A stretch of DNA of 64,000 nt from Polytrichum commune (lineage: Eukaryota; Streptophyta; Polytrichopsida; Polytrichales; Polytrichaceae). The notes under the pieces are model-generated. The model was given only the letters and a program-made list of their open reading frames with translations, did no database searches and was not told the DNA's origin. The position numbers and the translations under genes are program-made. The stretch is from positions 19,220,001 to 19,284,000 of the forward strand of contig OX485806.1 of the NCBI GenBank assembly GCA_950295325.1, given 5' to 3'. This document shows, piece by piece, positions 1 through 64,000 of the stretch; within the stretch, counting starts at the first letter, position 1, and every line of letters begins with the position of its first letter.

Positions 1-525
1 TTGCCCACCTACCTACCTAAATATTTTATTCATCTAACTTTTTGTAAATGGTTGCAACAATGTTTGCAGCATTAAACTTTGTGATAAGCTGAAGTTGGCT
101 CCCTTGATGCACAAAACATTCCATGGCAACCTCCGCTGAAGCTTCGCAACGAGGGTGACGGTACCCGCTCAAATTCACCGCCGAATTCCTGACACAAGAG
201 GACGAAATTTGCGGCGACGACGCTCCTGAGACACTACCTTTTCAATTGTCGACATTTGAAGGTATTACACTTGGGGGTTCGAGATCGATGGACCACAGGT
301 TCCTACGCATCGTGTGAGGGCTGCGGCATTGTAAAGCAAGCAAAGCAGAGGAGAGATTTCCAGTTGATTATGGGAGAAATCTGAGATTAAGAAGGTTTTA
401 CAAGATTTCCGGGCTCTTGAAGAGGGATTGTGGTTCTAGAGGTGTAGAGGTGAGGATTTTCAAGACGCCTTTGTATCTTAGCTTGGGAATTAGGGTTTTG
501 GGGGTTTTCGAAAGGGAGGGTGGCG
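1..525. other. 5' flank and leader of the TMEM45-like gene
   Basis: No protein-coding gene is supported here. Short open frames around 387-662 overlap the start of the next gene in other frames and have no recognisable protein character. The stretch immediately upstream of position 526 is purine-rich and probably forms the promoter and 5' leader of the downstream gene. I see no clear TATA box at a convincing distance. Confidence 0.4.
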
Positions 526-1771
526 ATGGGGTGGGAGACGCAGGCAGGTGCGGGGATAGGATTCTTGGTGTTTGGATTGCTGCAAGGGTTCAAGCAAATC
601 CGGTCTTACAGGAAACAGAGCAATCGCAACCAAAACTCATGCCACAAGGTATGGTACCATGATGTGGAGCTTTACACGATGCTTATCCTCTCTCTGTCGC
701 ACATCATATGCGACATGGTTGTGAGTGGAACAGAGAGAAACATGGATCACGCAGTGGCTGTCTCTGTAAATCTGCAAAGAATGGGAGTTGCATCCATCTT
801 CCTTTTCTACGCAGTGGTAACCCTAATCGTGGACAACACGAAGGTGTTGCCAATTCCACCTGAGATTCTTCGGTTACTGGCTTTGTTTGCCTTTGGTCAA
901 GAGTTTCTGCTCTTCTATCTACAGAGAGATAATGTGGGACTGGAAGGCCAGTATCATTACCTTCTGCTCGTACCGGTTGGGGTTTGTTTGGGGGCCACCG
1001 CTGTGGAAATTGCGTGCCCCAAAGCTGTTCTACCCCGTCTGATCCGAAGCATGGCTTTGGTTCTCCAGGGGACTTGGTTTCTTCAAATTGCAGTTTCTTT
1101 ATTTACTCCCAAGTGGGTGTCGCGAGGGTGCTCGTTGCAGGAGGTTGGGGAGGGCGATTACACTGTGACCTGTCAAGGTAAAGTCTTCTACTGATTCTGC
1201 TACTTGTAGGGATTTCATGAGATAAACATACCGTGGCAATCTAAGGCTTGTCAATGGTTAAATACATGGAAATGGTTAGCTTGCAGGTGATCATCTGGTG
1301 AATTTGCGCTAAAAACATGTCATGGCACATGGAGTTGGTTAGCTAAAAACATTCACATGAAAATGGCTAGCTTGTCAATGGTTAAGCTTGCATTTGATGA
1401 TCTTGTGAAATTGAGCAAGTGAATATACTGACAGTTTTTCTTTGTAATGTGCAGGTATGAATCTCATGAGGGGCCAAGCAATTGCAACTCTTCAGTTTAA
1501 TTGCCATTTGGCTTTCCTCCTTTGCTTACTCCTGCCACTGTACGCGTTGATGAGCAAGTTATACATCTCCCCTGAACATTATTTGCCCCTGGGTGATTCT
1601 GAGCACAATTTTCAATCCAAGGAGCTTCTCCAGCTGCAAGAGTCTACAAGAATTTCTCCGCACTATATGCATGCTGATCAATTTCAGGTTATCCAAGAAG
1701 ATGAAGAGCTGGAGGAAGCAACCCCACGACGTTCTACTGATTCCAATGGATTCCATACTATGATGATTTAA
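526..1771 (+). CDS. TMEM45/DUF716 family multi-pass membrane protein
   Basis: Two exons, 526-1177 and 1455-1771, joined by a phase-1 GT-AG intron (donor GTAAAG, acceptor TGTGCAG), give 322 residues. An upstream in-frame GTG at 520 is not a plausible plant start, so the ATG at 526 was chosen. The N-terminus (GAGIGFLVFGLLQ) matches the family's opening membrane segment. Further hydrophobic segments follow across exon 1, such as LILSLSHIICDMVV, IFLFYAVVTLIV and LLALFAFGQEFLLFYL, and another (HLAFLLCLLLPLYALM) lies in exon 2. The C-terminal ~70 residues are hydrophilic and acidic (EDEELEEA), as expected for a cytosolic tail. DUF716 proteins are endomembrane or plasma-membrane proteins of poorly defined function; some plant members respond to pathogens. 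The assignment rests on topology, length and N-terminal similarity. Confidence 0.82.
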
Positions 1772-3030
1772 GTCTGGACATGACATGTAAGGGAGTATCC
1801 AGGGGCTGCTTATTGCAAACAAGAAAGTCTTGGCGATTGTTATTGTTAGAGTGTGGCCTATTCATACCGAGCTAAATAGGTATGCTTAAGTGCCAATGGG
1901 GTGGGTTCTTACAATTCATCTCCTGTTTATCATCACATACCTTTGTAAAACATGATACAACAAATAGTTGGGGTACCCATGATCCCATGATTGAGTGTAG
2001 GGACACTATTACAATTGTAAATTCCGGTTGTAAGACAGGATCATTAAAAGATGTTCAATCAACCACATGGTGGTGAGTGGGGTTTGTCTGAGGTTTGTTA
2101 AGGTATAGGTTTCATTTTTTCTTCCTCTCTTCTTAATCTGCCAGCCATTCCGCCCATCCCTACACTACCATCTTGTATATCTTCCTAAGGCCAGTGATGA
2201 TGCATTTACATGTGCAATGCATTACCTGCAACATTTGTTCCGCGAGTGATCATTGGAAACTTGGATTGCTTGGATTAGACACTGTGCACACATCACAGAT
2301 TTTGCAGAACAATGAGGCAGGAGTACCTCCACCTCCATCTGCACCTCCATCTGCATCTGCATGTCACGGGATTTAGAATGTCAAAGAAAAGGGAGCCTAT
2401 CACTCACTCCGGCCAAGGTTTGGTTGCAGTCCTCAGAGGTCAGGGTTTGATGTTTGGAATTGGGGTTTGTAGATTTGAAATTGACGGATCTGAAGGGTGA
2501 GAGATGGGTGGAGATACTGAGGAAGATGTTGCTGCCAAAGACCATTGTAGGGTTCCTTTTGGAGGGGTAGGTATTGTTCATTTAGATACAACAACCGAGT
2601 GCACCTTGCTAATATACACCTGGGGCTTACTTGCAGATTGAGTGCTTTGGATTGTCAAGGGAGAAGGATATTTTGCAGGTTCTTTGTGTAGCGCCAGTGT
2701 CGAGCTTTGGATCTTTTCACATGTTAGCTGTGTTCTTCAGAGTATCGATGTAAATGATACCCCTCTGGCTAGTCCAAATCCTTGACAACCAGGTCTGTTT
2801 GTAATTTTTGGACACAGCCTGCAAGCTCTTGATCAGCCAGTGTTTTCATCACATTCCCTGGAAGATATAGCCTGTTCCATGGGATAAAACTTGGCCTGAC
2901 TTGTGCAATGTGAACAAAAAAATTTGCTGAAAACTCGAAGGCGACTACTACATGGACTTTGAGAAACTCTTAGGGTGATTTGCCCAGGAATATGTGATGC
3001 AATACAGCCAATGCAATGTGAAGCATTGGG
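1772..3030. other. Intergenic region with the 3' ends of two convergent genes
   Basis: This stretch contains the 3' UTR of the TMEM45-like gene and, toward the right, the 3' UTR of the convergent DUF538 gene. Short open frames around 2173-2581 include a low-complexity ACCTCCATCTGC-type repeat near 2325-2360 and look non-coding. I see no further gene. Confidence 0.5.
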
Positions 3031-3501
3031 TTATTGCCCAGTTGCGAAGGCTTCGAGAGGAAAAATTTCAACGTTCCTCTTAGCATTTTTGAAGTGGACT
3101 AAACCAGTCTTGTCATCCACCCACATTTCCTTAGCAGACACAGGCAGGAGCAGCTCTTGATTCTTAATTTGCTTCATTTTCCATCCTTTGAGATCGATGA
3201 TTTTACCTTGTTGGATTCTCCCGGACACCTCCCTCATGTACACAACCAACCGCTCCGCATTGTGAAACTCGTGCTCGTATCGCCTTTTGAGTCTTATCCA
3301 CCAGATGCCTGTTTTCTCTTGCAACCCGAATTCATCGATACCTGGTATTGGGAACATGCTTGCCGGGAACCCAAACCTGTTTAAGAAAGACAGGAATGCA
3401 GGGAATGCGGATTCACCTGTGATGACTTCCACGCCCTCGAATAGATCATCATGCAGAACATCAGGTTTTGTGACTGCTAGGGTGGTCGCAACACCCGCCA
3501 T
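3031..3501 (-). CDS. DUF538 family protein
   Basis: This is a single-exon gene on the minus strand encoding 156 residues. The first true ATG is at 3501; an upstream in-frame TTG was ignored. The order of conserved features fits plant DUF538 proteins. A segment FLNRFGFPASMFPIPGIDEF resembles the family's G-L-P-x-G-L-L-P motif. It is followed by a TGIWWIRLK strand, YMREVSGRI, a core of alternating Lys and hydrophobic residues (KMKQIKNQELLLPVSAKEM) and a C-terminal IFPLEAF that replaces the usual FPVxAF. DUF538 proteins are small beta-barrel proteins related to BPI folds, often stress-induced; no biochemical activity is firmly established. No signal peptide is evident. Length is typical. The neighbour to the left is convergent, so it probably has its own promoter in 3502-3700. 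Confidence 0.82.
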   Translation of the reverse strand: MAGVATTLAVTKPDVLHDDLFEGVEVITGESAFPAFLSFLNRFGFPASMFPIPGIDEFGLQEKTGIWWIRLKRRYEHEFHNAERLVVYMREVSGRIQQGKIIDLKGWKMKQIKNQELLLPVSAKEMWVDDKTGLVHFKNAKRNVEIFPLEAFATGQ

Positions 3502-4299
3502 CAAATCCTAGGTGATGAATGGTATAGTTTGAATTGTAGTGGCAAAGTGAAACTTCTCCTGGACATTTGGTAGCCTGCAGGTTAGCAGGCTATTTTACAT
3601 TCATCACTTTAATGCAAAAATTCAATACATTCATCATCCTATGTTAAATTTGTATTTGCCACAATTTCAAGGTGGAGGTTGGAAGTGGACATGGGGTTGT
3701 GGTGACCAGATGTATTCTACAAAATGTTTGATGTAGACGCAAGTATTTTCTATAGACAGAATGAACGTCATCTGATGTACAATGTATAATGTACAATCAA
3801 ATGTCCATTGCAAAGTTTTCTCAATAGATGTCTCTGTGTGGTCAGGATCAGGGAAAGTGTTTCCAAATTGCTGCAAAGTATTTTTCTGTGGAGTGTGCAA
3901 CAGACCTGGCCACAACTGCTTCCGAAAACTCTGAAACTGGTAAGGTCGAAGCTTGAGACTGCGGAAGGTCTCCTTGTGCAAATGCGAGTCTTTGTGCGAG
4001 GAAATATAACCAACTTGAGCATTCATGGAGAGATATTTATATACGCAGGGACATGTTTGAGTCTGTGTGTGATGTCATTGGCTGTACCCAGAGACGTACC
4101 TTTTGGTTGAATGAGAATTGAGGTAGGACCTGATTCAAAGAGCAGATGACGTGCTAACACACATTTGGTCCTCCATCACGTGTGGGTAGTAGTGGTCGAC
4201 AGGAGAAAATTTGGCTCCATTTAATAGACAGACCTAGTCGCTCTACTTCCAAAGTCGATTGAGATTGAGAATCTTGTCATGCACATTTGCAGCATTTCA
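3502..4299. other. Upstream region of the DUF538 gene, no further gene
   Basis: Open frames on both strands between 3667 and 4110 overlap each other, have no recognisable motif and lack splice or start context. The part near 3502-3700 probably holds the promoter of the minus-strand DUF538 gene. Confidence 0.4.
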
Positions 4300-5290
4300 A
4301 GATTGGACTGGAAACTGAGAGATTAAGCATTCTTTCAACTAGCTAAAAATATCAGAAACTGATGTTGCCATTGGAAATCGATGTGCACACATGAATGTTC
4401 TTGGCTTCTCTGGCGAGAAGCCAAGATAACTTGTTGATTATAACCCTAGAGAGACACTTCGTGCCACAACTGAATAACACAAACCTTCAATTTCACACCT
4501 ACTATGGTTTAAGCTCAAAATCAGAATGCAAATCGCTATATCTACAGAACAGCCATGCAAACTACCTATCTTAGATCGTCAATTGTTGATGACAATGATG
4601 TCAGAGCCTAAACAATACGTAGGAATTCTTGGGAATTCGACTAATACAGAGACTCCATGTTGGCTCTCCTTCAAGGATTCATGTCATCCCGAAAAGAGTC
4701 ATTGCTGTGAGGCGCGGACATTTCACATCTGAGTCTCCGCCTTTGGAATTTACTCAGGTGTCTCAACAGGATACTCCAAATGTACACACAAATGTTTGGA
4801 GGGTTTAGAGTGATTTGCGGCGTTCCAAAAATTAACTGGAAACTGAGTGATTGAGGATTCCTTCCAAGAGCTCAGAACATCAGAAACTGAGGGTGCCATT
4901 GGAATTGGATGTGCACACATGAATGATCTTCAATTTCATGATCTTCAAAGCCAAGATATCTTGTTGGTTATAATACTACAGAGACACTTCGCGTCACTCT
5001 AGGTTCATACATCCTTCGATTCCACACCTAACCCTGCTGCTCCCCCCGTGGATCTAAGCTCAAAATTAGAATACAAATCGCTATATCTACAGAACAGCCA
5101 TGCAAACTACCTATCGTAGACCAATTCGTCTGACGTCTAAGCCTAAACAATATGTAGAACTCTTGGGGCTTCAATTGACACACAGACTCCATGTTAACTC
5201 CTTCAGGGATTCATGTCATCCCGAAAAGAGTCATCCCTGTGTCTCCGCAGTTGGAATTTACGCAACTGCCTCAAGAGGATAGTCCAAGTG
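4300..5290. repeat. Tandem segmental duplication (~0.5 kb units) at the 3' side of the rhodanese gene
   Basis: Two imperfect direct copies lie at about 4305-4790 and 4828-5295. Shared stretches include GGAAACTGAG, GATGTGCACACATGAATG, GAGACACTTCG, CGCTATATCTACAGAACAGC and ATTCATGTCATCCCGAAAAG, in the same order. The right copy runs into the last codons of the rhodanese gene (minus strand). The left copy carries a decayed version of the same 3' end around 4735-4780, so the duplication included the gene's terminus and downstream flank. Confidence 0.75.
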
Positions 5291-6088
5291 TAGCCAGTCA
5301 TTAAAACCCCCCTTCAGGTGGACCACATTTGTGAATCCTGCCTGCTGTAGCTCGTAGATGGCCTTAAGAGAGCGAGATTGGCGCCCAAATAACCGTTCCG
5401 GGTCATTGTACTTCTTGGCTTTCGGACCCTTCCTCTCCACAAAGGTTTGAAGGGTACCGCCTACAGAGCAATACACAATGATTTGTTTCTTCTTGTCACC
5501 TCCTACAGCTGCTTCAGCCATAGCCACAAACTCAGGGTTCCTCTCTGTGCCTGAAAAGTCAGTGATGAGTGCATACCCTAACCTTCGCAGATTCGCCTTG
5601 GTGTCATTCCCTTGGATAAGCCTAAAGAGAGGGGCAGATTGGGCACCCTTGGCATGGCATTTCTCATATTCTTGGCCCTCACGAACATCTATCAAGATGG
5701 CTTTCTTCGATTCCACACGAGCTTTGGCTTCGTTGCAATCCACATCTGGTAAGCCTCTCTCGGTGAGCACTCTGTGCACCTCAACCCATGCAGTGTACTT
5801 GAACGAGTCCTCGAACCATGACCCCACATAGCCATTTCGGGCTTTCACATCGCCTTTGAACTTGGCCAGCTTCGCATCCATGGTTTGCTCCGCCACAAAG
5901 TTCTTGAAGAACCATCCCTGGTTGGCCTTCGGTTTGGATTGCTCCTCTACCTCCGCACTTATTCTCCATAACTTCTTCTTGCTTTCCAATCTTGGGGAGC
6001 TTCTACTGCCATTCCGCAGGTTTGAAGGAGAGGGTAAGCTACCTCCCAACGAATTAGCTCCCCACGAGCTCAGTTGCTGCAGTTCCAT
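5258..6088 (-). CDS. Chloroplast rhodanese-like domain protein (STR14-like)
   Basis: This is an uninterrupted minus-strand gene of 276 residues. The frame is open upstream to 6181 but the first ATG is at 6088. The first ~50 residues are rich in Ser, Leu, Arg and Lys with few acidic residues, as in a chloroplast transit peptide. The rhodanese domain spans about residues 115-270. It contains AILIDVREGQEYEKCHAKGA (the strand-D-V-R-x-x-x-E-Y/F-x-x-G-H-type motif, with Cys preceding His) and an active-site loop IVYCSVGGTLQ with a candidate catalytic Cys near residue 207. It ends with GRQSRSLKAIYELQQAGF and a final LKGGFNDW. The QSRSL and GG-x-x-x-W pattern resembles Arabidopsis STR14. Rhodanese domains transfer sulfur or act as redox/scaffold modules; the substrate is unknown. 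It diverges from the DCC-like gene to the right. Confidence 0.85.
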   Translation of the reverse strand: MELQQLSSWGANSLGGSLPSPSNLRNGSRSSPRLESKKKLWRISAEVEEQSKPKANQGWFFKNFVAEQTMDAKLAKFKGDVKARNGYVGSWFEDSFKYTAWVEVHRVLTERGLPDVDCNEAKARVESKKAILIDVREGQEYEKCHAKGAQSAPLFRLIQGNDTKANLRRLGYALITDFSGTERNPEFVAMAEAAVGGDKKKQIIVYCSVGGTLQTFVERKGPKAKKYNDPERLFGRQSRSLKAIYELQQAGFTNVVHLKGGFNDWLHLDYPLEAVA

Positions 6089-7020
6089 CGTTATTACAGC
6101 TGCGACGATTTCCAGAAACAAATCATCAGTGCTTACAACAAAAACTGCAAAAAGAAAAAAACCCTTACAATTCCTCTGCAAAATAACATGTCATGGCGTG
6201 CGAAATTCGCCAAGCTGATGGTAAACATATACTAACCCAGAAGGTTATGGCTGCTGATTAAGACCTTTCTTTGTCGACCTTTTGGACTGGACCTGCTGCT
6301 AAACTACTGAAGACGTCCGGGTTAAACTTATGGGCATCATCTTCATATCTTTGGATACTATTAGTGATAGAGGGGCATCGACATTGATAAGGTTCTTGTT
6401 TCGACGCTTGCAGTTGGCAGTGAATTCCTCTGGTTAGGAGGTGATCACAAAAAGGTGATTGTCCTACGTTGAGGATGAATGGCGAGGTGGCTAAGTTTGT
6501 GGGCCCTACAACCGTGGACATGGCAGGGCCATACGAATATCTCTACCTCTGTTCTTTCCCTATTGGGTACGATTCAATTCCATTTGGGAAGGGCACACCG
6601 TTACACGTAAGTATGTCACAGGCATCTATCTCCCTATTGCCAATTTACAATCCATGCCTTCTTATCACTTGAACTGACCCGCCGTTGATTGTTTGTCATT
6701 CCTGAATTGCTCAAGTCTCAGATACCTTCCATTTTGGTCATACAATGATGTGTTGACTCGTTGAGCGTTTGAAGCCCAATTAGGTCTGCAATTCAATTAT
6801 ACAATGCTGACCTATTCAAGTTCACCCATGGGAATTGGCGAAGTGGGTGTTTGAGAACAGGATTGTTCTATTTTCTTCGTCTACTGTATAGATTCTCGGT
6901 TGCGTTGCGTGCGGGACAAGTTTTATTGCCATATAGGTTGATCATCAATTGCTTGTGAGTTGTTTCACAAATTCACATTCAGAGCTGAGAGGAGGGGCAG
7001 AGGAGGGCAGTCTTTGTACT
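6089..7020. promoter_or_regulatory. Divergent intergenic region between rhodanese and DCC-like genes
   Basis: About 930 bp separate two start codons that point away from each other, so this must hold both promoters and 5' leaders. I cannot point to a convincing TATA box or a named element. Short open frames here (for example 6469-6672 and 6258-6521) lack recognisable protein features. Confidence 0.45.
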
Positions 7021-9833
7021 ATGGGGTTCAAGGCAGTCTTCAAGTCGACCTTTATGCATCGCACGCTTCCTTCACTTATGCAGGCCCATCAATCAATGAT
7101 GGCCGCTCCGCAAAGTCTGACCTCGATGCGACATTTCTCCGCACTCCATGAATCTTTGTGCATCATTCCGCAACAGAGTTCCGTCGGTCGTCATGGACGA
7201 GCCTTCTCTCCACTCTCGTCCCCTTTGACCCTCTCGGTATCCAGCGCAAGCATGAATTCCTGTAAGTTTCACTTAATTACCTCGAGCTCCCATTCTCAAA
7301 TTTGACTTCGGTTTTGGAGATTGTTTGTTCGATCATCCGGGGAGTATTTTTGTGGAGATCAATTGCACTCTTTCATCCTTTTATTTGAATTCCATCGCAG
7401 CATATGTTCAAAATTGGCCTTTATCTTGTTTCTGCTGCTCAATTTGCTCCATTCCGCTGGCTTCAATCCTTTAATTCCTGGAGCTTTTCTGTGCATTAGT
7501 TGAATACATTTTTGTATTGGGTTTTATTTTTGAGCTCCCATTCTCAAATTCGAGGTCATAAGTCTTGTTCCTCCTATCAGAGAGCCAATTTTGGAGATTT
7601 ATTTGTTCGATCACCTGGGGTATTTTTGGTAGAAGTCAATTGCACTCTTTCATCCTATTATTTGAATTCCATTGCAGAGTATGTTATAAAACTGGCCTTC
7701 ATCTCGTTTCTGCTGCTCAAGATGTTTCTTTCTGCTTCTACAGAAGACTTTCTGTGTGTTAGTTTGAATACGTTTTTGTATTGGGATTTTAGCAGTAAAC
7801 GCTGGCTACTCAGACCCTTCTTTAATGCAGCTGTTTCACGTAGGGTATTGGGTAGTGTGACACAAGAAGCACCAGTTGGAGTTAGAGAAGATGATAATGG
7901 TGTCAGAGATTCATCCCTCGATAATAGGAGCTGGACTATCAAGATGTTGTATGACGGCGATTGCCCACTTTGCATGAGAGAGGTTCGTAGATTAAACTTT
8001 TTTGATGCCAACTCTTTACTAAGTACTAGTATGATGAGCATCTGTTATAATCAACAACATCTTGACTTGCAGCCAGTGATTTCGAAGATGAGCTGATTGT
8101 AATTGTATTGAATGTTACAGGTGGACATGTTAAGGGAGAGGAACGAGAAGTATAATGGAGCAATTAAGTTCATAGATATAAGTGCTGACGAGTATGATGC
8201 AGAGGCTAACAATGGCATAGATTTTGAAACGGTAATCTGGAGGATGATGCCGCATATTTCATATCATCCAATCTCCAATAAGGGTCATAACTATGCTGCA
8301 TATTTATATCTTCTCTTTGCAGTGTTTTTGAGGTCTGACCTAGCATGCCACTGGACAAAGGATAAATGAGGGCTTGAGACATTCTAAAAGTTTGTTGATA
8401 TTATTGTGCAGGCAATGGGGCGTATTCACGCAATCCGTCAAAATGGAGAAGTGCTCACCAATATTGCGGTATTCGATTGACTCTTTTGACCAACTTCTTT
8501 TCGTCATGTGACAGAACTCTGAATTTTTATGAACCTTACGTCTGTTATTTTTTGTCACAAATTCCTGGCTTGGAACTGGGTTTGCAGGCTTTCAGGGCAT
8601 TGTATGAAGAAGTTGGTCTGGGATGGGTGTATGCCATTACCAACCACCAACCGGTATGTTGAATATATTTCATTGAATATATGCTTGGCTACACACATTC
8701 ATGAAATTGTTCTCTTATCAATCATGACTCTGCTGGATATCTGAGATCCCCATTTCTACTTTTAACATATGTTTTCAATTTCTATCATTAGATTCTTGGC
8801 TCTTCCTTTTCCAGCTGCTTGTTGAAACAGTTTTAGAAGGTTGATTGTGGGGTTTTTGACGATATTAAGATGAAGTCCTAAGATACTATTTTCTTGTCAG
8901 TGGGCGAGCATTGCAGACGCAGTGTATGACTTTTGGGCCAAGTACCGGTTGCCTGTCACAGGTATCTGCTTGATACTTCTGTCTCAGTGTGAGGGGCACT
9001 TTACACTAAAGCTTGAGGGACCCTGACCATTCAAATCTTAAATCTCATTGGCGGAACCGTCCCACTTCACTTCACACTAGAGCTTTGAGGGACTAAGGGG
9101 TCAAGGAAGTTTGAAGGAAGTTTTAATGTATGAAAAACCTACAATGGAGTCCTACAGGGCATGCCATGGATAATATTACGTGGTCCACTGGATTTTGCAT
9201 CAAGCCCACCTCTAAGAGGTGGGCATAACACAAAACTGAGAGACCATGACATTTCAGACTCTCACAATACTTGATTGACAATAAGAATATTGTGGAGCAG
9301 CCCACATGAATAGGATGCAAAGTTTGAACAGAGCAATTAGCATGCCATTGGGACAGTGGAGTTGTTAGATGGTTGTCGGACTCCAATATTCTTGGTGGTG
9401 TCTTCTAGTAAGTTTGATAATATTCTTAGTAGATTGTCAAGTCTGTTTCTTTAGAGTTTTGATTGCAGACAGCTACCAAAGTAGCAGTAATCTGGGCTCA
9501 CTTTTGATAATGAATGTTATTCCTGAAGGACGACCTCCTCTGGCGGAAGTTTTGGAGAAGCGGCGCCAGAGAAAGGTAGGTTACCATCTGGTGAATTAAA
9601 TTCTGTGTAGGTACTTGCAAGGCAAGGAATTCCCTTTTACATCATGTGTAACTGAGAATGCATTCATTGACATCCATTTTGAATCCTTTTTTATCAGCTG
9701 ACTTTACAACCTTTGAAGTATGTTTAGCAGATTTGAGAAATTTAAATGGACTAACACCATCAATCTGCTGTTTTTTTTACAGGCTGAAATTGAGACTTGC
9801 AGTATTGATGATCAAAGGTGTCGCATGGAGTAA
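7021..9833 (+). CDS. DCC/DUF393 putative thiol-disulfide oxidoreductase, organelle-targeted
   Basis: Eight exons with consistent phases: 7021-7261, 7831-7982, 8121-8231, 8412-8468, 8588-8653, 8901-8961, 9529-9575 and 9783-9833, giving 261 residues. Residues 1-80 look like a mitochondrial or plastid presequence (many Ser, His, Arg; RHFSALHESL). The DCC signature YDGDCPLC lies at residues 121-128, with the Cys-x-x-Cys pair at 125 and 128. The family pattern follows: MREVDMLRERN, IKFIDISADEYD, MGRIHAI, ALYEEVGLGWVYAIT and VYDFWAKYRLPVTGRPPL. DCC proteins share a thioredoxin-like fold, but their redox partners are mostly unknown. The exon 6-7 junction uses a weak acceptor (CCTGAAG) and the first intron acceptor was chosen by phase, so those two boundaries are the least certain. 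Intron 1 holds a tandem duplication and intron 6 a MITE remnant. Confidence 0.85.
7284..7793 (+). repeat. Tandem duplication inside intron 1 of the DCC-like gene
   Basis: Two direct copies with a 248-bp offset (7284-7531 and 7532-7793) share GAGCTCCCATTCTCAAAT, CAATTGCACTCTTTCATCC, TTTGAATTCCAT and TTTTTGTATTGGG in the same order. Both copies end in a pyrimidine-rich, acceptor-like tract. The duplication explains the long open frames across the intron, which are not exons. Confidence 0.8.
8985..9395. mobile_element. Degenerate PIF/Harbinger-like MITE in intron 6 of the DCC-like gene
   Basis: The block resembles the element at 58674-59172. It starts with GGGGCACTTTACAC (compare GGGCCACTTCACAC) and shares CACTTCACACTA followed by TTGAGGGAC. 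It also shares CCTACATGGCAT/CCTACAGGGCAT, the CCACCTCT...GGGCATAACACAAAAC-type stretch, GAGACCATGACA and CCCACATGAATAG. The ends are eroded, so exact borders and a target duplication cannot be given. Confidence 0.6.
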
Positions 9834-12800
9834 TTAGCTTGTGGCATAGATGCATTGCAGAGCAGTCATACATAGTTAGGTCTGCCATTGAAAGTATTCA
9901 AAAGCATTGCATATCTAAGTGCATAGAGAATGCAGGATAGGAAGGCTAAATGTGGTTGATTTATAAAGAGAATTATTGAACTGTAGGGAACCATTTTCTT
10001 GCAGTGTGTAGAGAGATCTATTTCTAATTAATGTGAATAACTGCTGGCATTGAATCATCTATATGAATATCTTTGTGAAATACAGTAACAAACAGGTTTC
10101 CTGCTCATGCACTTTCACAGTATGTGGAGTATTACAAGAGGAGACACAGATGTTACGGATCAACTGGACATCCATTGAGGGTAAAGTACCTCACAGAAGT
10201 CCATGTATTATCCCCTAAATGCTTTTTTAGCCTGATCTGGCCCTCTCATATACAAAGTACCTTGAAATTGTACAATATGAATATTGATTGCGATGTGGCT
10301 TTGTGGTAGGAAGTGATAGCTTGTTGTCTTGCAAGGTTATTCTTCTTGACACCCACACAATTTGTCACTTGAAAAGAATTAGATGAAGATTTCACATTAT
10401 CCAGTATGAAGAGGAATACTCAATTAGTATGAACATGCTAAAAGCTTTTAGGGGTTAAGCATGATGACGATTGTTGAAACGAATTGAGGGTTTCGAAAAC
10501 TCAATTGGGAAAGTCTACTATTGGGTAAAGTGATTTGTTGTTGGGTCCTTAGTTCTCCCACTTCAAACCTAGAAGAAAAATAAACTAAAGGAGCTTGGTG
10601 GTATTCCTGCCTGCACTGCTTGAAAGAAAACATTCTCATAAGAAATAGAGTTGGGGTCAGTTAGGTTGGTGAAATATGATGCAAATTAATGCAAGATGCT
10701 TGGATGACTCTCCCCATTTGCTAAAAGATAAGTGTTAGTTAGCACTTTTGTCTTTCTGTTTCATACATAGTTATTGAAATTCTGTATCACCTTTAAAAGA
10801 TCGATCCAAACATATGATAAATGGTTATCCTCTACCTCATGAAGTGCTCACATCTTAAGAGACATATTGATAGTTTGTACTTTCCAAGATCATGTTATGT
10901 CTGTAACTTTTTTGTCAATGTAGATGTAGTATATGTCATTTGAACCTATCATATCAAGTTTCTCATAGCACAATGAGATTTGTCATTATCATGGGAGTTC
11001 AACATTTTGACATTCAAATACATTATGACATAATTTTATTGAGTTGCTATCAACTGTCCCATTCCAATAATATTAGTGTTAGTGCTTCACCCGAGTTTAT
11101 CAGGCTATATCTGCTTTGTTAAGAGAATAATCATGGGATAGATCTTGAATACTACATGTCAGATTCCCAATTCCACTCCACCCTCCATACTAGTTGGATA
11201 ATGTTACAGGGAGGATCCAAAGCATTTTTGTATTTTTAACCTCATGGATGTAATCTCAGTAAAAAGTCATAACAATGTGTAACTCCAAATATGATGACCC
11301 TCATAAATAGGACAAATTCAAAGCATTGTTGGAACATACAATGCAATTTTGTAGATACAACAAGAATAACAACAAGCTTGCCATTGGAAGTGGTTGTTGT
11401 AAAACATAGTCCCAATCTTCAAAGAACCTTCATAATATTACATAGCTCCTTGGCTATGTTATGTGGGACCATGTATCACATGAGCATAATTCTCTTTTGA
11501 TTCCGGGATCCCTGTTTATGGGGAACATTTAGGATGTGGATTGTGAACTTTTCAATAAACAACTGTAAATGATTAGAGTTTTTTAATCGCAACCTCGCAC
11601 TTTGGAAATAAACCATCATGTAGCTGCTTAGTAATGCTATGTCGACCTCATTATGCCATGACATAAAGAGTAAGTGCACTTTCAAGTATTTCAATCCAAG
11701 TTGTAACTCCTCTTAGGTTTGACTTGGAACATACTACACTAATTATCCCATTTACTGAGGGTGGGCTAATAGTGTGTGTGGGAAATTAATAAAGGTGATA
11801 CTAAATTTCTTTACGCTATGAAATTAGAGCCACAAAAAGATTTAGGAAGCATTGTTCATCCCAACATTATTCACTAAAAATATTATTCATAGTAACATTA
11901 TTCACTGAAAGGACCAACATTATTCAGCTTGACACTATTCATCGAATATACTATTCATAGTAGCACTTTTCATTGAAAGTACTGACATTATTTACAATAT
12001 TCATGCTATTCATACTGACACCATTTTCTTCCTATTACTTAAGTTTCTTCCCATGAAGGTAAGATAGTGGAGGCCCCTACTACATACTAAATATAGAAGT
12101 GAATTCAACCATAGGACTGAGTATTGTTATGTTGATAAGCATGTGTTTGCATGTAATTTTTTTCATCACTTTACAAACACCTTAGAGTACGCATTAATTT
12201 TCTTGAAAATGAATGGTAAATGAGCATATATTCATGAATTCAATATCACTCAGTAAAAATTTCAACCCTCACTATTTTTGAGACTTGGCAAAATAATGCA
12301 TGTTTTAAGAATCAGTGCCATGTGCACTAAATGGGGTCAACAATGTAGATTGGCTAATGATGTCATGGCTAGTGTGTATGAATTAAGAATCATGAAAGAT
12401 GATACATAATTTGAAAAAACTTGGATTTTTTCCCCTCCACCTTGCACCCCTCCACTTTTCAACCCCTAACCCCCTAATGGTTAGTCATGGATCTAAGAAC
12501 GTATAGAAAAAGATGTGTTTGAAAGTGGCTGGACCACTACCTCTCAAGAGAAAAAACAACCAACATACCAAAAATCCCTATCTCAAACACAAAGCATTTG
12601 AAAATACATGAATAAAAATTGTCATTCTTTTTCTTAAATGAGAGAAAACATGGATAAATAGAAAGTAAATTAAATAAAGGATGGATGGTTCTTATACATG
12701 CTTTGAGAAGCAATGTGGTGGATACTCCACTGTAGATATGTGCTTTTCACAAATAAGACACTATCCATATAACAAAAACGTTTTACACAAGAGATGCACT

Positions 12801-13337
12801 CCAAATCTAAGAATATTTTACTTCTATCATTATTATCACATGGTCTGTTGATAGCAATACTTGTATACAATATTATACTATCCAAAATTCAAGTGTAAGT
12901 ATGAGATAAGTCTAGGTTTGCATAGAACCTAGTTTCACCATCATCCTCATCAAGCAAAGGCGTCAATACTATCTTCATGCCATGGAGGTCCATGTATGTT
13001 CTCACGGTCAATGTCATTCCATGATGACCTAGATGAAACCTCATCTCTCTTGGGGGGAGATTGCTACTTTCAATGGAGCCGGTGGACTAATTAGAATCTT
13101 TGGACATTATGTTGCCAAGATACCATGTGACCGTATTTGACCCCACACACTCATGCACCAATTGTGAGTTCATATAATATAGACCAAATTTTCCACATGC
13201 TTCAAGGCCAATTAATTATGTGCTTTGCTATGCACAAATGAATAATTACTCTAGTTGCCTTGACAAGGTGATGGCAAACACACTTGGGTTAGTATTTGTT
13301 TGTAATAGTGGTGTTAAGTTGGTAAGAACAAGATAGT
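9834..13337. other. AT-rich intergenic region without supported genes
   Basis: Only short open frames occur, scattered on both strands, with no recognisable motif. The part at 11745-12060 is a dispersed repeat that recurs at 42860 and 45925. The first ~150 bp probably form the 3' UTR of the DCC-like gene. Confidence 0.5.
11745..12060 (+). repeat. Dispersed repeat, copy 1 (CACTATTCA-rich)
   Basis: It contains GTGGGAAATTAATAAAGG, GGTGATACTAAATTTC, AGGAAGCATTGTTCATCCC and a run of short variants of TTCACTGAAAGTACCAACA. The same order of motifs is found at 42880-43130 and 45925-46130, so this is an interspersed family. No ends, terminal repeats or coding capacity were recognised. Confidence 0.65.
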
Positions 13338-13339
13338 TA

Positions 13340-13645
13340 CATTAAATAGTCCTATTATTGTGGGCCACAAGTTTCTCAACCCACGCTAAATTTCTAGTAG
13401 AAAATTAGCATGGGCCACATTATTTGTTTTTCAAGTAGAAAATAGTGTGGGTGATTATTGTATTCTGTGATACTTTTGTCTTATAACTAATATTCAATGT
13501 GTTGGCTAAAAGTCTTTATGTAGACTTAAGGGAAGACCCAACACCTTGGACCCACGTTAATCCCACCATGACCAAAAAATTAGTGTGGCCCATGCTAATT
13601 ATTTCCACTCTAATTTTTCACCCACAATAATAGGACTATTTAGTG
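13340..13645. mobile_element. TA-flanked MITE, family CAYTAAATAG (copy 1)
   Basis: Terminal inverted repeats of about 25 bp start CATTAAATAGTCCTATTATT at the left; the right end is the complement of CACTAAATAGTCCTATTATT. TA dinucleotides flank both ends (13338-13339 and 13646-13647). A second copy lies at 61889-62226. A 2-bp TA duplication suggests a Tc1/mariner (Stowaway-like) origin. Confidence 0.8.
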
Positions 13646-13647
13646 TA

Positions 13648-14005
13648 CACTCTAACCTCCATAATATCACGCTCGTGTCCACCAAAGTGCAAGTGATATT
13701 AAAGAGGTATGTAGTGTTAACATGGATGCATGATAATAGAGAATCAATGTAACGTATGACATTATAATATAATACAAAGTCAACATTGCAATAATGACAA
13801 ATAATGACAACAATGACAACGTGATGCGTGCAAGGGTGTGGTTTGAAATCTTTGATGGATCACTTTAATGTCAAAACCCATGATATGTGGGAGGCAGATG
13901 TGACAATAAGAAAAGAGATTTAAATTGAGAACATCTGTCCTCTAGGGCTCGGGATATAAGAGATGGAGTGACATTAAGGAGGGTGATATTACAGAGGTTA
14001 GGGTG
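13648..14005. mobile_element. TA-flanked MITE, family CACYCTAACCTC
   Basis: The left end CACTCTAACCTCCATAATAT is matched by the complement of the right end, CACCCTAACCTCTGTAATAT, giving an inverted repeat of about 26 bp. TA lies on both sides (13646-13647 and 14006-14007). Its left TA is the same TA that ends the previous MITE, so the two elements abut. It is distinct in sequence from its neighbour. Confidence 0.75.
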
Positions 14006-14206
14006 TACCAGTAACTAGGTTTCATACTTGGTTTCATACTAGGCTACATACTAGGTAAGGTCCATGAGTGTTGTTCGGGAACATGTGTGTGCAAACCCCA
14101 AAGAACGTGGGCTTAACAAAGGTCACTGGGAGTAGGCAAGACGTGAACCATTATCATATATATTCGAGTCTGTAAAATACGGCTCCCTCTCACAATACAA
14201 TGAGGG

Positions 14207-15181
14207 ATATGGATATGGAGATATGTGGGTTAGGTCACAAAGTTGGATGTCCATTTGTATGGTTCGGTTCATGCTTACCTTGGTGAAGAATGTGGATATG
14301 TGGGTTACCTCACAAATTGTGATGTCAATATGAATGGTTTAGTTCGTGCTTACCTTGGTGAAGAATGTGGATATGTGGGTTACCTCACAAATTGTGATGT
14401 CAACATGAATGGTTCAGTTCGTGTTTCCCTTTGTGAAGAATGTGGACATGTGGGTTACCTCACAAATTGTGATGTCAATATGAATGGTTTAGTTCGTGCT
14501 TCCCTTGGTGAAGAATGTGGATATGTGGGTTACCTCACAAATTGTGATGTCAACATGAATGGTTCAGTTCGTGTTTCCCTTTGTGAAGAATGTGGACATG
14601 TGGGTTACCTCACAAATTGTGATGTCAATATGAATGGTTTAGTTCGTGCTTCCCTTGGTGAAGAATGTGGATATGTGGGTTACCTCACAAATTGTGATGT
14701 CAACATGAATGGTTCAGTTCGTGCTTCCCTTGGCAAAGAATGTGGATATGTGGGTTACCTCACAAATTGTGATGTCAATATGAATGGTTTAGTTCGTGCT
14801 TCCCTTGGTGAAGAATGTGGATATGTGGGTTACCTCACAAATTGTGATGTCAACATGAATGGTTCAGTTCGTGTTTCCCTTTGTGAAGAATGTGGACATG
14901 TGGGTTACCTCACAAATTGTGATGTCAATATGAATGGTTTAGTTCGTGCTTCCCTTGGTGAAGAATGTGGATATGTGGGTTACCTCACAAATTGTGATGT
15001 CAACATGAATGGTTCCGTTCGTGCTTCCCTTGGTGAAGAATGTGGATATGTGGGTTACCTCACAAATTGTGATGTCAATATGAATGGTTTAGTTCGTACT
15101 TCCCTTTGTGAAGAATGTGGATATGTAGGTTACCTCACAAATTGTGATGTCAACATGAATGGTTCAGTTCATGCTTCCCTT
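14207..15181 (+). repeat. 75-bp tandem repeat, about 13 units with a 150-bp higher-order period
   Basis: One degenerate unit (14207-14281) is followed by 12 well-conserved units of exactly 75 bp, with no indels. Units alternate between two variants, marked by AATATGAATGGTTTAG and AACATGAATGGTTCAG, so the array was amplified as 150-bp dimers. The array stops abruptly at the junction with a hAT MITE remnant at about 15184. Confidence 0.93.
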
Positions 15182-15202
15182 GGGTTTTCTTTGTTAAATT
15201 GA
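14243..15202 (+). CDS. Open frame of 12 tandem 25-residue Cys-containing repeats (doubtful gene)
   Basis: The frame encodes 319 residues: a 13-residue lead, 12 repeats of the type EECGYVGYLTNCDVNMNG-x-VRASL, and a 6-residue tail, GFSLLN. Each repeat has two or three Cys and a short hydrophobic stretch. The tail comes from the adjoining MITE remnant rather than the repeat. Because 75 is a multiple of three, an open frame is expected to persist by chance once one unit is open. Most differences between units are non-synonymous (G/C, Y/H, A/V, L/S), so I see no sign of protein-level conservation. No signal peptide or intron is evident, and no known family is recognised. I consider it a minisatellite with coding potential only. 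Confidence 0.25.
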   Translation: MDVHLYGSVHAYLGEECGYVGYLTNCDVNMNGLVRAYLGEECGYVGYLTNCDVNMNGSVRVSLCEECGHVGYLTNCDVNMNGLVRASLGEECGYVGYLTNCDVNMNGSVRVSLCEECGHVGYLTNCDVNMNGLVRASLGEECGYVGYLTNCDVNMNGSVRASLGKECGYVGYLTNCDVNMNGLVRASLGEECGYVGYLTNCDVNMNGSVRVSLCEECGHVGYLTNCDVNMNGLVRASLGEECGYVGYLTNCDVNMNGSVRASLGEECGYVGYLTNCDVNMNGLVRTSLCEECGYVGYLTNCDVNMNGSVHASLGFSLLN

Positions 15203-15320
15203 GGTATGTGAATTCCTGTAGGACGATCAGTAATCTTTCTGAAGTCTTGAGCCTCAAATGGTTATTTCTCAAACTTAGCTGGGTCATCTGTAGCTAATGG
15301 CCGATTCTCCCTGTTCATTG
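15184..15320 (+). mobile_element. hAT MITE remnant (right half only)
   Basis: It matches the right half of the family defined by the copy at 42276-42501: GGTTTTC-T-TTAAATTG, then CTTGAGCCTCAAATGGTTAT, TTTCTCAAACTTA, and the terminus CGATTCTCCCTGTTCATTG. The left half is replaced by the 75-bp tandem array. Confidence 0.75.
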
Positions 15321-15755
15321 TTTGTAGTGAGACAAGGTCTATGCTATCAAGGCAGCTAGATTTTCAACCTGTGAAATTCTTCTCGGTGACTCTCTGCACT
15401 GGTTGGTAGTTTTTACATATGGCCTTCTTGGTCCTATTATTAATTCATGAGCACTCGTGTGTTTATCTCGTGATTCTCTGGGCTAATCTCCAAGGTCGTT
15501 TCTAGGATTGCAAGAGTTAACAGTTGATCCGCTAACCTTCATTGATGTCTTGAAAAATGCCCACATTCTACTATTGCTGACACGACTGGCTCCACAACAA
15601 ATTATCTCATGAAGCAACTTCTTAACAATGCATTTTTGTTATGAGGCGGATTCCAATTCCCTTGAATTTTATGTTTTTGGGTGCTTCAATATCAAACTGC
15701 ACTTTTGATATATCATTTGTACTAAGATTTTTCACAAACATTTCCTTCTTTCACA
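15321..15755. other. No feature recognised
   Basis: Ordinary AT-rich sequence lies between the MITE remnant and the A/C-rich tract. No open frame of interest was seen. Confidence 0.4.
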
Positions 15756-17300
15756 TTGGCATCCAAGACCCATGAACACCCCCAAGCTTACCACACGAGT
15801 TGCGGAATTTTATTGGTAGTTTCTACTCGATCATACTTGCAAGAGGTCCAACATCTAGAAAATGTGGTGTTTGGAGAGGAAAGAATGAAGAGAGGCGGAG
15901 CCCTCCGCACGCAGCCTCAACAAAAGACAAAGAAGTGCACCCCCAAGCTCCGGCCAAGAGCGACGCCGAACCACTACGACCTAAGCACCCAAGCACAAGA
16001 CGGCAACATCCCCGTAGACACCCAACGCAAAGACAAGCAGCCAGCAGAACGAAAGCACCGAGGAGACGAACAACAAACAACGCATGCGCATGGCTACCCG
16101 CCAGATCTAGATCTAGGAGAGTTACGAAGAAACCCAACATCAACACTTCATCTTAAGGGTCTAACTTTCTTTACAAAATGGGTGCTCATCAGCACCACCC
16201 TCCTGTGTGGTCTCACACACCTCACCACCCTACCAGCAATGCTCAAACCCTCAACACACCCACAAAGAACACACTCACTACAATACCTACCAACATTGCT
16301 AAGGTATTCACTCCTCACACAAACTACCATCAAGTGCAAACTACCAATACCATCCCTCTTAGTCACTCAATACCCTACACTGCCATACTACACACTACAG
16401 CCAGCAGCCTCCCACACAGATCTGCTCCCACCAGCCGGGAGCACTCCACACGCGCTCCAGCCGCCAGCGCCACCCACACCACACCACCCAAAGCACACAA
16501 CAGTAAGTCCAAAAAATCGCACCTACCACCAAAGAAACACACACTCCAACAAAACTCGAACACAAAAATTCACACTACCTATAAGCTTACCTTCGACAAG
16601 CCGACGCCGCCACCGCCGATCTCCACATACGCAACCTCCACCTCTGCACCAGCAACCCCCACACACCCACACAATGCACCCACACCCACCCACCCTAAGA
16701 ACAGAACTTCCCAATCCTAAACCCAAAATCCGCCGACCCCCTGACCCTCTCCAGCCACTACCCGCCATCGACCAGCTCATACTCCGACCCCAACACCCTC
16801 AAAAAAATGCTAGCCAGACTACACACCGCACACGACCCAGACACGATCTGAATCCCGACAACCCAAACACCCCACTTAGCCCCCTCTCTCTGCCGCACAA
16901 AGGATACACGCACATGCACCCGCAATCACAACCTCCCCACACCCACCCAAGGCGCCCACAATCACCCCCCCCCCCCAAGAACAGAAATCCCCTACCCTGA
17001 CTCCAAAAAGCGCCGACCTCCAGACCCTTCACAACAAATGCCCACCTCCGAACAACGCACACCTTGACATAGCCCCCTCCAAAAAACCAACCGGCAGATT
17101 GCCCTACATACATGAACACAACACGATCCCATTCCTGACAGCTCCGATACTACATTCAGCCCCCTCCCTCTGCCAGCCCAAGAATGCACACACAGATACA
17201 ACTCACCTAAGCCAACCCAATCTCCAAACCCAGAAAACCGCCACCAAATCCCTCAAGCTATTCAACCCACCTACAAACGTCACCCTGAGGGAAGCTATCT
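15756..17300 (+). other. A/C-rich tract with long open frames, possibly a retroelement fragment
   Basis: The plus strand is strongly enriched in A and C, like the retrotransposon at 26-34 kb. That makes long open frames likely in several registers: 15756-17000 codes 414 residues rich in Pro, Thr and His, and a second long frame overlaps it. A sub-repeat of roughly 250 bp is visible: 16695-16900 and 16970-17200 share CCGACC-CC-GACCCT, then TAGCCCCCTC-CTCTGCC. No RT, endonuclease or other motif is seen. It may be a 5' piece of a related retroelement, or simple compositional sequence; I do not call a gene. Confidence 0.35.
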
Positions 17301-17385
17301 TATGAGCGATGAGCAGTGAGCGGTGAGCGGTGAGCAGTAACACATGAGCAATGAGCAGTAACATATGAGCAATGACTCCAAATTT
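17300..17385 (+). repeat. Short tandem repeat of GAGCAATGAGCAGTAACAT type
   Basis: About six imperfect 10-20 bp units built from GAGCGATGAGCAGTGAGCGG and GAGCAATGAGCAGTAACAT occur between 17303 and 17372. Confidence 0.6.
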
Positions 17386-17499
17386 AGTAAAGACACACGG
17401 GTTTAGGGTACATAACCAGAATTTTGACAAATTAATTGCATATTTTCAATTGTAAATTGCCAGTATTTTAAATGAAGCACACGTGAAAGGGCCCTATTG

Positions 17500-18270
17500 C
17501 CATGGATCGTTTTAAACACTTTCAATCCATTGCTGATTTTTATTATAATAATCCAAACCAATACATGTCATTTATTGACATCCTTATACATATAGTTACA
17601 ACCAACACTTGCACAACTACTCACATTCCACAACACCAACAAGTTCAAGTAGGTGCATAACCTCATTATATGTATATGTAGGTGTCATAGTTGTGAACCA
17701 CTCAAACCGCTCACGGGCTGAGTTAAGGCCCACAATCTGCAAAAGCAAGGAAATTAGATATTAGAAATAGTCAATATGTAGATAGCTACTAGATTTTGAG
17801 ACATCCGCCTGTAGATGCGAGTTGTGTAAGAGACTGGTATTAGGTCTGGATCAACCCGGGTTCGAATCCGGTTGGTTACATTGACTGGTGCTATCCCAAA
17901 TTGAGCTAATGATAAAGTAGGAATAATCTATAGGCGGATACCAAGAAGACGTTACTACGCGGATGTGCGTAGAATCTTCTCGATTATTTTTTATTTTTAG
18001 AAACTTGTTATTATTTATCCGTATGAATCAATCAAACCGCTCACGGTTGGGTCGTAGTCTAAATAGAATTAAAGTTACTGAATCATTTGAAATACTTTCA
18101 GTCCATAGCTAATTTTTATTATAATAATCCAAACCAAAACATGCCATTTATTGACATTCAAATATATGTTGCTTAATAGAACACTTGCAATACTACTCAC
18201 ATTCTACAATATCAGCAAGTTTAAGTAGTCGCATGACCTCATTATAGGTATATGTAGGTGCATGAATGAA
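17500..18270. repeat. Direct duplication of the transposase 3' end, flanking a tRNA-like insert
   Basis: Segments 17519-17700 and 18098-18260 share CTGATTTTTATTATAATAAT or a variant, AATCCAAACCA, ATTTATTGACAT, ACTACTCACATTC and TATATGTAGGTG in the same order. The right copy overlaps the last codons of the minus-strand SWIM-domain reading frame. AAACCGCTCACGG occurs near both 17705 and 18035. The duplicated segments flank the insert at about 17797-18000. Confidence 0.65.
17797..18000 (+). mobile_element. Possible tRNA-derived SINE
   Basis: GGGTTCGAATCCGG at about 17867 matches the pol III B box (GGTTCGANTCC). A weaker A-box-like TAGATGCGAG lies about 45 bp upstream, and the segment ends in a T/A-rich tail (TTTTTTATTTTTAG). 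Spacing and overall shape fit a tRNA-derived SINE. A cloverleaf cannot be drawn, so it is not a tRNA gene. No clear target duplication was found. Confidence 0.4.
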
Positions 18271-19980
18271 CTTGTCACTCTCGTAATCCACCTTGCACAA
18301 AAATCTGAACACATAATAAAGATGTTTACAATACACCCATTTTCTTTTTTTTCCCGATGCATGAGATGACATTTTCGTGAAATCCGGGCATGTGCAATGC
18401 GGGATGTCGCCAATTGTGACATGGTAGGTGATATCCTGCTTGGAGACAATGTTGATTATCACTCCAAAGCCTGGATATGAAATGGCAGTGACCCCAACCA
18501 CAAGGTAATCTTCCATGAATCCGGTGCTCTCTCATTTGTTTTTGTGATCCGCCAGCGGTGCTGTTGGATTACGATGCATTGTCTTCCCAAACCTGAATGT
18601 AGGATGGACGTCCGGGTTTGGTGGCATACAAAAATGCGAGCGAGGGTTGGAAAGAATTGCGATTGTTGAAAACCTACGACAAGGGGATAATGCCTCCCTA
18701 TGCTGTAGTTGAAATTCAGCATCTTCAAGTGCCAGAACCTCCTCTCTTGATAGATTGGTACCTATCTTCACCGACCACGTGTTGGGTACTATAGGCCAAT
18801 CAAACACATATTTCTTCTTACTGCCACTCACACAACGCTTGATATCGTTAAGGCAAAACCAAAATTCATACTCCACATTGTTGGGAGAGCAAAATTCTTT
18901 CCTGAGCCATTTGTATGTTAGATCAGGTGTGCCATGTTTCCCAATCCCGACTTTGGTATTGCACATAGTCCCTGTAATGGCCTGCAGTGTCCAACATCGT
19001 TTGGTTGAGTTGGGTGGCAATCTTGCAATGTGTCACTTAGAAGCAAGACAATCAGTCTCTAACACAGATGTGGTATGAGCCACACTATGAATTGCATAAT
19101 TCAACGATTCCTCTATGCATTGACGAGTTGCTCGGGTGTTGGGACGATGAATGAAATAGTTCACTTAGTCGGGTCGATGAGAGTCACAATCAACACCCGG
19201 TGATAGGTTCGGTTTGCTTTTGGTGGAACCAAAGAGCTTTGACCCTTCCAATGCACAATATGTAGTGTTGACGTCTTCTGTCCCTAGATAAGATTTCATG
19301 GCATCAGCCAACATTTTTGGATCTCCACACCTGGCAGCCGCTTTGAATTTCAAGGATGCCAAATCAAGACCTTTACCATCAGACCCCCTTTCAACCATGT
19401 CTGGTAATTTGCAATTTGCATGAAGGCACGGATCATGTCATCCATTGTAGCTTCATATAAACAAGTCATTTTGTTGCCGGACTGTTGGAGCCATTTTTTG
19501 TGTATAGTCTCTGCAAGGTTGCATGTTGGCATTTCCGCACGTTATTCTATTGTCATATCCTATGAACAACACACAAATATGAGGATAATAAAAATATAAG
19601 ATATATATAATAATGAAAGAAAAATGAATGACATTGAATAATAAATTTTGATATGTACTTACAAATAGTATATGACCACCCCATTGTCTGTATCGAAAGT
19701 GCCAAAAATCCAACCACTCTGAAAGGCCAAAAATGCCTTCTACCAAGGTAGATCCGGATGACAACCACCAAGAACAAATCACATGATACTTAGTCTCGGC
19801 GTCGTCCATTGTTTTTGCGTCTTTGTAATCCTTGCATATTTGCTTGTGTTGAAACTGCAAGGATGGTTTGATATATTTTTGGGTCACCTTATTCAAGCTC
19901 GTAGACCAATGGAAAAGACATGTACGCTGACGTGCAACCATGGAGAAATATGCCACACAATACGAAAAAGAAGAACAATC
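18193..19980 (-). pseudogene. Degenerate Mutator-like (MULE) transposase with SWIM zinc finger
   Basis: Several minus-strand frames read in order from right to left. They are 19956-19453 (contains CKDYKDAKTMDDAETKYH), 19532-19350 (NLAETIHKKWLQQSGNKMTC), 19398-19165, 19020-18532 and 18516-18193. The last carries HCTCPDF, then KRKWVYCKHLYYVFRFLC, a C-x-C-x(n)-C-x-H SWIM finger as found at the C-terminus of MULE and FAR1-type transposases. The N-A/E-x-x-H-x-x-W pattern upstream also fits the post-catalytic part of such transposases. The frames are broken by shifts and stops and no DDE core is clearly readable. No terminal inverted repeats were identified. A domesticated gene with introns is less likely, given the breaks. 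Confidence 0.55.
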
Positions 19981-20367
19981 TTCTGAGGCGGAGATGGAGG
20001 TAGGTTGTACGAACGAAATTGTAAGAAAATCACTTTAAAATCAAAATAAATTTAGAGGTATGTAATGTATACTATATTGTGCATCCCGAGAATACGATTC
20101 CAACGGTATATAGCATGAACAAAATGATTTTATTTTGCATGTTTTAGAGCCAAAAAACAATTAGAGCATCTTAGATTCTTCTAAAATCTTCAAAAAATGA
20201 AGATTTTATGCATGAAATCTAACCATATTAATTTCAGTAGACTTTGGCGATTTATGTAAGACTATTATCTACGCACTTGATTTTTTTCGGAAATAAATTA
20301 GAATATTTGAAAACGTTATAGCAACTCCGCAAAGTGACTCAAATCAAAGTATATTTCTCTTCCAAAT

Positions 20368-20953
20368 GGGTAGCCGTTAACGGCCACCCTTTTTATGATG
20401 CCAACTTCTGTGTTCTAGTTTAGGGTGGCCGTTAACGGCCACCCTTTGTATGATGCTAACTTCTATTTTCTAGTTTAGGGTACCCCTTCTTGGGTTTCAG
20501 TCTTCATTTAACAACATAATTTCTTTGAAATAAAATCACATATATACATATATTTCTTATGTCTGTTCCATCTAAAAGTCTGGCCGTTAACGGCCACCCT
20601 TGGTTGCATCTCAGATTTATTGGTATATGTGTTTCCACCCTTATTGAAATTTCATATTCTTTTCTATATATGTTTATTTTTTCATGTAGACACTCATTTC
20701 CTTCATTTTTTTCCTCCAACAAGGGTGGCTGTTGACGGCCATCCTTATTGAAATTTCAGATTCTATTCTATATGTGTTTCTTTCTTCATGTATACACCCA
20801 TTTCCTTATTTATTTATTTTCAACAAGAATGGCCATTAACGGCTAGCCTTTTTGAAATTTTATTTTATTTTTTATATGTGTTTTTTTCTTCATATATACA
20901 TTCATTTCCTTAATATTTTGTCCTCCAACAAGGGTGGCCGTTAACGGCCACCC
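20368..20953. repeat. Array of six copies of a 22-bp palindrome centred on GTTAAC
   Basis: Copies lie at 20368-20389, 20423-20444, 20578-20599, 20723-20744, 20827-20848 and 20932-20953. The half-site is GGGTGGCCGTT followed by its exact complement; copies 2 and 6 are perfect. The last four are embedded in a ~105-bp tandem unit that also carries TATGTGTTTCTT-type and CATTTCCTTA-type stretches. Variants in copies 4 and 5 include partly compensated changes. The array lies in an otherwise very AT-rich stretch. Confidence 0.9.
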
Positions 20954-21125
20954 TTATTAAAATTTCAATTTTTTTTGCATATGTGGTTTTCCCTTATGTA
21001 TACTCTCACTTTCATAAATATTTTTATATATTATTTTAGTTTGCATATGTGATTTCTTTCATATGTATATATATTTTTTAATTTATTTTTATGTTTCATA
21101 TGGATAATATTTTTTTGCTTTAGAT

Positions 21126-21700
21126 ATGGAAGTTGTACCTCTTTCTGAAGATCAATTGGATTTGCAATTGCATGTATTTTTTAAGAAAGAAACTGTCAAC
21201 ACATCTTCCCGTCTTGAACGGTGGAAGTATCAACCAAGGGCAAAATTAAAATTCAACATTCTATTATGTCGAATGGTTGCATTGCTTGTTGTTAGGTCTT
21301 TTTTGAAAAATAACGTTATGAACCTAGCTGCACATTTTGTTGCTTGTGGTTATATGGAGGGCAATGGGATTTTTTTACGTGGCCTTGGAAAATAATAAGG
21401 GGAAAACAATAAATGTTACCGATAGTATCATTGAATTTTGGAGTGAAAATTGGGTACGGACAAATGATGCATTTGAAAAAATATTGCAAACTTATGAGGA
21501 TCTCCAAGTTTTCTCTAGCAAAATATTCATGGTGTGGGATGAAAACCACCGTTTGCAAGCATAGTTGTCCATTATTAATCGAGATCATACACATGATCAT
21601 GCTTGACATTATGCTGTTGAAAGTATTATTTTGGACGTCAAGGGAGATATTGCAACCATGTTGGCAGCTTTACATGAAGTGGTAATTTCTTCATTATTCT
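21126..21700 (+). pseudogene. Unrecognised coding fragment with one frameshift
   Basis: Frame 21126-21395 starts with an ATG and continues in frame 21337-21564 after a shift at the T-run near 21370. Beyond a TAG at 21562 similar protein-like sequence continues (INRDHTHDH, then VESIILDVKGDIATMLAALH). The reconstructed order suggests a helical, Trp- and Glu-containing protein of about 190 residues. I recognise no family. Neighbours suggest a transposon origin, but that is inference. Confidence 0.35.
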
Positions 21701-22581
21701 CTTTTTATTTGTTCGGTTTTTTTGGTTTTTTTTAAAGTTTTTTTTTATTGTATATATTTTTTCCTTGGCTTATCATCCAAACATACAGTGAAGATGAAGC
21801 AGAAGAGAACACCACCCCTCCAACCAGCCACCTATCCGTTCTTAAAGGGCACACCACTCCCTACCATGATGTAGACATTGACATGCAGCTAGAAAATGTC
21901 TCACCCGAACACGGTGGGAGCTCGCTCCAAATATCAACATCAGAAGACGAGTACATGGCCACCCTCAACCAAGCCGCCACATCGTTAGATCGATTGGACA
22001 CCTTCAACATTGTCGATGCAACACCTCCAACACATACACACAAGAGTCCTAGGAAGGAGAACACGAATGACACCCAAAGTGCCAAACGGAGGAGAAGTGA
22101 AGTAGGGAGACATGCACACAACTCCGAAACAAGCAACCCCCAACACACGCGGGAGGCCATCCCTAGCATCGACATTTTTTTAAGAATGTGGTTAGGCTTC
22201 TCCATACATGAAGCAATTGCTACACAAAACGGTAAGGAGATCATCCTTGAAACTCGTACCAATGATGAATTTGAGAAGTTAGGGGACCCCCCGAATGAAG
22301 TCATCGAATTCAAGTCCATTAGACGGGCATTCCCAAGGGTTCCACAAACATGTTATCCAAATGAGAGACCGGACGCGGTTCCCGGCCACTACCTCCACTT
22401 CACACAAATCCCAAGACACGACAGAGTTGATCCCATGACCGGTTTATCTGAAGGTTTTCACGTCACAATCCGCTACGACCAAGGCTTCAAGAGCATGAGC
22501 CGACAAGAAGCAAGAGGAGCATGTCTCGAACAGCTACACCAAATGGACATCCCCCTCGGCTCCACCTACTCCAACCCGATT

Positions 22582-23853
22582 GACATAGGGGTCAATGCCG
22601 TCACCAAGAATTGGGCCGGATTTATTAAGGTACACCTCAAAAACCCCCAACAAGATGGAATGGCACTATTTAGAGGCCATAGAGCATTTGTTATGAAAAT
22701 GGAGGATGGTGAGAGGACTATAGGCAAAGTAGAAAAAATATATGAACTAGCCACCAAGGCCCTTGCTAGTTTTCCTTCACTTAGCTTGACCGCCTTTCCA
22801 ACCTAGCAAGTGCCACGAACGCTAACCTGCACATCCCACGCACATGCATGGTTAGCTCCCAAAACCGCGGACCTTCAAGCTCATGGCTTAGTCACCAAAC
22901 CCTCCTACACATGCATTCGGGACTCTCCCCTTAGCAGGTAGCCAATGGCTAAGGTGGACTTCCATCCATGAAAGTCCACTCTTGAGTTGATCATCGTGTT
23001 GCCAAAACAACACTACAACTACCCGGAGCACATTGCCAAGTATGCTCCGGGGGGGTCGGTCGGCTAAGCCGCCTCACCCATATAAGCCTCTAGGACTTTG
23101 GGCGGGGCCCCTACCCCACCTTCAAGTATCCTTTTGTCTCTCTACAAGGGTTGGGGCCAAGTAGACATTTTCCCTTAGCCGCTGGGGCTAGAACCTCCTA
23201 GCAGCTTCAGACCACCATAACTTCTACATATGATGTCTGATGCTCTCAAGCGACCACTCTATCGTCACCTACTCTTTGCGTAGATGCCGATGGACCCCTC
23301 ACTTACCCCATTCGGGAAAGTATTGAGGAAGTTATGGCTCTTCAAACCTTGGCAGTCCCGGGCACCAGTCCCAGGTCACTGCTGTCCTGGGACAGCGCCC
23401 CACTCAAATTGCCATATCTCCTAGCTAGCACCTCTGATTAAGGGTGTTCCTTAGCATTCTATAATTCCACCGCCATAAGCTACTCATAACTTATGGCCTT
23501 ACCCTCATGACTCTTAGTCCCCGTGGGTGAGAGGCGTTCTCAACGCTCGGGGCCCTCACCCACACTAAGAGTACTTGGGCCCTCTCACCAATGGCGCCAC
23601 AAGTCCCGGGTGTCACTCTGGGGTCCCCCTTGTGCCCATGGTCTTGCGGGCACTCCTCATGGAGAGGTGCGCGACATAGGGGTCAATGCCGTCACCAAGA
23701 ATTGGGCCGGATTTATTAAGGTACACCTCAAAAACCCCCAACAAGATGGAATGACACTACTTAGAGGCCATAGAGCATTTGCTATGAAAATAGAGGATGG
23801 TGAGAGGACTATAGGCAAAGTAGAAAAAGGATATGAACTAGCCACCAAGGCCC
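22582..23853 (+). repeat. 181-bp direct duplication flanking an inserted 0.9-kb element
   Basis: Segments 22582-22762 and 23673-23853 are both 181 bp, start GACATAGGGGTCAATGCCG and end GCCACCAAGGCCC. They differ at only a few positions (for example GGCACTATTT against GACACTACTT). Between them lies 22763-23672, 910 bp. Both copies keep the reading frame of the gag-like protein. Confidence 0.9.
22763..23672 (+). mobile_element. ~0.9-kb dispersed element, copy 1 (possible solo LTR)
   Basis: It shares ordered blocks with 44843-45800. Examples are GTGGACTTCCATCCATG, CTCACCCATATAAGCCTCTA, GTTGGGGCCAAGTAGACATT, AACCTTGGCAGTCCCGGG and ACTCCTCATGGAGAGGTGCG. It begins TTGCTAG after CCC in both copies. 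If read from TG (22764) to the CA of GCGCGACA it has the TG...CA ends of an LTR, and a CCATATAAGCC box could be promoter-like. No 5-bp target duplication was confirmed, so the class is uncertain. Confidence 0.6.
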
Positions 23854-24599
23854 GCAACCTTAGGTTACACCTCAAAGGTGAAAATCTTCGTCACGAGCAT
23901 GCATGTACCATCTTTGAATCCCTAGTCCAAGAGAGTTACTACAACGGACACCAACATGAGTTCATGGGACTAGCCAAACCAGAGATAGATAAGAATTTTG
24001 CTTTTCTTACTATTACCACGGAGGAGGCTAGAGACATAGTACTTAAGGAAGGACTTGCATACAACAATGAGCGGCTACAAGTGAGCATCACACGAGACCG
24101 GAGCGTTGGTAATCCCTCGGAGCTCCAAATTAGCACAACACTTGTCGCCAATAATCTTCCCCAAAGAGAGTCACAAACTACCATCACGAAGGCGATCAAG
24201 CAACTTTTTGGCTCGGACAACATCATGGGCATTAGCTTTGGCAACACCAACCAAGACACCACCAACAAACAAGCGGGTTGGTGTCATATCCAATGCCTCA
24301 ACACCACGGTCTACACGGAGTGGATTCACAAGTCAACCTTCATCCTTGGACGACGGATAGATTTCATCCCACACCGCGGGAGTATTGATGGATCGGACCC
24401 CATCAAAACGGCGATCCGCCTCGCACAAGCCCCCGCACGTAAGGCCATCGCGGACAAAATACAAGGTATGGAAAACGCCACCAACCTCAACCCACTCATC
24501 ACCGAGAGGTATCTCACCAAAACCATGAAAGAATTTGAAGATAAGCTAGATAATATGAGCCCAAAATGGTTGCTCATATTTGTTTTATGCTTAAAATTT

Positions 24600-25640
24600 A
24601 CTTGAAGTTGCAATTGACGTCGTTATTAAAACAACAAAAAGTATTAAAAAGAGTGAGGCTTGGTGTGGAGTTATGTTTTAGGCCTTAGGCTTATTTAGTG
24701 TGGTTAATTAGAGGGTTAGTGGCATTAGGGGTTGGTTTTGGTTAAGTGAGTTGGTGTTTGATGAAGCAAGGGGAAGGGCCTTGGGTTTAAATGTTTGAAT
24801 TAGGGCATTCCCATGTTAGTTTAAGGTTGGGGATTTAGTAGATAAGCTTGGGGGTTCCTCTCCACAAGGGTTTTTATGACCTTGAGGTTTAAGTGTGTGC
24901 TCTCTCTCTCACTCTCGCACTAGGAGAGAGGATGAGCTGGGTTTTGAGTTCGGAGATAGACTGGTGGATTCGGCCAAGACCAACTGAGTTTTGAGTTCGG
25001 AGATAGACTGGGGATTCCGCCAAGACCGGCTGAGTTTTGAGTTCGGAGATAGACTGGGGATTCGGCCAAGACCAGCTGGGTTCAAGTTCGGAGATAGACT
25101 GGTGGATTTGGCCAAGACCAGCTGAGTTTTGAGTTCGGAGATAGACTGGTGGATTTGGCCAAGACCAGCTGGGTTGTGAGTTCGGAGATAGACTGGGGAT
25201 TCGGCCAAGACCAGCTGGGTTTTGAGTTCGGAGATAGACTGGGGATTCAGCCAAGACCAGCTGGGTTTAAGTTCTCGGGCTAGTCCCGGGTCCACACTAA
25301 TTACCACAGTTGAATTAAGGTGGGGGTAGTAGTGGCATCCACCTTGTGACACAACATAGGCTAGTTAGTTAGGATTAGCATATGGGGTTATTCTAAGTAA
25401 TTAGTTAATCAGTAAGTAGGAAAACCACAACATGCTAGGTGGTGGCATTAAGTATTCATTAGAGGTGTGGGTTTTACGGTGGGGTGTATTACGGGGGTGA
25501 CATTAGAGAAGAGCGTTTTTCAACGCTTGTATCCTCGCCATGGAATAAATTGGGGTGCCAAAATTGATGTGAGATGCAATGGGGGTTAATGATGTGGGAA
25601 GATTTAATGAGGCTAGCATGAATGTGAGCCCCGCGCCCTC
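24600..25640. other. T/G-rich insertion within the gag-like region
   Basis: The composition changes sharply from A/C-rich coding-like sequence to T/G-rich sequence at about 24570 and back at about 25650. It carries a minisatellite and no gene. TGAGCCC occurs at both edges (near 24560 and 25625) and might be a short target duplication, which is unproven. Confidence 0.4.
24945..25265 (+). repeat. 46-bp minisatellite, seven units
   Basis: The unit contains GAGTTCGGAGATAGACTGG, then GGATTCGGCCAAGACCAGCT. GTTCGGAGATAGACTGG occurs seven times, spaced 44-48 bp. Minus-strand open frames across it are a consequence of the repeat and are not called. Confidence 0.9.
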
Positions 25641-26076
25641 ACCCGGACTACGACGCATAAGGGTGAGTGGTTTGGCCTCACACTAGACGAGAGGTTTGGC
25701 TCACTCTCCACAACAATAAACAATCACACGGATAGGAAACATGAAGCTACCACAACAACCATCACCAACCACTCCACCAACCTACACGCGCTACTTGGCA
25801 CCATAGCCCATGAATTTCAACAATCAAATATCCGCATGCAAAGCTTCATCACCGGCCTCTCCACCGCCGCGCCGGACATAATGCACCGCACCGCCCCACC
25901 ACCGCCACTTGGACCCCACACGACCGCCCCCCCCCCCCCCCCCCCCTTTACCACTCCAAGCCCCCCCGGGCTTTCAAGGCAACCCACAAATGTACCACCA
26001 AGGACCTCACCCATTTAATGGATAGTGCCCACATAGCACATACCACAAATGGCCTCTCTACCTTATATGTTATGTT

Positions 26077-27939
26077 TTGATATTATTATACAATAAAGAG
26101 TCTCAACTCCCATCCCCTCCCCAAGGGCTTTTATACATCGTCTCCCCTCTCACATACTCACTCTATGGTAAAAACTGCAAATACACACTAAAACTAGTAT
26201 ATATGCCCTCCAAAGACACCCACACCACACTACACCAATCAAGACATCGTAACCCCCTAAAAGCAAAACCCCATAAAATCATATCACAACTCCACCTTCA
26301 AAAAATAAAACCACCTAGCATCACACCCCTCGTATGGCTAAGGTATATCACCACCACCCACCAAGAAAGTCACATACGCCATAACAAGCATATTACCTAC
26401 CTTCACACTTATAAGTCTACTCTCCAAAGTGGGCCACCAATCAATATAAGCCAACACACAAGGTCCACACAACCAAACATAAGATGTCGAAATAAATACC
26501 ATCCCCACACCACAACAACAACTAACATACCACAAACATCCCCCACCATAGAGCTCCTATATAGTACCTACCCTACAACATACTACTTCCATGGAAAAAT
26601 GCACAAATACATACTAAAATTACTGTATAAAACCACCAACAACACTACCGCCATACTTCACCAATCAACTCGCCATAAACTCATAAAAGAAATACCCCGC
26701 AAACCATTATCAAAACCCTACACAAAATCACATTCCCACTTACAAAAGATAATATCACCTAACCTAACACTCCCCCTATGGCTAAACCTTATCACCACCA
26801 CCAACCACAAACGCCATGCATTCCAAAACAAGCATGCCCCCTACACTCGCACCCATAATACTACTCCACAAAATGAGCCTCCAACATACACAATCCATCA
26901 CACAAGATTCACACCAAATATGACCAATCACATATCCCCCATTAAAAACCTAGATCAACAAGCACACATACCATACCAAGGACACCATACACAATACCAT
27001 ACACAATACACAACACTAAGAAAACCCCCCACCCCAAACATATTAATCCACACCATAACTTACATAACCCATATACCCACCGCACACATCCATAATCTCC
27101 ACTACGCCCATAGACCACACGATACCACAATATATACACCACACATACACAACACTCACCAATGTAACCATAGAAAGACTACCTCACACACACACAACCA
27201 CCACCACCACATAAACAACAACCTATATACAAATCACAACAACACAACCACACAACCACACAACCACACAATCATCCCCATTAATATAATAATACACATA
27301 GGCAACATTTACTACATAACACACACACACCACAAAAAACCAAAAATTCAAACCATAACATATTACACTTGGAACAACTCTACACTCATACTCCTACACG
27401 GAGACATTGAACTAAACCCGGGGCCACTCTCAACCATCCTTAAAAACCTTCCCAAAGAATACACACAAAGACAAAAACAATATTTTATACCAAATACCCT
27501 AACACTCAAACCTCAATACGCCCACCTTGAAAAATTATTTGAACCCCACTTAAACAAAAACACCCCCAACCCCCAAAACACCCCCGACTCCCAAGAATTA
27601 ACACACCTAAAAAACCACTCATCACTCCTCTCAAACTACCCCACACACCACCAAATATACGCCCTTATCACAACATATAGCCCACAAACACAAATATGTA
27701 TTAAAAAAATGATTAACAAACTTGACCCAAGATACTTAACCATCCTAAGACGACTACAAAAAATACCAATGAATACCCACCCACCCCCATCATACGAAAC
27801 TAACCTACATACCCCAACAATAACCACCATACCACAAGCTTACTCCATCATCAATGACAAAATCGCTAAGGGAGTACCCATAACCACAGAAAACGTCCAA
27901 AATAAAATATCCCACCTCCCAAATAAAATAATACAATAA
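26077..27939 (+). CDS. Retrotransposon ORF1 with internal domain duplication and 2A-like motif
   Basis: This is an intact frame of 620 codons, although the first ATG may not be the real start. Residues ~19-130 and ~160-275 are a diverged duplication: both have G-K-x-x-K-Y-x-L-K-L-x-Y, LHQS, HLQKI, a PLxWL stretch and ITTT in the same order. Residues ~330-420 are rich in His, Thr and Asn. Residues 437-450 read LILLHGDIELNPGP (27385-27426), matching the 2A consensus D-(V/I)-E-x-N-P-G-P including the preceding Leu-rich stretch. At such motifs ribosomes skip one peptide bond before the last Pro. It would release a ~449-residue upstream product and a downstream product of ~171 residues. No zinc knuckle or RRM is recognised. 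A stop at 27937 is followed nine bases later by the next ORF's ATG. Confidence 0.7.
   Translation: MILLYNKESQLPSPPQGLLYIVSPLTYSLYGKNCKYTLKLVYMPSKDTHTTLHQSRHRNPLKAKPHKIISQLHLQKIKPPSITPLVWLRYITTTHQESHIRHNKHITYLHTYKSTLQSGPPINISQHTRSTQPNIRCRNKYHPHTTTTTNIPQTSPTIELLYSTYPTTYYFHGKMHKYILKLLYKTTNNTTAILHQSTRHKLIKEIPRKPLSKPYTKSHSHLQKIISPNLTLPLWLNLITTTNHKRHAFQNKHAPYTRTHNTTPQNEPPTYTIHHTRFTPNMTNHISPIKNLDQQAHIPYQGHHTQYHTQYTTLRKPPTPNILIHTITYITHIPTAHIHNLHYAHRPHDTTIYTPHIHNTHQCNHRKTTSHTHNHHHHINNNLYTNHNNTTTQPHNHTIIPINIIIHIGNIYYITHTHHKKPKIQTITYYTWNNSTLILLHGDIELNPGPLSTILKNLPKEYTQRQKQYFIPNTLTLKPQYAHLEKLFEPHLNKNTPNPQNTPDSQELTHLKNHSSLLSNYPTHHQIYALITTYSPQTQICIKKMINKLDPRYLTILRRLQKIPMNTHPPPSYETNLHTPTITTIPQAYSIINDKIAKGVPITTENVQNKISHLPNKIIQ
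27400..27426 (+). other. 2A-like ribosome-skipping motif GDIELNPGP
   Basis: The nine codons encode GDIELNPGP in frame with ORF1 (residues 442-450). The Leu-Ile-Leu-Leu stretch just before it is typical of functional 2A sequences. 2A motifs are known from picornaviruses and from some APE-type non-LTR retrotransposons of animals and trypanosomes. Confidence 0.8.
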
Positions 27940-27947
27940 CTAACTAA

Positions 27948-29316
27948 ATGTACCCACAAATAACAGGATACCAACCCAACACACATATATCTAACTATGA
28001 TACCCCACCCATACACACCAGGCCAAACAACCTAACCACTCAAACCCTGAAAATAATCACTTGGAACACCGGATGTATTAACTGTAGCCTACCCGGTATC
28101 CAAGAGCTCACCCAAACACTACACAACAATCCTCACATTATACTCATCCACGAAACCAAAATCCCAAAAACAAAATCCACATCATACATAGACCACCAAC
28201 TAAAAGAATACAAAATCATATACAACAACTCCAACACCACATCACAAAAACACAATAAATATGTGGGCCCCATACAAAGCTAGAGGTGGCATCCTAGCCA
28301 AGATACCAAAATCAATATACACAAACGAAAACATCACCAAAGTACCAACCCCAAGCTCCATCTCACCCTACCTACAAGCCATAATAATCAATAACAAACC
28401 ACTAACACCGCTAATCATCCTAAACATGTACATGCCATCACACTTAGAAGACGAGTACCTAATACTCAAAATCCAAAACCAAATCCAAAATATCATACTA
28501 CAACACCCCAAATATACCATCATATTAGCCGGAGACTTTAACTGTGATATATTACTACAAGGAAGATCCAACAATAGCATTACAATCCCGCCTAATACAG
28601 ATGACCAAGAATGGGCCTGCTTCATACAAAACAACGGACTCAAAGTGGTCCATAACCCAGTAAACTTCATAAGGCAAGGAGGCCACAACTACACATCAAC
28701 TAGCCATATAGATGGCTTCTACACCAACGACCCCAATATCACCCATCTTCATAGCCACACGTTAACCAACTTAAATCAAAATTCGAATCATTACCCGGTC
28801 CAACTACAACTAGCCCCCAATACAATAGTCATAAAAGAAACCACCACCCCCATAAACACCCCACGAATTAAATACCCCATACCCCTCAACAACCTCCAAA
28901 ACCTACAAACAACCTTTATAGGAAAACAAAATATAACAATGAAAAACCTCACACAAATACTCCAACAAGAACATCTTACCCTCACACAATGGGAAGACGT
29001 ACAACTCAAACTCCAAGAAATTACCAACTCCCTCAGTCAATGTATAAAACAGACATGCATGTCACACCCCACCCCACTACTACCAAATAGGGTAAAACCC
29101 CAAGGAGGATTCCTTCCCAGGACCCAACAAAATAAATGGAAGCACCAATTGAAAATATATCACAACACCCGAAAAGCCATAAGAGCCGCATGTCACTACC
29201 CGCACACACAACTACACAACCACTCAGATATAAAAAATCTTCAGCTAATACGAAATCCCAATATTCCACCACTACCCCCCACCCCACAGAAATACACATA
29301 TGGATTGCGTAGCTAG
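27948..29316 (+). pseudogene. APE-type endonuclease domain of the retrotransposon (frameshifted)
   Basis: Frame 27948-28283 carries the N-terminal motif KIITWNTGCI, then IQELTQTL and HIILIHETKI (the catalytic N and E positions of AP endonucleases). A one-base shift near 28262-28275 moves the frame to 28261-29316. That frame holds RGGILAKIP, LIILNMYMPSH, ILAGDFNCDIL (catalytic D and N), RQGGHNYTS, SHIDGFYTND and SNHYPVQL (the S-D-H motif, with Asn for Asp). Domain order and spacing match LINE endonucleases. The rest of the second frame, to 29316, is an RT-proximal linker rich in Gln and Asn. The frameshift inactivates this copy unless sequencing error accounts for it. Confidence 0.8.
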
Positions 29317-29617
29317 CCACCATAGGAAAAAACGCGAAGATAGAAGCCCACAAAATCATAACCAAATAAACTTCACTTAACTGCAAAACAATCATTAATA
29401 AATATAGAAACCTACTAAATACTAAACCCAAAATAAACCACAAAAAAATATTTCACCCAACAACCACTAACACACTTGATTGTATACAAAACCCCAAAGG
29501 CCAAGTCCTCACCAAACCCGCCGAGATAACCAGGGAGATATACCATACCCAACAAACCTCATTCTAAAGACAAGCCCCCCTATGTGAGGACACTACGGAC
29601 CACCCTAATACGTACAT

Positions 29618-31567
29618 ATGTGCGGTACGAAAATATCCATGGCACTCACATCAAGGAATCATCCTAGAAAAAAATGCAACCTTAATACACAAATAAATAA
29701 CCAATTCACTAAAGAAGTCTACGATTGTTGTGTCAAGCGACTAACAAAAGGGAAAGCCCCAGACCCAGACAATATTCCAAATGATATTATTAAAACACTA
29801 CCAACACAATGACATGACCTCCTATACCTATTTTTCAAACATTGTTACAAACAAAAAATGATCCCGCAATATTGGAAACATAGTAAGACCATATTATTAC
29901 ACAAGAAGGATGACTTCATCCACATATTCAACTATAGACCAATCTCACTAGCCAATATAATCTACAAATTATACACTAACACACTAATATCACTCCTAAC
30001 AAGCTACGGAGAAAAACATAGATTATTACACTTTAGCCAAGAAGATTTTCGACCACAACGTAACACCTCGAGATAAATTCAAACAATTATAGCAACCTTA
30101 GAAGACGCTAGACTAACCACTAAAGATATATACCTAACATATATAGACTTTAGAAATGCCTTCGGCTCTATAGACCACGCAAGACTCCTAGCCACCATGG
30201 AGGACCTAGACTACCCATTAGACGCGGTAGAAATCGTAGGAAATATTTACATAAATTCCACCACATCATTTACCGGGAGTCATTTTGGCACGACGCTCCC
30301 AATAGAAATAAGCCGAGGGACAATACAAGGGGACACCCTTAGCCCGTATCTTTTTATCATTTTTCTTGAACCACTACTAAGATGGCTCGAGAAAGATAAC
30401 ATAGGTTACCACTTCAACACATCTCCTGCCACATGCACCACAACCGCATATGCGGATGACATGGCTATTATAACGGACAACATACTACACATTCAACCAC
30501 AAATAACCAAGCTCCAAAAATTCGCGAAATGGTCTTACATGGACCTCAACCTGTCAAAATGTGCCATTACAGGATGTTCTAATAAATCTAAACTAAAACC
30601 CACTACCTTCAAAGCATATATCCAATCACAACATATTACCTACAACTCCCAAAATTTCCCTATCCTCACCCAAAACGAACCATATACGTATTTAGGAATA
30701 AACCTCACACCATCACTCAAATAGAACCTACAAAAAGAAATAACGATGAAGAAAGTCAAACAACAAAGCCAACTCCTAACTAGCTCACCGGCTAGCCTCA
30801 CACAAAAAATCAAAATCCTGAATACAGTCATTAAACCACGAATAGCATACGCCTACTACGCCGTCCCATTTTCCAAACCATATATTAAAAAATTAGACAA
30901 AATCATTAGCAAACTAACCAAAGAAATTTGCAATATCCCCAAAAGCTCGGCCAACATTCTTACACACCTCCCACAAGAAAGCTTTGGCATTAATGTAACC
31001 TCCCTACTACCCGACTACATCCAATGCATAGGACAACAACTAATCCAAGCACTTAATGACCCGGAGCAATTATGCATTATATACCAAGGGCTAACCAAAC
31101 ATATAGCGGCCAAGTACGGTGGGGCCCGACACCTCTCCAAACTCAAATAACAAGCATGTGTACGATCCCTTATAGCTAGGACACTTTTTCTCCTTGAAAG
31201 AGAATACGAAATCCACGTCCACTCTACAAGCCAAACATTCCCCATCAAAGAAACATCACTAGAATTTATTTTGAAAACCAACCCAAATTATAACACCCTA
31301 ACGGATGTATCGAAAGCCAAAACCCAAAAATATCTAGACAAACTATACATATATGGCATCACCACACTAATACAAATCCAAAACCCTACTACCAAAGCCA
31401 TACTAACCCCGAAAGAATTTCAATCCACATACAAACACATACCTAAAACCATCAAAGAGACACTCCAACAAGCAACAACAATATTCCCCACCCCACCCAC
31501 AAACTCTACAAACCCAATACAACAAACACCACCACAAAATGAGATCATGGTAAACATCCCCCCCTAG
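29618..31567 (+). pseudogene. Reverse transcriptase domain (single frame with five in-frame stops)
   Basis: One frame runs through the whole interval, ended only by the stop at 31565. In-frame stops occur at 29810, 30074, 30722, 31148 and 31565. Motifs in order are KGKAPDPDNIPNDIIK, NYRPISLANIIYKLY, LTYIDFRNAFGSID (motif A; the usual AFD is AFG but the upstream Asp is kept), ISRGTIQGDTLSPYLF (motif B) and TTAYADDMAII (motif C, catalytic YADD at 30449-30460). SYMDLNLSKCAIT (motif D) and YTYLGINL (motif E) follow. A thumb-like region continues to about 31150. This is a LINE-type RT. The retained reading frame between stops suggests decay mainly by point transitions. Confidence 0.88.
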
Positions 31568-31749
31568 GACAAGCAATCCAAACAATAATAAAAGAAAATA
31601 CCTCCACCAAGAAAAGACAAATGGGGTGCGCACGCATTAAGGAAGAGCTACCTTTGCCAATGGCAAGCCCTGCAAGGCATCATACAACAATGGAGAAGTG
31701 AGGTAGAACTACTACACCCGGATAATATACTTCTAGACTATAACATACT

Positions 31750-32910
31750 ATGTATCACACAAAGCAAGCCGAACTTTTAGCCACCCAAACATACGCTAAC
31801 TGCCTCAATCACATACAATCAAAAGACAACAAATTCATACACCCCCCTCTCCACATCACCAATCTAAAACTATCCATACAAGAATGCAACCTGGATAAAG
31901 ACATCCAAGTAAACCAACCAACCATCCAATTACACAACTCCGAAGCCAACATATATGACCAAAAAGAAAACTACATGGCCACCATCACTACAGAAAGACT
32001 ACAATGGCTATGGAACCAATTCTCCTACCACCACTTCTCACAAAATACAAAAGCCCTCCAACTCCCACCCCAAAACTTTGAAACATAAATACTTTGGTTA
32101 ATACAACGATACATAACCATACTCCCCAAAAGAAAGCCAAAAAACATACAACCCCAAAACATGCACCATACAATACATCCGACAATTATCAAAACACTAA
32201 TAGATTCCCTCAAAATCATGCACTCCTACTATTCATCCCCACTTACATGCCCCACACAACTCACACAATATCACTCACCCCATAACCGCGACATAATATT
32301 TGGCTCCATCGGACACGCACAAACCGCTAGATGGAAAGGCATCGGTCTAGCCTACCCCACAGACCACAAAACAACCATCGAAGCCATCCACTGGGCTAGA
32401 ATGGCGGCCAAAGAAGACTCAAACACTATCACCATACTCATAATCAATCATAACGACTGGACCACACAACAAATCCCACTTACCACAAGTAGCGACATAC
32501 ACACCCTCGCAACCATCCCTCCACACACCATACTATATAACCCCACGCTGGAATGGCCACAATATTACCAATACGTAGAACCCTCACTCACAACAATACT
32601 ATGTATACATAACCACGCCAACTTCACACCAAGCCTAAAAACCCCACAAGAACTTGTACAAGTACTAGAGCATACCATCAACACACCCATAGACACATTC
32701 CCCATCAAACCCACAAAGCCAAATTACCGCATTAAATTCTCAAACACATGGAAAAACGCCCCCATAAAAAACATCCCCCACCTACAATCCCCCAATCAAA
32801 CCTCCCAATTAAATACTACCGCCAACACCCCCCCAAATTCCACCCACAACAATGCATGTACACAGATGGCTCATTCATCCCCCCAACTAAGAACTCCGAA
32901 GGCCGAATAG
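31750..32910 (+). pseudogene. Retrotransposon linker region between RT and RNase H, function unknown
   Basis: One frame runs from 31750 to 32910 with a single TAA at 32086. The second part is an uninterrupted run of 249 codons, long for a decayed element. It contains a distinctive block from about 32300: FGSIGHAQTARWKGIGLAYP, then TDHKTTIEAIHWARMAA and TITILIINHNDW. The density of Trp, Gly and acidic residues suggests a folded domain. I do not recognise it. Near its end the frame overlaps the start of the RNase H frame, implying another shift. Confidence 0.55.
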
Positions 32911-33290
32911 AGGGTGACATCACAGGTTTAGGAGTATATAGCCCCAACACAAACATCCGCATATCAGAACGACTACCGGGATATCAAAACATACTCAGAG
33001 CATAATTAAATGCTATACTCATAGCAGTCAAAACCATTCAAGTCACACAAATCGAAACACACATCTTTACAGATAGCCTTAATAGCATATATCTACTCAG
33101 TAACCATATACAACACCCAACCTTACAACACCACCACCCGGACAAAATCCTCATAGCCGCCATAGTACACCAAATTTACTTAACACCACACTTAGTACAT
33201 ATACATAAAGTACGGGCCCACACGTGCATCAAAGGAAATGAAATAGCCGACACACTAGCCAACGAAGGAACAAATAAAGAAAAACCCACT
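32850..33290 (+). pseudogene. RNase H domain of the retrotransposon
   Basis: Motifs in order are MYTDGSF (first Asp), a stop codon TAA at 33003-33005 exactly where the catalytic Glu is expected (ILRA-stop-LNAILIAV), IFTDSLNSIYLL (second Asp), then HKVRAHTCIKGNEIADTLAN (catalytic His and last Asp). The stop is explained by GAA to TAA or GAG to TAG-type decay, or another single change. RNase H in this position, downstream of RT, occurs in I, R1/L1-plant and Dualen-type elements. Confidence 0.82.
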
Positions 33291-33543
33291 CCCACACCCC
33301 ATATACACATCGCACATGCTACACCTTATCGGCTAACAAGTTGTCCCACCGCAACACGCAATGGGGCAATTCGAAACTTGCACACATTCATCACAAAAAC
33401 AAGAAATTAGGATGGCCCAACATAAACACCCATATGTAGATAAATGGCTCTCCAACGACCAAATAAACCACAAACTCTCCAACCACTTTTGGAAAAAAAA
33501 AAAATAACGGACGCCCAAATCACCCAAACTCTAAAATTCTGAT

Positions 33544-33876
33544 ATGCCCAATACATGGGTAAACCATAGAAAGAACATTTTCTGGCCCCTCAAATTTCAA
33601 AATCCAAATTGTACATTGTGCCGCAAAAACGAAAGAGACACATGGCCACACTTACTATCAACGTGCGAACATCCATACTTGAAGGGCCTAAGAATAGCAC
33701 GCCACAACAAGGCAGTACATCTCATCACCCAAACACTCCAAGCCAACAAACACACTAGATACTACACACTAACAAACGCAGGTAATATCAACAACAACAA
33801 CCAAGAACAAACAATCCCCGAATGGCTCATTAATGCCTATGCCAACAAACCAGATGCCAGTGCCACGCTAGACTAA
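33544..33876 (+). pseudogene. CCHC zinc knuckle region preceding the C-terminal endonuclease
   Basis: The frame contains CTLCRKNERDTWPHLLSTC, a C-x2-C-x9-H-x4-C knuckle, followed by EHPYLKGLRIARHNKAV. In R2-like and Dualen-type proteins a CCHC knuckle lies directly upstream of the restriction-like endonuclease, as here. The frame meets the endonuclease frame around 33861-33876 through a one-base shift. Confidence 0.75.
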
Positions 33877-34271
33877 GACCCGACATCCTATGTATTATAG
33901 GAGCCCCTAACCACACCCCAACACCCATATTACCGTCACACACACGAACAATCCAATTCATTGAATTCACGTACTGTCATGACAGATTCCCAGAACAAGC
34001 CATAACACAAAAACATACCAAATACGATCCATTAATCAGCGCTATACAAAGCAAAGGATGGAAAAAAAACCCTCTTATAACCATCACAGCAGGGGTTAGA
34101 GGCACCATACACGAACAATCCATCAAAAAATTAGAAGACCTCAAAATTCCAAAACCTGCTATCAAAATCCTCATGAAAAACATACATCAAAACGCCATTA
34201 AATATCTCACATACCTCGTATTAAATAAAAGAAAACTTGATAACAAACAAAACACCGTTGCACCCCCCTAA
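33861..34271 (+). pseudogene. Restriction-like endonuclease (PD-(D/E)xK-type) domain of the retrotransposon
   Basis: The frame is open from about 33861 to the TAA at 34269-34271. It reads ARLRPDILCIIGAP (the P-D motif), IQFIEFTYCHDRFPEQAI (a strand with Glu and Thr in the D/E-x-K-like position), then KHTKYDPLISAIQSKGW, LITITAGVRGTIHEQS and a basic C-terminal helix ending KRKLDNKQN. The arrangement CCHC, RPD, then IEFTY and a conserved Lys fits the restriction-like endonuclease of R2 and Dualen elements. Catalytic assignment is inferred from motif order, not structure. About 130 residues are present, close to complete. Confidence 0.68.
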
Positions 34272-34475
34272 AAATTTACCCCCCCCTTTTTTTACATTAT
34301 ATTTTTTTCACTATACTTACCCTTTCTCTCTCTATACTAAAAGAGCCCACCTCCTAACGGAGGCATAACTCCCCATGCTACAACACGGCTCGCCGTGTTT
34401 AGCATTCAGACAACGGGCTCGCATTCACGCCGGTACATTGTACGGGCGTTACTTTTTCTTTTCTTTTCTTTCTAG
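34272..34475 (+). other. Retrotransposon 3' UTR with hairpins and TTTTC tail
   Basis: Hairpins occur at 34350-34363 (CCTCC, loop TAAC, GGAGG) and 34382-34399 (AACACGGC, loop TC, GCCGTGTT). A further GTAC-ATT-GTAC stem lies near 34432-34442. The region ends with CTTTTTCTTTTCTTTTCTTTC at about 34451-34472, which resembles the short 3' tandem repeats that terminate several non-LTR families. Such 3' structures are what the RT would bind for target-primed reverse transcription. Confidence 0.65.
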
Positions 34476-34479
34476 AAAA

Positions 34480-36400
34480 TGTGACTAGTTTTGCTCCTGG
34501 CCCATCACAAATGCTTCTAATATTCATTATCTCAAAGTATAATGCGAGTCCTCAACCCCCAAGAACAACTTTCATTTCTTAAGAATATGTCTCACATTAT
34601 TCCACGCAGAGAAGATGTAGACGCCATAAGATTATAGGTTATTAGTGAGCAGACAAACAACGCTTTGGCGAAAAGAATCCCAAGAAGATTTAGTACATGA
34701 TTAAATGGCTCATTTTGAAACGTGAAAAATGTGGATACCAAGATTGGGGTTTCATTGGATAACAAATCACCCACCCATCTCTTTTGATTTTGAATCTATT
34801 TTGGAAATGGACAAAGATATGCTTAAAGGTTTGGCTTCCACTTTGGGAGTAACTATGCAACAACCGGATAGGATCTGATGGGCTATTCTACAACAACTTT
34901 ATGAGAAAATTGACTTCAACATAACATGCTTGAAAAATCTCTCCATAAATTCAAGGACTTTCAAACAACCGTTTATGAGCTTCAAGGAAAATATGTAGCA
35001 TCTGTGGATGGCAATGCAATTGGTGGATAGTTCATATGTGGCGTAGAATTTGGAAAAAAATGGTCGGATCTTAAGTATCTTCATGCAAGTCATACAACAT
35101 TAAGCGAAGCTTTTTAGAACATTATACTCTTGCAAAAACTCACCTGCTTTGGAAATCTTGGATATGAAGAAGGGAGACACACTCAAAGAAGACAAATTAA
35201 TTTAGCTCACTATTTCACTTTCTGGTGAAGTTAACAATCTACAAGGCATTGTACAAACCTTTGAACAACATCTAAAATTGATGGAACAAAGGCATAAGAC
35301 TCATGAAAAAACTCTAACCCCTAGAAACAATGCATACCCACCGGTACACTTCACACTCATATGAAGGAATTAGACACCTGCATAATTAATTTTGAGACAT
35401 CTATGACCATATCAAAGTATCTTGATACTTCTCACATGTCCAATCTAGAAAGGGACATAATTGTACTACAAGACCATATAAAAAACCCATGAAAAAAAGG
35501 GCTACTATATGTGCATCTAAACTCAAAGATGATGGTCAAGCAAATTCTTTTCATGATTAAACAACACAACACATACATGAGATATTGATAGGGAAAATGT
35601 AGCTTACATTGAAAATTGTCTAATATGGAAGTAAATGATCATGAGAACATTCTCCAAATCACCCAAGGATTCTTACTACACACATTTGGAGGACTTCACG
35701 TATTTCAAAAGCTTGGGGGTTGGAAAACTCAATTTAGCTAGAATCCGCCCAATTATTTTCAAATGCATCAATTGGGAGACAAAAACAAACTACTTCAGAG
35801 ATTGCAAGAAATCGTAGGTACATAATTCGGACTTGATGAGGATAGCACGTGGAGGTTGCTAAATCATAAGCACCTTAACATGAGCAAGACCATCATTAAA
35901 GGAGGAGAGTGTTATAATAGTGGGCCTCGAGTTTGGGGGATTTGTAGTGAATGCCCTTCCCCCCAAGAAAACTGCATAACAAAACTTCCTTTCTTGCCCT
36001 TTGTGACACATAGCGTGCCATGCATGAAATTGAGACAAACAAAATATTTTCCAAATATTTGGCGCCAAACATGTGGCATGCCCTGCCCTCGAGGCCCTGC
36101 CAAACCAATGAACAAGGAGAACCGACACTTACTAATAGTCTAAAGGGTCCAATCTAAGGATCCAATCTTTTGATTTCCCGCTTTAATGAGATCTACTCAA
36201 ATGAGATTTATTTATGAGATTCTCGGTTCCCCAGGCCGATGGGTGGAAATCAAATTAGTAAGAAGCATTTCATTTTCACTCACCAATTGAGGTCCTCTAA
36301 GGCTTATTTGACCCCCCCTTTCCTCTTCTAACGGACAAAGAGCCTGGACATAGGCTTCATGGATATAGGAGGTGACAAGGTTTTGGGTCGATTTTTTTTC
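34480..36400 (+). mobile_element. LTR retrotransposon remnant with PPT and start of 3' LTR
   Basis: A polypurine tract AAAGGAGGAGAG (35898-35909) is followed at once by TGTTATAATAGTGGGCC, the usual arrangement of a PPT and the TG start of a 3' LTR at 35910. The preceding kilobase contains decayed gag-like coding traces, including FKCINWETKTNYFRDCKK near 35760-35817, which resembles an eroded zinc knuckle. The LTR end is not clearly visible; it may be near 36400. No RT or integrase is readable. Confidence 0.5.
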
Positions 36401-37419
36401 AATTTTCAATTTTTTCATTTTAATTTTTTTTTTAATGTGAGGTTGGTGTATTGTAGCATGGTTGAAATAATTATTTAGAAGAAAAAGCCATATCTAGAAA
36501 TTGTTGAGATCACAAAATTACGAAGATTACAAACACTTTGCATCATGATTGAAAACTAACAACTGATGATTGAATGCCAACCATAAATCAAGTATTATGT
36601 TTGAATGCTTTATTACCAAATACACCAATCGATGAAGAGGATTATAATGAAGAAATTGAACAACCAAACACCTTAATGGTGTTGAGTGCAACTATGCTCA
36701 ATTGAATAGCCTAGACATGCATGTTTCATTGTATTGAATATGATCTCTCATAAAACCTGAAACATGCAAAAATGCGGAAAATTCTTTGAATTCCCATTAA
36801 TAACCTCATGTGCCAACATGAAACAAATTTCAGTGAATATTCTTTAATCACCGAGGTGAGATCTAATAGGTCATACATTCTGTCAACATGAAATTCATAC
36901 AAACACTAGTATGTGTGTTCAATTCTTCGTTGCTTTCTTGGATGGCTTGCAAAATGCCTTAAAATTCATGTACTCTTTGACCCTTGCTTTAGACTTGTGG
37001 CGGAGACGATCAAGGATTGGTGACCCCAAGTCCAATGACATGCATCCAACTTGTTATGCCCATGGTGGAAGAACGTGGGTAGAGAAGGTTGGATCCAAAC
37101 ACAACCTTGTTAGCATTGTGTGCTACAACACCACATTGTTGGATATTTAATTCCATACATGTTTCCTAGAATGTAACCCCATTTTCATTGGAAGTGAAAG
37201 ATTCGTATGAATATGCAACAAGGATTTTAAGACAAGAAAAATAATTTTGGTCTTGTTTTTATTCAATTGTTCCGATTTTTCTAAATTAGGGTGATCACCA
37301 TGCCAAGTGGGAGACTGGGTTGATGATGATGAGGTGGCGATTTAGAACACTCTCCCTCCTAAAGATGACCCCTTGGACCCGGGGCAATAAAGGGTTTATG
37401 ACTTCTAGAACTCACTTCC
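36400..37419. other. Intergenic, no feature recognised
   Basis: AT-rich sequence. An open frame at 36911-37150 has no recognisable motif. The segment ends in the left target duplication of the following hAT element. Confidence 0.4.
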
Positions 37420-37427
37420 ATCATCAC

Positions 37428-38029
37428 CAGGGGCGGAGCCAGGGGAGGGGGGCTGGGGGGGCTCAGCCCCCCTGACATTAGTAGTAGAAAACTATGCCAA
37501 AACGATTGCAAATTTTTCTTTTTTCGTTTTGTGACTGCATGTTAAATTTTTGGGACGTGTAATACACCGTTGGAAAGGTGTTTTCAAGACCTTTCCAACC
37601 CTATATTACAAGCCCCCAAATTCCTAAAGTTTCAGTTGGTAAAACAAAAAAAAACTGCAATCATTTAGTGACTGCATAGCAGGCTGGTCAAAAGAATCGC
37701 AATGGGAAAATGACAGTAGTTCTTTTTCACAATGTTTTCTATGAGTGCATTGAAGGAAAGTCGGGCATTTGCTTATTATTGGTGATGTTTATTGGCGATG
37801 ATTGGATGGTCTATATGATGATTATTTATATCAAAAAGACCATTGCCAAAGCTTTGGATATTAACAACATTATCAAAAAAATTGTGGGGATGTCAACTCA
37901 ATGGGTCTAGATCTCTCAATAAATAATCAAATTCGATCACCTACTAAAATTTGAAAATAAAATATACATTGGATATTTCCATATTATGAGGTCAACCCCC
38001 CCTGGGTCAAAATCCTGGCTCCGCCCTTG
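37428..38029. mobile_element. Non-autonomous hAT element, 602 bp, with perfect 8-bp target duplication
   Basis: The left end CAGGGGCGGAGCCAGGGG and the complement of the right end, CAAGGGCGGAGCCAGG, form hAT-type terminal inverted repeats. ATCATCAC is duplicated exactly on both sides (37420-37427 and 38030-38037). Subterminal GGGGGGCTCAGCCCCCC forms a strong hairpin near 37450-37475. The element has no transposase; an open frame at 37710-37910 has no similarity I recognise. Its internal part (37490-37690) resembles 54705-54960. Confidence 0.92.
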
Positions 38030-38034
38030 ATCAT

Positions 38035-38282
38035 CACTAGAAGGAAACTCGTTCATTGCAAGCATTTGTTGCAACTCGGCCATTGCAACTCATGGCAAGA
38101 AATACATAAATAAATCATTTTGGTTGTGACTGGAGAATTTGGTTACTCGTTGTCCATAAACCATAGCCAAAAACCTCTAGTTGACAACCAAAATAATTTA
38201 TTATGCATTTTCTCGCCATGAGTCGTAGTTACGGCCAAGTCATAATGGATGAACCTTGTAATGAACAAGTTTCCTTCTAATG
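38035..38282. mobile_element. CACTA-like foldback MITE, 248 bp
   Basis: The left end CACTAGAAGGAAACTCGTTC and the complement of the right end, CATTAGAAGGAAACTTGTTC, are inverted. Similarity continues inward for about 100 bp (CTCATGG-GAGAAA, ATTTTGGTTGT). CAT on both sides (38032-38034 and 38283-38285) fits the 3-bp duplication of CACTA elements. Its left edge overlaps the target duplication of the adjoining hAT element. Confidence 0.78.
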
Positions 38283-39886
38283 CATATCCTCACAGGATGT
38301 ATTGATCTCATCTAAGGAGTGACAAGGAGAGGCTTTCAACTCATCTCTATTTGCATGTCAGAAGCTCAACTTGTCTTCATCCATGCTTAAATTGTTGTAA
38401 TGGACTCACATATTCACTGACATGCATTCTCATGCTAAATTTGATACATCAATTTATTATAACATCTTAAAACACATAAGTTACTTCATGTCAAGTTGAA
38501 GCATGGTGTATGTTAAAAAAATGCTTGATGTCATGCTTCATGAGCTGCTACACTGATGGAAGAATTGGAAGGTTGCTTTGGCTCTTGCAACTTTATTAAG
38601 CACACTTCAATGTGCCACCCGATTTGGAGAAGCAAATAAAGTTTGTTGACATTGGTGAAGCTTTCGTCAATATCTTCAAGGATCTTGATGGTCAAGCACT
38701 TTCATGTGAAGGGGGGGGGGGGTGACAACCTGTAAGAGAGTAGATATCTTGTTGTCCAACATGCAAATTGGAATGTGACCGTCGTTGCACTTACCCATCT
38801 TGAATGTTACATGACTAGACTGATTATCGAACTTTATATCATGAGAAATTAAAAATAAATAAAAAATTCCAAAATTTATGAAACTTCAAATTTATTTTTT
38901 TAATAATAAAAATATGGTATGGTGAAAACAATCAATGCAACAATCTTAGGTTCACACCAAGAAGTTTACAGGAAGCAAGGTTTTTTCGCTCAAATGAGAG
39001 TTAATTTCTGGGTTCCGGAAAAAAAGGCTATCAAGTCCCCTCCTCGCACTTCAACTATCAGGCCCCTACAGTTATGCTGGCCGTTGACTTATGATTTCAA
39101 TCAGCAAATCATGTCCACCTACTCAAAATTCAACAATCTTCTACAATTGTGCAGGCCGTTGACTTACGATTTCCAGCGAAAAATTAAGACACATGTGACA
39201 GAAATTGTTGTCAACTAGTGGTTTTCTCCGACTTCTCTGGCACATGAAATGTGCCTTATCATAACAGTCATGTGGCATCAGTAACAAAAAATCATTTTGC
39301 AAAACGTGGACACATTAATATCTAGCAAAACGAGTGCAGAAGACATGACTAGAGATGGTGAACTTGTTTGAGGACGTTGCAGTTCCCTACAGAAGCAATT
39401 TACTTTTTTGGAAGAACGCAAACATGATCTCCGACCCATCTGTCAGAAACAGAGAGTATCGTATTGAAAGTGCATGAAAATAATTATGCAGGAATGTTGC
39501 TACAATATCCTTTAGTATTTAGAAAGCAGTTAAACATTAGAAATCACAGCTGGTCCGATAAAACTCACTGGAAATGAGGTGTGTCGAGGGAAGAATGCGT
39601 TTTGTGTGCGACGAGATGCGGACGTTGGGATCTGCAAAGAAAGTAAGAAAGAAAGAAAGAACTCAGAGATCACCACCTTCAGGACTAAAGGAATGAGAAG
39701 ACGTGAGCTCAATGTAAAAATTTCCTCCCAGTACAGCTAGTACCGCCCGGCCACTAGCTAGTAGAGCTTACTTTGTCCCCAATTTATTTCATCATGTGCA
39801 CGTAGCTACAGCGTTAGCCAGCTTGTGCAATGCAAGGTAAGCATTCCATGGGTTGCTCATTCATTGATAAATCTCCGAATGGCCAC
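38283..39886. other. Intergenic region upstream of the root-cap-like gene
   Basis: No gene is supported. A run of 12 G lies at 38711-38722. Two similar segments, ending CCGTTGACTTATGATTTC and CCGTTGACTTACGATTTC, sit near 39080 and 39160, about 75 bp apart. The right part probably contains promoter sequence of the downstream gene. Confidence 0.4.
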
Positions 39887-39893
39887 TATAAAT
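39887..39893 (+). promoter_or_regulatory. TATA box of the root-cap-like gene
   Basis: TATAAAT lies 137 bp upstream of the ATG at 40030, a normal distance for a plant promoter with a ~100-base leader. The leader carries three related GAATCTCC-containing segments (about 39905-39985). Confidence 0.55.
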
Positions 39894-40029
39894 TTGACGG
39901 CAGCCTGAATCTCCCAAATTATCCCACAGTAGTCGTGAATCTCCAAATTTTCCAACAGCACCCCTGAATCTCCAGCTTTCTCTAGTAGCTGTTGGGGTTC
40001 CAGCTGCTGCATTGGTGAATCACCTGATC

Positions 40030-41343
40030 ATGGCTGGTTTCAACATGAAGTCCAAGAAGTCCGTGTTGCTGCTATCTGTGGTGGTCATGGTGCTCATTCA
40101 AACAGGGGTTGCTGCTGCGGCTGTAGGCAACCCCGACAAGAATGGCGACGCTGGGAAGAAGAAGCGTATGTAATCGATCCGTACAACTCTGTTTCATAGT
40201 GGATAATAAGTCTCCATTCTTGCGTGCGCAGTCATTCTCACCGGCATATGTGTATATCTTACAGATCGCTTAAGCTGTTTAATTCTCCATGAAATTGTAC
40301 GGTATGCCCAAGATGATGTCTTCAGCTATGAGGAAGCTGACAGTCGTCCGATCGGACTGTAAGATCTCTTCGAATGTCAAGTCGCCTGATGTGAGGCTTG
40401 ATTGTCTCCGGTGACTTGACATACGATTTCCCGAAAATGATATATATATATATATATATTTTTTTCATTATTTGTATCTAACTAAAAAGAATCCAAAATT
40501 TCTATACATGCATGATGTGAAAGGCGCTGAAAATGGTTCTTGTGTGTCTGTCAATGGCCAGCTGGTTGCAAGAAGCGCGGTGGTGTGTGCGGAGACCCCC
40601 GCATCGTGGGAGGCGATGGTGTGATGTTCTACTTCCACGGCCGCAAGAACCAGGACTTCTGCCTCGTCTCCGACAGCGACCTCCACATCAACGCCCACTT
40701 CATCGGCAAGCGCCCCGAGGGCCGCCCCCGCGACTTCACGTGGGTGCAAGCTCTCGGCTTCGTCTTCGGATCCCACGCGCTCACCGTGTCGGCTAAACCC
40801 GTGGCCAAATGGGACAACAGCGTGGACCACCTGGAGTTCTCTTACGACGGGATGGCCGTGGAGATCGAGAACGCGCCCATGTCCTCCTGGACTTCGGCCG
40901 ACAAGCTGGTCACGCTCGAGCGCATCGGCGCCGCCAACACGGTGGACGTGAGAATCAGGGAGAAGATGGGTGTGGCATTGAGCGTGGTGCCCATCAGCAA
41001 GAAGGAGAGCGACGGGCACGGGTACGGGATCACCGACGACGACTGCTTCGCCCACCTGGACATGCAATTCCGATTCCACAACCTGTCGTCGTCGGTGAAC
41101 GGGGTCCTGGGCCAGACGTACCAGCCCGGATTCGTGAACCCCACCAAGAGGGGCGTGGTGATGCCCATCATGGGAGGGGCCGACAAATTCTTCTCTTCCT
41201 CACTCCTGGCGACCGACTGCAAGGTGAGCCGGTACACGGCCACCGCCATCGAGGAAGGCTCCGCCATGCCCAGCTTCAACGCCGTGTGCGGGAGCAGCGG
41301 CCTCCCCAACGGCATTCCTGGCGGCATCGCTTGCCGCAGATAG
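40030..41343 (+). CDS. Secreted root-cap / LEA-like protein (Root_cap family)
   Basis: Exons 40030-40165 and 40562-41343 are joined by a phase-1 intron (donor GTATGT, acceptor GGCCAG), giving 305 residues. Residues ~11-31 form a signal peptide hydrophobic core (SVLLLSVVVMVLIQTGVAAA) after a basic N-terminus. The mature protein starts with a Lys/Asp-rich linker and then CKKRGGVCGDPRIVGGDGV, a Cys pair and GDP/GGDG motif typical of the family. FYFHGRKNQDFCLVSD, HINAHFIGKR, RDFTWVQALG and a C-terminal domain with several Cys (ending GGIACRR) follow. Plant members are extracellular proteins first noted in root caps and in late embryogenesis; their biochemical role is unclear. Exon 2 is GC-rich with mostly C or G in third positions, in sharp contrast to its surroundings. 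The intron holds an (AT)n run at 40440-40459. Confidence 0.88.
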
Positions 41344-42275
41344 ATCGTATAGAAGCTCACGACATGAATAATTGTACATGATGTTTAGAGCAGACTAGCT
41401 ACTAAGTTCATTGATTTGCACTCGGAATTGATCCATGCTCAGTTGGATCTTCAGATCGGCCAATGTGGACGAGTATCCTAAATCATGTTTTCGCAAATCC
41501 CTTCAATTTGCATATAAACTTAACCACGACCTGGTTCCGGGGATGGCAACTATCTGGGGCATTCGCAGGAGTCGCTGTCTTTTGAACTTGGTTTGAACCT
41601 GGTCTTTTGAAGAAGTTGTTAACCTTACAAGTTAAATATGCTCGGACAGGGCACTAGAGTAGAGGCGCCCATAATTGATCACTTAAGAGATTATGCACCA
41701 AATCTAGAGAAGTATAAGGCAATGCAATTTTTTTCCGTGTAGGAAGATAGATATTAAGAGGATTGCAAATTTTTTTGGTAATTATAATTTGTAAGTTGAA
41801 TTTCCATGAATTCTTGAAGCTAAAAGTTAGTTCGAACATATTACCATTGTCTAGAGTCTACCATAACCGCTTATTTTAAGTGCTTATTTCTCTTCATTTT
41901 AACACTCAAAACTAGGACATGTATCATGACGACATTATTGATTCCAACATGATTGAAATTCAGTCCCAACCTGATCGACATTCCAATACCCTATAGATTG
42001 CCGATGTGGTCTTGATCAAGAATAGGCACCTCTACGATAGTCGGAATAGGCTAGGGATATTAGGAGCCAGGTTAAGGATTAAGGATAGAGAAAGCAGCTC
42101 AAGGTGTAGGATAAGATGCGAGGCTTTTGTTTAAGAGGCAGGTCCACTGGATTCAGAATGCGGGGATAAAGTAATGGAGTTTCCACTGATTAGGATAATG
42201 AATATTTAAGAGAGAGAGAGCGAGCGAGAGAGGCCATCTTGGGTGAGAACTTTGCAAGGCTACCTCCCTGTAGAA
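41344..42275. other. 3' UTR and intergenic DNA
   Basis: The first few hundred bases probably include the 3' UTR of the root-cap-like gene. No other gene is seen. A GA-rich microsatellite lies at about 42208-42232. Confidence 0.4.
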
Positions 42276-42501
42276 CAGTGGTTGGGGAGATTTTTGGGCA
42301 TAATCGGTTGAGATCCAAGTGTTTGCAAGTCCAGCCGGTTACATGTTCACATCCTTCGGTTTTCCTCTATTAAATTGGGGAATATTCCATAACTTCCTCT
42401 AAAATGATCTGTAATTTTCCTGCAGTCTTGAACTTCAACCGGTTATTTCTCAAACTCAACCCGTTCATCTGTAACTAACTGCCGGTTCTCCCCGATCATA
42501 G
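42276..42501 (+). mobile_element. hAT MITE, reference copy, 226 bp, perfect 8-bp target duplication
   Basis: It starts CAGTGGTTGGGGAGATTT and ends GGTTCTCCCCGATCATAG. CTGTAGAA is duplicated on both sides (42268-42275 and 42502-42509). Internal landmarks used to recognise other copies are GGGCATAATCGGTTGAGATC, AACCGGTTATTTCTCAAACT and CGGTTCTCCCC. Confidence 0.92.
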
Positions 42502-42859
42502 CTGTAGAATGAATGGAATGAAGTGTATTGATTGCTGTTGGGACTTGTATGTAACGTGGTTAATATGTGAGAAGGCTTGTCTTGGTGTGATTGATCCATA
42601 GCCAACAGACATTGCTGGTCAAGAGAGTTAGGATCGGTTGTGAACTCGCACAGCACTTGGATCCATGGTTGTTTTTTTATTTAGGGTAGAACGGATTAGT
42701 GGATTATTCAGATGAGCTTGATAGATTAATGTATGAATGAGGGGTAGGTGGAGGTAGGAAGGTGTAGCTCGGAATTACATCACAGCCGATTGAAGACTTA
42801 GGTGTCCGAGTGTGGTAGATCCAACCATAGAAACCTGTAGAAGAAGAATGAAGAGTGCA

Positions 42860-43135
42860 CTAGATATACCAGTTAGTGAGTGGGAAATTAGTGAAGGTGA
42901 TACTAAATTCCTTCCCAGTATGAATTGGTACCACCAAAAGATCTTAGATTAAAGATTAGGAAGCATTGTTTATCTCTGGACTTGGAATTTTCACTTAAAG
43001 CATCGGTATTTGGCATTATTTACTAAAGCACGGGCACTTGGCACTAATTACTAAATGTATTGGTACTTGGCATTATTCATTGACAAGCATGTGGCACGCA
43101 CTAATCACAAGCATGCACTAATTTTCTTGAAATCT
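42860..43135 (+). repeat. Dispersed repeat, copy 2 (CACTATTCA-rich family)
   Basis: GTGGGAAATTAGTGAAGGTG, ATACTAAATTCCTTC, AGGAAGCATTGTTTATC and a run of TTGGCA-type short repeats occur in the same order as at 11745 and 45925. Confidence 0.6.
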
Positions 43136-43464
43136 ATGGTAAAGGAGCATAGAATTTACCGTAGTCATGAATTTAGTGTCATTCAGTAGCAACTTCAACC
43201 TTCAATAATTTTACGATTTGGCTAGATTGTGCATGTAACTTGAATAAGTAGCACCCTCACAAAATCAGAGCCTTTATAATTTAGTTAATTGATTAAATTG
43301 TCTTACTTAGACTTTGGGCCCCTGGCCCCTCATTCTAGTAGATGGTTTCAGTAGGGCCCTAGTACGGCACCTTATGAAGGATTTTCATAACTAGCATAAC
43401 TCATAAATTATATGTGTCAAAGCTCCTTGTACACAAGAAACAATCCAGCTCATGTGAAGAATTG

Positions 43465-43622
43465 CTTTTTTTTGGAACACATGATGTGCTTGACCACCTG
43501 GCTAGTTTCCGTCAAGTAGAGAGATGATTTCACGGCTGGGAATTAAACCGCCAATCATTCCATTCGGTTTGGGTACCTTAAGTTTCCACTATCATTTGGT
43601 AGTCTAGGGTCATCTCGGACCA
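43465..43622 (-). mobile_element. tRNA-derived SINE, copy 1
   Basis: It is oriented on the minus strand with the 3' A-tail read as T8 at 43466-43473. Flanks CATGTGAAGAATTGC (43451-43465) and CATGTGAGGAGTTGT (43623-43637) form an imperfect target duplication. It is colinear with the intact copy at 56975-57162 (CAAGTAGAGAG, GATTTCAC, GGTCATCTCGGACC). The B box is mutated here. Confidence 0.75.
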
Positions 43623-43637
43623 CATGTGAGGAGTTGT

Positions 43638-44842
43638 TATCGCATTGTTGCGAGGGAAGATGTATAAATGGCATCTCATTGTCAAATTACAGTTTTTCTC
43701 TGTGGATGGGTACATGTTTGTTGGTATTTTATAGGAGCATAAATGAATTATGTAAGATTGGTGACATACCCTGCCAAAGTAGTGATCATGTTGAGGAACA
43801 TACATGAGACTAGTTTGCTACTTAAGCAATCTTGAATGGATTACAACTTTTGACCACGGGGCTGACACTTAGTGTGACTTATAAAAACCACACTCGGCGA
43901 AGGTATGATTGTTTGGGGGGGGGGGTGTTATCTTGCTCACAAGCAATTACAATACTGATTCAATTAGGTAATTTTCTAATTGTGCATATTTTGTAGCACC
44001 TTTCAATTACTTTGAAAGGCTAGGGTTAGTCACTTTCATGTACCATATGTTTATTATAAATTAACAAGTGGTTGATCGGAAGAGTGCTCTATCGTATGAT
44101 TATCCTCTACATGTGGCCAATTCTAGTTGGTTGTATGACCGAGGCCAAACTTTGACTCATTTCAAAAATTATCTCCAAAGGAAGAGCCAATAATTCATTG
44201 CAATGCGGTTTAGCCTCAAAGCAATCTCATAAAGCCATAATACAAAACATACATACACAAAATTGATATGCACTCAAAAGCAACAAGAAATGCAAATTGT
44301 AGAAGCATAAATTGATGACATCCCCAGATCGAGTGATGGAAATCCTACTGCATTTTTATTTATGTCAAAAGATTACCATCGCAATCATAAAAAATTAACA
44401 AAAATATGCACCAACACCAAACTGCTAGAATGTATACAATTTGTACATGCCAACAAAACAAGGCAAAAATGTGTGTTTATAAACACAAAATTAAAAGAAG
44501 TAGAGAAAAGGGTTTCTGAAGTTGAAATGTTGTAACTTATGATTAGTATAAGTTAATGTAACTCCTTGGGGGAAATCCCATTTACATTTTGAGGTGGCCC
44601 TAGCGTGCATTAAAAGCACAATCAGATATAGCAAAATGATGATGGTAATTGGAACTACACGAAGGAGGTAATCGATAGCATCACCAAACAAAAGAGAATC
44701 TACCAAGACTTCGAGCAAGATGAAATGCTCAAATCAAGAACACAATACAAGTTACGTATTTGAGGATCACAAAGATAACTCCATTTGAATGTCATGATGC
44801 ACACCAAACCCGAAATCTGAACCTTCCAGCATGTCGCAACCC
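43638..44842. other. Intergenic, no feature recognised
   Basis: AT-rich. A minus-strand frame at 44491-44718 contains a hydrophobic stretch but no recognisable motif and is not called. A run of 11 G lies at 43915-43925. Confidence 0.4.
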
Positions 44843-45800
44843 TTGCTAGCCCCATTAACAATATTGCCAATTTTCATTTCTAGCAAAGGTTACGAGCGCT
44901 AACCCTTCACATTCCGCCATGCTAATGGTTAGCTCCTCTTACCCCGGACCTTATAGTTCATAGGAGGGAACCAACCCTCCTACTTTGCTTTCGGGATTCA
45001 CCCCTTAATCGGTAACCAATTCTTAGATGTGGACTTCCATCCATGGAAGTCCAATCTTATGTTGATCATCACATTGCCGGAGCAACACTACAACAACCTG
45101 AACCATGCTAGGCAACTATGGCCTCACATTGGGCCAAAGCCCATGGAGGCCGTGCCGTTCAGCCTCAAGTGGGTGAGGCCACACCACCTCACCCATATAA
45201 GCCTCTAGGACTCTACGCGGGGCCCCTACACCACCGTCAAGAAACCTTTTGTCTCTCTACCAAGAGTTGGGGCCAAGTAGACATTTTCCTTTAGCCGCTG
45301 GGCCTAGAAGCCCCCAGCAGCTTCAGACCATCATAACTTTCTTGTATGATGTCTAATGCTAACAAGCAACCACTTCATCTTCATCTACGCTTCACGTAAA
45401 TGCCGATGGACTCCTCACTTGCCCCATTTGGGCAAGTATTGAGGAAGTTATGCCTGTTCAAACCTTGGCAGTCCCGGGAGCCACTCCCAGGCCACTGCTG
45501 TACCAAGACAGCGCCCCACTCAAATTGCCATAACTCCTAGCTCACACCTCCGATTGAGGTGTTCTTGAGCATTCTAGAATCACCACGCCATGAGCTACGC
45601 ATAGCTCATGGTGCGTAGCTCATGGCCTTACCCTCATGCCTCCTAGTCTCCGTGGGTGGGAGGCGTTCCCAACGCCCGGGGCCCTCGCCCACACTAGGAT
45701 CATTGGACCCTCTCACCAACGGCGCCACAAGTTTCGGGTGTCACTCCGGGGTCCCCCTTGTGCCCATGGTGTTTCGGGCACTCCTCATGGAGAGGTGCGC
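44843..45800 (+). mobile_element. ~0.95-kb dispersed element, copy 2
   Basis: It is colinear with 22763-23672: it begins TTGCTAG, shares TGGACTTCCATCCATG, CACCCATATAAGCCTCTAGG, TTGGGGCCAAGTAGACATTT and CAAACCTTGGCAGTCCCGGG, and ends CTCCTCATGGAGAGGTGCGC. Small indels separate the copies. No 181-bp duplication flanks this copy. Short plus-strand frames at 45622-45869 are repeat-derived. Confidence 0.65.
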
Positions 45801-45924
45801 GACACAACATGTAAAAAGAAGATTAATTACCGTGGTAGGGTGTTTCTGCAATTTTTATTTGTAAAATAAACATAGGCTTGCTAAAAAACTCAAACACTTT
45901 ACTACACTATTTATTTCATTTAGT

Positions 45925-46140
45925 GAGGGTGGGATAATAGTGCATGTGGGAAATTAGTGAAGGTGATACTAAATTTCTTCATGCTATGAAATTAGTGCCA
46001 CCATAAGATCTAGGAAGCATTGTTCATCCCGGCACTATTCACTGAAAGTACCAACACTATTTACTATAAATAATATACTCACAACAAAACTATTCACAAC
46101 ATTCATGCTATTCATACCAACATCAAATTCTCCTTTTTAT
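45925..46140 (+). repeat. Dispersed repeat, copy 3 (CACTATTCA-rich family)
   Basis: GTGGGAAATTAGTGAAGGTG, GATACTAAATTTCTTC, AGGAAGCATTGTTCATCCC and TTCACTGAAAGTACCAACA are shared with copies at 11745 and 42860. Confidence 0.65.
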
Positions 46141-46755
46141 CCAAGTTTCTTTCTCAAATTAGTCTAGTTCAAGTGATATGAGGTGAATCAACAACAAACC
46201 TATAGGGGGTCAAGTTTTGATGTTGGATGGATGAGATATACTCTTGTATGCAATAATTCCCCCTCCAAATATTTTGGACTTGTGTATGCAAGTAGATTAC
46301 CTGGTTTATTCACAAACAGGTAGGTTTCATGCAGGGACAGTCGAGTAAGCATAATGAACTGAAATGTTTTACAAACAGCACACAGCATCACAAGTGCAGG
46401 ATAAATTGTCGACCAAGTCCATTTCGCTTCATATAATAATGCTAAAAGTACAGTTTATGTTGGGAGGACAGCCTAGTGCTAATGCCCGATTGCATGGGGT
46501 AAGAGAATCTCTCAGATGGCACATAGTATACTACAGTCCCATAATTTAGCTAATACTTGTCCCAAGAAAACTTTGATGTGTCCATTTTTTTCCCTAAATA
46601 ACCCTTTGAGGATGTGTGTTGAAGTTTATGTTCATGATTCTTTAATGACCAAAAGAGCCCTGATTCAGCTCCCAGTAAAGTTGTCCCTACAAGTTTGTAT
46701 TCCTATTGAATGATTTCCCTTGTAAAGGGACAATATATACACACTACTACCAGAT

Positions 46756-48694
46756 TTAACAAGACTGACACTTCCTTCCTGACAACTCAGACAGGACTTT
46801 GAAGGCAGATCGTTTGGTAAAAAGGTCATCAACATGTTGAATCATAACACGTTTCCAGCCACCTCGTGGTCTCATTCTAAATTCAATATCTTCAGCTTCA
46901 AAATCTACAACCTGTACCAACCAGAACTAATGTCAATGAATAGGTCAATTTTGAGAGATGGTAGTGTTAGGTCAGAACGTTCTTTGCCATGAGACCTGCT
47001 GCAAAGTAGTCACTGTGCTCTATGAGCAATAAACCAATGTTGACATTCCTGAACCTCTTTCATTAGCACACCTTTAGCTCTTGAATCTCTTAACGGAGGC
47101 TGTTCATATCTCCAGAAGCGTCTTCATTTACGACCACCTGTCAATTGAATTGCATCATTGTAAGACTGTTAAGAATCAAACAATCTCTACGTTTTGGTCA
47201 TAACATCATATGATTCGTAAGAACACGAAAGTAGCAATAATTCTATCGAAAAAGTTTAGTACGGCATCATACATTATTACGGATGAATTTGGCCCGTTGA
47301 GCAAATTTGAGCGTACTCAAATTTTCAAGCGCACAGCTGCCATACACACAGAGCCATGACACATATCTTAATTAGCAAACAATTTGCAAGATGAAGCACG
47401 AGGCTTTGAATAGCACTTCGTTTTGATATTTGAGACAAGGTCAACAACGCATTGAACAACCACGAACGATCATGATAATTACCAGCTGGAAGGGCTGATA
47501 TTGGCAATCATGGTTGTCTTGGAGTTACCTCCTAACGAATCCTGCACCCAGGAGAGGGAACAAATGTGACGATTAAATCCTCACGCTTGGTGGACCACAA
47601 TTGACTGCTGCCTCGTTCATTAAATCTCGGATATTAGGCTAAAAGATAGGCAAAGCGAGTACAAAAATAGGCGGGCACTTGTGCCAAGCTTAATCATACT
47701 TGGAGCAAATATGTAAGCTTTGAGTCACGGTAGGGCACATGACGCTGCTTGCCATTTGCAACATCCACCAGGATCATGATAACAAGTCTGCAGGGTCGAC
47801 ACAAACTACTCATTAGAAATATGGAATACTGTTACCACTATCACAAACTGCTTCTTCCTGAGAAGGATTTTAATCTACAATCGTGAACTGTTCCAAAAGT
47901 TCCACATACCCAAGAGTTGAGAGCGACTTGTTGATATTGGCTGCCTCCTTCAACCGTTCACCTTCAGCACCCGAGTTCTTTTGTCTGCAAAGAACGTGTT
48001 GGTAGCCCATCATTGCTTGATTTAAAATTGTATCTATCAGAACAAATATTAAGGAAAACTGACCTCTGTTGAGTTTCAAGGAAGATGTGTACATGACTTT
48101 ACCGTTCCGAACCTGCAAGATCCACCAGATTCAATCGTCCATACCGGGTATTCGTCACTGAGTCAAATTCCCTCTGCACAGTCCAGAGGAGTGTCATGGA
48201 AAATCTGAAATGCCCAGATAGCATCAGCATGAACATTTACTCTGAGTTTCTGTGCCTGCAGATGGACGAGTTCAAAACCTAAAGTTTTAAACTTGACGTG
48301 ACCTTGTTGAGAACTTGTTTACCAATGAATCCACGAAGGGGATGCTAACCTTGCTTTCAACAATGCAGGTAAACACACAATGTGAGCGACTGCTCTCTCT
48401 GTTCATATTAGTAGCCGCCATTTTTCTGTTGGCAACTCCCTGCATACACATTAAAGCAACGGAGAATGAAAACGTAATTGTTGTTGGATCAGGGAATTCG
48501 ATCAAGGCCCTTAATAATGCTATTCTCCAGGTTAGAAAACTAGTCAGTGTAAATGACAAACTGATTCAGACTCAAAGATACTCAGGGAGTGAAACATTTC
48601 TCACCAGGAGAAGGTGGAGGACATATTGAACACTTACAACCTCGACCTCAGATAAATTCTCTACATACACGCCCTTTCTAATATCCTCCCGCAT
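46756..48694 (-). pseudogene. Kinesin motor-domain gene fragment (kinesin-12-like), probably a pseudogene
   Basis: Minus-strand exons with compatible phases are readable. 48694-48638 has REDIRKGVYVENLSEVEV. 48439-48350 has GVANRKMAATNMNRESSRSH (switch I, S-S-R-S-H). 48173-48103 has RYGRLNLVDLAGSE (switch II, D-L-A-G-S-E). 47984-47910 has GAEGERLKEAANINKSLSTL. 47787-47700 has [20 protein letters not shown]. 47541-47483 has DSLGGNSKTTMIANISPS. 47137-47072 has VVVNEDASGDMNSLR, stop, EIQELK. A possible last exon at 46911-46756 encodes 51 residues ending GRKCQSC. The exon for the ETLSTLKFAQRAK helix is badly diverged near 47384-47470. No P-loop (GQTGSGKT) exon is seen to the right. Sequence style resembles phragmoplast kinesin-12. 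The TAA at 47092-47090 and the missing ATPase P-loop argue against function. Confidence 0.78.
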
Positions 48695-50076
48695 CTGCAC
48701 GGCGGACACATCTCTATGCTATATTGCTATATCTCTATATTGCTATGATCTCACAACTCACGAATACAAATAAAAAAAAACTCTCGGAAACAGTATGTGT
48801 TTGCTGTAGTGGGCCATGTTAAAATTCATTGAATCAAAAGTATTTGCTTACCTCCAAATATAAAAATCATCAGCACCCTGACCGAGCGATGGTGTTCGAA
48901 TTCCATGGTTGATCTACAAGCATTAACAGCATTGGCATTTGGATTGAATGGCCTTCGACAGTTTCAAATTCAGAGTCAAACTGAGGGCAAAATCATGTGT
49001 TGAGGAGGGCCTGATTTGTGCACGAGCAAACCTGAAGATTGGTCCTCTCGAAATGCAAGTGACAAACATGTAATATTGAGTAACGATACTAACTCCAAAT
49101 TTAGCTACTACATCATTCAACATGGATTCGACTCATAATCCAATTGTATGGGCCTTGCAGGGATAAAATATAGAAATGCATGATTGAAATGGCAGCCCTG
49201 TGTTTGGTAGGCACACACAGGCATTGGTTCGCTGTTGTAGTTTGATGTGATTGAATCAACAAGGAATTAAAGCTGAGATACAAGTGGATTTAGAGGCTTG
49301 TGTTGGTGGTTGGTGGGGATGATATCGTTGTAGGTTTACATGACGAGCAAGACGTTTCACTAAATATCACAATTCTTGGGTGACACTTGTAAATGGCATG
49401 CGTTCGGTTCGATTGGAACTGCTTCTCAACTAAATTGCATGCACCAATTACGATAATTTCATGTATGTGCCCGCTTTTGTGGGCACTTCCAAGTCCACAA
49501 ACAATTTTGACTGTTGGAACGGCTCAGCAACTGTCTCATTCAGTCAGCCATTGCGAATCACGAAGTCAATTTTAAGTCTCAGAATCAAAGCAGTGATGCA
49601 GAAGTCATGAGAGCCCGAAGTGAAGATTCTCCTACTCTTTTAACGATCACATCGACTCTCGTGATTGTTGTTCACGATCCAGTATTGAACCTAGAAAGAT
49701 GTCTGTCGACTATCTTCTCGACTCTTGGATCGGGCTTAGGCATCGTCTCATCTGGTCAACCATTGCAAATCGTGCAGATTGTAAAGTCAAGCTTTAGTAT
49801 CAGAGTAGCAATGCAAAAATCATAATTATCCAAAATGGAAGATGCTCTCACTCTTTTAATGATCACATAGACTCTCCTAATGTTGGTCAAAAAATCCAGT
49901 GCTGAATCTAGAAAGGTGTCTAACTTTTGAGCACATGGTCCAATCTCGTCACGATACATCTTTTTGGTGTGTGTTACTAATTATAAGTGCCCCACACACA
50001 CACACATATATATATATCTCCAGATATAATGCGTTCGATTATTCAGAAGAGTGACCAAATAGGGCGCACATATACC
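48695..50076. other. Upstream of the kinesin fragment, no supported gene
   Basis: I searched by eye for the missing N-terminal motor exons and found none. A direct repeat near 49560-49960 shares GAAGTCAATTTTAAGTCTCAG with a later AAAGTCAAGCTTTAGTATCAG, and also CAATCAAAGCAGTGATGCA-type and CACTCTTTTAATGATCACAT-type stretches, about 240 bp apart. A (CA)n(TA)n run lies at 49991-50018. Confidence 0.45.
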
Positions 50077-50305
50077 CTATGATCGGGGAGAACCGGCAGT
50101 TAGTTACAAATGAACTGGTTGAGTTTGAGAAATAACCAGTTGAAGTTGCAGACTGCGGGAAAATTTCCGATCATTTTAGAGGAATCTATATAAGAATATA
50201 CCCCAATTTAATCAAGGAAAACCGGAGGATGTCAACATGTAACCGGTTGGATTTAGAATCACTGGGATCTCAACTAGTTATGCCCAAAATTCTCCCCGAT
50301 CATTG
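50077..50305 (-). mobile_element. hAT MITE, complete copy
   Basis: Both ends are present: CTATGATCGGGGAGAACCGG at the left and TTCTCCCCGATCATTG at the right. Flanking octamers CATATACC and GACATACC agree at six of eight positions. Orientation is opposite to the reference copy at 42276. Confidence 0.88.
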
Positions 50306-50792
50306 GACATACCTTAAGTATGCTCTACCTGACTTTGCAAGCCCTCTATGGTGTCTTAAAATAGATTAAGGTGTTGGAAGTTCAAGTTGACCTACTCCTT
50401 CAATCTAGAATAGAGATGTAACAGAATCACCTTATGAGGCATTCTCATGTTATCCTGAACAAGGGGGAAATCGTTGAGATTTGTAATCTGGACCAATCCC
50501 ACACACTTTAAGAGGAAACTGTTGAACCTTGCTCTAACGAGTGTCATAAAACTTAATAGAGTTCACCTGCACAGTTCTTGAATAAATAGAAGTCCACCCT
50601 CGAAAAGGAAGGAAGTACCCTTACCATGTAGTTTGGTCACACATGATCACAACAAAGAAGAATGAGCTCCCATTCATGTTGGTGCCAATGACACACTGAT
50701 TATTATTTTTAATATTTCAAAGTGATTCTCAAATTTATTTAAAGAAAGTCATCATATGAATCTTGTATCTTTACAAGTTGGTGATTGTGTGC

Positions 50793-51021
50793 CAGTGTCT
50801 GGGGAGACTTTTGAGCATAGTCGGTCGAGATCCCTGTGTTTCCAAGACCAACCGTTTACATGTTGACATCTTTCGGTTTTTCTATATTAGATTGAGGAAT
50901 ATTCTGTAAATTACTGTCCATGGATTGTGTATTTTCCCGAAGTCTTGAATTTGAACCGGTTATTTCTCAAACTCATCATCTGCTTCATCTGTAACTAGAA
51001 GTCGGTTCTCCCCGTTCATTG
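50793..51021 (+). mobile_element. hAT MITE, complete copy
   Basis: It starts CAGTGTCTGGGGAGACTT and ends GGTTCTCCCCGTTCATTG. Flanking octamers TTGTGTGC (50785-50792) and TTATGTGC (51022-51029) match at seven of eight positions. Confidence 0.9.
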
Positions 51022-51500
51022 TTATGTGCAAAGATGTACCAGGCAGACTCCTCCATTATGCTGTGGGAAATATTCCACCCTACACCGTCCATGATATTCC
51101 GTCTCACTTAATGTTTGGAATCACGCAATGCTTCTTACAACTTCTTACTCTAGAATTCCATTTTTACTAGCAAATGTTGAATAGCTTGTTCGGACATTAT
51201 TCAACATACATGACTTTACGTGGTAAACTATCAACAGTCTCAGTAACTAACTTAGCTCTGCGAACTCCAAACGGCAAGTAACACTAAATACCATGAACGA
51301 TTTTGCGCTCCTAGTAGCTCTGTCAGTCTGGTTTCTCACTTCTTTTGGCGATGAGGAGTACTGTGACACTCTGAGCACCCTCCAGCACTCTCTTCACCAA
51401 TGCAATGCAAATCTCTAAAGGATTTAAGATCGTCGACCACCTTCAGAAGCGTGCACATGCATGTATATCAGTAAACTGAAAGATCTCCGTAACACTGGGG

Positions 51501-51694
51501 CAAGGAAGGGGAGCAACCGACCGCTACTTACAGATGAACCGGTTGAGTTTGGGAAATAACCTGTTGAAGTTCAAGACTTCAGGAAAATTATCCATCATTT
51601 TGGGGGAATCTGAAATATCACAACACGTAACCGGCTGGACTCAGAAACATTAATATTTTGACCGATTATGCCCAAAAAATCTCCCCAGGCACTG
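51501..51694 (-). mobile_element. hAT MITE, complete copy, perfect 8-bp target duplication
   Basis: It contains CAAGGAAGGGGAGCAACCG at the left, AACCGGTTGAGTTTGGGAAA inside and CTCCCCAGGCACTG at the right. CACTGGGG flanks both sides (51493-51500 and 51695-51702). Confidence 0.9.
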
Positions 51695-51803
51695 CACTGG
51701 GGTGACATTAGATAGCGGGTAACCAAGGCCACGTCCCTGTTGCAACAGCCTTGAGGGCGGGCGGGCCAGCCGAAGCCATCGAACCCAACATCAGGCTCCT
51801 TCC

Positions 51804-52010
51804 CAGTGTCTGTGGAGACTTTTGGGCATAATCGGTTAATATCCTAGCGTTTCCAAGTCCAACCGGGTACATGTTGCGATCTTTCGGATCTTCTCTCTCA
51901 ATTCGAGGTACATTCCATAGATTCCTTAAAAAGAATTGATACTTTTTCCTGCGGTCTTGAGCTTCAACCGGTTATTTCTCAAACTCAACCGATTCGTCTG
52001 TAACTACATA
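51804..52010 (+). mobile_element. hAT MITE, right end missing
   Basis: It starts CAGTGTCTGTGGAGACTTTT and is colinear with the reference through AACCGGTTATTTCTCAAACT. It breaks off after CGTCTGTAACTA, without the CGGTTCTCCCC terminus. Confidence 0.8.
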
Positions 52011-52292
52011 CACGGGAGCCACCCATGACAAGCACGAACTAAGCAACTAATGCTTTGAAAGCGCCCATCTAGCAGAGCACCATGCAAGAGCCTGCCTAGC
52101 AGAGGTAAGAGCGCTAGGGTTGACACTGAATCATCAAAGCTTTAGATCGTCCGTGGTCAGCGGCGAGCTCAATTGCTCGCTCGTGCCTTCACCTGCCAGT
52201 GCCTTGTGGCGAGAGAGGAAGGAATGACCAAGCTCTCCACAATCCCATTCTCCCTAGTCCCATTCCGATCATCATCGTGAGTTTCAAACCTA

Positions 52293-52792
52293 CACTAAAT
52301 GTTGTATTTAGTGTACACCAATCCTACTTGTGTTGCTCAATACTAGTTGGACACTGCCTGTGTGAGTGTCATTGACACTCAACGCGAACCTAACATCATT
52401 TGTCATTCCTTGTCCAAAAAGAAAAAAGAAAAGGGAAAAAGGCGTTATAGATCTACAATGTTGCGATTACTATCACTCACTAAGTGGTGTTTCATCACAA
52501 TTTCAATCATCCATGACAACTTTTTGTTGCAGATTTGTTAGGATAAAGAATCTTATCAAACTTTGTTTCAGTAATTGGCATGGATTTCATGCATTATGCT
52601 ACCAGTTACAAACAACAACAAAGGGCTTAAAACCCACCCACCCACCGTCGAAGATCACAACCTTCACTCTCATTGATTCTACAAAAAGTAAGTTGGGATG
52701 GCAATACTTGTAAACTTATTCATGAGAAGTGTTTAAAAAAAGATACCACAATGACATAGCATACCATATGACATTAAATACAATATTTAGTG
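52293..52792. mobile_element. MITE with self-palindromic CACTAAAT ends, copy 1 (500 bp)
   Basis: The left end is a short palindrome (CACTAAATGTTGTATTTAGTG) and the right end another (CATTAAATACAATATTTAGTG). TA precedes the left end. Internal stretches shared with 56354-56731 include CATTTGTCATTCCTTGT and TTTCAATCATCCATGACAAC or a close variant. A plus-strand frame at 52366-52713 lies within it and is not a gene. Confidence 0.7.
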
Positions 52793-53394
52793 TCGTCTTC
52801 ATGATTTCATCCAGGAGCTCATTGATTTCATGTTCGAAATCCCGATCAATTTCTTTTTTTATCGAGCCCACTACTTTTGCTAAAATGTAGCATAAGGCCT
52901 TGGTTGCATTCCCGGCAAGGTCGAGGAGGCATTTCCGGCCTCATTCTGACTCCAAGGCCACTTATGCGAGACTGATTGAAGTTGAGCGGGTCACTGAAAT
53001 TCCCGGCGAGGTTTTCTGAAAACAACCCTTATTCAGTAACTTTTCTTATTAGGGCACCTATGTTCGAGTTGGTATGCGGTTTAATGTGGATCCAAGAACG
53101 GTGATACGAAAAAGCCATGTGCTTGAAAGAAACTGGACTGTGGGCTCCAAAACATGATAACCAATCTAGGGTCACTAGTCAACATAATTGGGAGGACCTT
53201 CATAACAAGCACAAGAATCTTCACTCTGATAATGAATAAGACATTCATAAAAATAAGCTCATAAAATTATGTAATGAAAAAAGTGGCTATGGCCTCGATC
53301 TGGATTTGCACACCATCTCGTACTAATCGCGTGTTTCACATCCTACGAGAAGTGAGCTAGTCAGAAGCAGTAACCATTTATCGATCGTTTTAAT

Positions 53395-53451
53395 GAACTT
53401 CAAACTCAACCGGTTCATCTCTACCTTGCAATTGCTTCTCCCCGTTCACTG
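53395..53451 (+). mobile_element. hAT MITE fragment (right end)
   Basis: CTTCAAACTCAACCGGTTCA is followed by the terminus CTTCTCCCCGTTCACTG. Confidence 0.7.
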
Positions 53452-53665
53452 GTCACGTCGCAATGGGAAGTGTGTTTGAAGATCACGTTTTCTAGTAGCA
53501 ATCAGAGCCTGAAGGATTAGCAGACTGATTTTACCCTTGATCCTGCTCCTACCAATGCCCTCAAACAATAATACTATGGGGCACAGCTATATACCCGCCA
53601 GAGTTATGCCGTTCATGCTCGACTGCTTTCCTTAGGGCAACCTCTTGCTTCTATTCTAACACAAT

Positions 53666-53893
53666 CTGGGCAGATTTCGGGGCAAAATCGGTCGGGATGC
53701 AAGTGTTTTCAAGCCCAACCCGGTTACATATCAAAATCCTTCAGTTTCCTCTAATAATTTCAGATATATTCTCTAGATTCCTCTGAGATGATGGGCGATT
53801 TTGCCTGTAGTCTTGAACGTGAACTTGAAATGGTGAATCCACAAACTCAACCGGCCCATGTACAAGTAGCGGCGGTCAGATCTTCCCGTTTGG
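53666..53893 (+). mobile_element. hAT MITE, diverged copy
   Basis: It is colinear with the reference: AATCGGTCGGGATGCAAGTG, CCCGGTTACATATC, GTCTTGAACGTGAACTTG, CAAACTCAACCGG and a decayed terminus CAGATCTTCCCGTTTG. Confidence 0.7.
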
Positions 53894-54555
53894 CGGCTCC
53901 TATCGTTTTTGAACGTCTGCTGGGAAAGAATACAAAGAAGGTCCATTAGTGTACGTAGTCCAATAAGCGACATGGTGGTGAAAGCGCCTTCATTCATGGA
54001 GTAGGCTTATTATTAATGGCAAATTGCAGTGACGAAGCATCGCTTGGTGTGATCGTCATCATCGTTGACGATAAGTATACCAAATCAGCTTTACACATAG
54101 TGGATTGCTAAACTTGTTTCTTGAGAAATTACTTTACTCAGGATGCACATGGCTCAGGTCCTTGTTTCAAATTTCTCAGGTCCTTGAGTCAATGGCTCAG
54201 GTCTTTGAGTCGACATCATTCACTATCAGCCCATGAGTCCTTGTCAATTCGTCGTACATTGGTGAAATAACAATGCAAATCTTCTAGATTTGAAGATTTC
54301 TAATGACGTAGGATAAGTGCCCGATGACGCATGTCAATTGCCTAGGATTGATATGTTTAGATTAATCGACTAGTATATGTGGTTAACAAAATAGTTACTT
54401 CTTTGATGTCTCGTACATGCCATTTGAGACGAGCTCATAACATGTTGTTCATCCACCTAGAGATCAACACTTTCGGCGACTCCTATGTGATTCTTTGTCC
54501 ATGCACAATGCATTCCCTCCATAATTTCAGTTTTTTCATGCCAATGAGCATGTTA

Positions 54556-54700
54556 CATTAAATATGGTATTTGGTGTCACGAATTCTAGTAGCCTTGCTC
54601 AATACTAATTGTAAACTGCAATGTAGAATGAATTTTATGCCGAAATTATAATTTGACCCTTAATGAACCGATATAGAATGGTTTTTCAACCAAACCTCCA
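54556..54700. mobile_element. MITE with self-palindromic CACTAAAT ends, truncated copy
   Basis: It starts after TA with CATTAAATATGGTATTTGGTG. Internal TTGCTCAATACTAATTGTAA matches copies at 52293 and 56354. The right part is lost before 54705. Confidence 0.6.
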
Positions 54701-54702
54701 CA

Positions 54703-54965
54703 CACTAGTAGAAAACTATGCCAAAAAGAACCGCAACCGAAATTGGCTGCAGTTTTTTTTTGACCAGCATGATCTGCAATCGCTAAATGACTGCAGATTT
54801 TTATTTTTTATTTAGTGACTAAAATTTTAGTAATTTGGAGGTGTGTAATATACCGTTGGAAAAGTCTTGAAACTTCCTTTCCAACGGTATGTTACAAGCC
54901 CCCAAACAATTTTAAATTGCAGTTGCAAAATGAAATAGAAAAATATGTAGTCTTCACAAGAATCT
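54703..54965. repeat. Repeat related to the interior of the hAT element at 37428
   Basis: It starts CACTAGTAGAAAACTATGCC and shares GTAGAAAACTATGCCAAAA, GTGTAATA-ACCGTTGGAAA and TTACAAGCCCCCAAA with 37485-37630. A CACTAGTAGAAA start resembles CACTA-type termini, but no matching right end was found. Confidence 0.5.
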
Positions 54966-56257
54966 TCGCCTTCATAACAAATAAGATATTCATATGAGCT
55001 CCAAAATTTATGGAGTCAAATGGCTATGTGCATGATTTGAATCTGCTAATCATCTCACGCTAATTGCATGTTTTCATGTTCAATGGGAAGTGGGTGCAAG
55101 GAGAAAAGTGTCCGAATAACACACATGTGCCCCCATGTTTACAAAACCATCCCACATTGCCCTTATCAATTTTCCATCAATTGCAAGAAGGCACTGCACA
55201 TTTGCAGCCATAGATTGAGAGTTACTTGCAAACTCTTCTAATTTTTTGTTTGTAAAATTGGGGAAACACAACTTGCAAGTCTGAGTCAAGACAAACTTAA
55301 CCCTTACCTTCATGGAGCATATTATAGTTTCATTAGATTATCTAAAAACTAAGCTTTTCAAACCTCAATTTTTATTGCACCTAAAAGTAGAGTTGTTGCT
55401 AATTGTTTTAACGTCACATCAATAAGGTAGCATCATTTAGTAAATTTCTTCGTTTGTTTATGATCGATTTAGATTCATTGAACTTTAATAATTTGTGATA
55501 AATAAATGCAATAAAATTACAGTCCAAACTTTCAAGATTATATCAAGAATAGATATACACTTTGAGGTAAGAATAACAAGTTATTATATGTAGTAATGCA
55601 TCAACCAAGGGTAGTTGGTTCATTCTTGACTTTAAACATATCTTGTGAACAAGCATCTTTTCATATTGGAATGGGATCATCGCCATTGACAAGAAAGTTT
55701 CATGGGGAACATAATGATACCTATTGTGACCTTCTAGTACCTTTGTTTTGGATGAATATGCCTTCAAGAGTTATTCATAAGCCCAAATATGGCCTCTTAG
55801 GAAGTTAAGTGTTGAAGTATTTGATGATGCTTCAAGGAATTTTCAGTGTCAAAGAAAACAACTTATTGACCATGGCTAGATGCTCAGCATGCTTTTCCAC
55901 ATGCAGTAAGGGGTCGTTTACATCATGGACTACGAAGTTGCCCCATGTCAAATGACCTTTGTCCATAGTCACACTTCCATGGTCGAATTCTATGAAAAAC
56001 GCAATTTTTAACTGTGGACCCCTCTCTAGATGTAAACCAAATGTGGTACAAGAGTGATCATGCACCCAAAACAAATGTGTTGATTTTTTAATATAAGCCC
56101 CAAAAAGCCAATTATAAAGTTTTTTTCTCATATTCTACCTTCTCGACTTCTCTCTCTCTTATCTCCTCTTAGCTATAATAATGTTTGATTGTAGATATAT
56201 AAAAATGGCATTTCTCTACTACCATGCTCCCCTGACTATTGTAACAAGAGAACCTTT

Positions 56258-56304
56258 ATATTAAATTTATATAATTTATATAATTTATATAATTTATATA
56301 AAAT
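56258..56304 (+). repeat. TTTATATAA tandem repeat
   Basis: Four to five units of a 10-11-bp TTTATATAAT motif lie between 56260 and 56302. Confidence 0.8.
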
Positions 56305-56353
56305 ACGCTTAAGACCCGTCTACCTTAGATGCATGGATTGTGGCTTCTAGGTA

Positions 56354-56731
56354 CACTAAGTATGATACTTAGTGTCACCAATTCTAATTGTCTTGCTCAA
56401 CACTAATTGTAAACCGTGCTATAGTGTCACCAACACTAAATGCTAGCCCAACATTATTTGTCATTCCTTGTTAAACATTTGGGGCATTAAAGATTCACAG
56501 TGTTGCACTTATTGTCACTTACAAAGTGAATGTTTCATCCAAATTTCAATCATCCATCACAACATTTCATCACAAGTTGCTGACAAGAGGAAGGTAGGGT
56601 TTTGGCCAATCAATGGATGAACTCATCCATCATCCATGACAAAATTTCCTTACTTATCCCTACAAAACATCATCTAAAAAGTTACCGTAGTGACATTAAA
56701 CACCATATGACACTAAACACCATATTAAGTG
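56354..56731. mobile_element. MITE with self-palindromic CACTAAAT ends, copy 2 (378 bp)
   Basis: The left end after TA is the palindrome CACTAAGTATGATACTTAGTG. The right end is CACTAAACACCATATTAAGTG. Interior motifs match copy 1 at 52293, including TTTCAATCATCCATCACAAC. Confidence 0.7.
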
Positions 56732-56812
56732 TGGGTCTTCAACCTCAACTGGTTATTTAGCCTTGAACTTCAACCGGTTATTTCTCAACCTCAACCGGTT
56801 CACCTGTAGCTA

Positions 56813-57229
56813 CACTAATTATGATATTTAGTGTGACTTATTGTTTGGAGTTAAATGTTCCTATATCGCTTTACTGTTAATGTACTCTTTTACCAAGTAA
56901 AGATGTTGATGTTCTATAGTGTCCATACAACCAATTCGAATATGGTGGGTAAAAAATGAGATGCATAGTAGACAGTTTTTTTTTTTTTTTGAGACAGAAG
57001 ACCGACATGCCATCGCCAAAGCACATGAGACAATTGACCACCTGACAAGTTTTCCGTCAAGTAGAGAGGAGATTTCACAGCCGGGATTCGAACCGCCAAC
57101 CTCTTCCTTGAGATTTGGGTATCTCTCCACCATCATCCGGTAGTTTAAGGTCATCTCGGACCGCACAGTAGACAATCACAGCATTGCGTAATTTCAAATA
57201 ATAAGTCACACTAGATATCATATTTAGTG
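56813..57229. mobile_element. Nested TA-flanked MITE with CACTAAAT-type ends (417 bp)
   Basis: It starts CACTAATTATGATATTTAGTG and ends CACTAGATATCATATTTAGTG. TA on both sides (56811-56812 and 57230-57231) fits the 2-bp target duplication. It contains a SINE. Confidence 0.78.
56975..57162 (-). mobile_element. tRNA-derived SINE, intact copy (188 bp) with target duplication
   Basis: On the minus strand it runs from GGTCCGAGATGACC at 57162 to a poly-A tail (T15 on the plus strand, from 56976). The B box GGTTCGAATCCCGGC lies at 57094-57080. GCATAGTAGACA (56963-56974) and GCACAGTAGACA (57163-57174) form a 12-bp duplication with one mismatch. Confidence 0.9.
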
Positions 57230-57256
57230 TAGCGGTTTGGTTCTCCCCATTCATTG

Positions 57257-58190
57257 AGTCTTTTTTTTTTTCTTTTTTTTTCAATATTCATTTTCTTGTT
57301 TGCCGGTTCGTTGAGTCAATATTCTTTTCCTTATTTGAGACAAATGGGCCTTGCCATTGCTTGCAACAAGGCCTGACACGTGACTCAATGCCACCACGTG
57401 ACCCAATGAGGTAAAGTAAAGGTAAGTGAGACCGGGCTTAATGTGGACCAACTTCACACTTCCATCTCCACAAGTACTTATGGCCGGTTTTATTTGACTG
57501 GGGATTGTCTCATCTAATCAACATTTAGCAAATCACAAACATTGGCATTTCAAGTCTCGAAATTAGAGTTGAGATGCTAAAAGTTATAAGACGTCAAAGT
57601 GAAGATACTTCTTTTTCTTCTTGAAAGGCCACATAGGTTTTCCCACTTCTCTTCGGGAGAGACTAAATTCCAATGGTCCAACTTGGAGCTGATGTTTTTC
57701 TCCTAAAACTTTATGAAGTGAAAATGTCCCATCAAATGAATCAAAACTGTAAACTTCCGTAGTCGTAGTTTAGCTTCAACAAGAACTTGTAGTTCTCCAG
57801 TACACGGTCATAAACACATTTACTATATCCAAAGCACAAAGTGAGTTTCGAACGCAAGTGACACCATAGACTCTAAATAATGTGCTTCAACATTGATACA
57901 ATCTGTGAAAAAAAAGATGTTTTTTTCAAATACAAATGTACAGCAACGTGTAACTACAAATAACAACCCATAAGGAAAACCGAAATTGGTGTAGTGTTAT
58001 TTTATTGCATGGAGAACAGTTGGTTTTTGAAGCGGGGTAGTTTTCATAGAGAAAATGGAATTGGGTCTAGGCTAAAATTTATTTAACATTAAAAAAACAA
58101 ACAAAAAACAGAGACAGTTTTTGGAAGTTGTTTGCATTGGAAAAACTTGGGGTCTAGAGAGAGGTTCCAGTAGCTAAGAGAGTAAGTGAC
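57257..58190. other. Intergenic, no feature recognised
   Basis: A T-rich run lies at 57264-57282. The rest is AT-rich without open frames of interest. Confidence 0.4.
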
Positions 58191-58193
58191 TTA

Positions 58194-58385
58194 GGGCCAC
58201 TTCACACACGAGACTTAGAGCCCATGACCGTTACACTTCAAGCACTCTCATTGGTGGAAAAGGCGGAGCCGGTCCAAGTTCGCTGCTTCACACTACGCTT
58301 GAGGGAATGGGCTCCGCCTTTTCCACCAATGAGAGTGCTTGAAGTGTAACGGTCATGGGTTCTCAGTCTCGTGTGTGAAGTGGCC
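58194..58385. mobile_element. PIF/Harbinger-like foldback MITE (192 bp) with TTA target duplication
   Basis: Arms of about 78-81 bp (58190-58270 and 58310-58390) are almost perfect inverted repeats separated by a ~39-base loop. The terminus is GGGCCACTTCACACACGAG. TTA flanks both ends (58191-58193 and 58386-58388), the target typical of PIF/Harbinger (Tourist) elements. Confidence 0.92.
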
Positions 58386-58673
58386 TTAAGTACACCTTAC
58401 AAAGTTGTAATATATATTCCTCTTGGAGATCATAAAGCTAGCGGTTCACATTCACATCGGTAAACAATTACTGACAAACTCCGTGTGTTCTTTTTCTTTT
58501 TTTCCGGTTAAGATTTCTTTAATTATATATAAATATTTTAAATTCCCTAAATAGTGGAGTAGTAGTAGTGGTAGGCCATACTCTTTGTTGTCTTGAGGTG
58601 TGATGATTACCTTACTCCCGGTTCATTTTTTTTTGTAGTGGAATATAATAATAGTTCGTGCGTGGTAGCCTAA

Positions 58674-59172
58674 GGGCCACTTCACACACGAGTCTGAGAG
58701 CCCATGACCATTACGCTTCAAGCACTCTCATTGGTGGAAAAGGTGAGGTCGGTCCAAGTTCACTTCACACTACGTTTGAGGGACCAAAAGAGTATGTGAA
58801 TGCAAGATGGATGTAAAGTCTACATGGATTCCTACATGGCATCAAATGGAACGTGTTTCATGGTCACTTGGATTGTTTTCAAAAACCACCTCTTGGAAGT
58901 AGGCCTAACACAAAACCGGGAGACCATGACACTCCGTACACTCACAACCATTGATTTATTCTATTTTATCATGTGCGAGGACCCGCATGAATAGAAATTC
59001 GTTGAAACAACATTTGATTGAGGGTCCGGTCACATATGACTTCACACTACACTTGAGGGCTTGTGACCACACTCGATGATTTTGAAGGTGTGTTGGGACG
59101 GCCTTGGGACACTTTCTTATGGGCTCTTACAAATTTAGGGTCGTCGCTCTTGGCTCGTGTGTGAAGTGGCCC
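58674..59172. mobile_element. PIF/Harbinger-like non-autonomous element (499 bp) with TAA target duplication
   Basis: The left end GGGCCACTTCACACACGAG is exactly inverted at the right end (CTCGTGTGTGAAGTGGCCC). TAA flanks both sides (58671-58673 and 59173-59175). The interior is unlike the foldback copy at 58194 but resembles 8985-9395. No transposase is encoded. Confidence 0.93.
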
Positions 59173-59175
59173 TAA

Positions 59176-61150
59176 GTGGTACCTTGGCTTCAACTTTAAT
59201 TTCCAAAGCATGCAACCGCAAGGCAGGGAGTCAGAAGTTGGAGAGAGAGGGAATTATTGGATATACAAACCCTCATACATCCAACATTAAAACTTACATC
59301 CCCAATGAAGTTTGTTGTTGAGTCCTCGTCAATAATTTTGGTGTAGAATAATTTGGGGTTTTTATAGTTAATTCTCATGTCAAATCAACTACAAAAAATA
59401 ACCTCCAAGTTGCATATTATTTCAAGGTTTTGATGTTGAGTGAATGAGAGGTATGTTCGCATACGATAATTCTCTCTCTCTCTCTCTCTCTCTCTCGGGA
59501 AGTTTGGTTGTCATGCCAATCTCAAGTGTTTGAGGTAAGTTTAGTATGTGGGGTTAACTTGGAGTTGTTGGGTAAAGTAAAGCAGATGAAACCATGGGTT
59601 TAGTCCCAAACTCCGAGTTTATGAGAATTAACACAAAGTCGCACAAGCTTTCTTAATGCTTAAGATTATCATACACCAAGAGTGGTGTTGGGATATTGAA
59701 AACCGGCTTTCTAGCTTGTCCTACTAGGATGGGGTGGGCCTAGCTAGCAAGCGTTACGTAGGCCAATATGGGATTTAGGACAACGGGATAATCCCATGCG
59801 CATTATTACCATGTTTTAGATTCTAAAATTCCTTCAAAGTTTTTGAGCTGGTAAGAGGAGGTCCCAAAAGCTTCACCCAACTTTCAAAATAGGCTTCAAT
59901 GCACAAGGAGCTAATAAGCTCTTAATAGGGAAAATAAAAATAAAAAAATGATCAAACCCATGATGTCACCCCTCTTTGGAGGACTTTATGGATAACTCTA
60001 TTGTTTAGTCACTCTTCTTAATCAGACACCTATATCTGAGAGGTTTATGGAAAGGGTTGCAGTTAAGAATGTGCACCACAGAGACACGTGTCATAATGAT
60101 ATTAGACCATGTGCTTAATACATAGAAATTGTTTCAAGTTCAGTAAATCACCGTACACATGGAAGGGCATGTGTACTCCCTTGAGGAGGAAAAAAAAAGC
60201 TCTCATTTTGAACACTCTCATACATTTTGTATATCATGGTTGTTTTACACAACTGACCAAGGGCCGTTGCAAAAATGATTTTGGGTTTCTTGTGATAACG
60301 GTCAGTGGTCCAAAGTCATGACCATGAGAAATCTTACATCGTTTATTAAAAAGACTTGGTCACATGACATAGTGTAAAACCGACTTAGACTAGGATGCAA
60401 TGTTTCTAATAAATCAAACATCATCTAAAAACAAGTGACCTACTATACAAAAATATAGGCATCACTGAAGTAAATTCTAATGAAAAAAATTGTTGACATG
60501 GTCACCTTCATTTTCTAGCAAAGACTATCTATTTGGGTCGTCTAGTCACAAAATCCGGGTGACTATCAAACATTTTCAGGCATCTACTGGACATGTAGCA
60601 TTTTGTGTCAGTTCTCATCCTTTTTTTACACTTGATCAATCTTATTTTTGGTGACCATGTGTAAAGCAAAGTGGGACTACCTCTCATTTTTTAACCAATG
60701 AGAGACTACAAAAACTAGTGGTCATGGTTTGTGGTCACTACACTAAATATCATATTTAGTGTCCCTTACTATAGAAACTATGCAACACTATAATTGTTTA
60801 TTGCACATCTCATATTTTACGAACAAGGGTCGAATTAGTTGTTTGAACAAAATGAAACATTAACATCTATACTTGGTAAAAAAAAACATTAATTTTAAAA
60901 GATATAGAATTGTGTAACCCAACATAATAAATATCACACTTAGTGTAGTGGAAAGAACTCCTTAGGTGGTCACTCTTCTTATTCAAATACCTATATTTGA
61001 GCGATATATAATAGCAGCTTGTTGCTAAGAATGCACACCAAAAAGACATGTGTACTATTGAAATTGGATTATGTGCTCAACACACATGATTAATTTCAAG
61101 CTCAATAGTCAACACAATTGAAAGGGCTTGTAGATCACATAACCCTTAAA
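59176..61150. other. Intergenic, no supported gene
   Basis: A (CT)n microsatellite lies at 59471-59496. Isolated ACACTAAATAT-ATATTTAGTGT palindromes occur at about 60736-60760. The segments near 60000-60130 and 60960-61090 share CTCTTCTTAATCAGACACCTATAT-type and GTTGCTAAGAATG-type stretches, so they are diverged copies of one repeat. Confidence 0.45.
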
Positions 61151-61258
61151 GGATGCATGGTGTCATATACATCCATATACACAATTTGTATGGCCTCGAG
61201 GTTAAGCTGCTTAAGGCTAGAATAGTACTTGGATGAGCGACATTCCTAGCACTTGACA
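61151..61258 (+). pseudogene. 5S rRNA-derived sequence (pseudogene or SINE3 head)
   Basis: GGATGCATGGTGTCATA at the start and GAGGTTAAGCTGCTTAAGGC, GAATAGTACTTGGATGAGCG and ACATTCCT follow the order of plant 5S rRNA from its 5' end through the internal control region (box A, IE, box C). Similarity fades after 61258 and several conserved bases are changed, so it is not a functional 5S gene. Being single, it may be a 5S-derived SINE head. Confidence 0.7.
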
Positions 61259-61325
61259 GTTGGTGGGGCCTACCACCTATTATCCACCCAATCAGAGTGA
61301 GGTTATATGGGAGGAACAAGTTATT

Positions 61326-61802
61326 TTAACCAACCATGTGGGAACCTAGGGGCTTGCCCTTGGGGGCGATAGGTGATGGTTGCCTTGGCCATGAATGTTG
61401 AAGGTGTGCACCTTCAAAAGGAGGCAATGGTTGTTGGGGGCCTTCTAATTCTTGGAATGCCCAATTCAGGGTTACATATAGATTAGACCAACTTGAAAAT
61501 GAAGAAAAACCATAATTCACGATGGTAGCAACATTGGAGGCGTATTTTTGTTTACAAGCCTCACCAAATTTAGAAATAATGTTGATATACATATATGGGT
61601 TTGAATCCATATCGTGTACATTATCTTGTGTCAAGGAGAGAATGAAAGTATACTCATACTTGACATTGATGATCAAAATACAACATTTGTATTTGCATCT
61701 AAGGGCACCTAGTAGACTGTGTATTTGTACTAGTAGACCTTCATTTGGAGTTGTTTTATGCTTTTTCATCTCAACCTTGACTTCTGGAACATGAAATGAC
61801 AA
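61326..61802 (-). other. Unassigned minus-strand open frame, 158 codons
   Basis: The frame includes hydrophobic and aromatic stretches (VKYEYTFILSL, YMYINIISKFGEACKQKY) and a Pro-rich C-terminus (QQPLPPFEGAHL). I recognise no family. It lies between a 5S-derived fragment and a MITE in repeat-rich DNA, so a decayed mobile-element gene is as likely as a host gene. Confidence 0.2.
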
Positions 61803-61888
61803 TATTTATGATATGCAATTGCTAATTGGATAAGACAATAATTTCCCAAGTTGATCGAACATCCCATAAATTAACTTATGTGGAGCTA

Positions 61889-62226
61889 CACTAAATAGTC
61901 GTAATACTATGGGCCATAATTAGTTTCTACTCAATAGCTAATTACCATAATGAGAAAAAATGTGGGTCAAAGTGATTTTCCACTTGTGCTTAAATCTCTA
62001 GTATAAAATTAGTGTGAGCCGCATTAATTGTATTTCTAAGAAAAATTAATGCGGGTGATTATTTTCTTTTGCACTATATTTTTTGTCCTCTGACTAATAT
62101 TCAAATGTGTTGGTTGGAAATCTTCATGAGGTCTTGGCGGAAGACCCGGGGTCTTGGATCCACATTATTCCCTCGTTAATTATTTCCACGCTAATTTTCT
62201 GCCAACACTAATAGGACTATTCAATG
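61889..62226. mobile_element. TA-flanked MITE, family CAYTAAATAG (copy 2)
   Basis: It is colinear with 13340-13645. It starts CACTAAATAGTCGTAATACT, shares ACTAATATTCAA-TGTGTTGG, ends AATAGGACTATTCAATG, and has TA at 61887-61888 and 62227-62228. Confidence 0.82.
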
Positions 62227-62228
62227 TA

Positions 62229-64000
62229 GTTTCAACTAGGAAGTGCCCAAAATAGCGGCACATATATTCATTGCAATGTAATTGTTGCAATAGTTCGGGA
62301 GACCATGAGATAGTGGCGATCCTTACCTTAGATCCCACTTACGACCAAAACCGGAGTGCAATGACACCCATTATTTATTGAGCATAATCTACCACTAACA
62401 TGGAGGTATTCATATAAGGACTTCGCAAATTGAAATGGTCGGCTTATTGGTGGAGGGCTCACATCCTAAACCCTAAACCAATGTTGGACTTCTAGTATAG
62501 GTGAATGCACGGGTATCCATATTCTAGATCATTAATGGTATCAAAGAATCTACCCACGAGTATCAAAATTGTAATACCAGTCCAATATTGATATTTGGTG
62601 AAAAAAATGTTAGTACACATGAGTTGATATTCAAGTCAATACCATATTATGATGACTCTACGTAGGTATGAAGCTTCTTTCATGGTATATATATATATGA
62701 TTTTTATTGGAAGCAAAAACATTGTCAAATATCCATACTCTATTGACATCACAAAATGTGAAATCCTTATTATAGATGCCCAAATGATAATATCATAAAA
62801 TAAGACAGAATAAATCCAAGCATTGATTTAAATTGGCATGAGATGATTCACATTCAATGTTTAAACTAGACGGTCTATTATGTAGTCTTCATGTGGTATG
62901 AAAATTAGTTGTTGCGCAAATGAAGCACTTGCATGCGTACATATTGTTCAAGAACACGGCTAAAACCTAATAAGAGGTGTGTAGGTCACGCACTTTGCAA
63001 GTTTGTAGACATAATAACCTAGGCCTACCCTACTTACGTTGCAAGCTTTGACAAAGCCATTTGCGGTCAAAGGGTTGGTTAAAACTATTGCATGAAATCC
63101 GCAAACTCGTGTCACGGGAACTTGGAGAGATTGCGCATTAATAATCTCCGGGTTAGGGTTTGGAGGGACTTGTGATTCATAGCTTACAACACTCATGTGT
63201 GGAAAGTGTGAGAGAAGGAGTCGTAATAGGACGTCGACTAGCTACTAGGGGGATCACTACCTATACACACAAATCTCACACTTGGAGTTTGAAGTTGAAG
63301 TTGGTTGTAGCCATTGAGCATATTAACATGGATAACTACACGTGAAACCCCCATTGAATATCTCAAACTTTGATCATTATTTTGAGACGAAGGCATTTGG
63401 GAACACGGTGCCGAGCCATATGCTAATAATGGATGGTTTATATTTGAATTCGGGTTTAGAAAACTTGGGTTTCAAAACACAACTTAATGATCTTTACTTC
63501 TGGGATTCAAGATTGAACCATGGCTTGATATTTGGTTTGTCATATTGGGTGGAATATTTTCTTGAGTTGAGGTCGACAAGATTTGGTAAGGAAGTGGTTT
63601 CATCTTAGCGCTACTTCATTTATTCAATATATACTTTGGACTCATATTCTAGTGTGAACTCTTTGGGGTCCAAATTTTTGGTCTTGGTTGCTGGATCCTG
63701 GAGCTTCTTTGACCTTGGACCAAGTTATTGCAACCCACCTTCCCGGGGAGTGCACTCTTCAATGGAATTTTGTGTGAAATAAAACCCCTCATACACAATG
63801 GTATATCTACCAATGATATGCTAGAAACACATATTCATGTATTTATACGAAGATTTTTAATTCAATGTGATAAAGACCTCAACTACATGCAAAATTATTA
63901 TGCATGATATAAATATGTCTTTATTATATCTACAATTTACTTTCACTTCCCAATGAGGAAACTATTGAGATGTTACTCAAAATAATATGACCCTTCAACA
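62229..64000. other. AT-rich DNA to the window end, no supported gene
   Basis: Open frames at 62960-63196 (minus), 63160-63345 and 63342-63608 (plus) have no recognisable features. An (AT)n run lies near 62682-62698. Confidence 0.4.

Follow-up and report, generated by a model that had tools for sequence, protein, structure and literature searches.

The 64,000-nucleotide stretch of DNA analyzed here (the window) contains an old, broken, and dead copy of a non-LTR retrotransposon. We identify it, with a probability of about 0.87, as a Dualen/RandI-like element whose family has been very successful in the host plant. This identification follows from the presence of both nuclease types in one ORF2, together with a reverse transcriptase (RT) that forms a clade of its own. 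ORF2, which overlaps ORF1, encodes in order a 2A (StopGo) peptide, an APE-type endonuclease, the RT, a PCIF1-type methyltransferase-like domain, RNase H, a CCHC/RHN knuckle, and a probable restriction-like endonuclease (RLE). The two-endonuclease architecture proposed by the sequence-only reading thus holds, with the APE and RLE-type modules in one ORF2 and both under purifying selection.

An intact unit measures ~12 kb, and the window copy is longer (15867–34470), being split by foreign stretches. The sequence-only reading had placed the element at 26040–34475; its 3′ end was correct to within ~5 bases (34470), whereas the 5′ end is at 15867, as delimited by the 13-bp target duplications. ORF1, the 2A peptide, and the methyltransferase-like domain were absent from that reading. 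In c3, one of ten copies fetched from the same genome (c1 and onward), ORF1 spans 1404 aa from stop to stop. A programmed frameshift near position 31565, where the frame changes in several copies, was considered and rejected: the site is a C run of copy-dependent length, and the frames of c6 and c7 cross it. We take the change as decay or tract-length noise.

Table 1 Features of the retrotransposon copy in the window
Feature	Position	Strand	Basis
Entire element (decayed copy) with foreign stretches acquired later	15867–34470	+	Target duplications; alignment to own-genome copy c1
Left target-site duplication, 13 bp	15854–15866	.	Exact repeat of 34471–34483
ORF1 region, 5′ part	15969–17286	+	90% identity to c1
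Stretch unaligned to the element; c1 has ~560 bp at that place	17287–21772	.	Alignment to c1
ORF1, central part, interrupted by insertion 22763–23672	21773–24550	+	95% identity to c1 over 21773–22762 and 23673–24550
Insertion within ORF1, 181-bp duplication on its flanks (22582–22762/23673–23853, 97%)	22763–23672	.	Repeat search; alignment to c1
Insertion within ORF1, tandem repeats (array 24935–25274)	24551–25682	.	Absent from c1
ORF1, 3′ end	25683–26022	+	Contiguous in c1
ORF2 leader, AC-rich; diverged internal duplication 26283–26470/26727–26914 (71%)	26026–27402	+	Open frame; repeat search
2A/StopGo core DIELNPGP; NPGP at 27415–27426	27403–27426	+	Sequence; consensus core
APE-type endonuclease	28047–28800	+	Exo_endo_phos_2
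Reverse transcriptase	29711–31093	+	RVT_1; tblastn with L001, E 1.5e-69
PCIF1-type methyltransferase-like domain	31984–32556	+	PF12237, read through one stop
RNase H	32847–33260	+	PF00075; tblastn with L001, E 1.8e-12
CCHC knuckle and RHNKAV motif	33610–33717	+	Sequence; R2-type order; tblastn with L001, E 1.2e-5 (33466–33738)
Putative restriction-like endonuclease: RPD, IEFTY, KHTKY	33870–34268	+	Motifs in register; profile match
3′ tail, short T4-5C repeats	34453–34470	+	Sequence of window copy and fetched copies
Right target-site duplication, 13 bp	34471–34483	.	Exact repeat of 15854–15866

All the APE motifs previously read N-terminal to the RT (ETKI, GDFN, SHIDGF, and SNHYPV) are present, and pieces of the broken frame match the Pfam families Exo_endo_phos_2 (E = 1.4e-7), RVT_1 (5.4e-23 and 6.4e-4), and RNase_H (7.8e-8). 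The Pfam check that had been proposed was therefore borne out for these three domains, whereas no Pfam family matches the knuckle/RLE part of the window. The motifs claimed for that part, a CCHC knuckle and RPD/IEFTY after RNase H, are found at 33610–34025 as CTLC..H..C, RHNKAV, and RPD..IEFTYCHD..KHTKY. RPD/KPD, E, K..KY, and RHN stand in register in two families of the same genome; L001, a relative on a metagenome-assembled (MAG) contig, shares this register for RPD, E, and RHN. In hhalign, knuckle plus RLE matched four rows taken as RLE-only with a score of 31.8 (P = 4.7e-4), at an HH probability of only 32%. Shuffling the columns 30 times yielded at most 20.3 (probability 1.5%), and reversal yielded 14.6. 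The RLE without the knuckle gave a weak match (score 17.1, P = 0.045, probability 1.2%); tblastn of L001 against the window matched the knuckle and not the RLE core. When PDB sequences were searched with the RLE part, the only retrotransposon protein among the weak hits was 8gh6/8ibw, which we take to be R2Bm, through the knuckle alone and at E values of 0.66, 0.42, and 0.19; unrelated chains at 0.46 and 0.63 outscored the hit at 0.66, and another chain at 1.1 stood beside that at 0.19. A single-sequence structure model of the RLE piece (pLDDT 53) was too poor for use, and Foldseek and VIA searches with it returned no meaningful match. Overall, the motifs and the modest profile match support an RLE-type C-terminal module.

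Median dN/dS values, from nonindependent pairs that include decayed copies, were 0.24 for APE, 0.15 for RT, 0.18 for the PCIF1-like domain, 0.16 for RNase H, and 0.12 for CCHC plus RLE; the ORF1 part gave 0.11 among seven copies and the ORF2 leader 0.45 from two usable copies. Both the APE and the knuckle plus RLE are under purifying selection. Could the RLE nevertheless be a relic, with APE as the sole DNA cutter and the C-terminal domain retained as a scaffold that binds DNA or RNA? The residue two positions after the RLE glutamate is threonine (EFT) in the plant copies in place of the ExK lysine present in L001 (ELK), and R2-type RLEs act together with a DNA-binding knuckle, both of which would suit a scaffold. 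However, both plant families retain the PD, E, K..KY pattern, the constraint on CCHC plus RLE is as strong as that on RNase H, and L005, a row taken as RLE-only, shares EFT with K..KY. The helix lysine of K..KY presumably substitutes for the missing ExK lysine, as in R2. We therefore consider a relic RLE unlikely.

An ordinary APE-only LINE (plant L1 or I) that carries RNase H and CCHC and has a fortuitously RLE-like C terminus is a still less probable explanation. It draws on the weak profile match of the RLE core alone, on the lack of an RLE hit in the Pfam and PDB searches, and on RNase H with a downstream CCHC being known from APE-only elements as well (available parts of PMC5348765 and PMC4640811). 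Against it stand the motifs in register in two plant families and, in part, in L001, the low dN/dS of CCHC plus RLE, and the position of the RT. In the RT tree, all six rows of this group form their own clade (100/99), apart from the RLE-only and APE-only rows, although references are few, branches long, and the deep order weak (66/66). The RT thus lies outside the L1 clade and outside the five APE-only rows, as the sequence-only reading would have it; human L1 is among the references, with no named plant L1 and no RTE row identified. The tree excludes R2Bm and three of 17 loci (L010, L015, and L016, whose frames were broken or short or which the RT query did not match); L009 is labeled RLE by kinship and its zinc-finger part rather than by RLE motifs, and L013 is labeled APE by eye. 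Moreover, phmmer with the RT scored 106 to 107 bits against three R2 entries and ~75 against human L1, although a fourth R2 (8gh6) reached 68.

The genome itself (408 Mb) contains hundreds of relatives of the element. The host is probably a spore-bearing land plant, to judge from Root_cap and DUF538 genes together with dynein heavy chains. Further copies were gathered, as had been suggested; of the ten fetched, eight can be aligned to the window as far as its 3′ end, stopping at window-equivalent positions 34467–34475. Target duplications of 12 to 16 bp flank six of these eight copies with a 3′ tail (c1, c2, c3, c4, c6, and c7; 13 bp in the window copy), c8 and c9 having no convincing one, and c7 is 5′ truncated. 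In c3, the PCIF1-like, RNase H, and RLE motifs lie within one 858-aa frame. L066, representing a second family of the same genome, has a 2512-aa open stretch (frame given as 2919 aa) with all seven parts: 2A, APE motifs, RT, PCIF1-like domain, RNase H motifs, RHN, and RLE motifs. Such long open frames in the same order indicate that the motif set of the window is not due to chance. Outside this genome, three stray MAG contigs show 35 to 36% RT identity to the element and share parts of its plan. One of them, L001, has a frame of 3038 aa, still open at the 5′ end, with APE, RT, PCIF1-like, RNase H, and RLE motifs and no 2A; no relatives were found in two viral-contig scans or in a phage collection. 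A chimaera, in which one of two LINEs (an APE type and an RLE type) had inserted into the other and the pair was misread as a single element, is barely credible: several foreign stretches do split the window copy, but the alignments through the 3′ end, the c3 frame, and the occurrence of both nucleases within one open frame in L066 and in L001 speak against it, and these two frames refute it unless they are assembly errors.

The PCIF1-type domain scored 31.6 bits against PF12237 in the window, read through one stop and barely above the cut-off of 31.1 bits. The open frame of c3 reached 32.1 bits and L066 52.7 bits, and scores in the genome went up to 55.6 bits. As an indication of the reach of weak matches, other Pfam families were hit in the window scan by one shuffled version (E = 0.01) and by the reversed sequence (E = 0.0055). 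The whole L001 protein has no PCIF1 match at E 0.1, and the domain was recognized there through alignment and in the excised segment. Searches of PDB sequences with the domain returned nothing or one unrelated chain at E 0.28, and its single-sequence structure model (pLDDT 37) was too poor for use. A genome-wide profile search gave 697 first-look candidates, and all 150 scored matches exceeded the cut-off; the control set for this and the dynein search was 14 genomes, maybe prokaryotes, and hence a weak control. While PF12237 above the cut-off is common to the element and PCIF1/CAPAM, the NPPF motif of these m6Am methyltransferases (available part of PMC8868631) is altered in the element. It is replaced by YPTD in the window family (copy variants YPTN, YPID, and YPTY), by HPHN, HPHT, or HPPN in the second family, and by HPIY in L001, and was found in none of the four rows of the PCIF1-like alignment and at none of the 19 of 20 genome loci where the motif was read. 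Given the loss of NPPF, the domain is more likely a nucleic-acid binder, perhaps of caps or RNA, than an active m6A methyltransferase.

Natural 2A/StopGo peptides are viral, and they are reportedly found also in APE-type retrotransposons of animals and trypanosomes. The core is shared here, whereas its bearer is a plant-genome retrotransposon with both APE and RLE-type modules. At least one intact core is present in each of 11 copies, counting the window copy, and a strict 2A DNA pattern has 255 matches in the genome versus none for the reversed pattern. Among the matches listed on contigs C1 and C2 (99 of the 255 2A matches and 68 of the 150 scored PCIF1 matches), 37 of the 68 PCIF1 matches have a 2A 4.0 to 6.3 kb upstream on the same strand, against a chance expectation of 0.18, and one pair has the opposite order. 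The core of L066, DIETNPGP, fits the consensus (D/G/C/N)(V/I)ExNPGP given in PMC12846837, the available part of which reports no evidence for 2A in plant viruses.

We infer a division of labor between the two nucleases. The 2A would make the ribosome release the ORF2 leader before making the enzyme part. First-strand nicking by APE would fall at T-rich sites, and there the short-repeat tail of the RNA would prime target-primed reverse transcription; the second strand may be held or cut by the RLE together with its knuckle, and RNase H would clear the RNA template. It is possible, at clearly less than even odds, that the element represents a major land-plant branch of two-nuclease elements, active now or until recently, that depends on both APE and RLE, each making one of the two strand cuts, with the catalytically altered PCIF1-type domain capturing the RNA of its own element and the 2A setting protein output.

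Nearly all LINEs use a single nuclease. The position of Dualen has been taken as a sign that APE replaced RLE (available part of PMC4640811), and by our own gloss an element with two nucleases would then be the intermediate. Here, the two-nuclease state is no relic, being abundant in one plant genome with selection on both nucleases, and the division of labor is therefore testable by single knock-outs. In addition, the PCIF1-like module would connect a family of RNA-cap methyltransferases with retrotransposition, and the 2A would be a natural plant-genome case, otherwise unreported from plant genomes in the literature covered.

Compared with known systems, R2-type RLE-only elements (R2, NeSL, and kin) share the C-terminal order CCHC, RHN/RHD, PD, E/D, and K..KY or K..YY; however, their RT falls in a different clade, and they are not known to have APE or RNase H. 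Plant L1 and RTE LINEs have APE, RT, and often RNase H and integrate by target priming, whereas the element adds an RLE-type part and a T/C tail, and the human L1 row lies in another clade. L1 and RTE, with A- or GTT-tails and no RLE, are the only plant LINE superfamilies named in the available part of PMC9033089. Dualen/RandI of green algae such as Chlamydomonas, which PMC4640811 and PMC3636483 describe and for which PMC8226300 reports Dualen in all species compared (each in its available part), resembles the element in combining an APE and an RLE in a single unit, in its RNase H, and in its short-repeat non-A tail. Kinship with Dualen is supported by architecture, RNase H, CCHC, and the non-A 3′ tail, the likeness being one of description rather than of sequence comparison. 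However, the element has a T4-5C tail, as opposed to (ATT)n and (CTATTT)n in RandI (available part of PMC3747384), a host with land-plant genes, a PCIF1-like domain, and a 2A. Neither of the latter two is mentioned for Dualen in the available parts of PMC3747384, PMC4640811, PMC3636483, and PMC8226300. Relative to the literature covered, the probable land-plant host, the PCIF1-like module with its altered catalytic motif, and the natural 2A would thus be new.

Translation of positions 26026-34268 on the plus strand makes one large ORF2 legible, with broken frames. The APE-type endonuclease (APE), reverse transcriptase (RT) and RNase H domains proposed by the sequence-only reading were each matched by Pfam in pieces of this ORF, and the CCHC knuckle and RPD/IEFTY motifs that it had placed after RNase H are present in that order (CTLC..H..C, RHNKAV, RPD, IEFTYCHD, and KHTKY, all C-terminal of RNase H). 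In addition, ORF2 contains two parts beyond that reading, a 2A (StopGo) motif and a PF12237 match. The latter scored 26.1 bits at first and 31.6 bits with one stop read through (cut-off 31.1), and was absent from four shuffles and the reversed sequence of the same piece in the same profile test. The coding strand of 26001-30000 is AC-rich, with extreme strand asymmetry (GC skew -0.69 and -0.49).

Features of the window copy and of the surrounding window
Feature	Position	Strand	Evidence
Target duplication, 13 bp	15854-15866 and 34471-34483		exact repeat
2A motif DIELNPGP	27403-27426	+	sequence
APE	ORF2	+	Pfam Exo_endo_phos_2, E 1.4e-7 (frame pieces)
RT	ORF2	+	Pfam RVT_1, E 5.4e-23 (frame pieces)
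PF12237 (PCIF1_WW)	between RT and RNase H	+	profile match
RNase H	ORF2	+	Pfam RNase_H, E 7.8e-8 (frame pieces)
Host-type genes Root_cap, DUF538, DUF716, Rhodanese	within window		Pfam families

The host genome (407.8 Mb in 64 contigs, with the window at C4:19220001-19284000) was searched with the RT. Of 528 candidates, 40 were scored, and these were 77-94% identical, the window itself set aside. Ten copies (c1-c10) were taken for comparison with the window. The 3' end corresponds to window positions 34467-34475 in eight of them and carries a tail of T4-5C repeats, while c5 and c10 are without a 3' end. In c1, c3, c4, c6, and c7, an exact repeat of 12-16 bp stands both upstream and at the 3' end, and c2 has the same kind of exact repeat (12 bp); a 12-base chance match was estimated at 0.007 per copy. 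A repeat search at the 3' end and upstream gave no convincing target duplication in c8 or c9. Five of the six copies with a duplication measure 11.0-12.8 kb, whereas c7 measures 7.3 kb and is 5' truncated, as it begins within the shared part. On the basis of its own 13-bp repeat, the window copy spans 15867-34470, and alignment to c1 tells which stretches within this span belong to the element. T is the first base of all seven duplications found (six copies and the window), which may partly reflect pairing with the T-rich tail. In c3, ORF1 is open for 1404 aa from stop to stop, and ORF2 is covered by two long frames, 1696 and 858 aa, that overlap; the shorter one holds PCIF1_WW (32.1 bits), RNase_H, and the motifs of the restriction-like endonuclease (RLE) in a single frame.

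At least one good 2A motif is present in all 11 copies; that of c2 has G in place of D, a change permitted in the 2A core according to the available text of PMC12846837. Shuffling the codons of the window ORF 20,000 times never produced the motif, and its strict DNA pattern had 255 genome matches against none for the reversed pattern, with at least 32 distinct DNA spellings among the 100 matches listed. Two intact motifs each occur in c8 and c9, and one intact and one decayed in c10. The ORF2 leader holds diverged tandem duplications, in the window copy at 26283-26914 and also in c8, c9, and c10.

PF12237 gave 697 first-look candidates in the host genome, and each of the 150 scored passed the cut-off, the highest at 55.6 bits. 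Their open frames reached up to 2924 aa; none of 14 control genomes matched, a weak control since these are possibly prokaryotes. An RNase H motif lay nearby in all 20 loci among the matches listed, and the NPPF position, read in 19 of them, is HPHN (11), HPHT (6), or HPPN (2). One locus, L066 (2512 aa open, frame given as 2919 aa), belongs to a second family. It carries DIETNPGP, the APE motifs QETK, GDFN, and SDHSPV, an RT, and a PCIF1-like domain, together with motifs of RNase H, the RHNKAV motif, and the RLE motifs KPDILC..QFIEFTYTND..KIQKY; these motifs were read by eye.

Median dN/dS was 0.11 for the ORF1 part, 0.15 for RT, 0.18 for the PCIF1-like domain, 0.16 for RNase H, 0.12 for CCHC plus RLE, 0.24 for APE (range 0.09-1.39), and 0.37 for the 2A-to-APE stretch; the ORF2 leader gave 0.45 (two copies). 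Median dS was 1.6 in ORF1 (21773-26022 in the window copy; seven copies compared) and 0.14-0.29 in the ORF2 modules, a divergence of ORF1 so far above ORF2 that it looks as if 5' modules had been swapped between subfamilies. ORF1 of the window copy also holds an insertion of ~910 bp within 22582-23853, bordered by a 181-bp ORF1 duplication (97%), which is unusually long for an insertion; a second copy of the insert (78%) lies at 44880-45804.

An RT tree was built of 20 rows, five labelled APE and seven RLE. The window, c3, L066, and three metagenome-assembled genome (MAG) contigs, L001-L003, form a single clade (100/99), and the rows with either label fall outside it; six of the seven RLE rows group together (95/96), while the deep order is weak (66/66), with several long branches. 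Against PDB sequences, the RT scored 106-107 bits with three R2 entries, ~75 with human L1, and 68 with the R2 entry 8gh6. Profile comparison of the RLE gave a score of 31.8 and an HH probability of 32% (best of 30 shuffles, 20.3 and 1.5%), and the core alone scored 17.1 (P 0.045). Because this HH probability is low, we put the probability of a Dualen/RandI-like element at 0.87 rather than 0.88.

The MAG contigs came from a GTDB scan with the RT alignment, in which they were the closest of 17 loci, being 35-36% identical to the plant RT. They are eukaryote-type LINE contigs whose bins bear bacterial names (Mollicutes and Clostridiales; the label B1Sed10 suggests sediment), so they are probably eukaryotic strays. 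L001 has a 3038-aa frame with an open 5' end, Exo_endo_phos, RVT_1, RNase_H, and RLE motifs, and a terminus containing TCTTTTCTTTTCTTTTCT, which resembles the tail of the plant copies. L002 matched PCIF1_WW by itself (E 9.4e-6, 25.8 bits, below cut-off), and L001 searched as a whole protein did not; as cut-out domain pieces, all four rows of an alignment of PCIF1-like domains, L001 included, matched at E 0.1 or better. By eye, a Cys-rich, PHD- or RING-like stretch (L001 residues 1978-2023 and the matching part of L002) lies between RT and the methyltransferase-like domain, N-terminal to the latter; it matched zf-RING_15 at E 0.018, below its cut-off, and the plant copies that were read show no such stretch. 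L001-L003, whose 5' parts are incomplete, showed no 2A.

Root_cap and DUF538 are plant families. Dynein heavy chain had 13 matches in the host genome, 12 above cut-off, which we take to point to flagellated sperm and so away from flowering plants and conifers. A tandem array at 14220-15183 (unit 75 bp, 12.9 copies) is open as protein with a CGYVGYLTNCDVNMNG repeat.

Alongside the structure, copy number, target duplications, and selection observed here, a mechanism can be proposed in which a nick in T-rich DNA would start target-primed reverse transcription. APE would make the first cut and RLE the second, RNase H would remove the template, 2A would separate the leader from the enzyme part, and the altered PCIF1-like domain may bind RNA.

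Among the matches listed, the literature on RandI/Dualen, on PCIF1 with retrotransposons or plants, and on bryophyte LINEs gave no report of such an element; an earlier description is possible, above all in Repbase. The text seen of PMC9033089 names L1 and RTE alone as LINEs of plants. The combination of both nucleases itself belongs to a known group, Dualen/RandI, in the portions available of PMC4640811 and PMC3636483, and a table in PMC3747384, itself available in part, assigns RandI to green algae.
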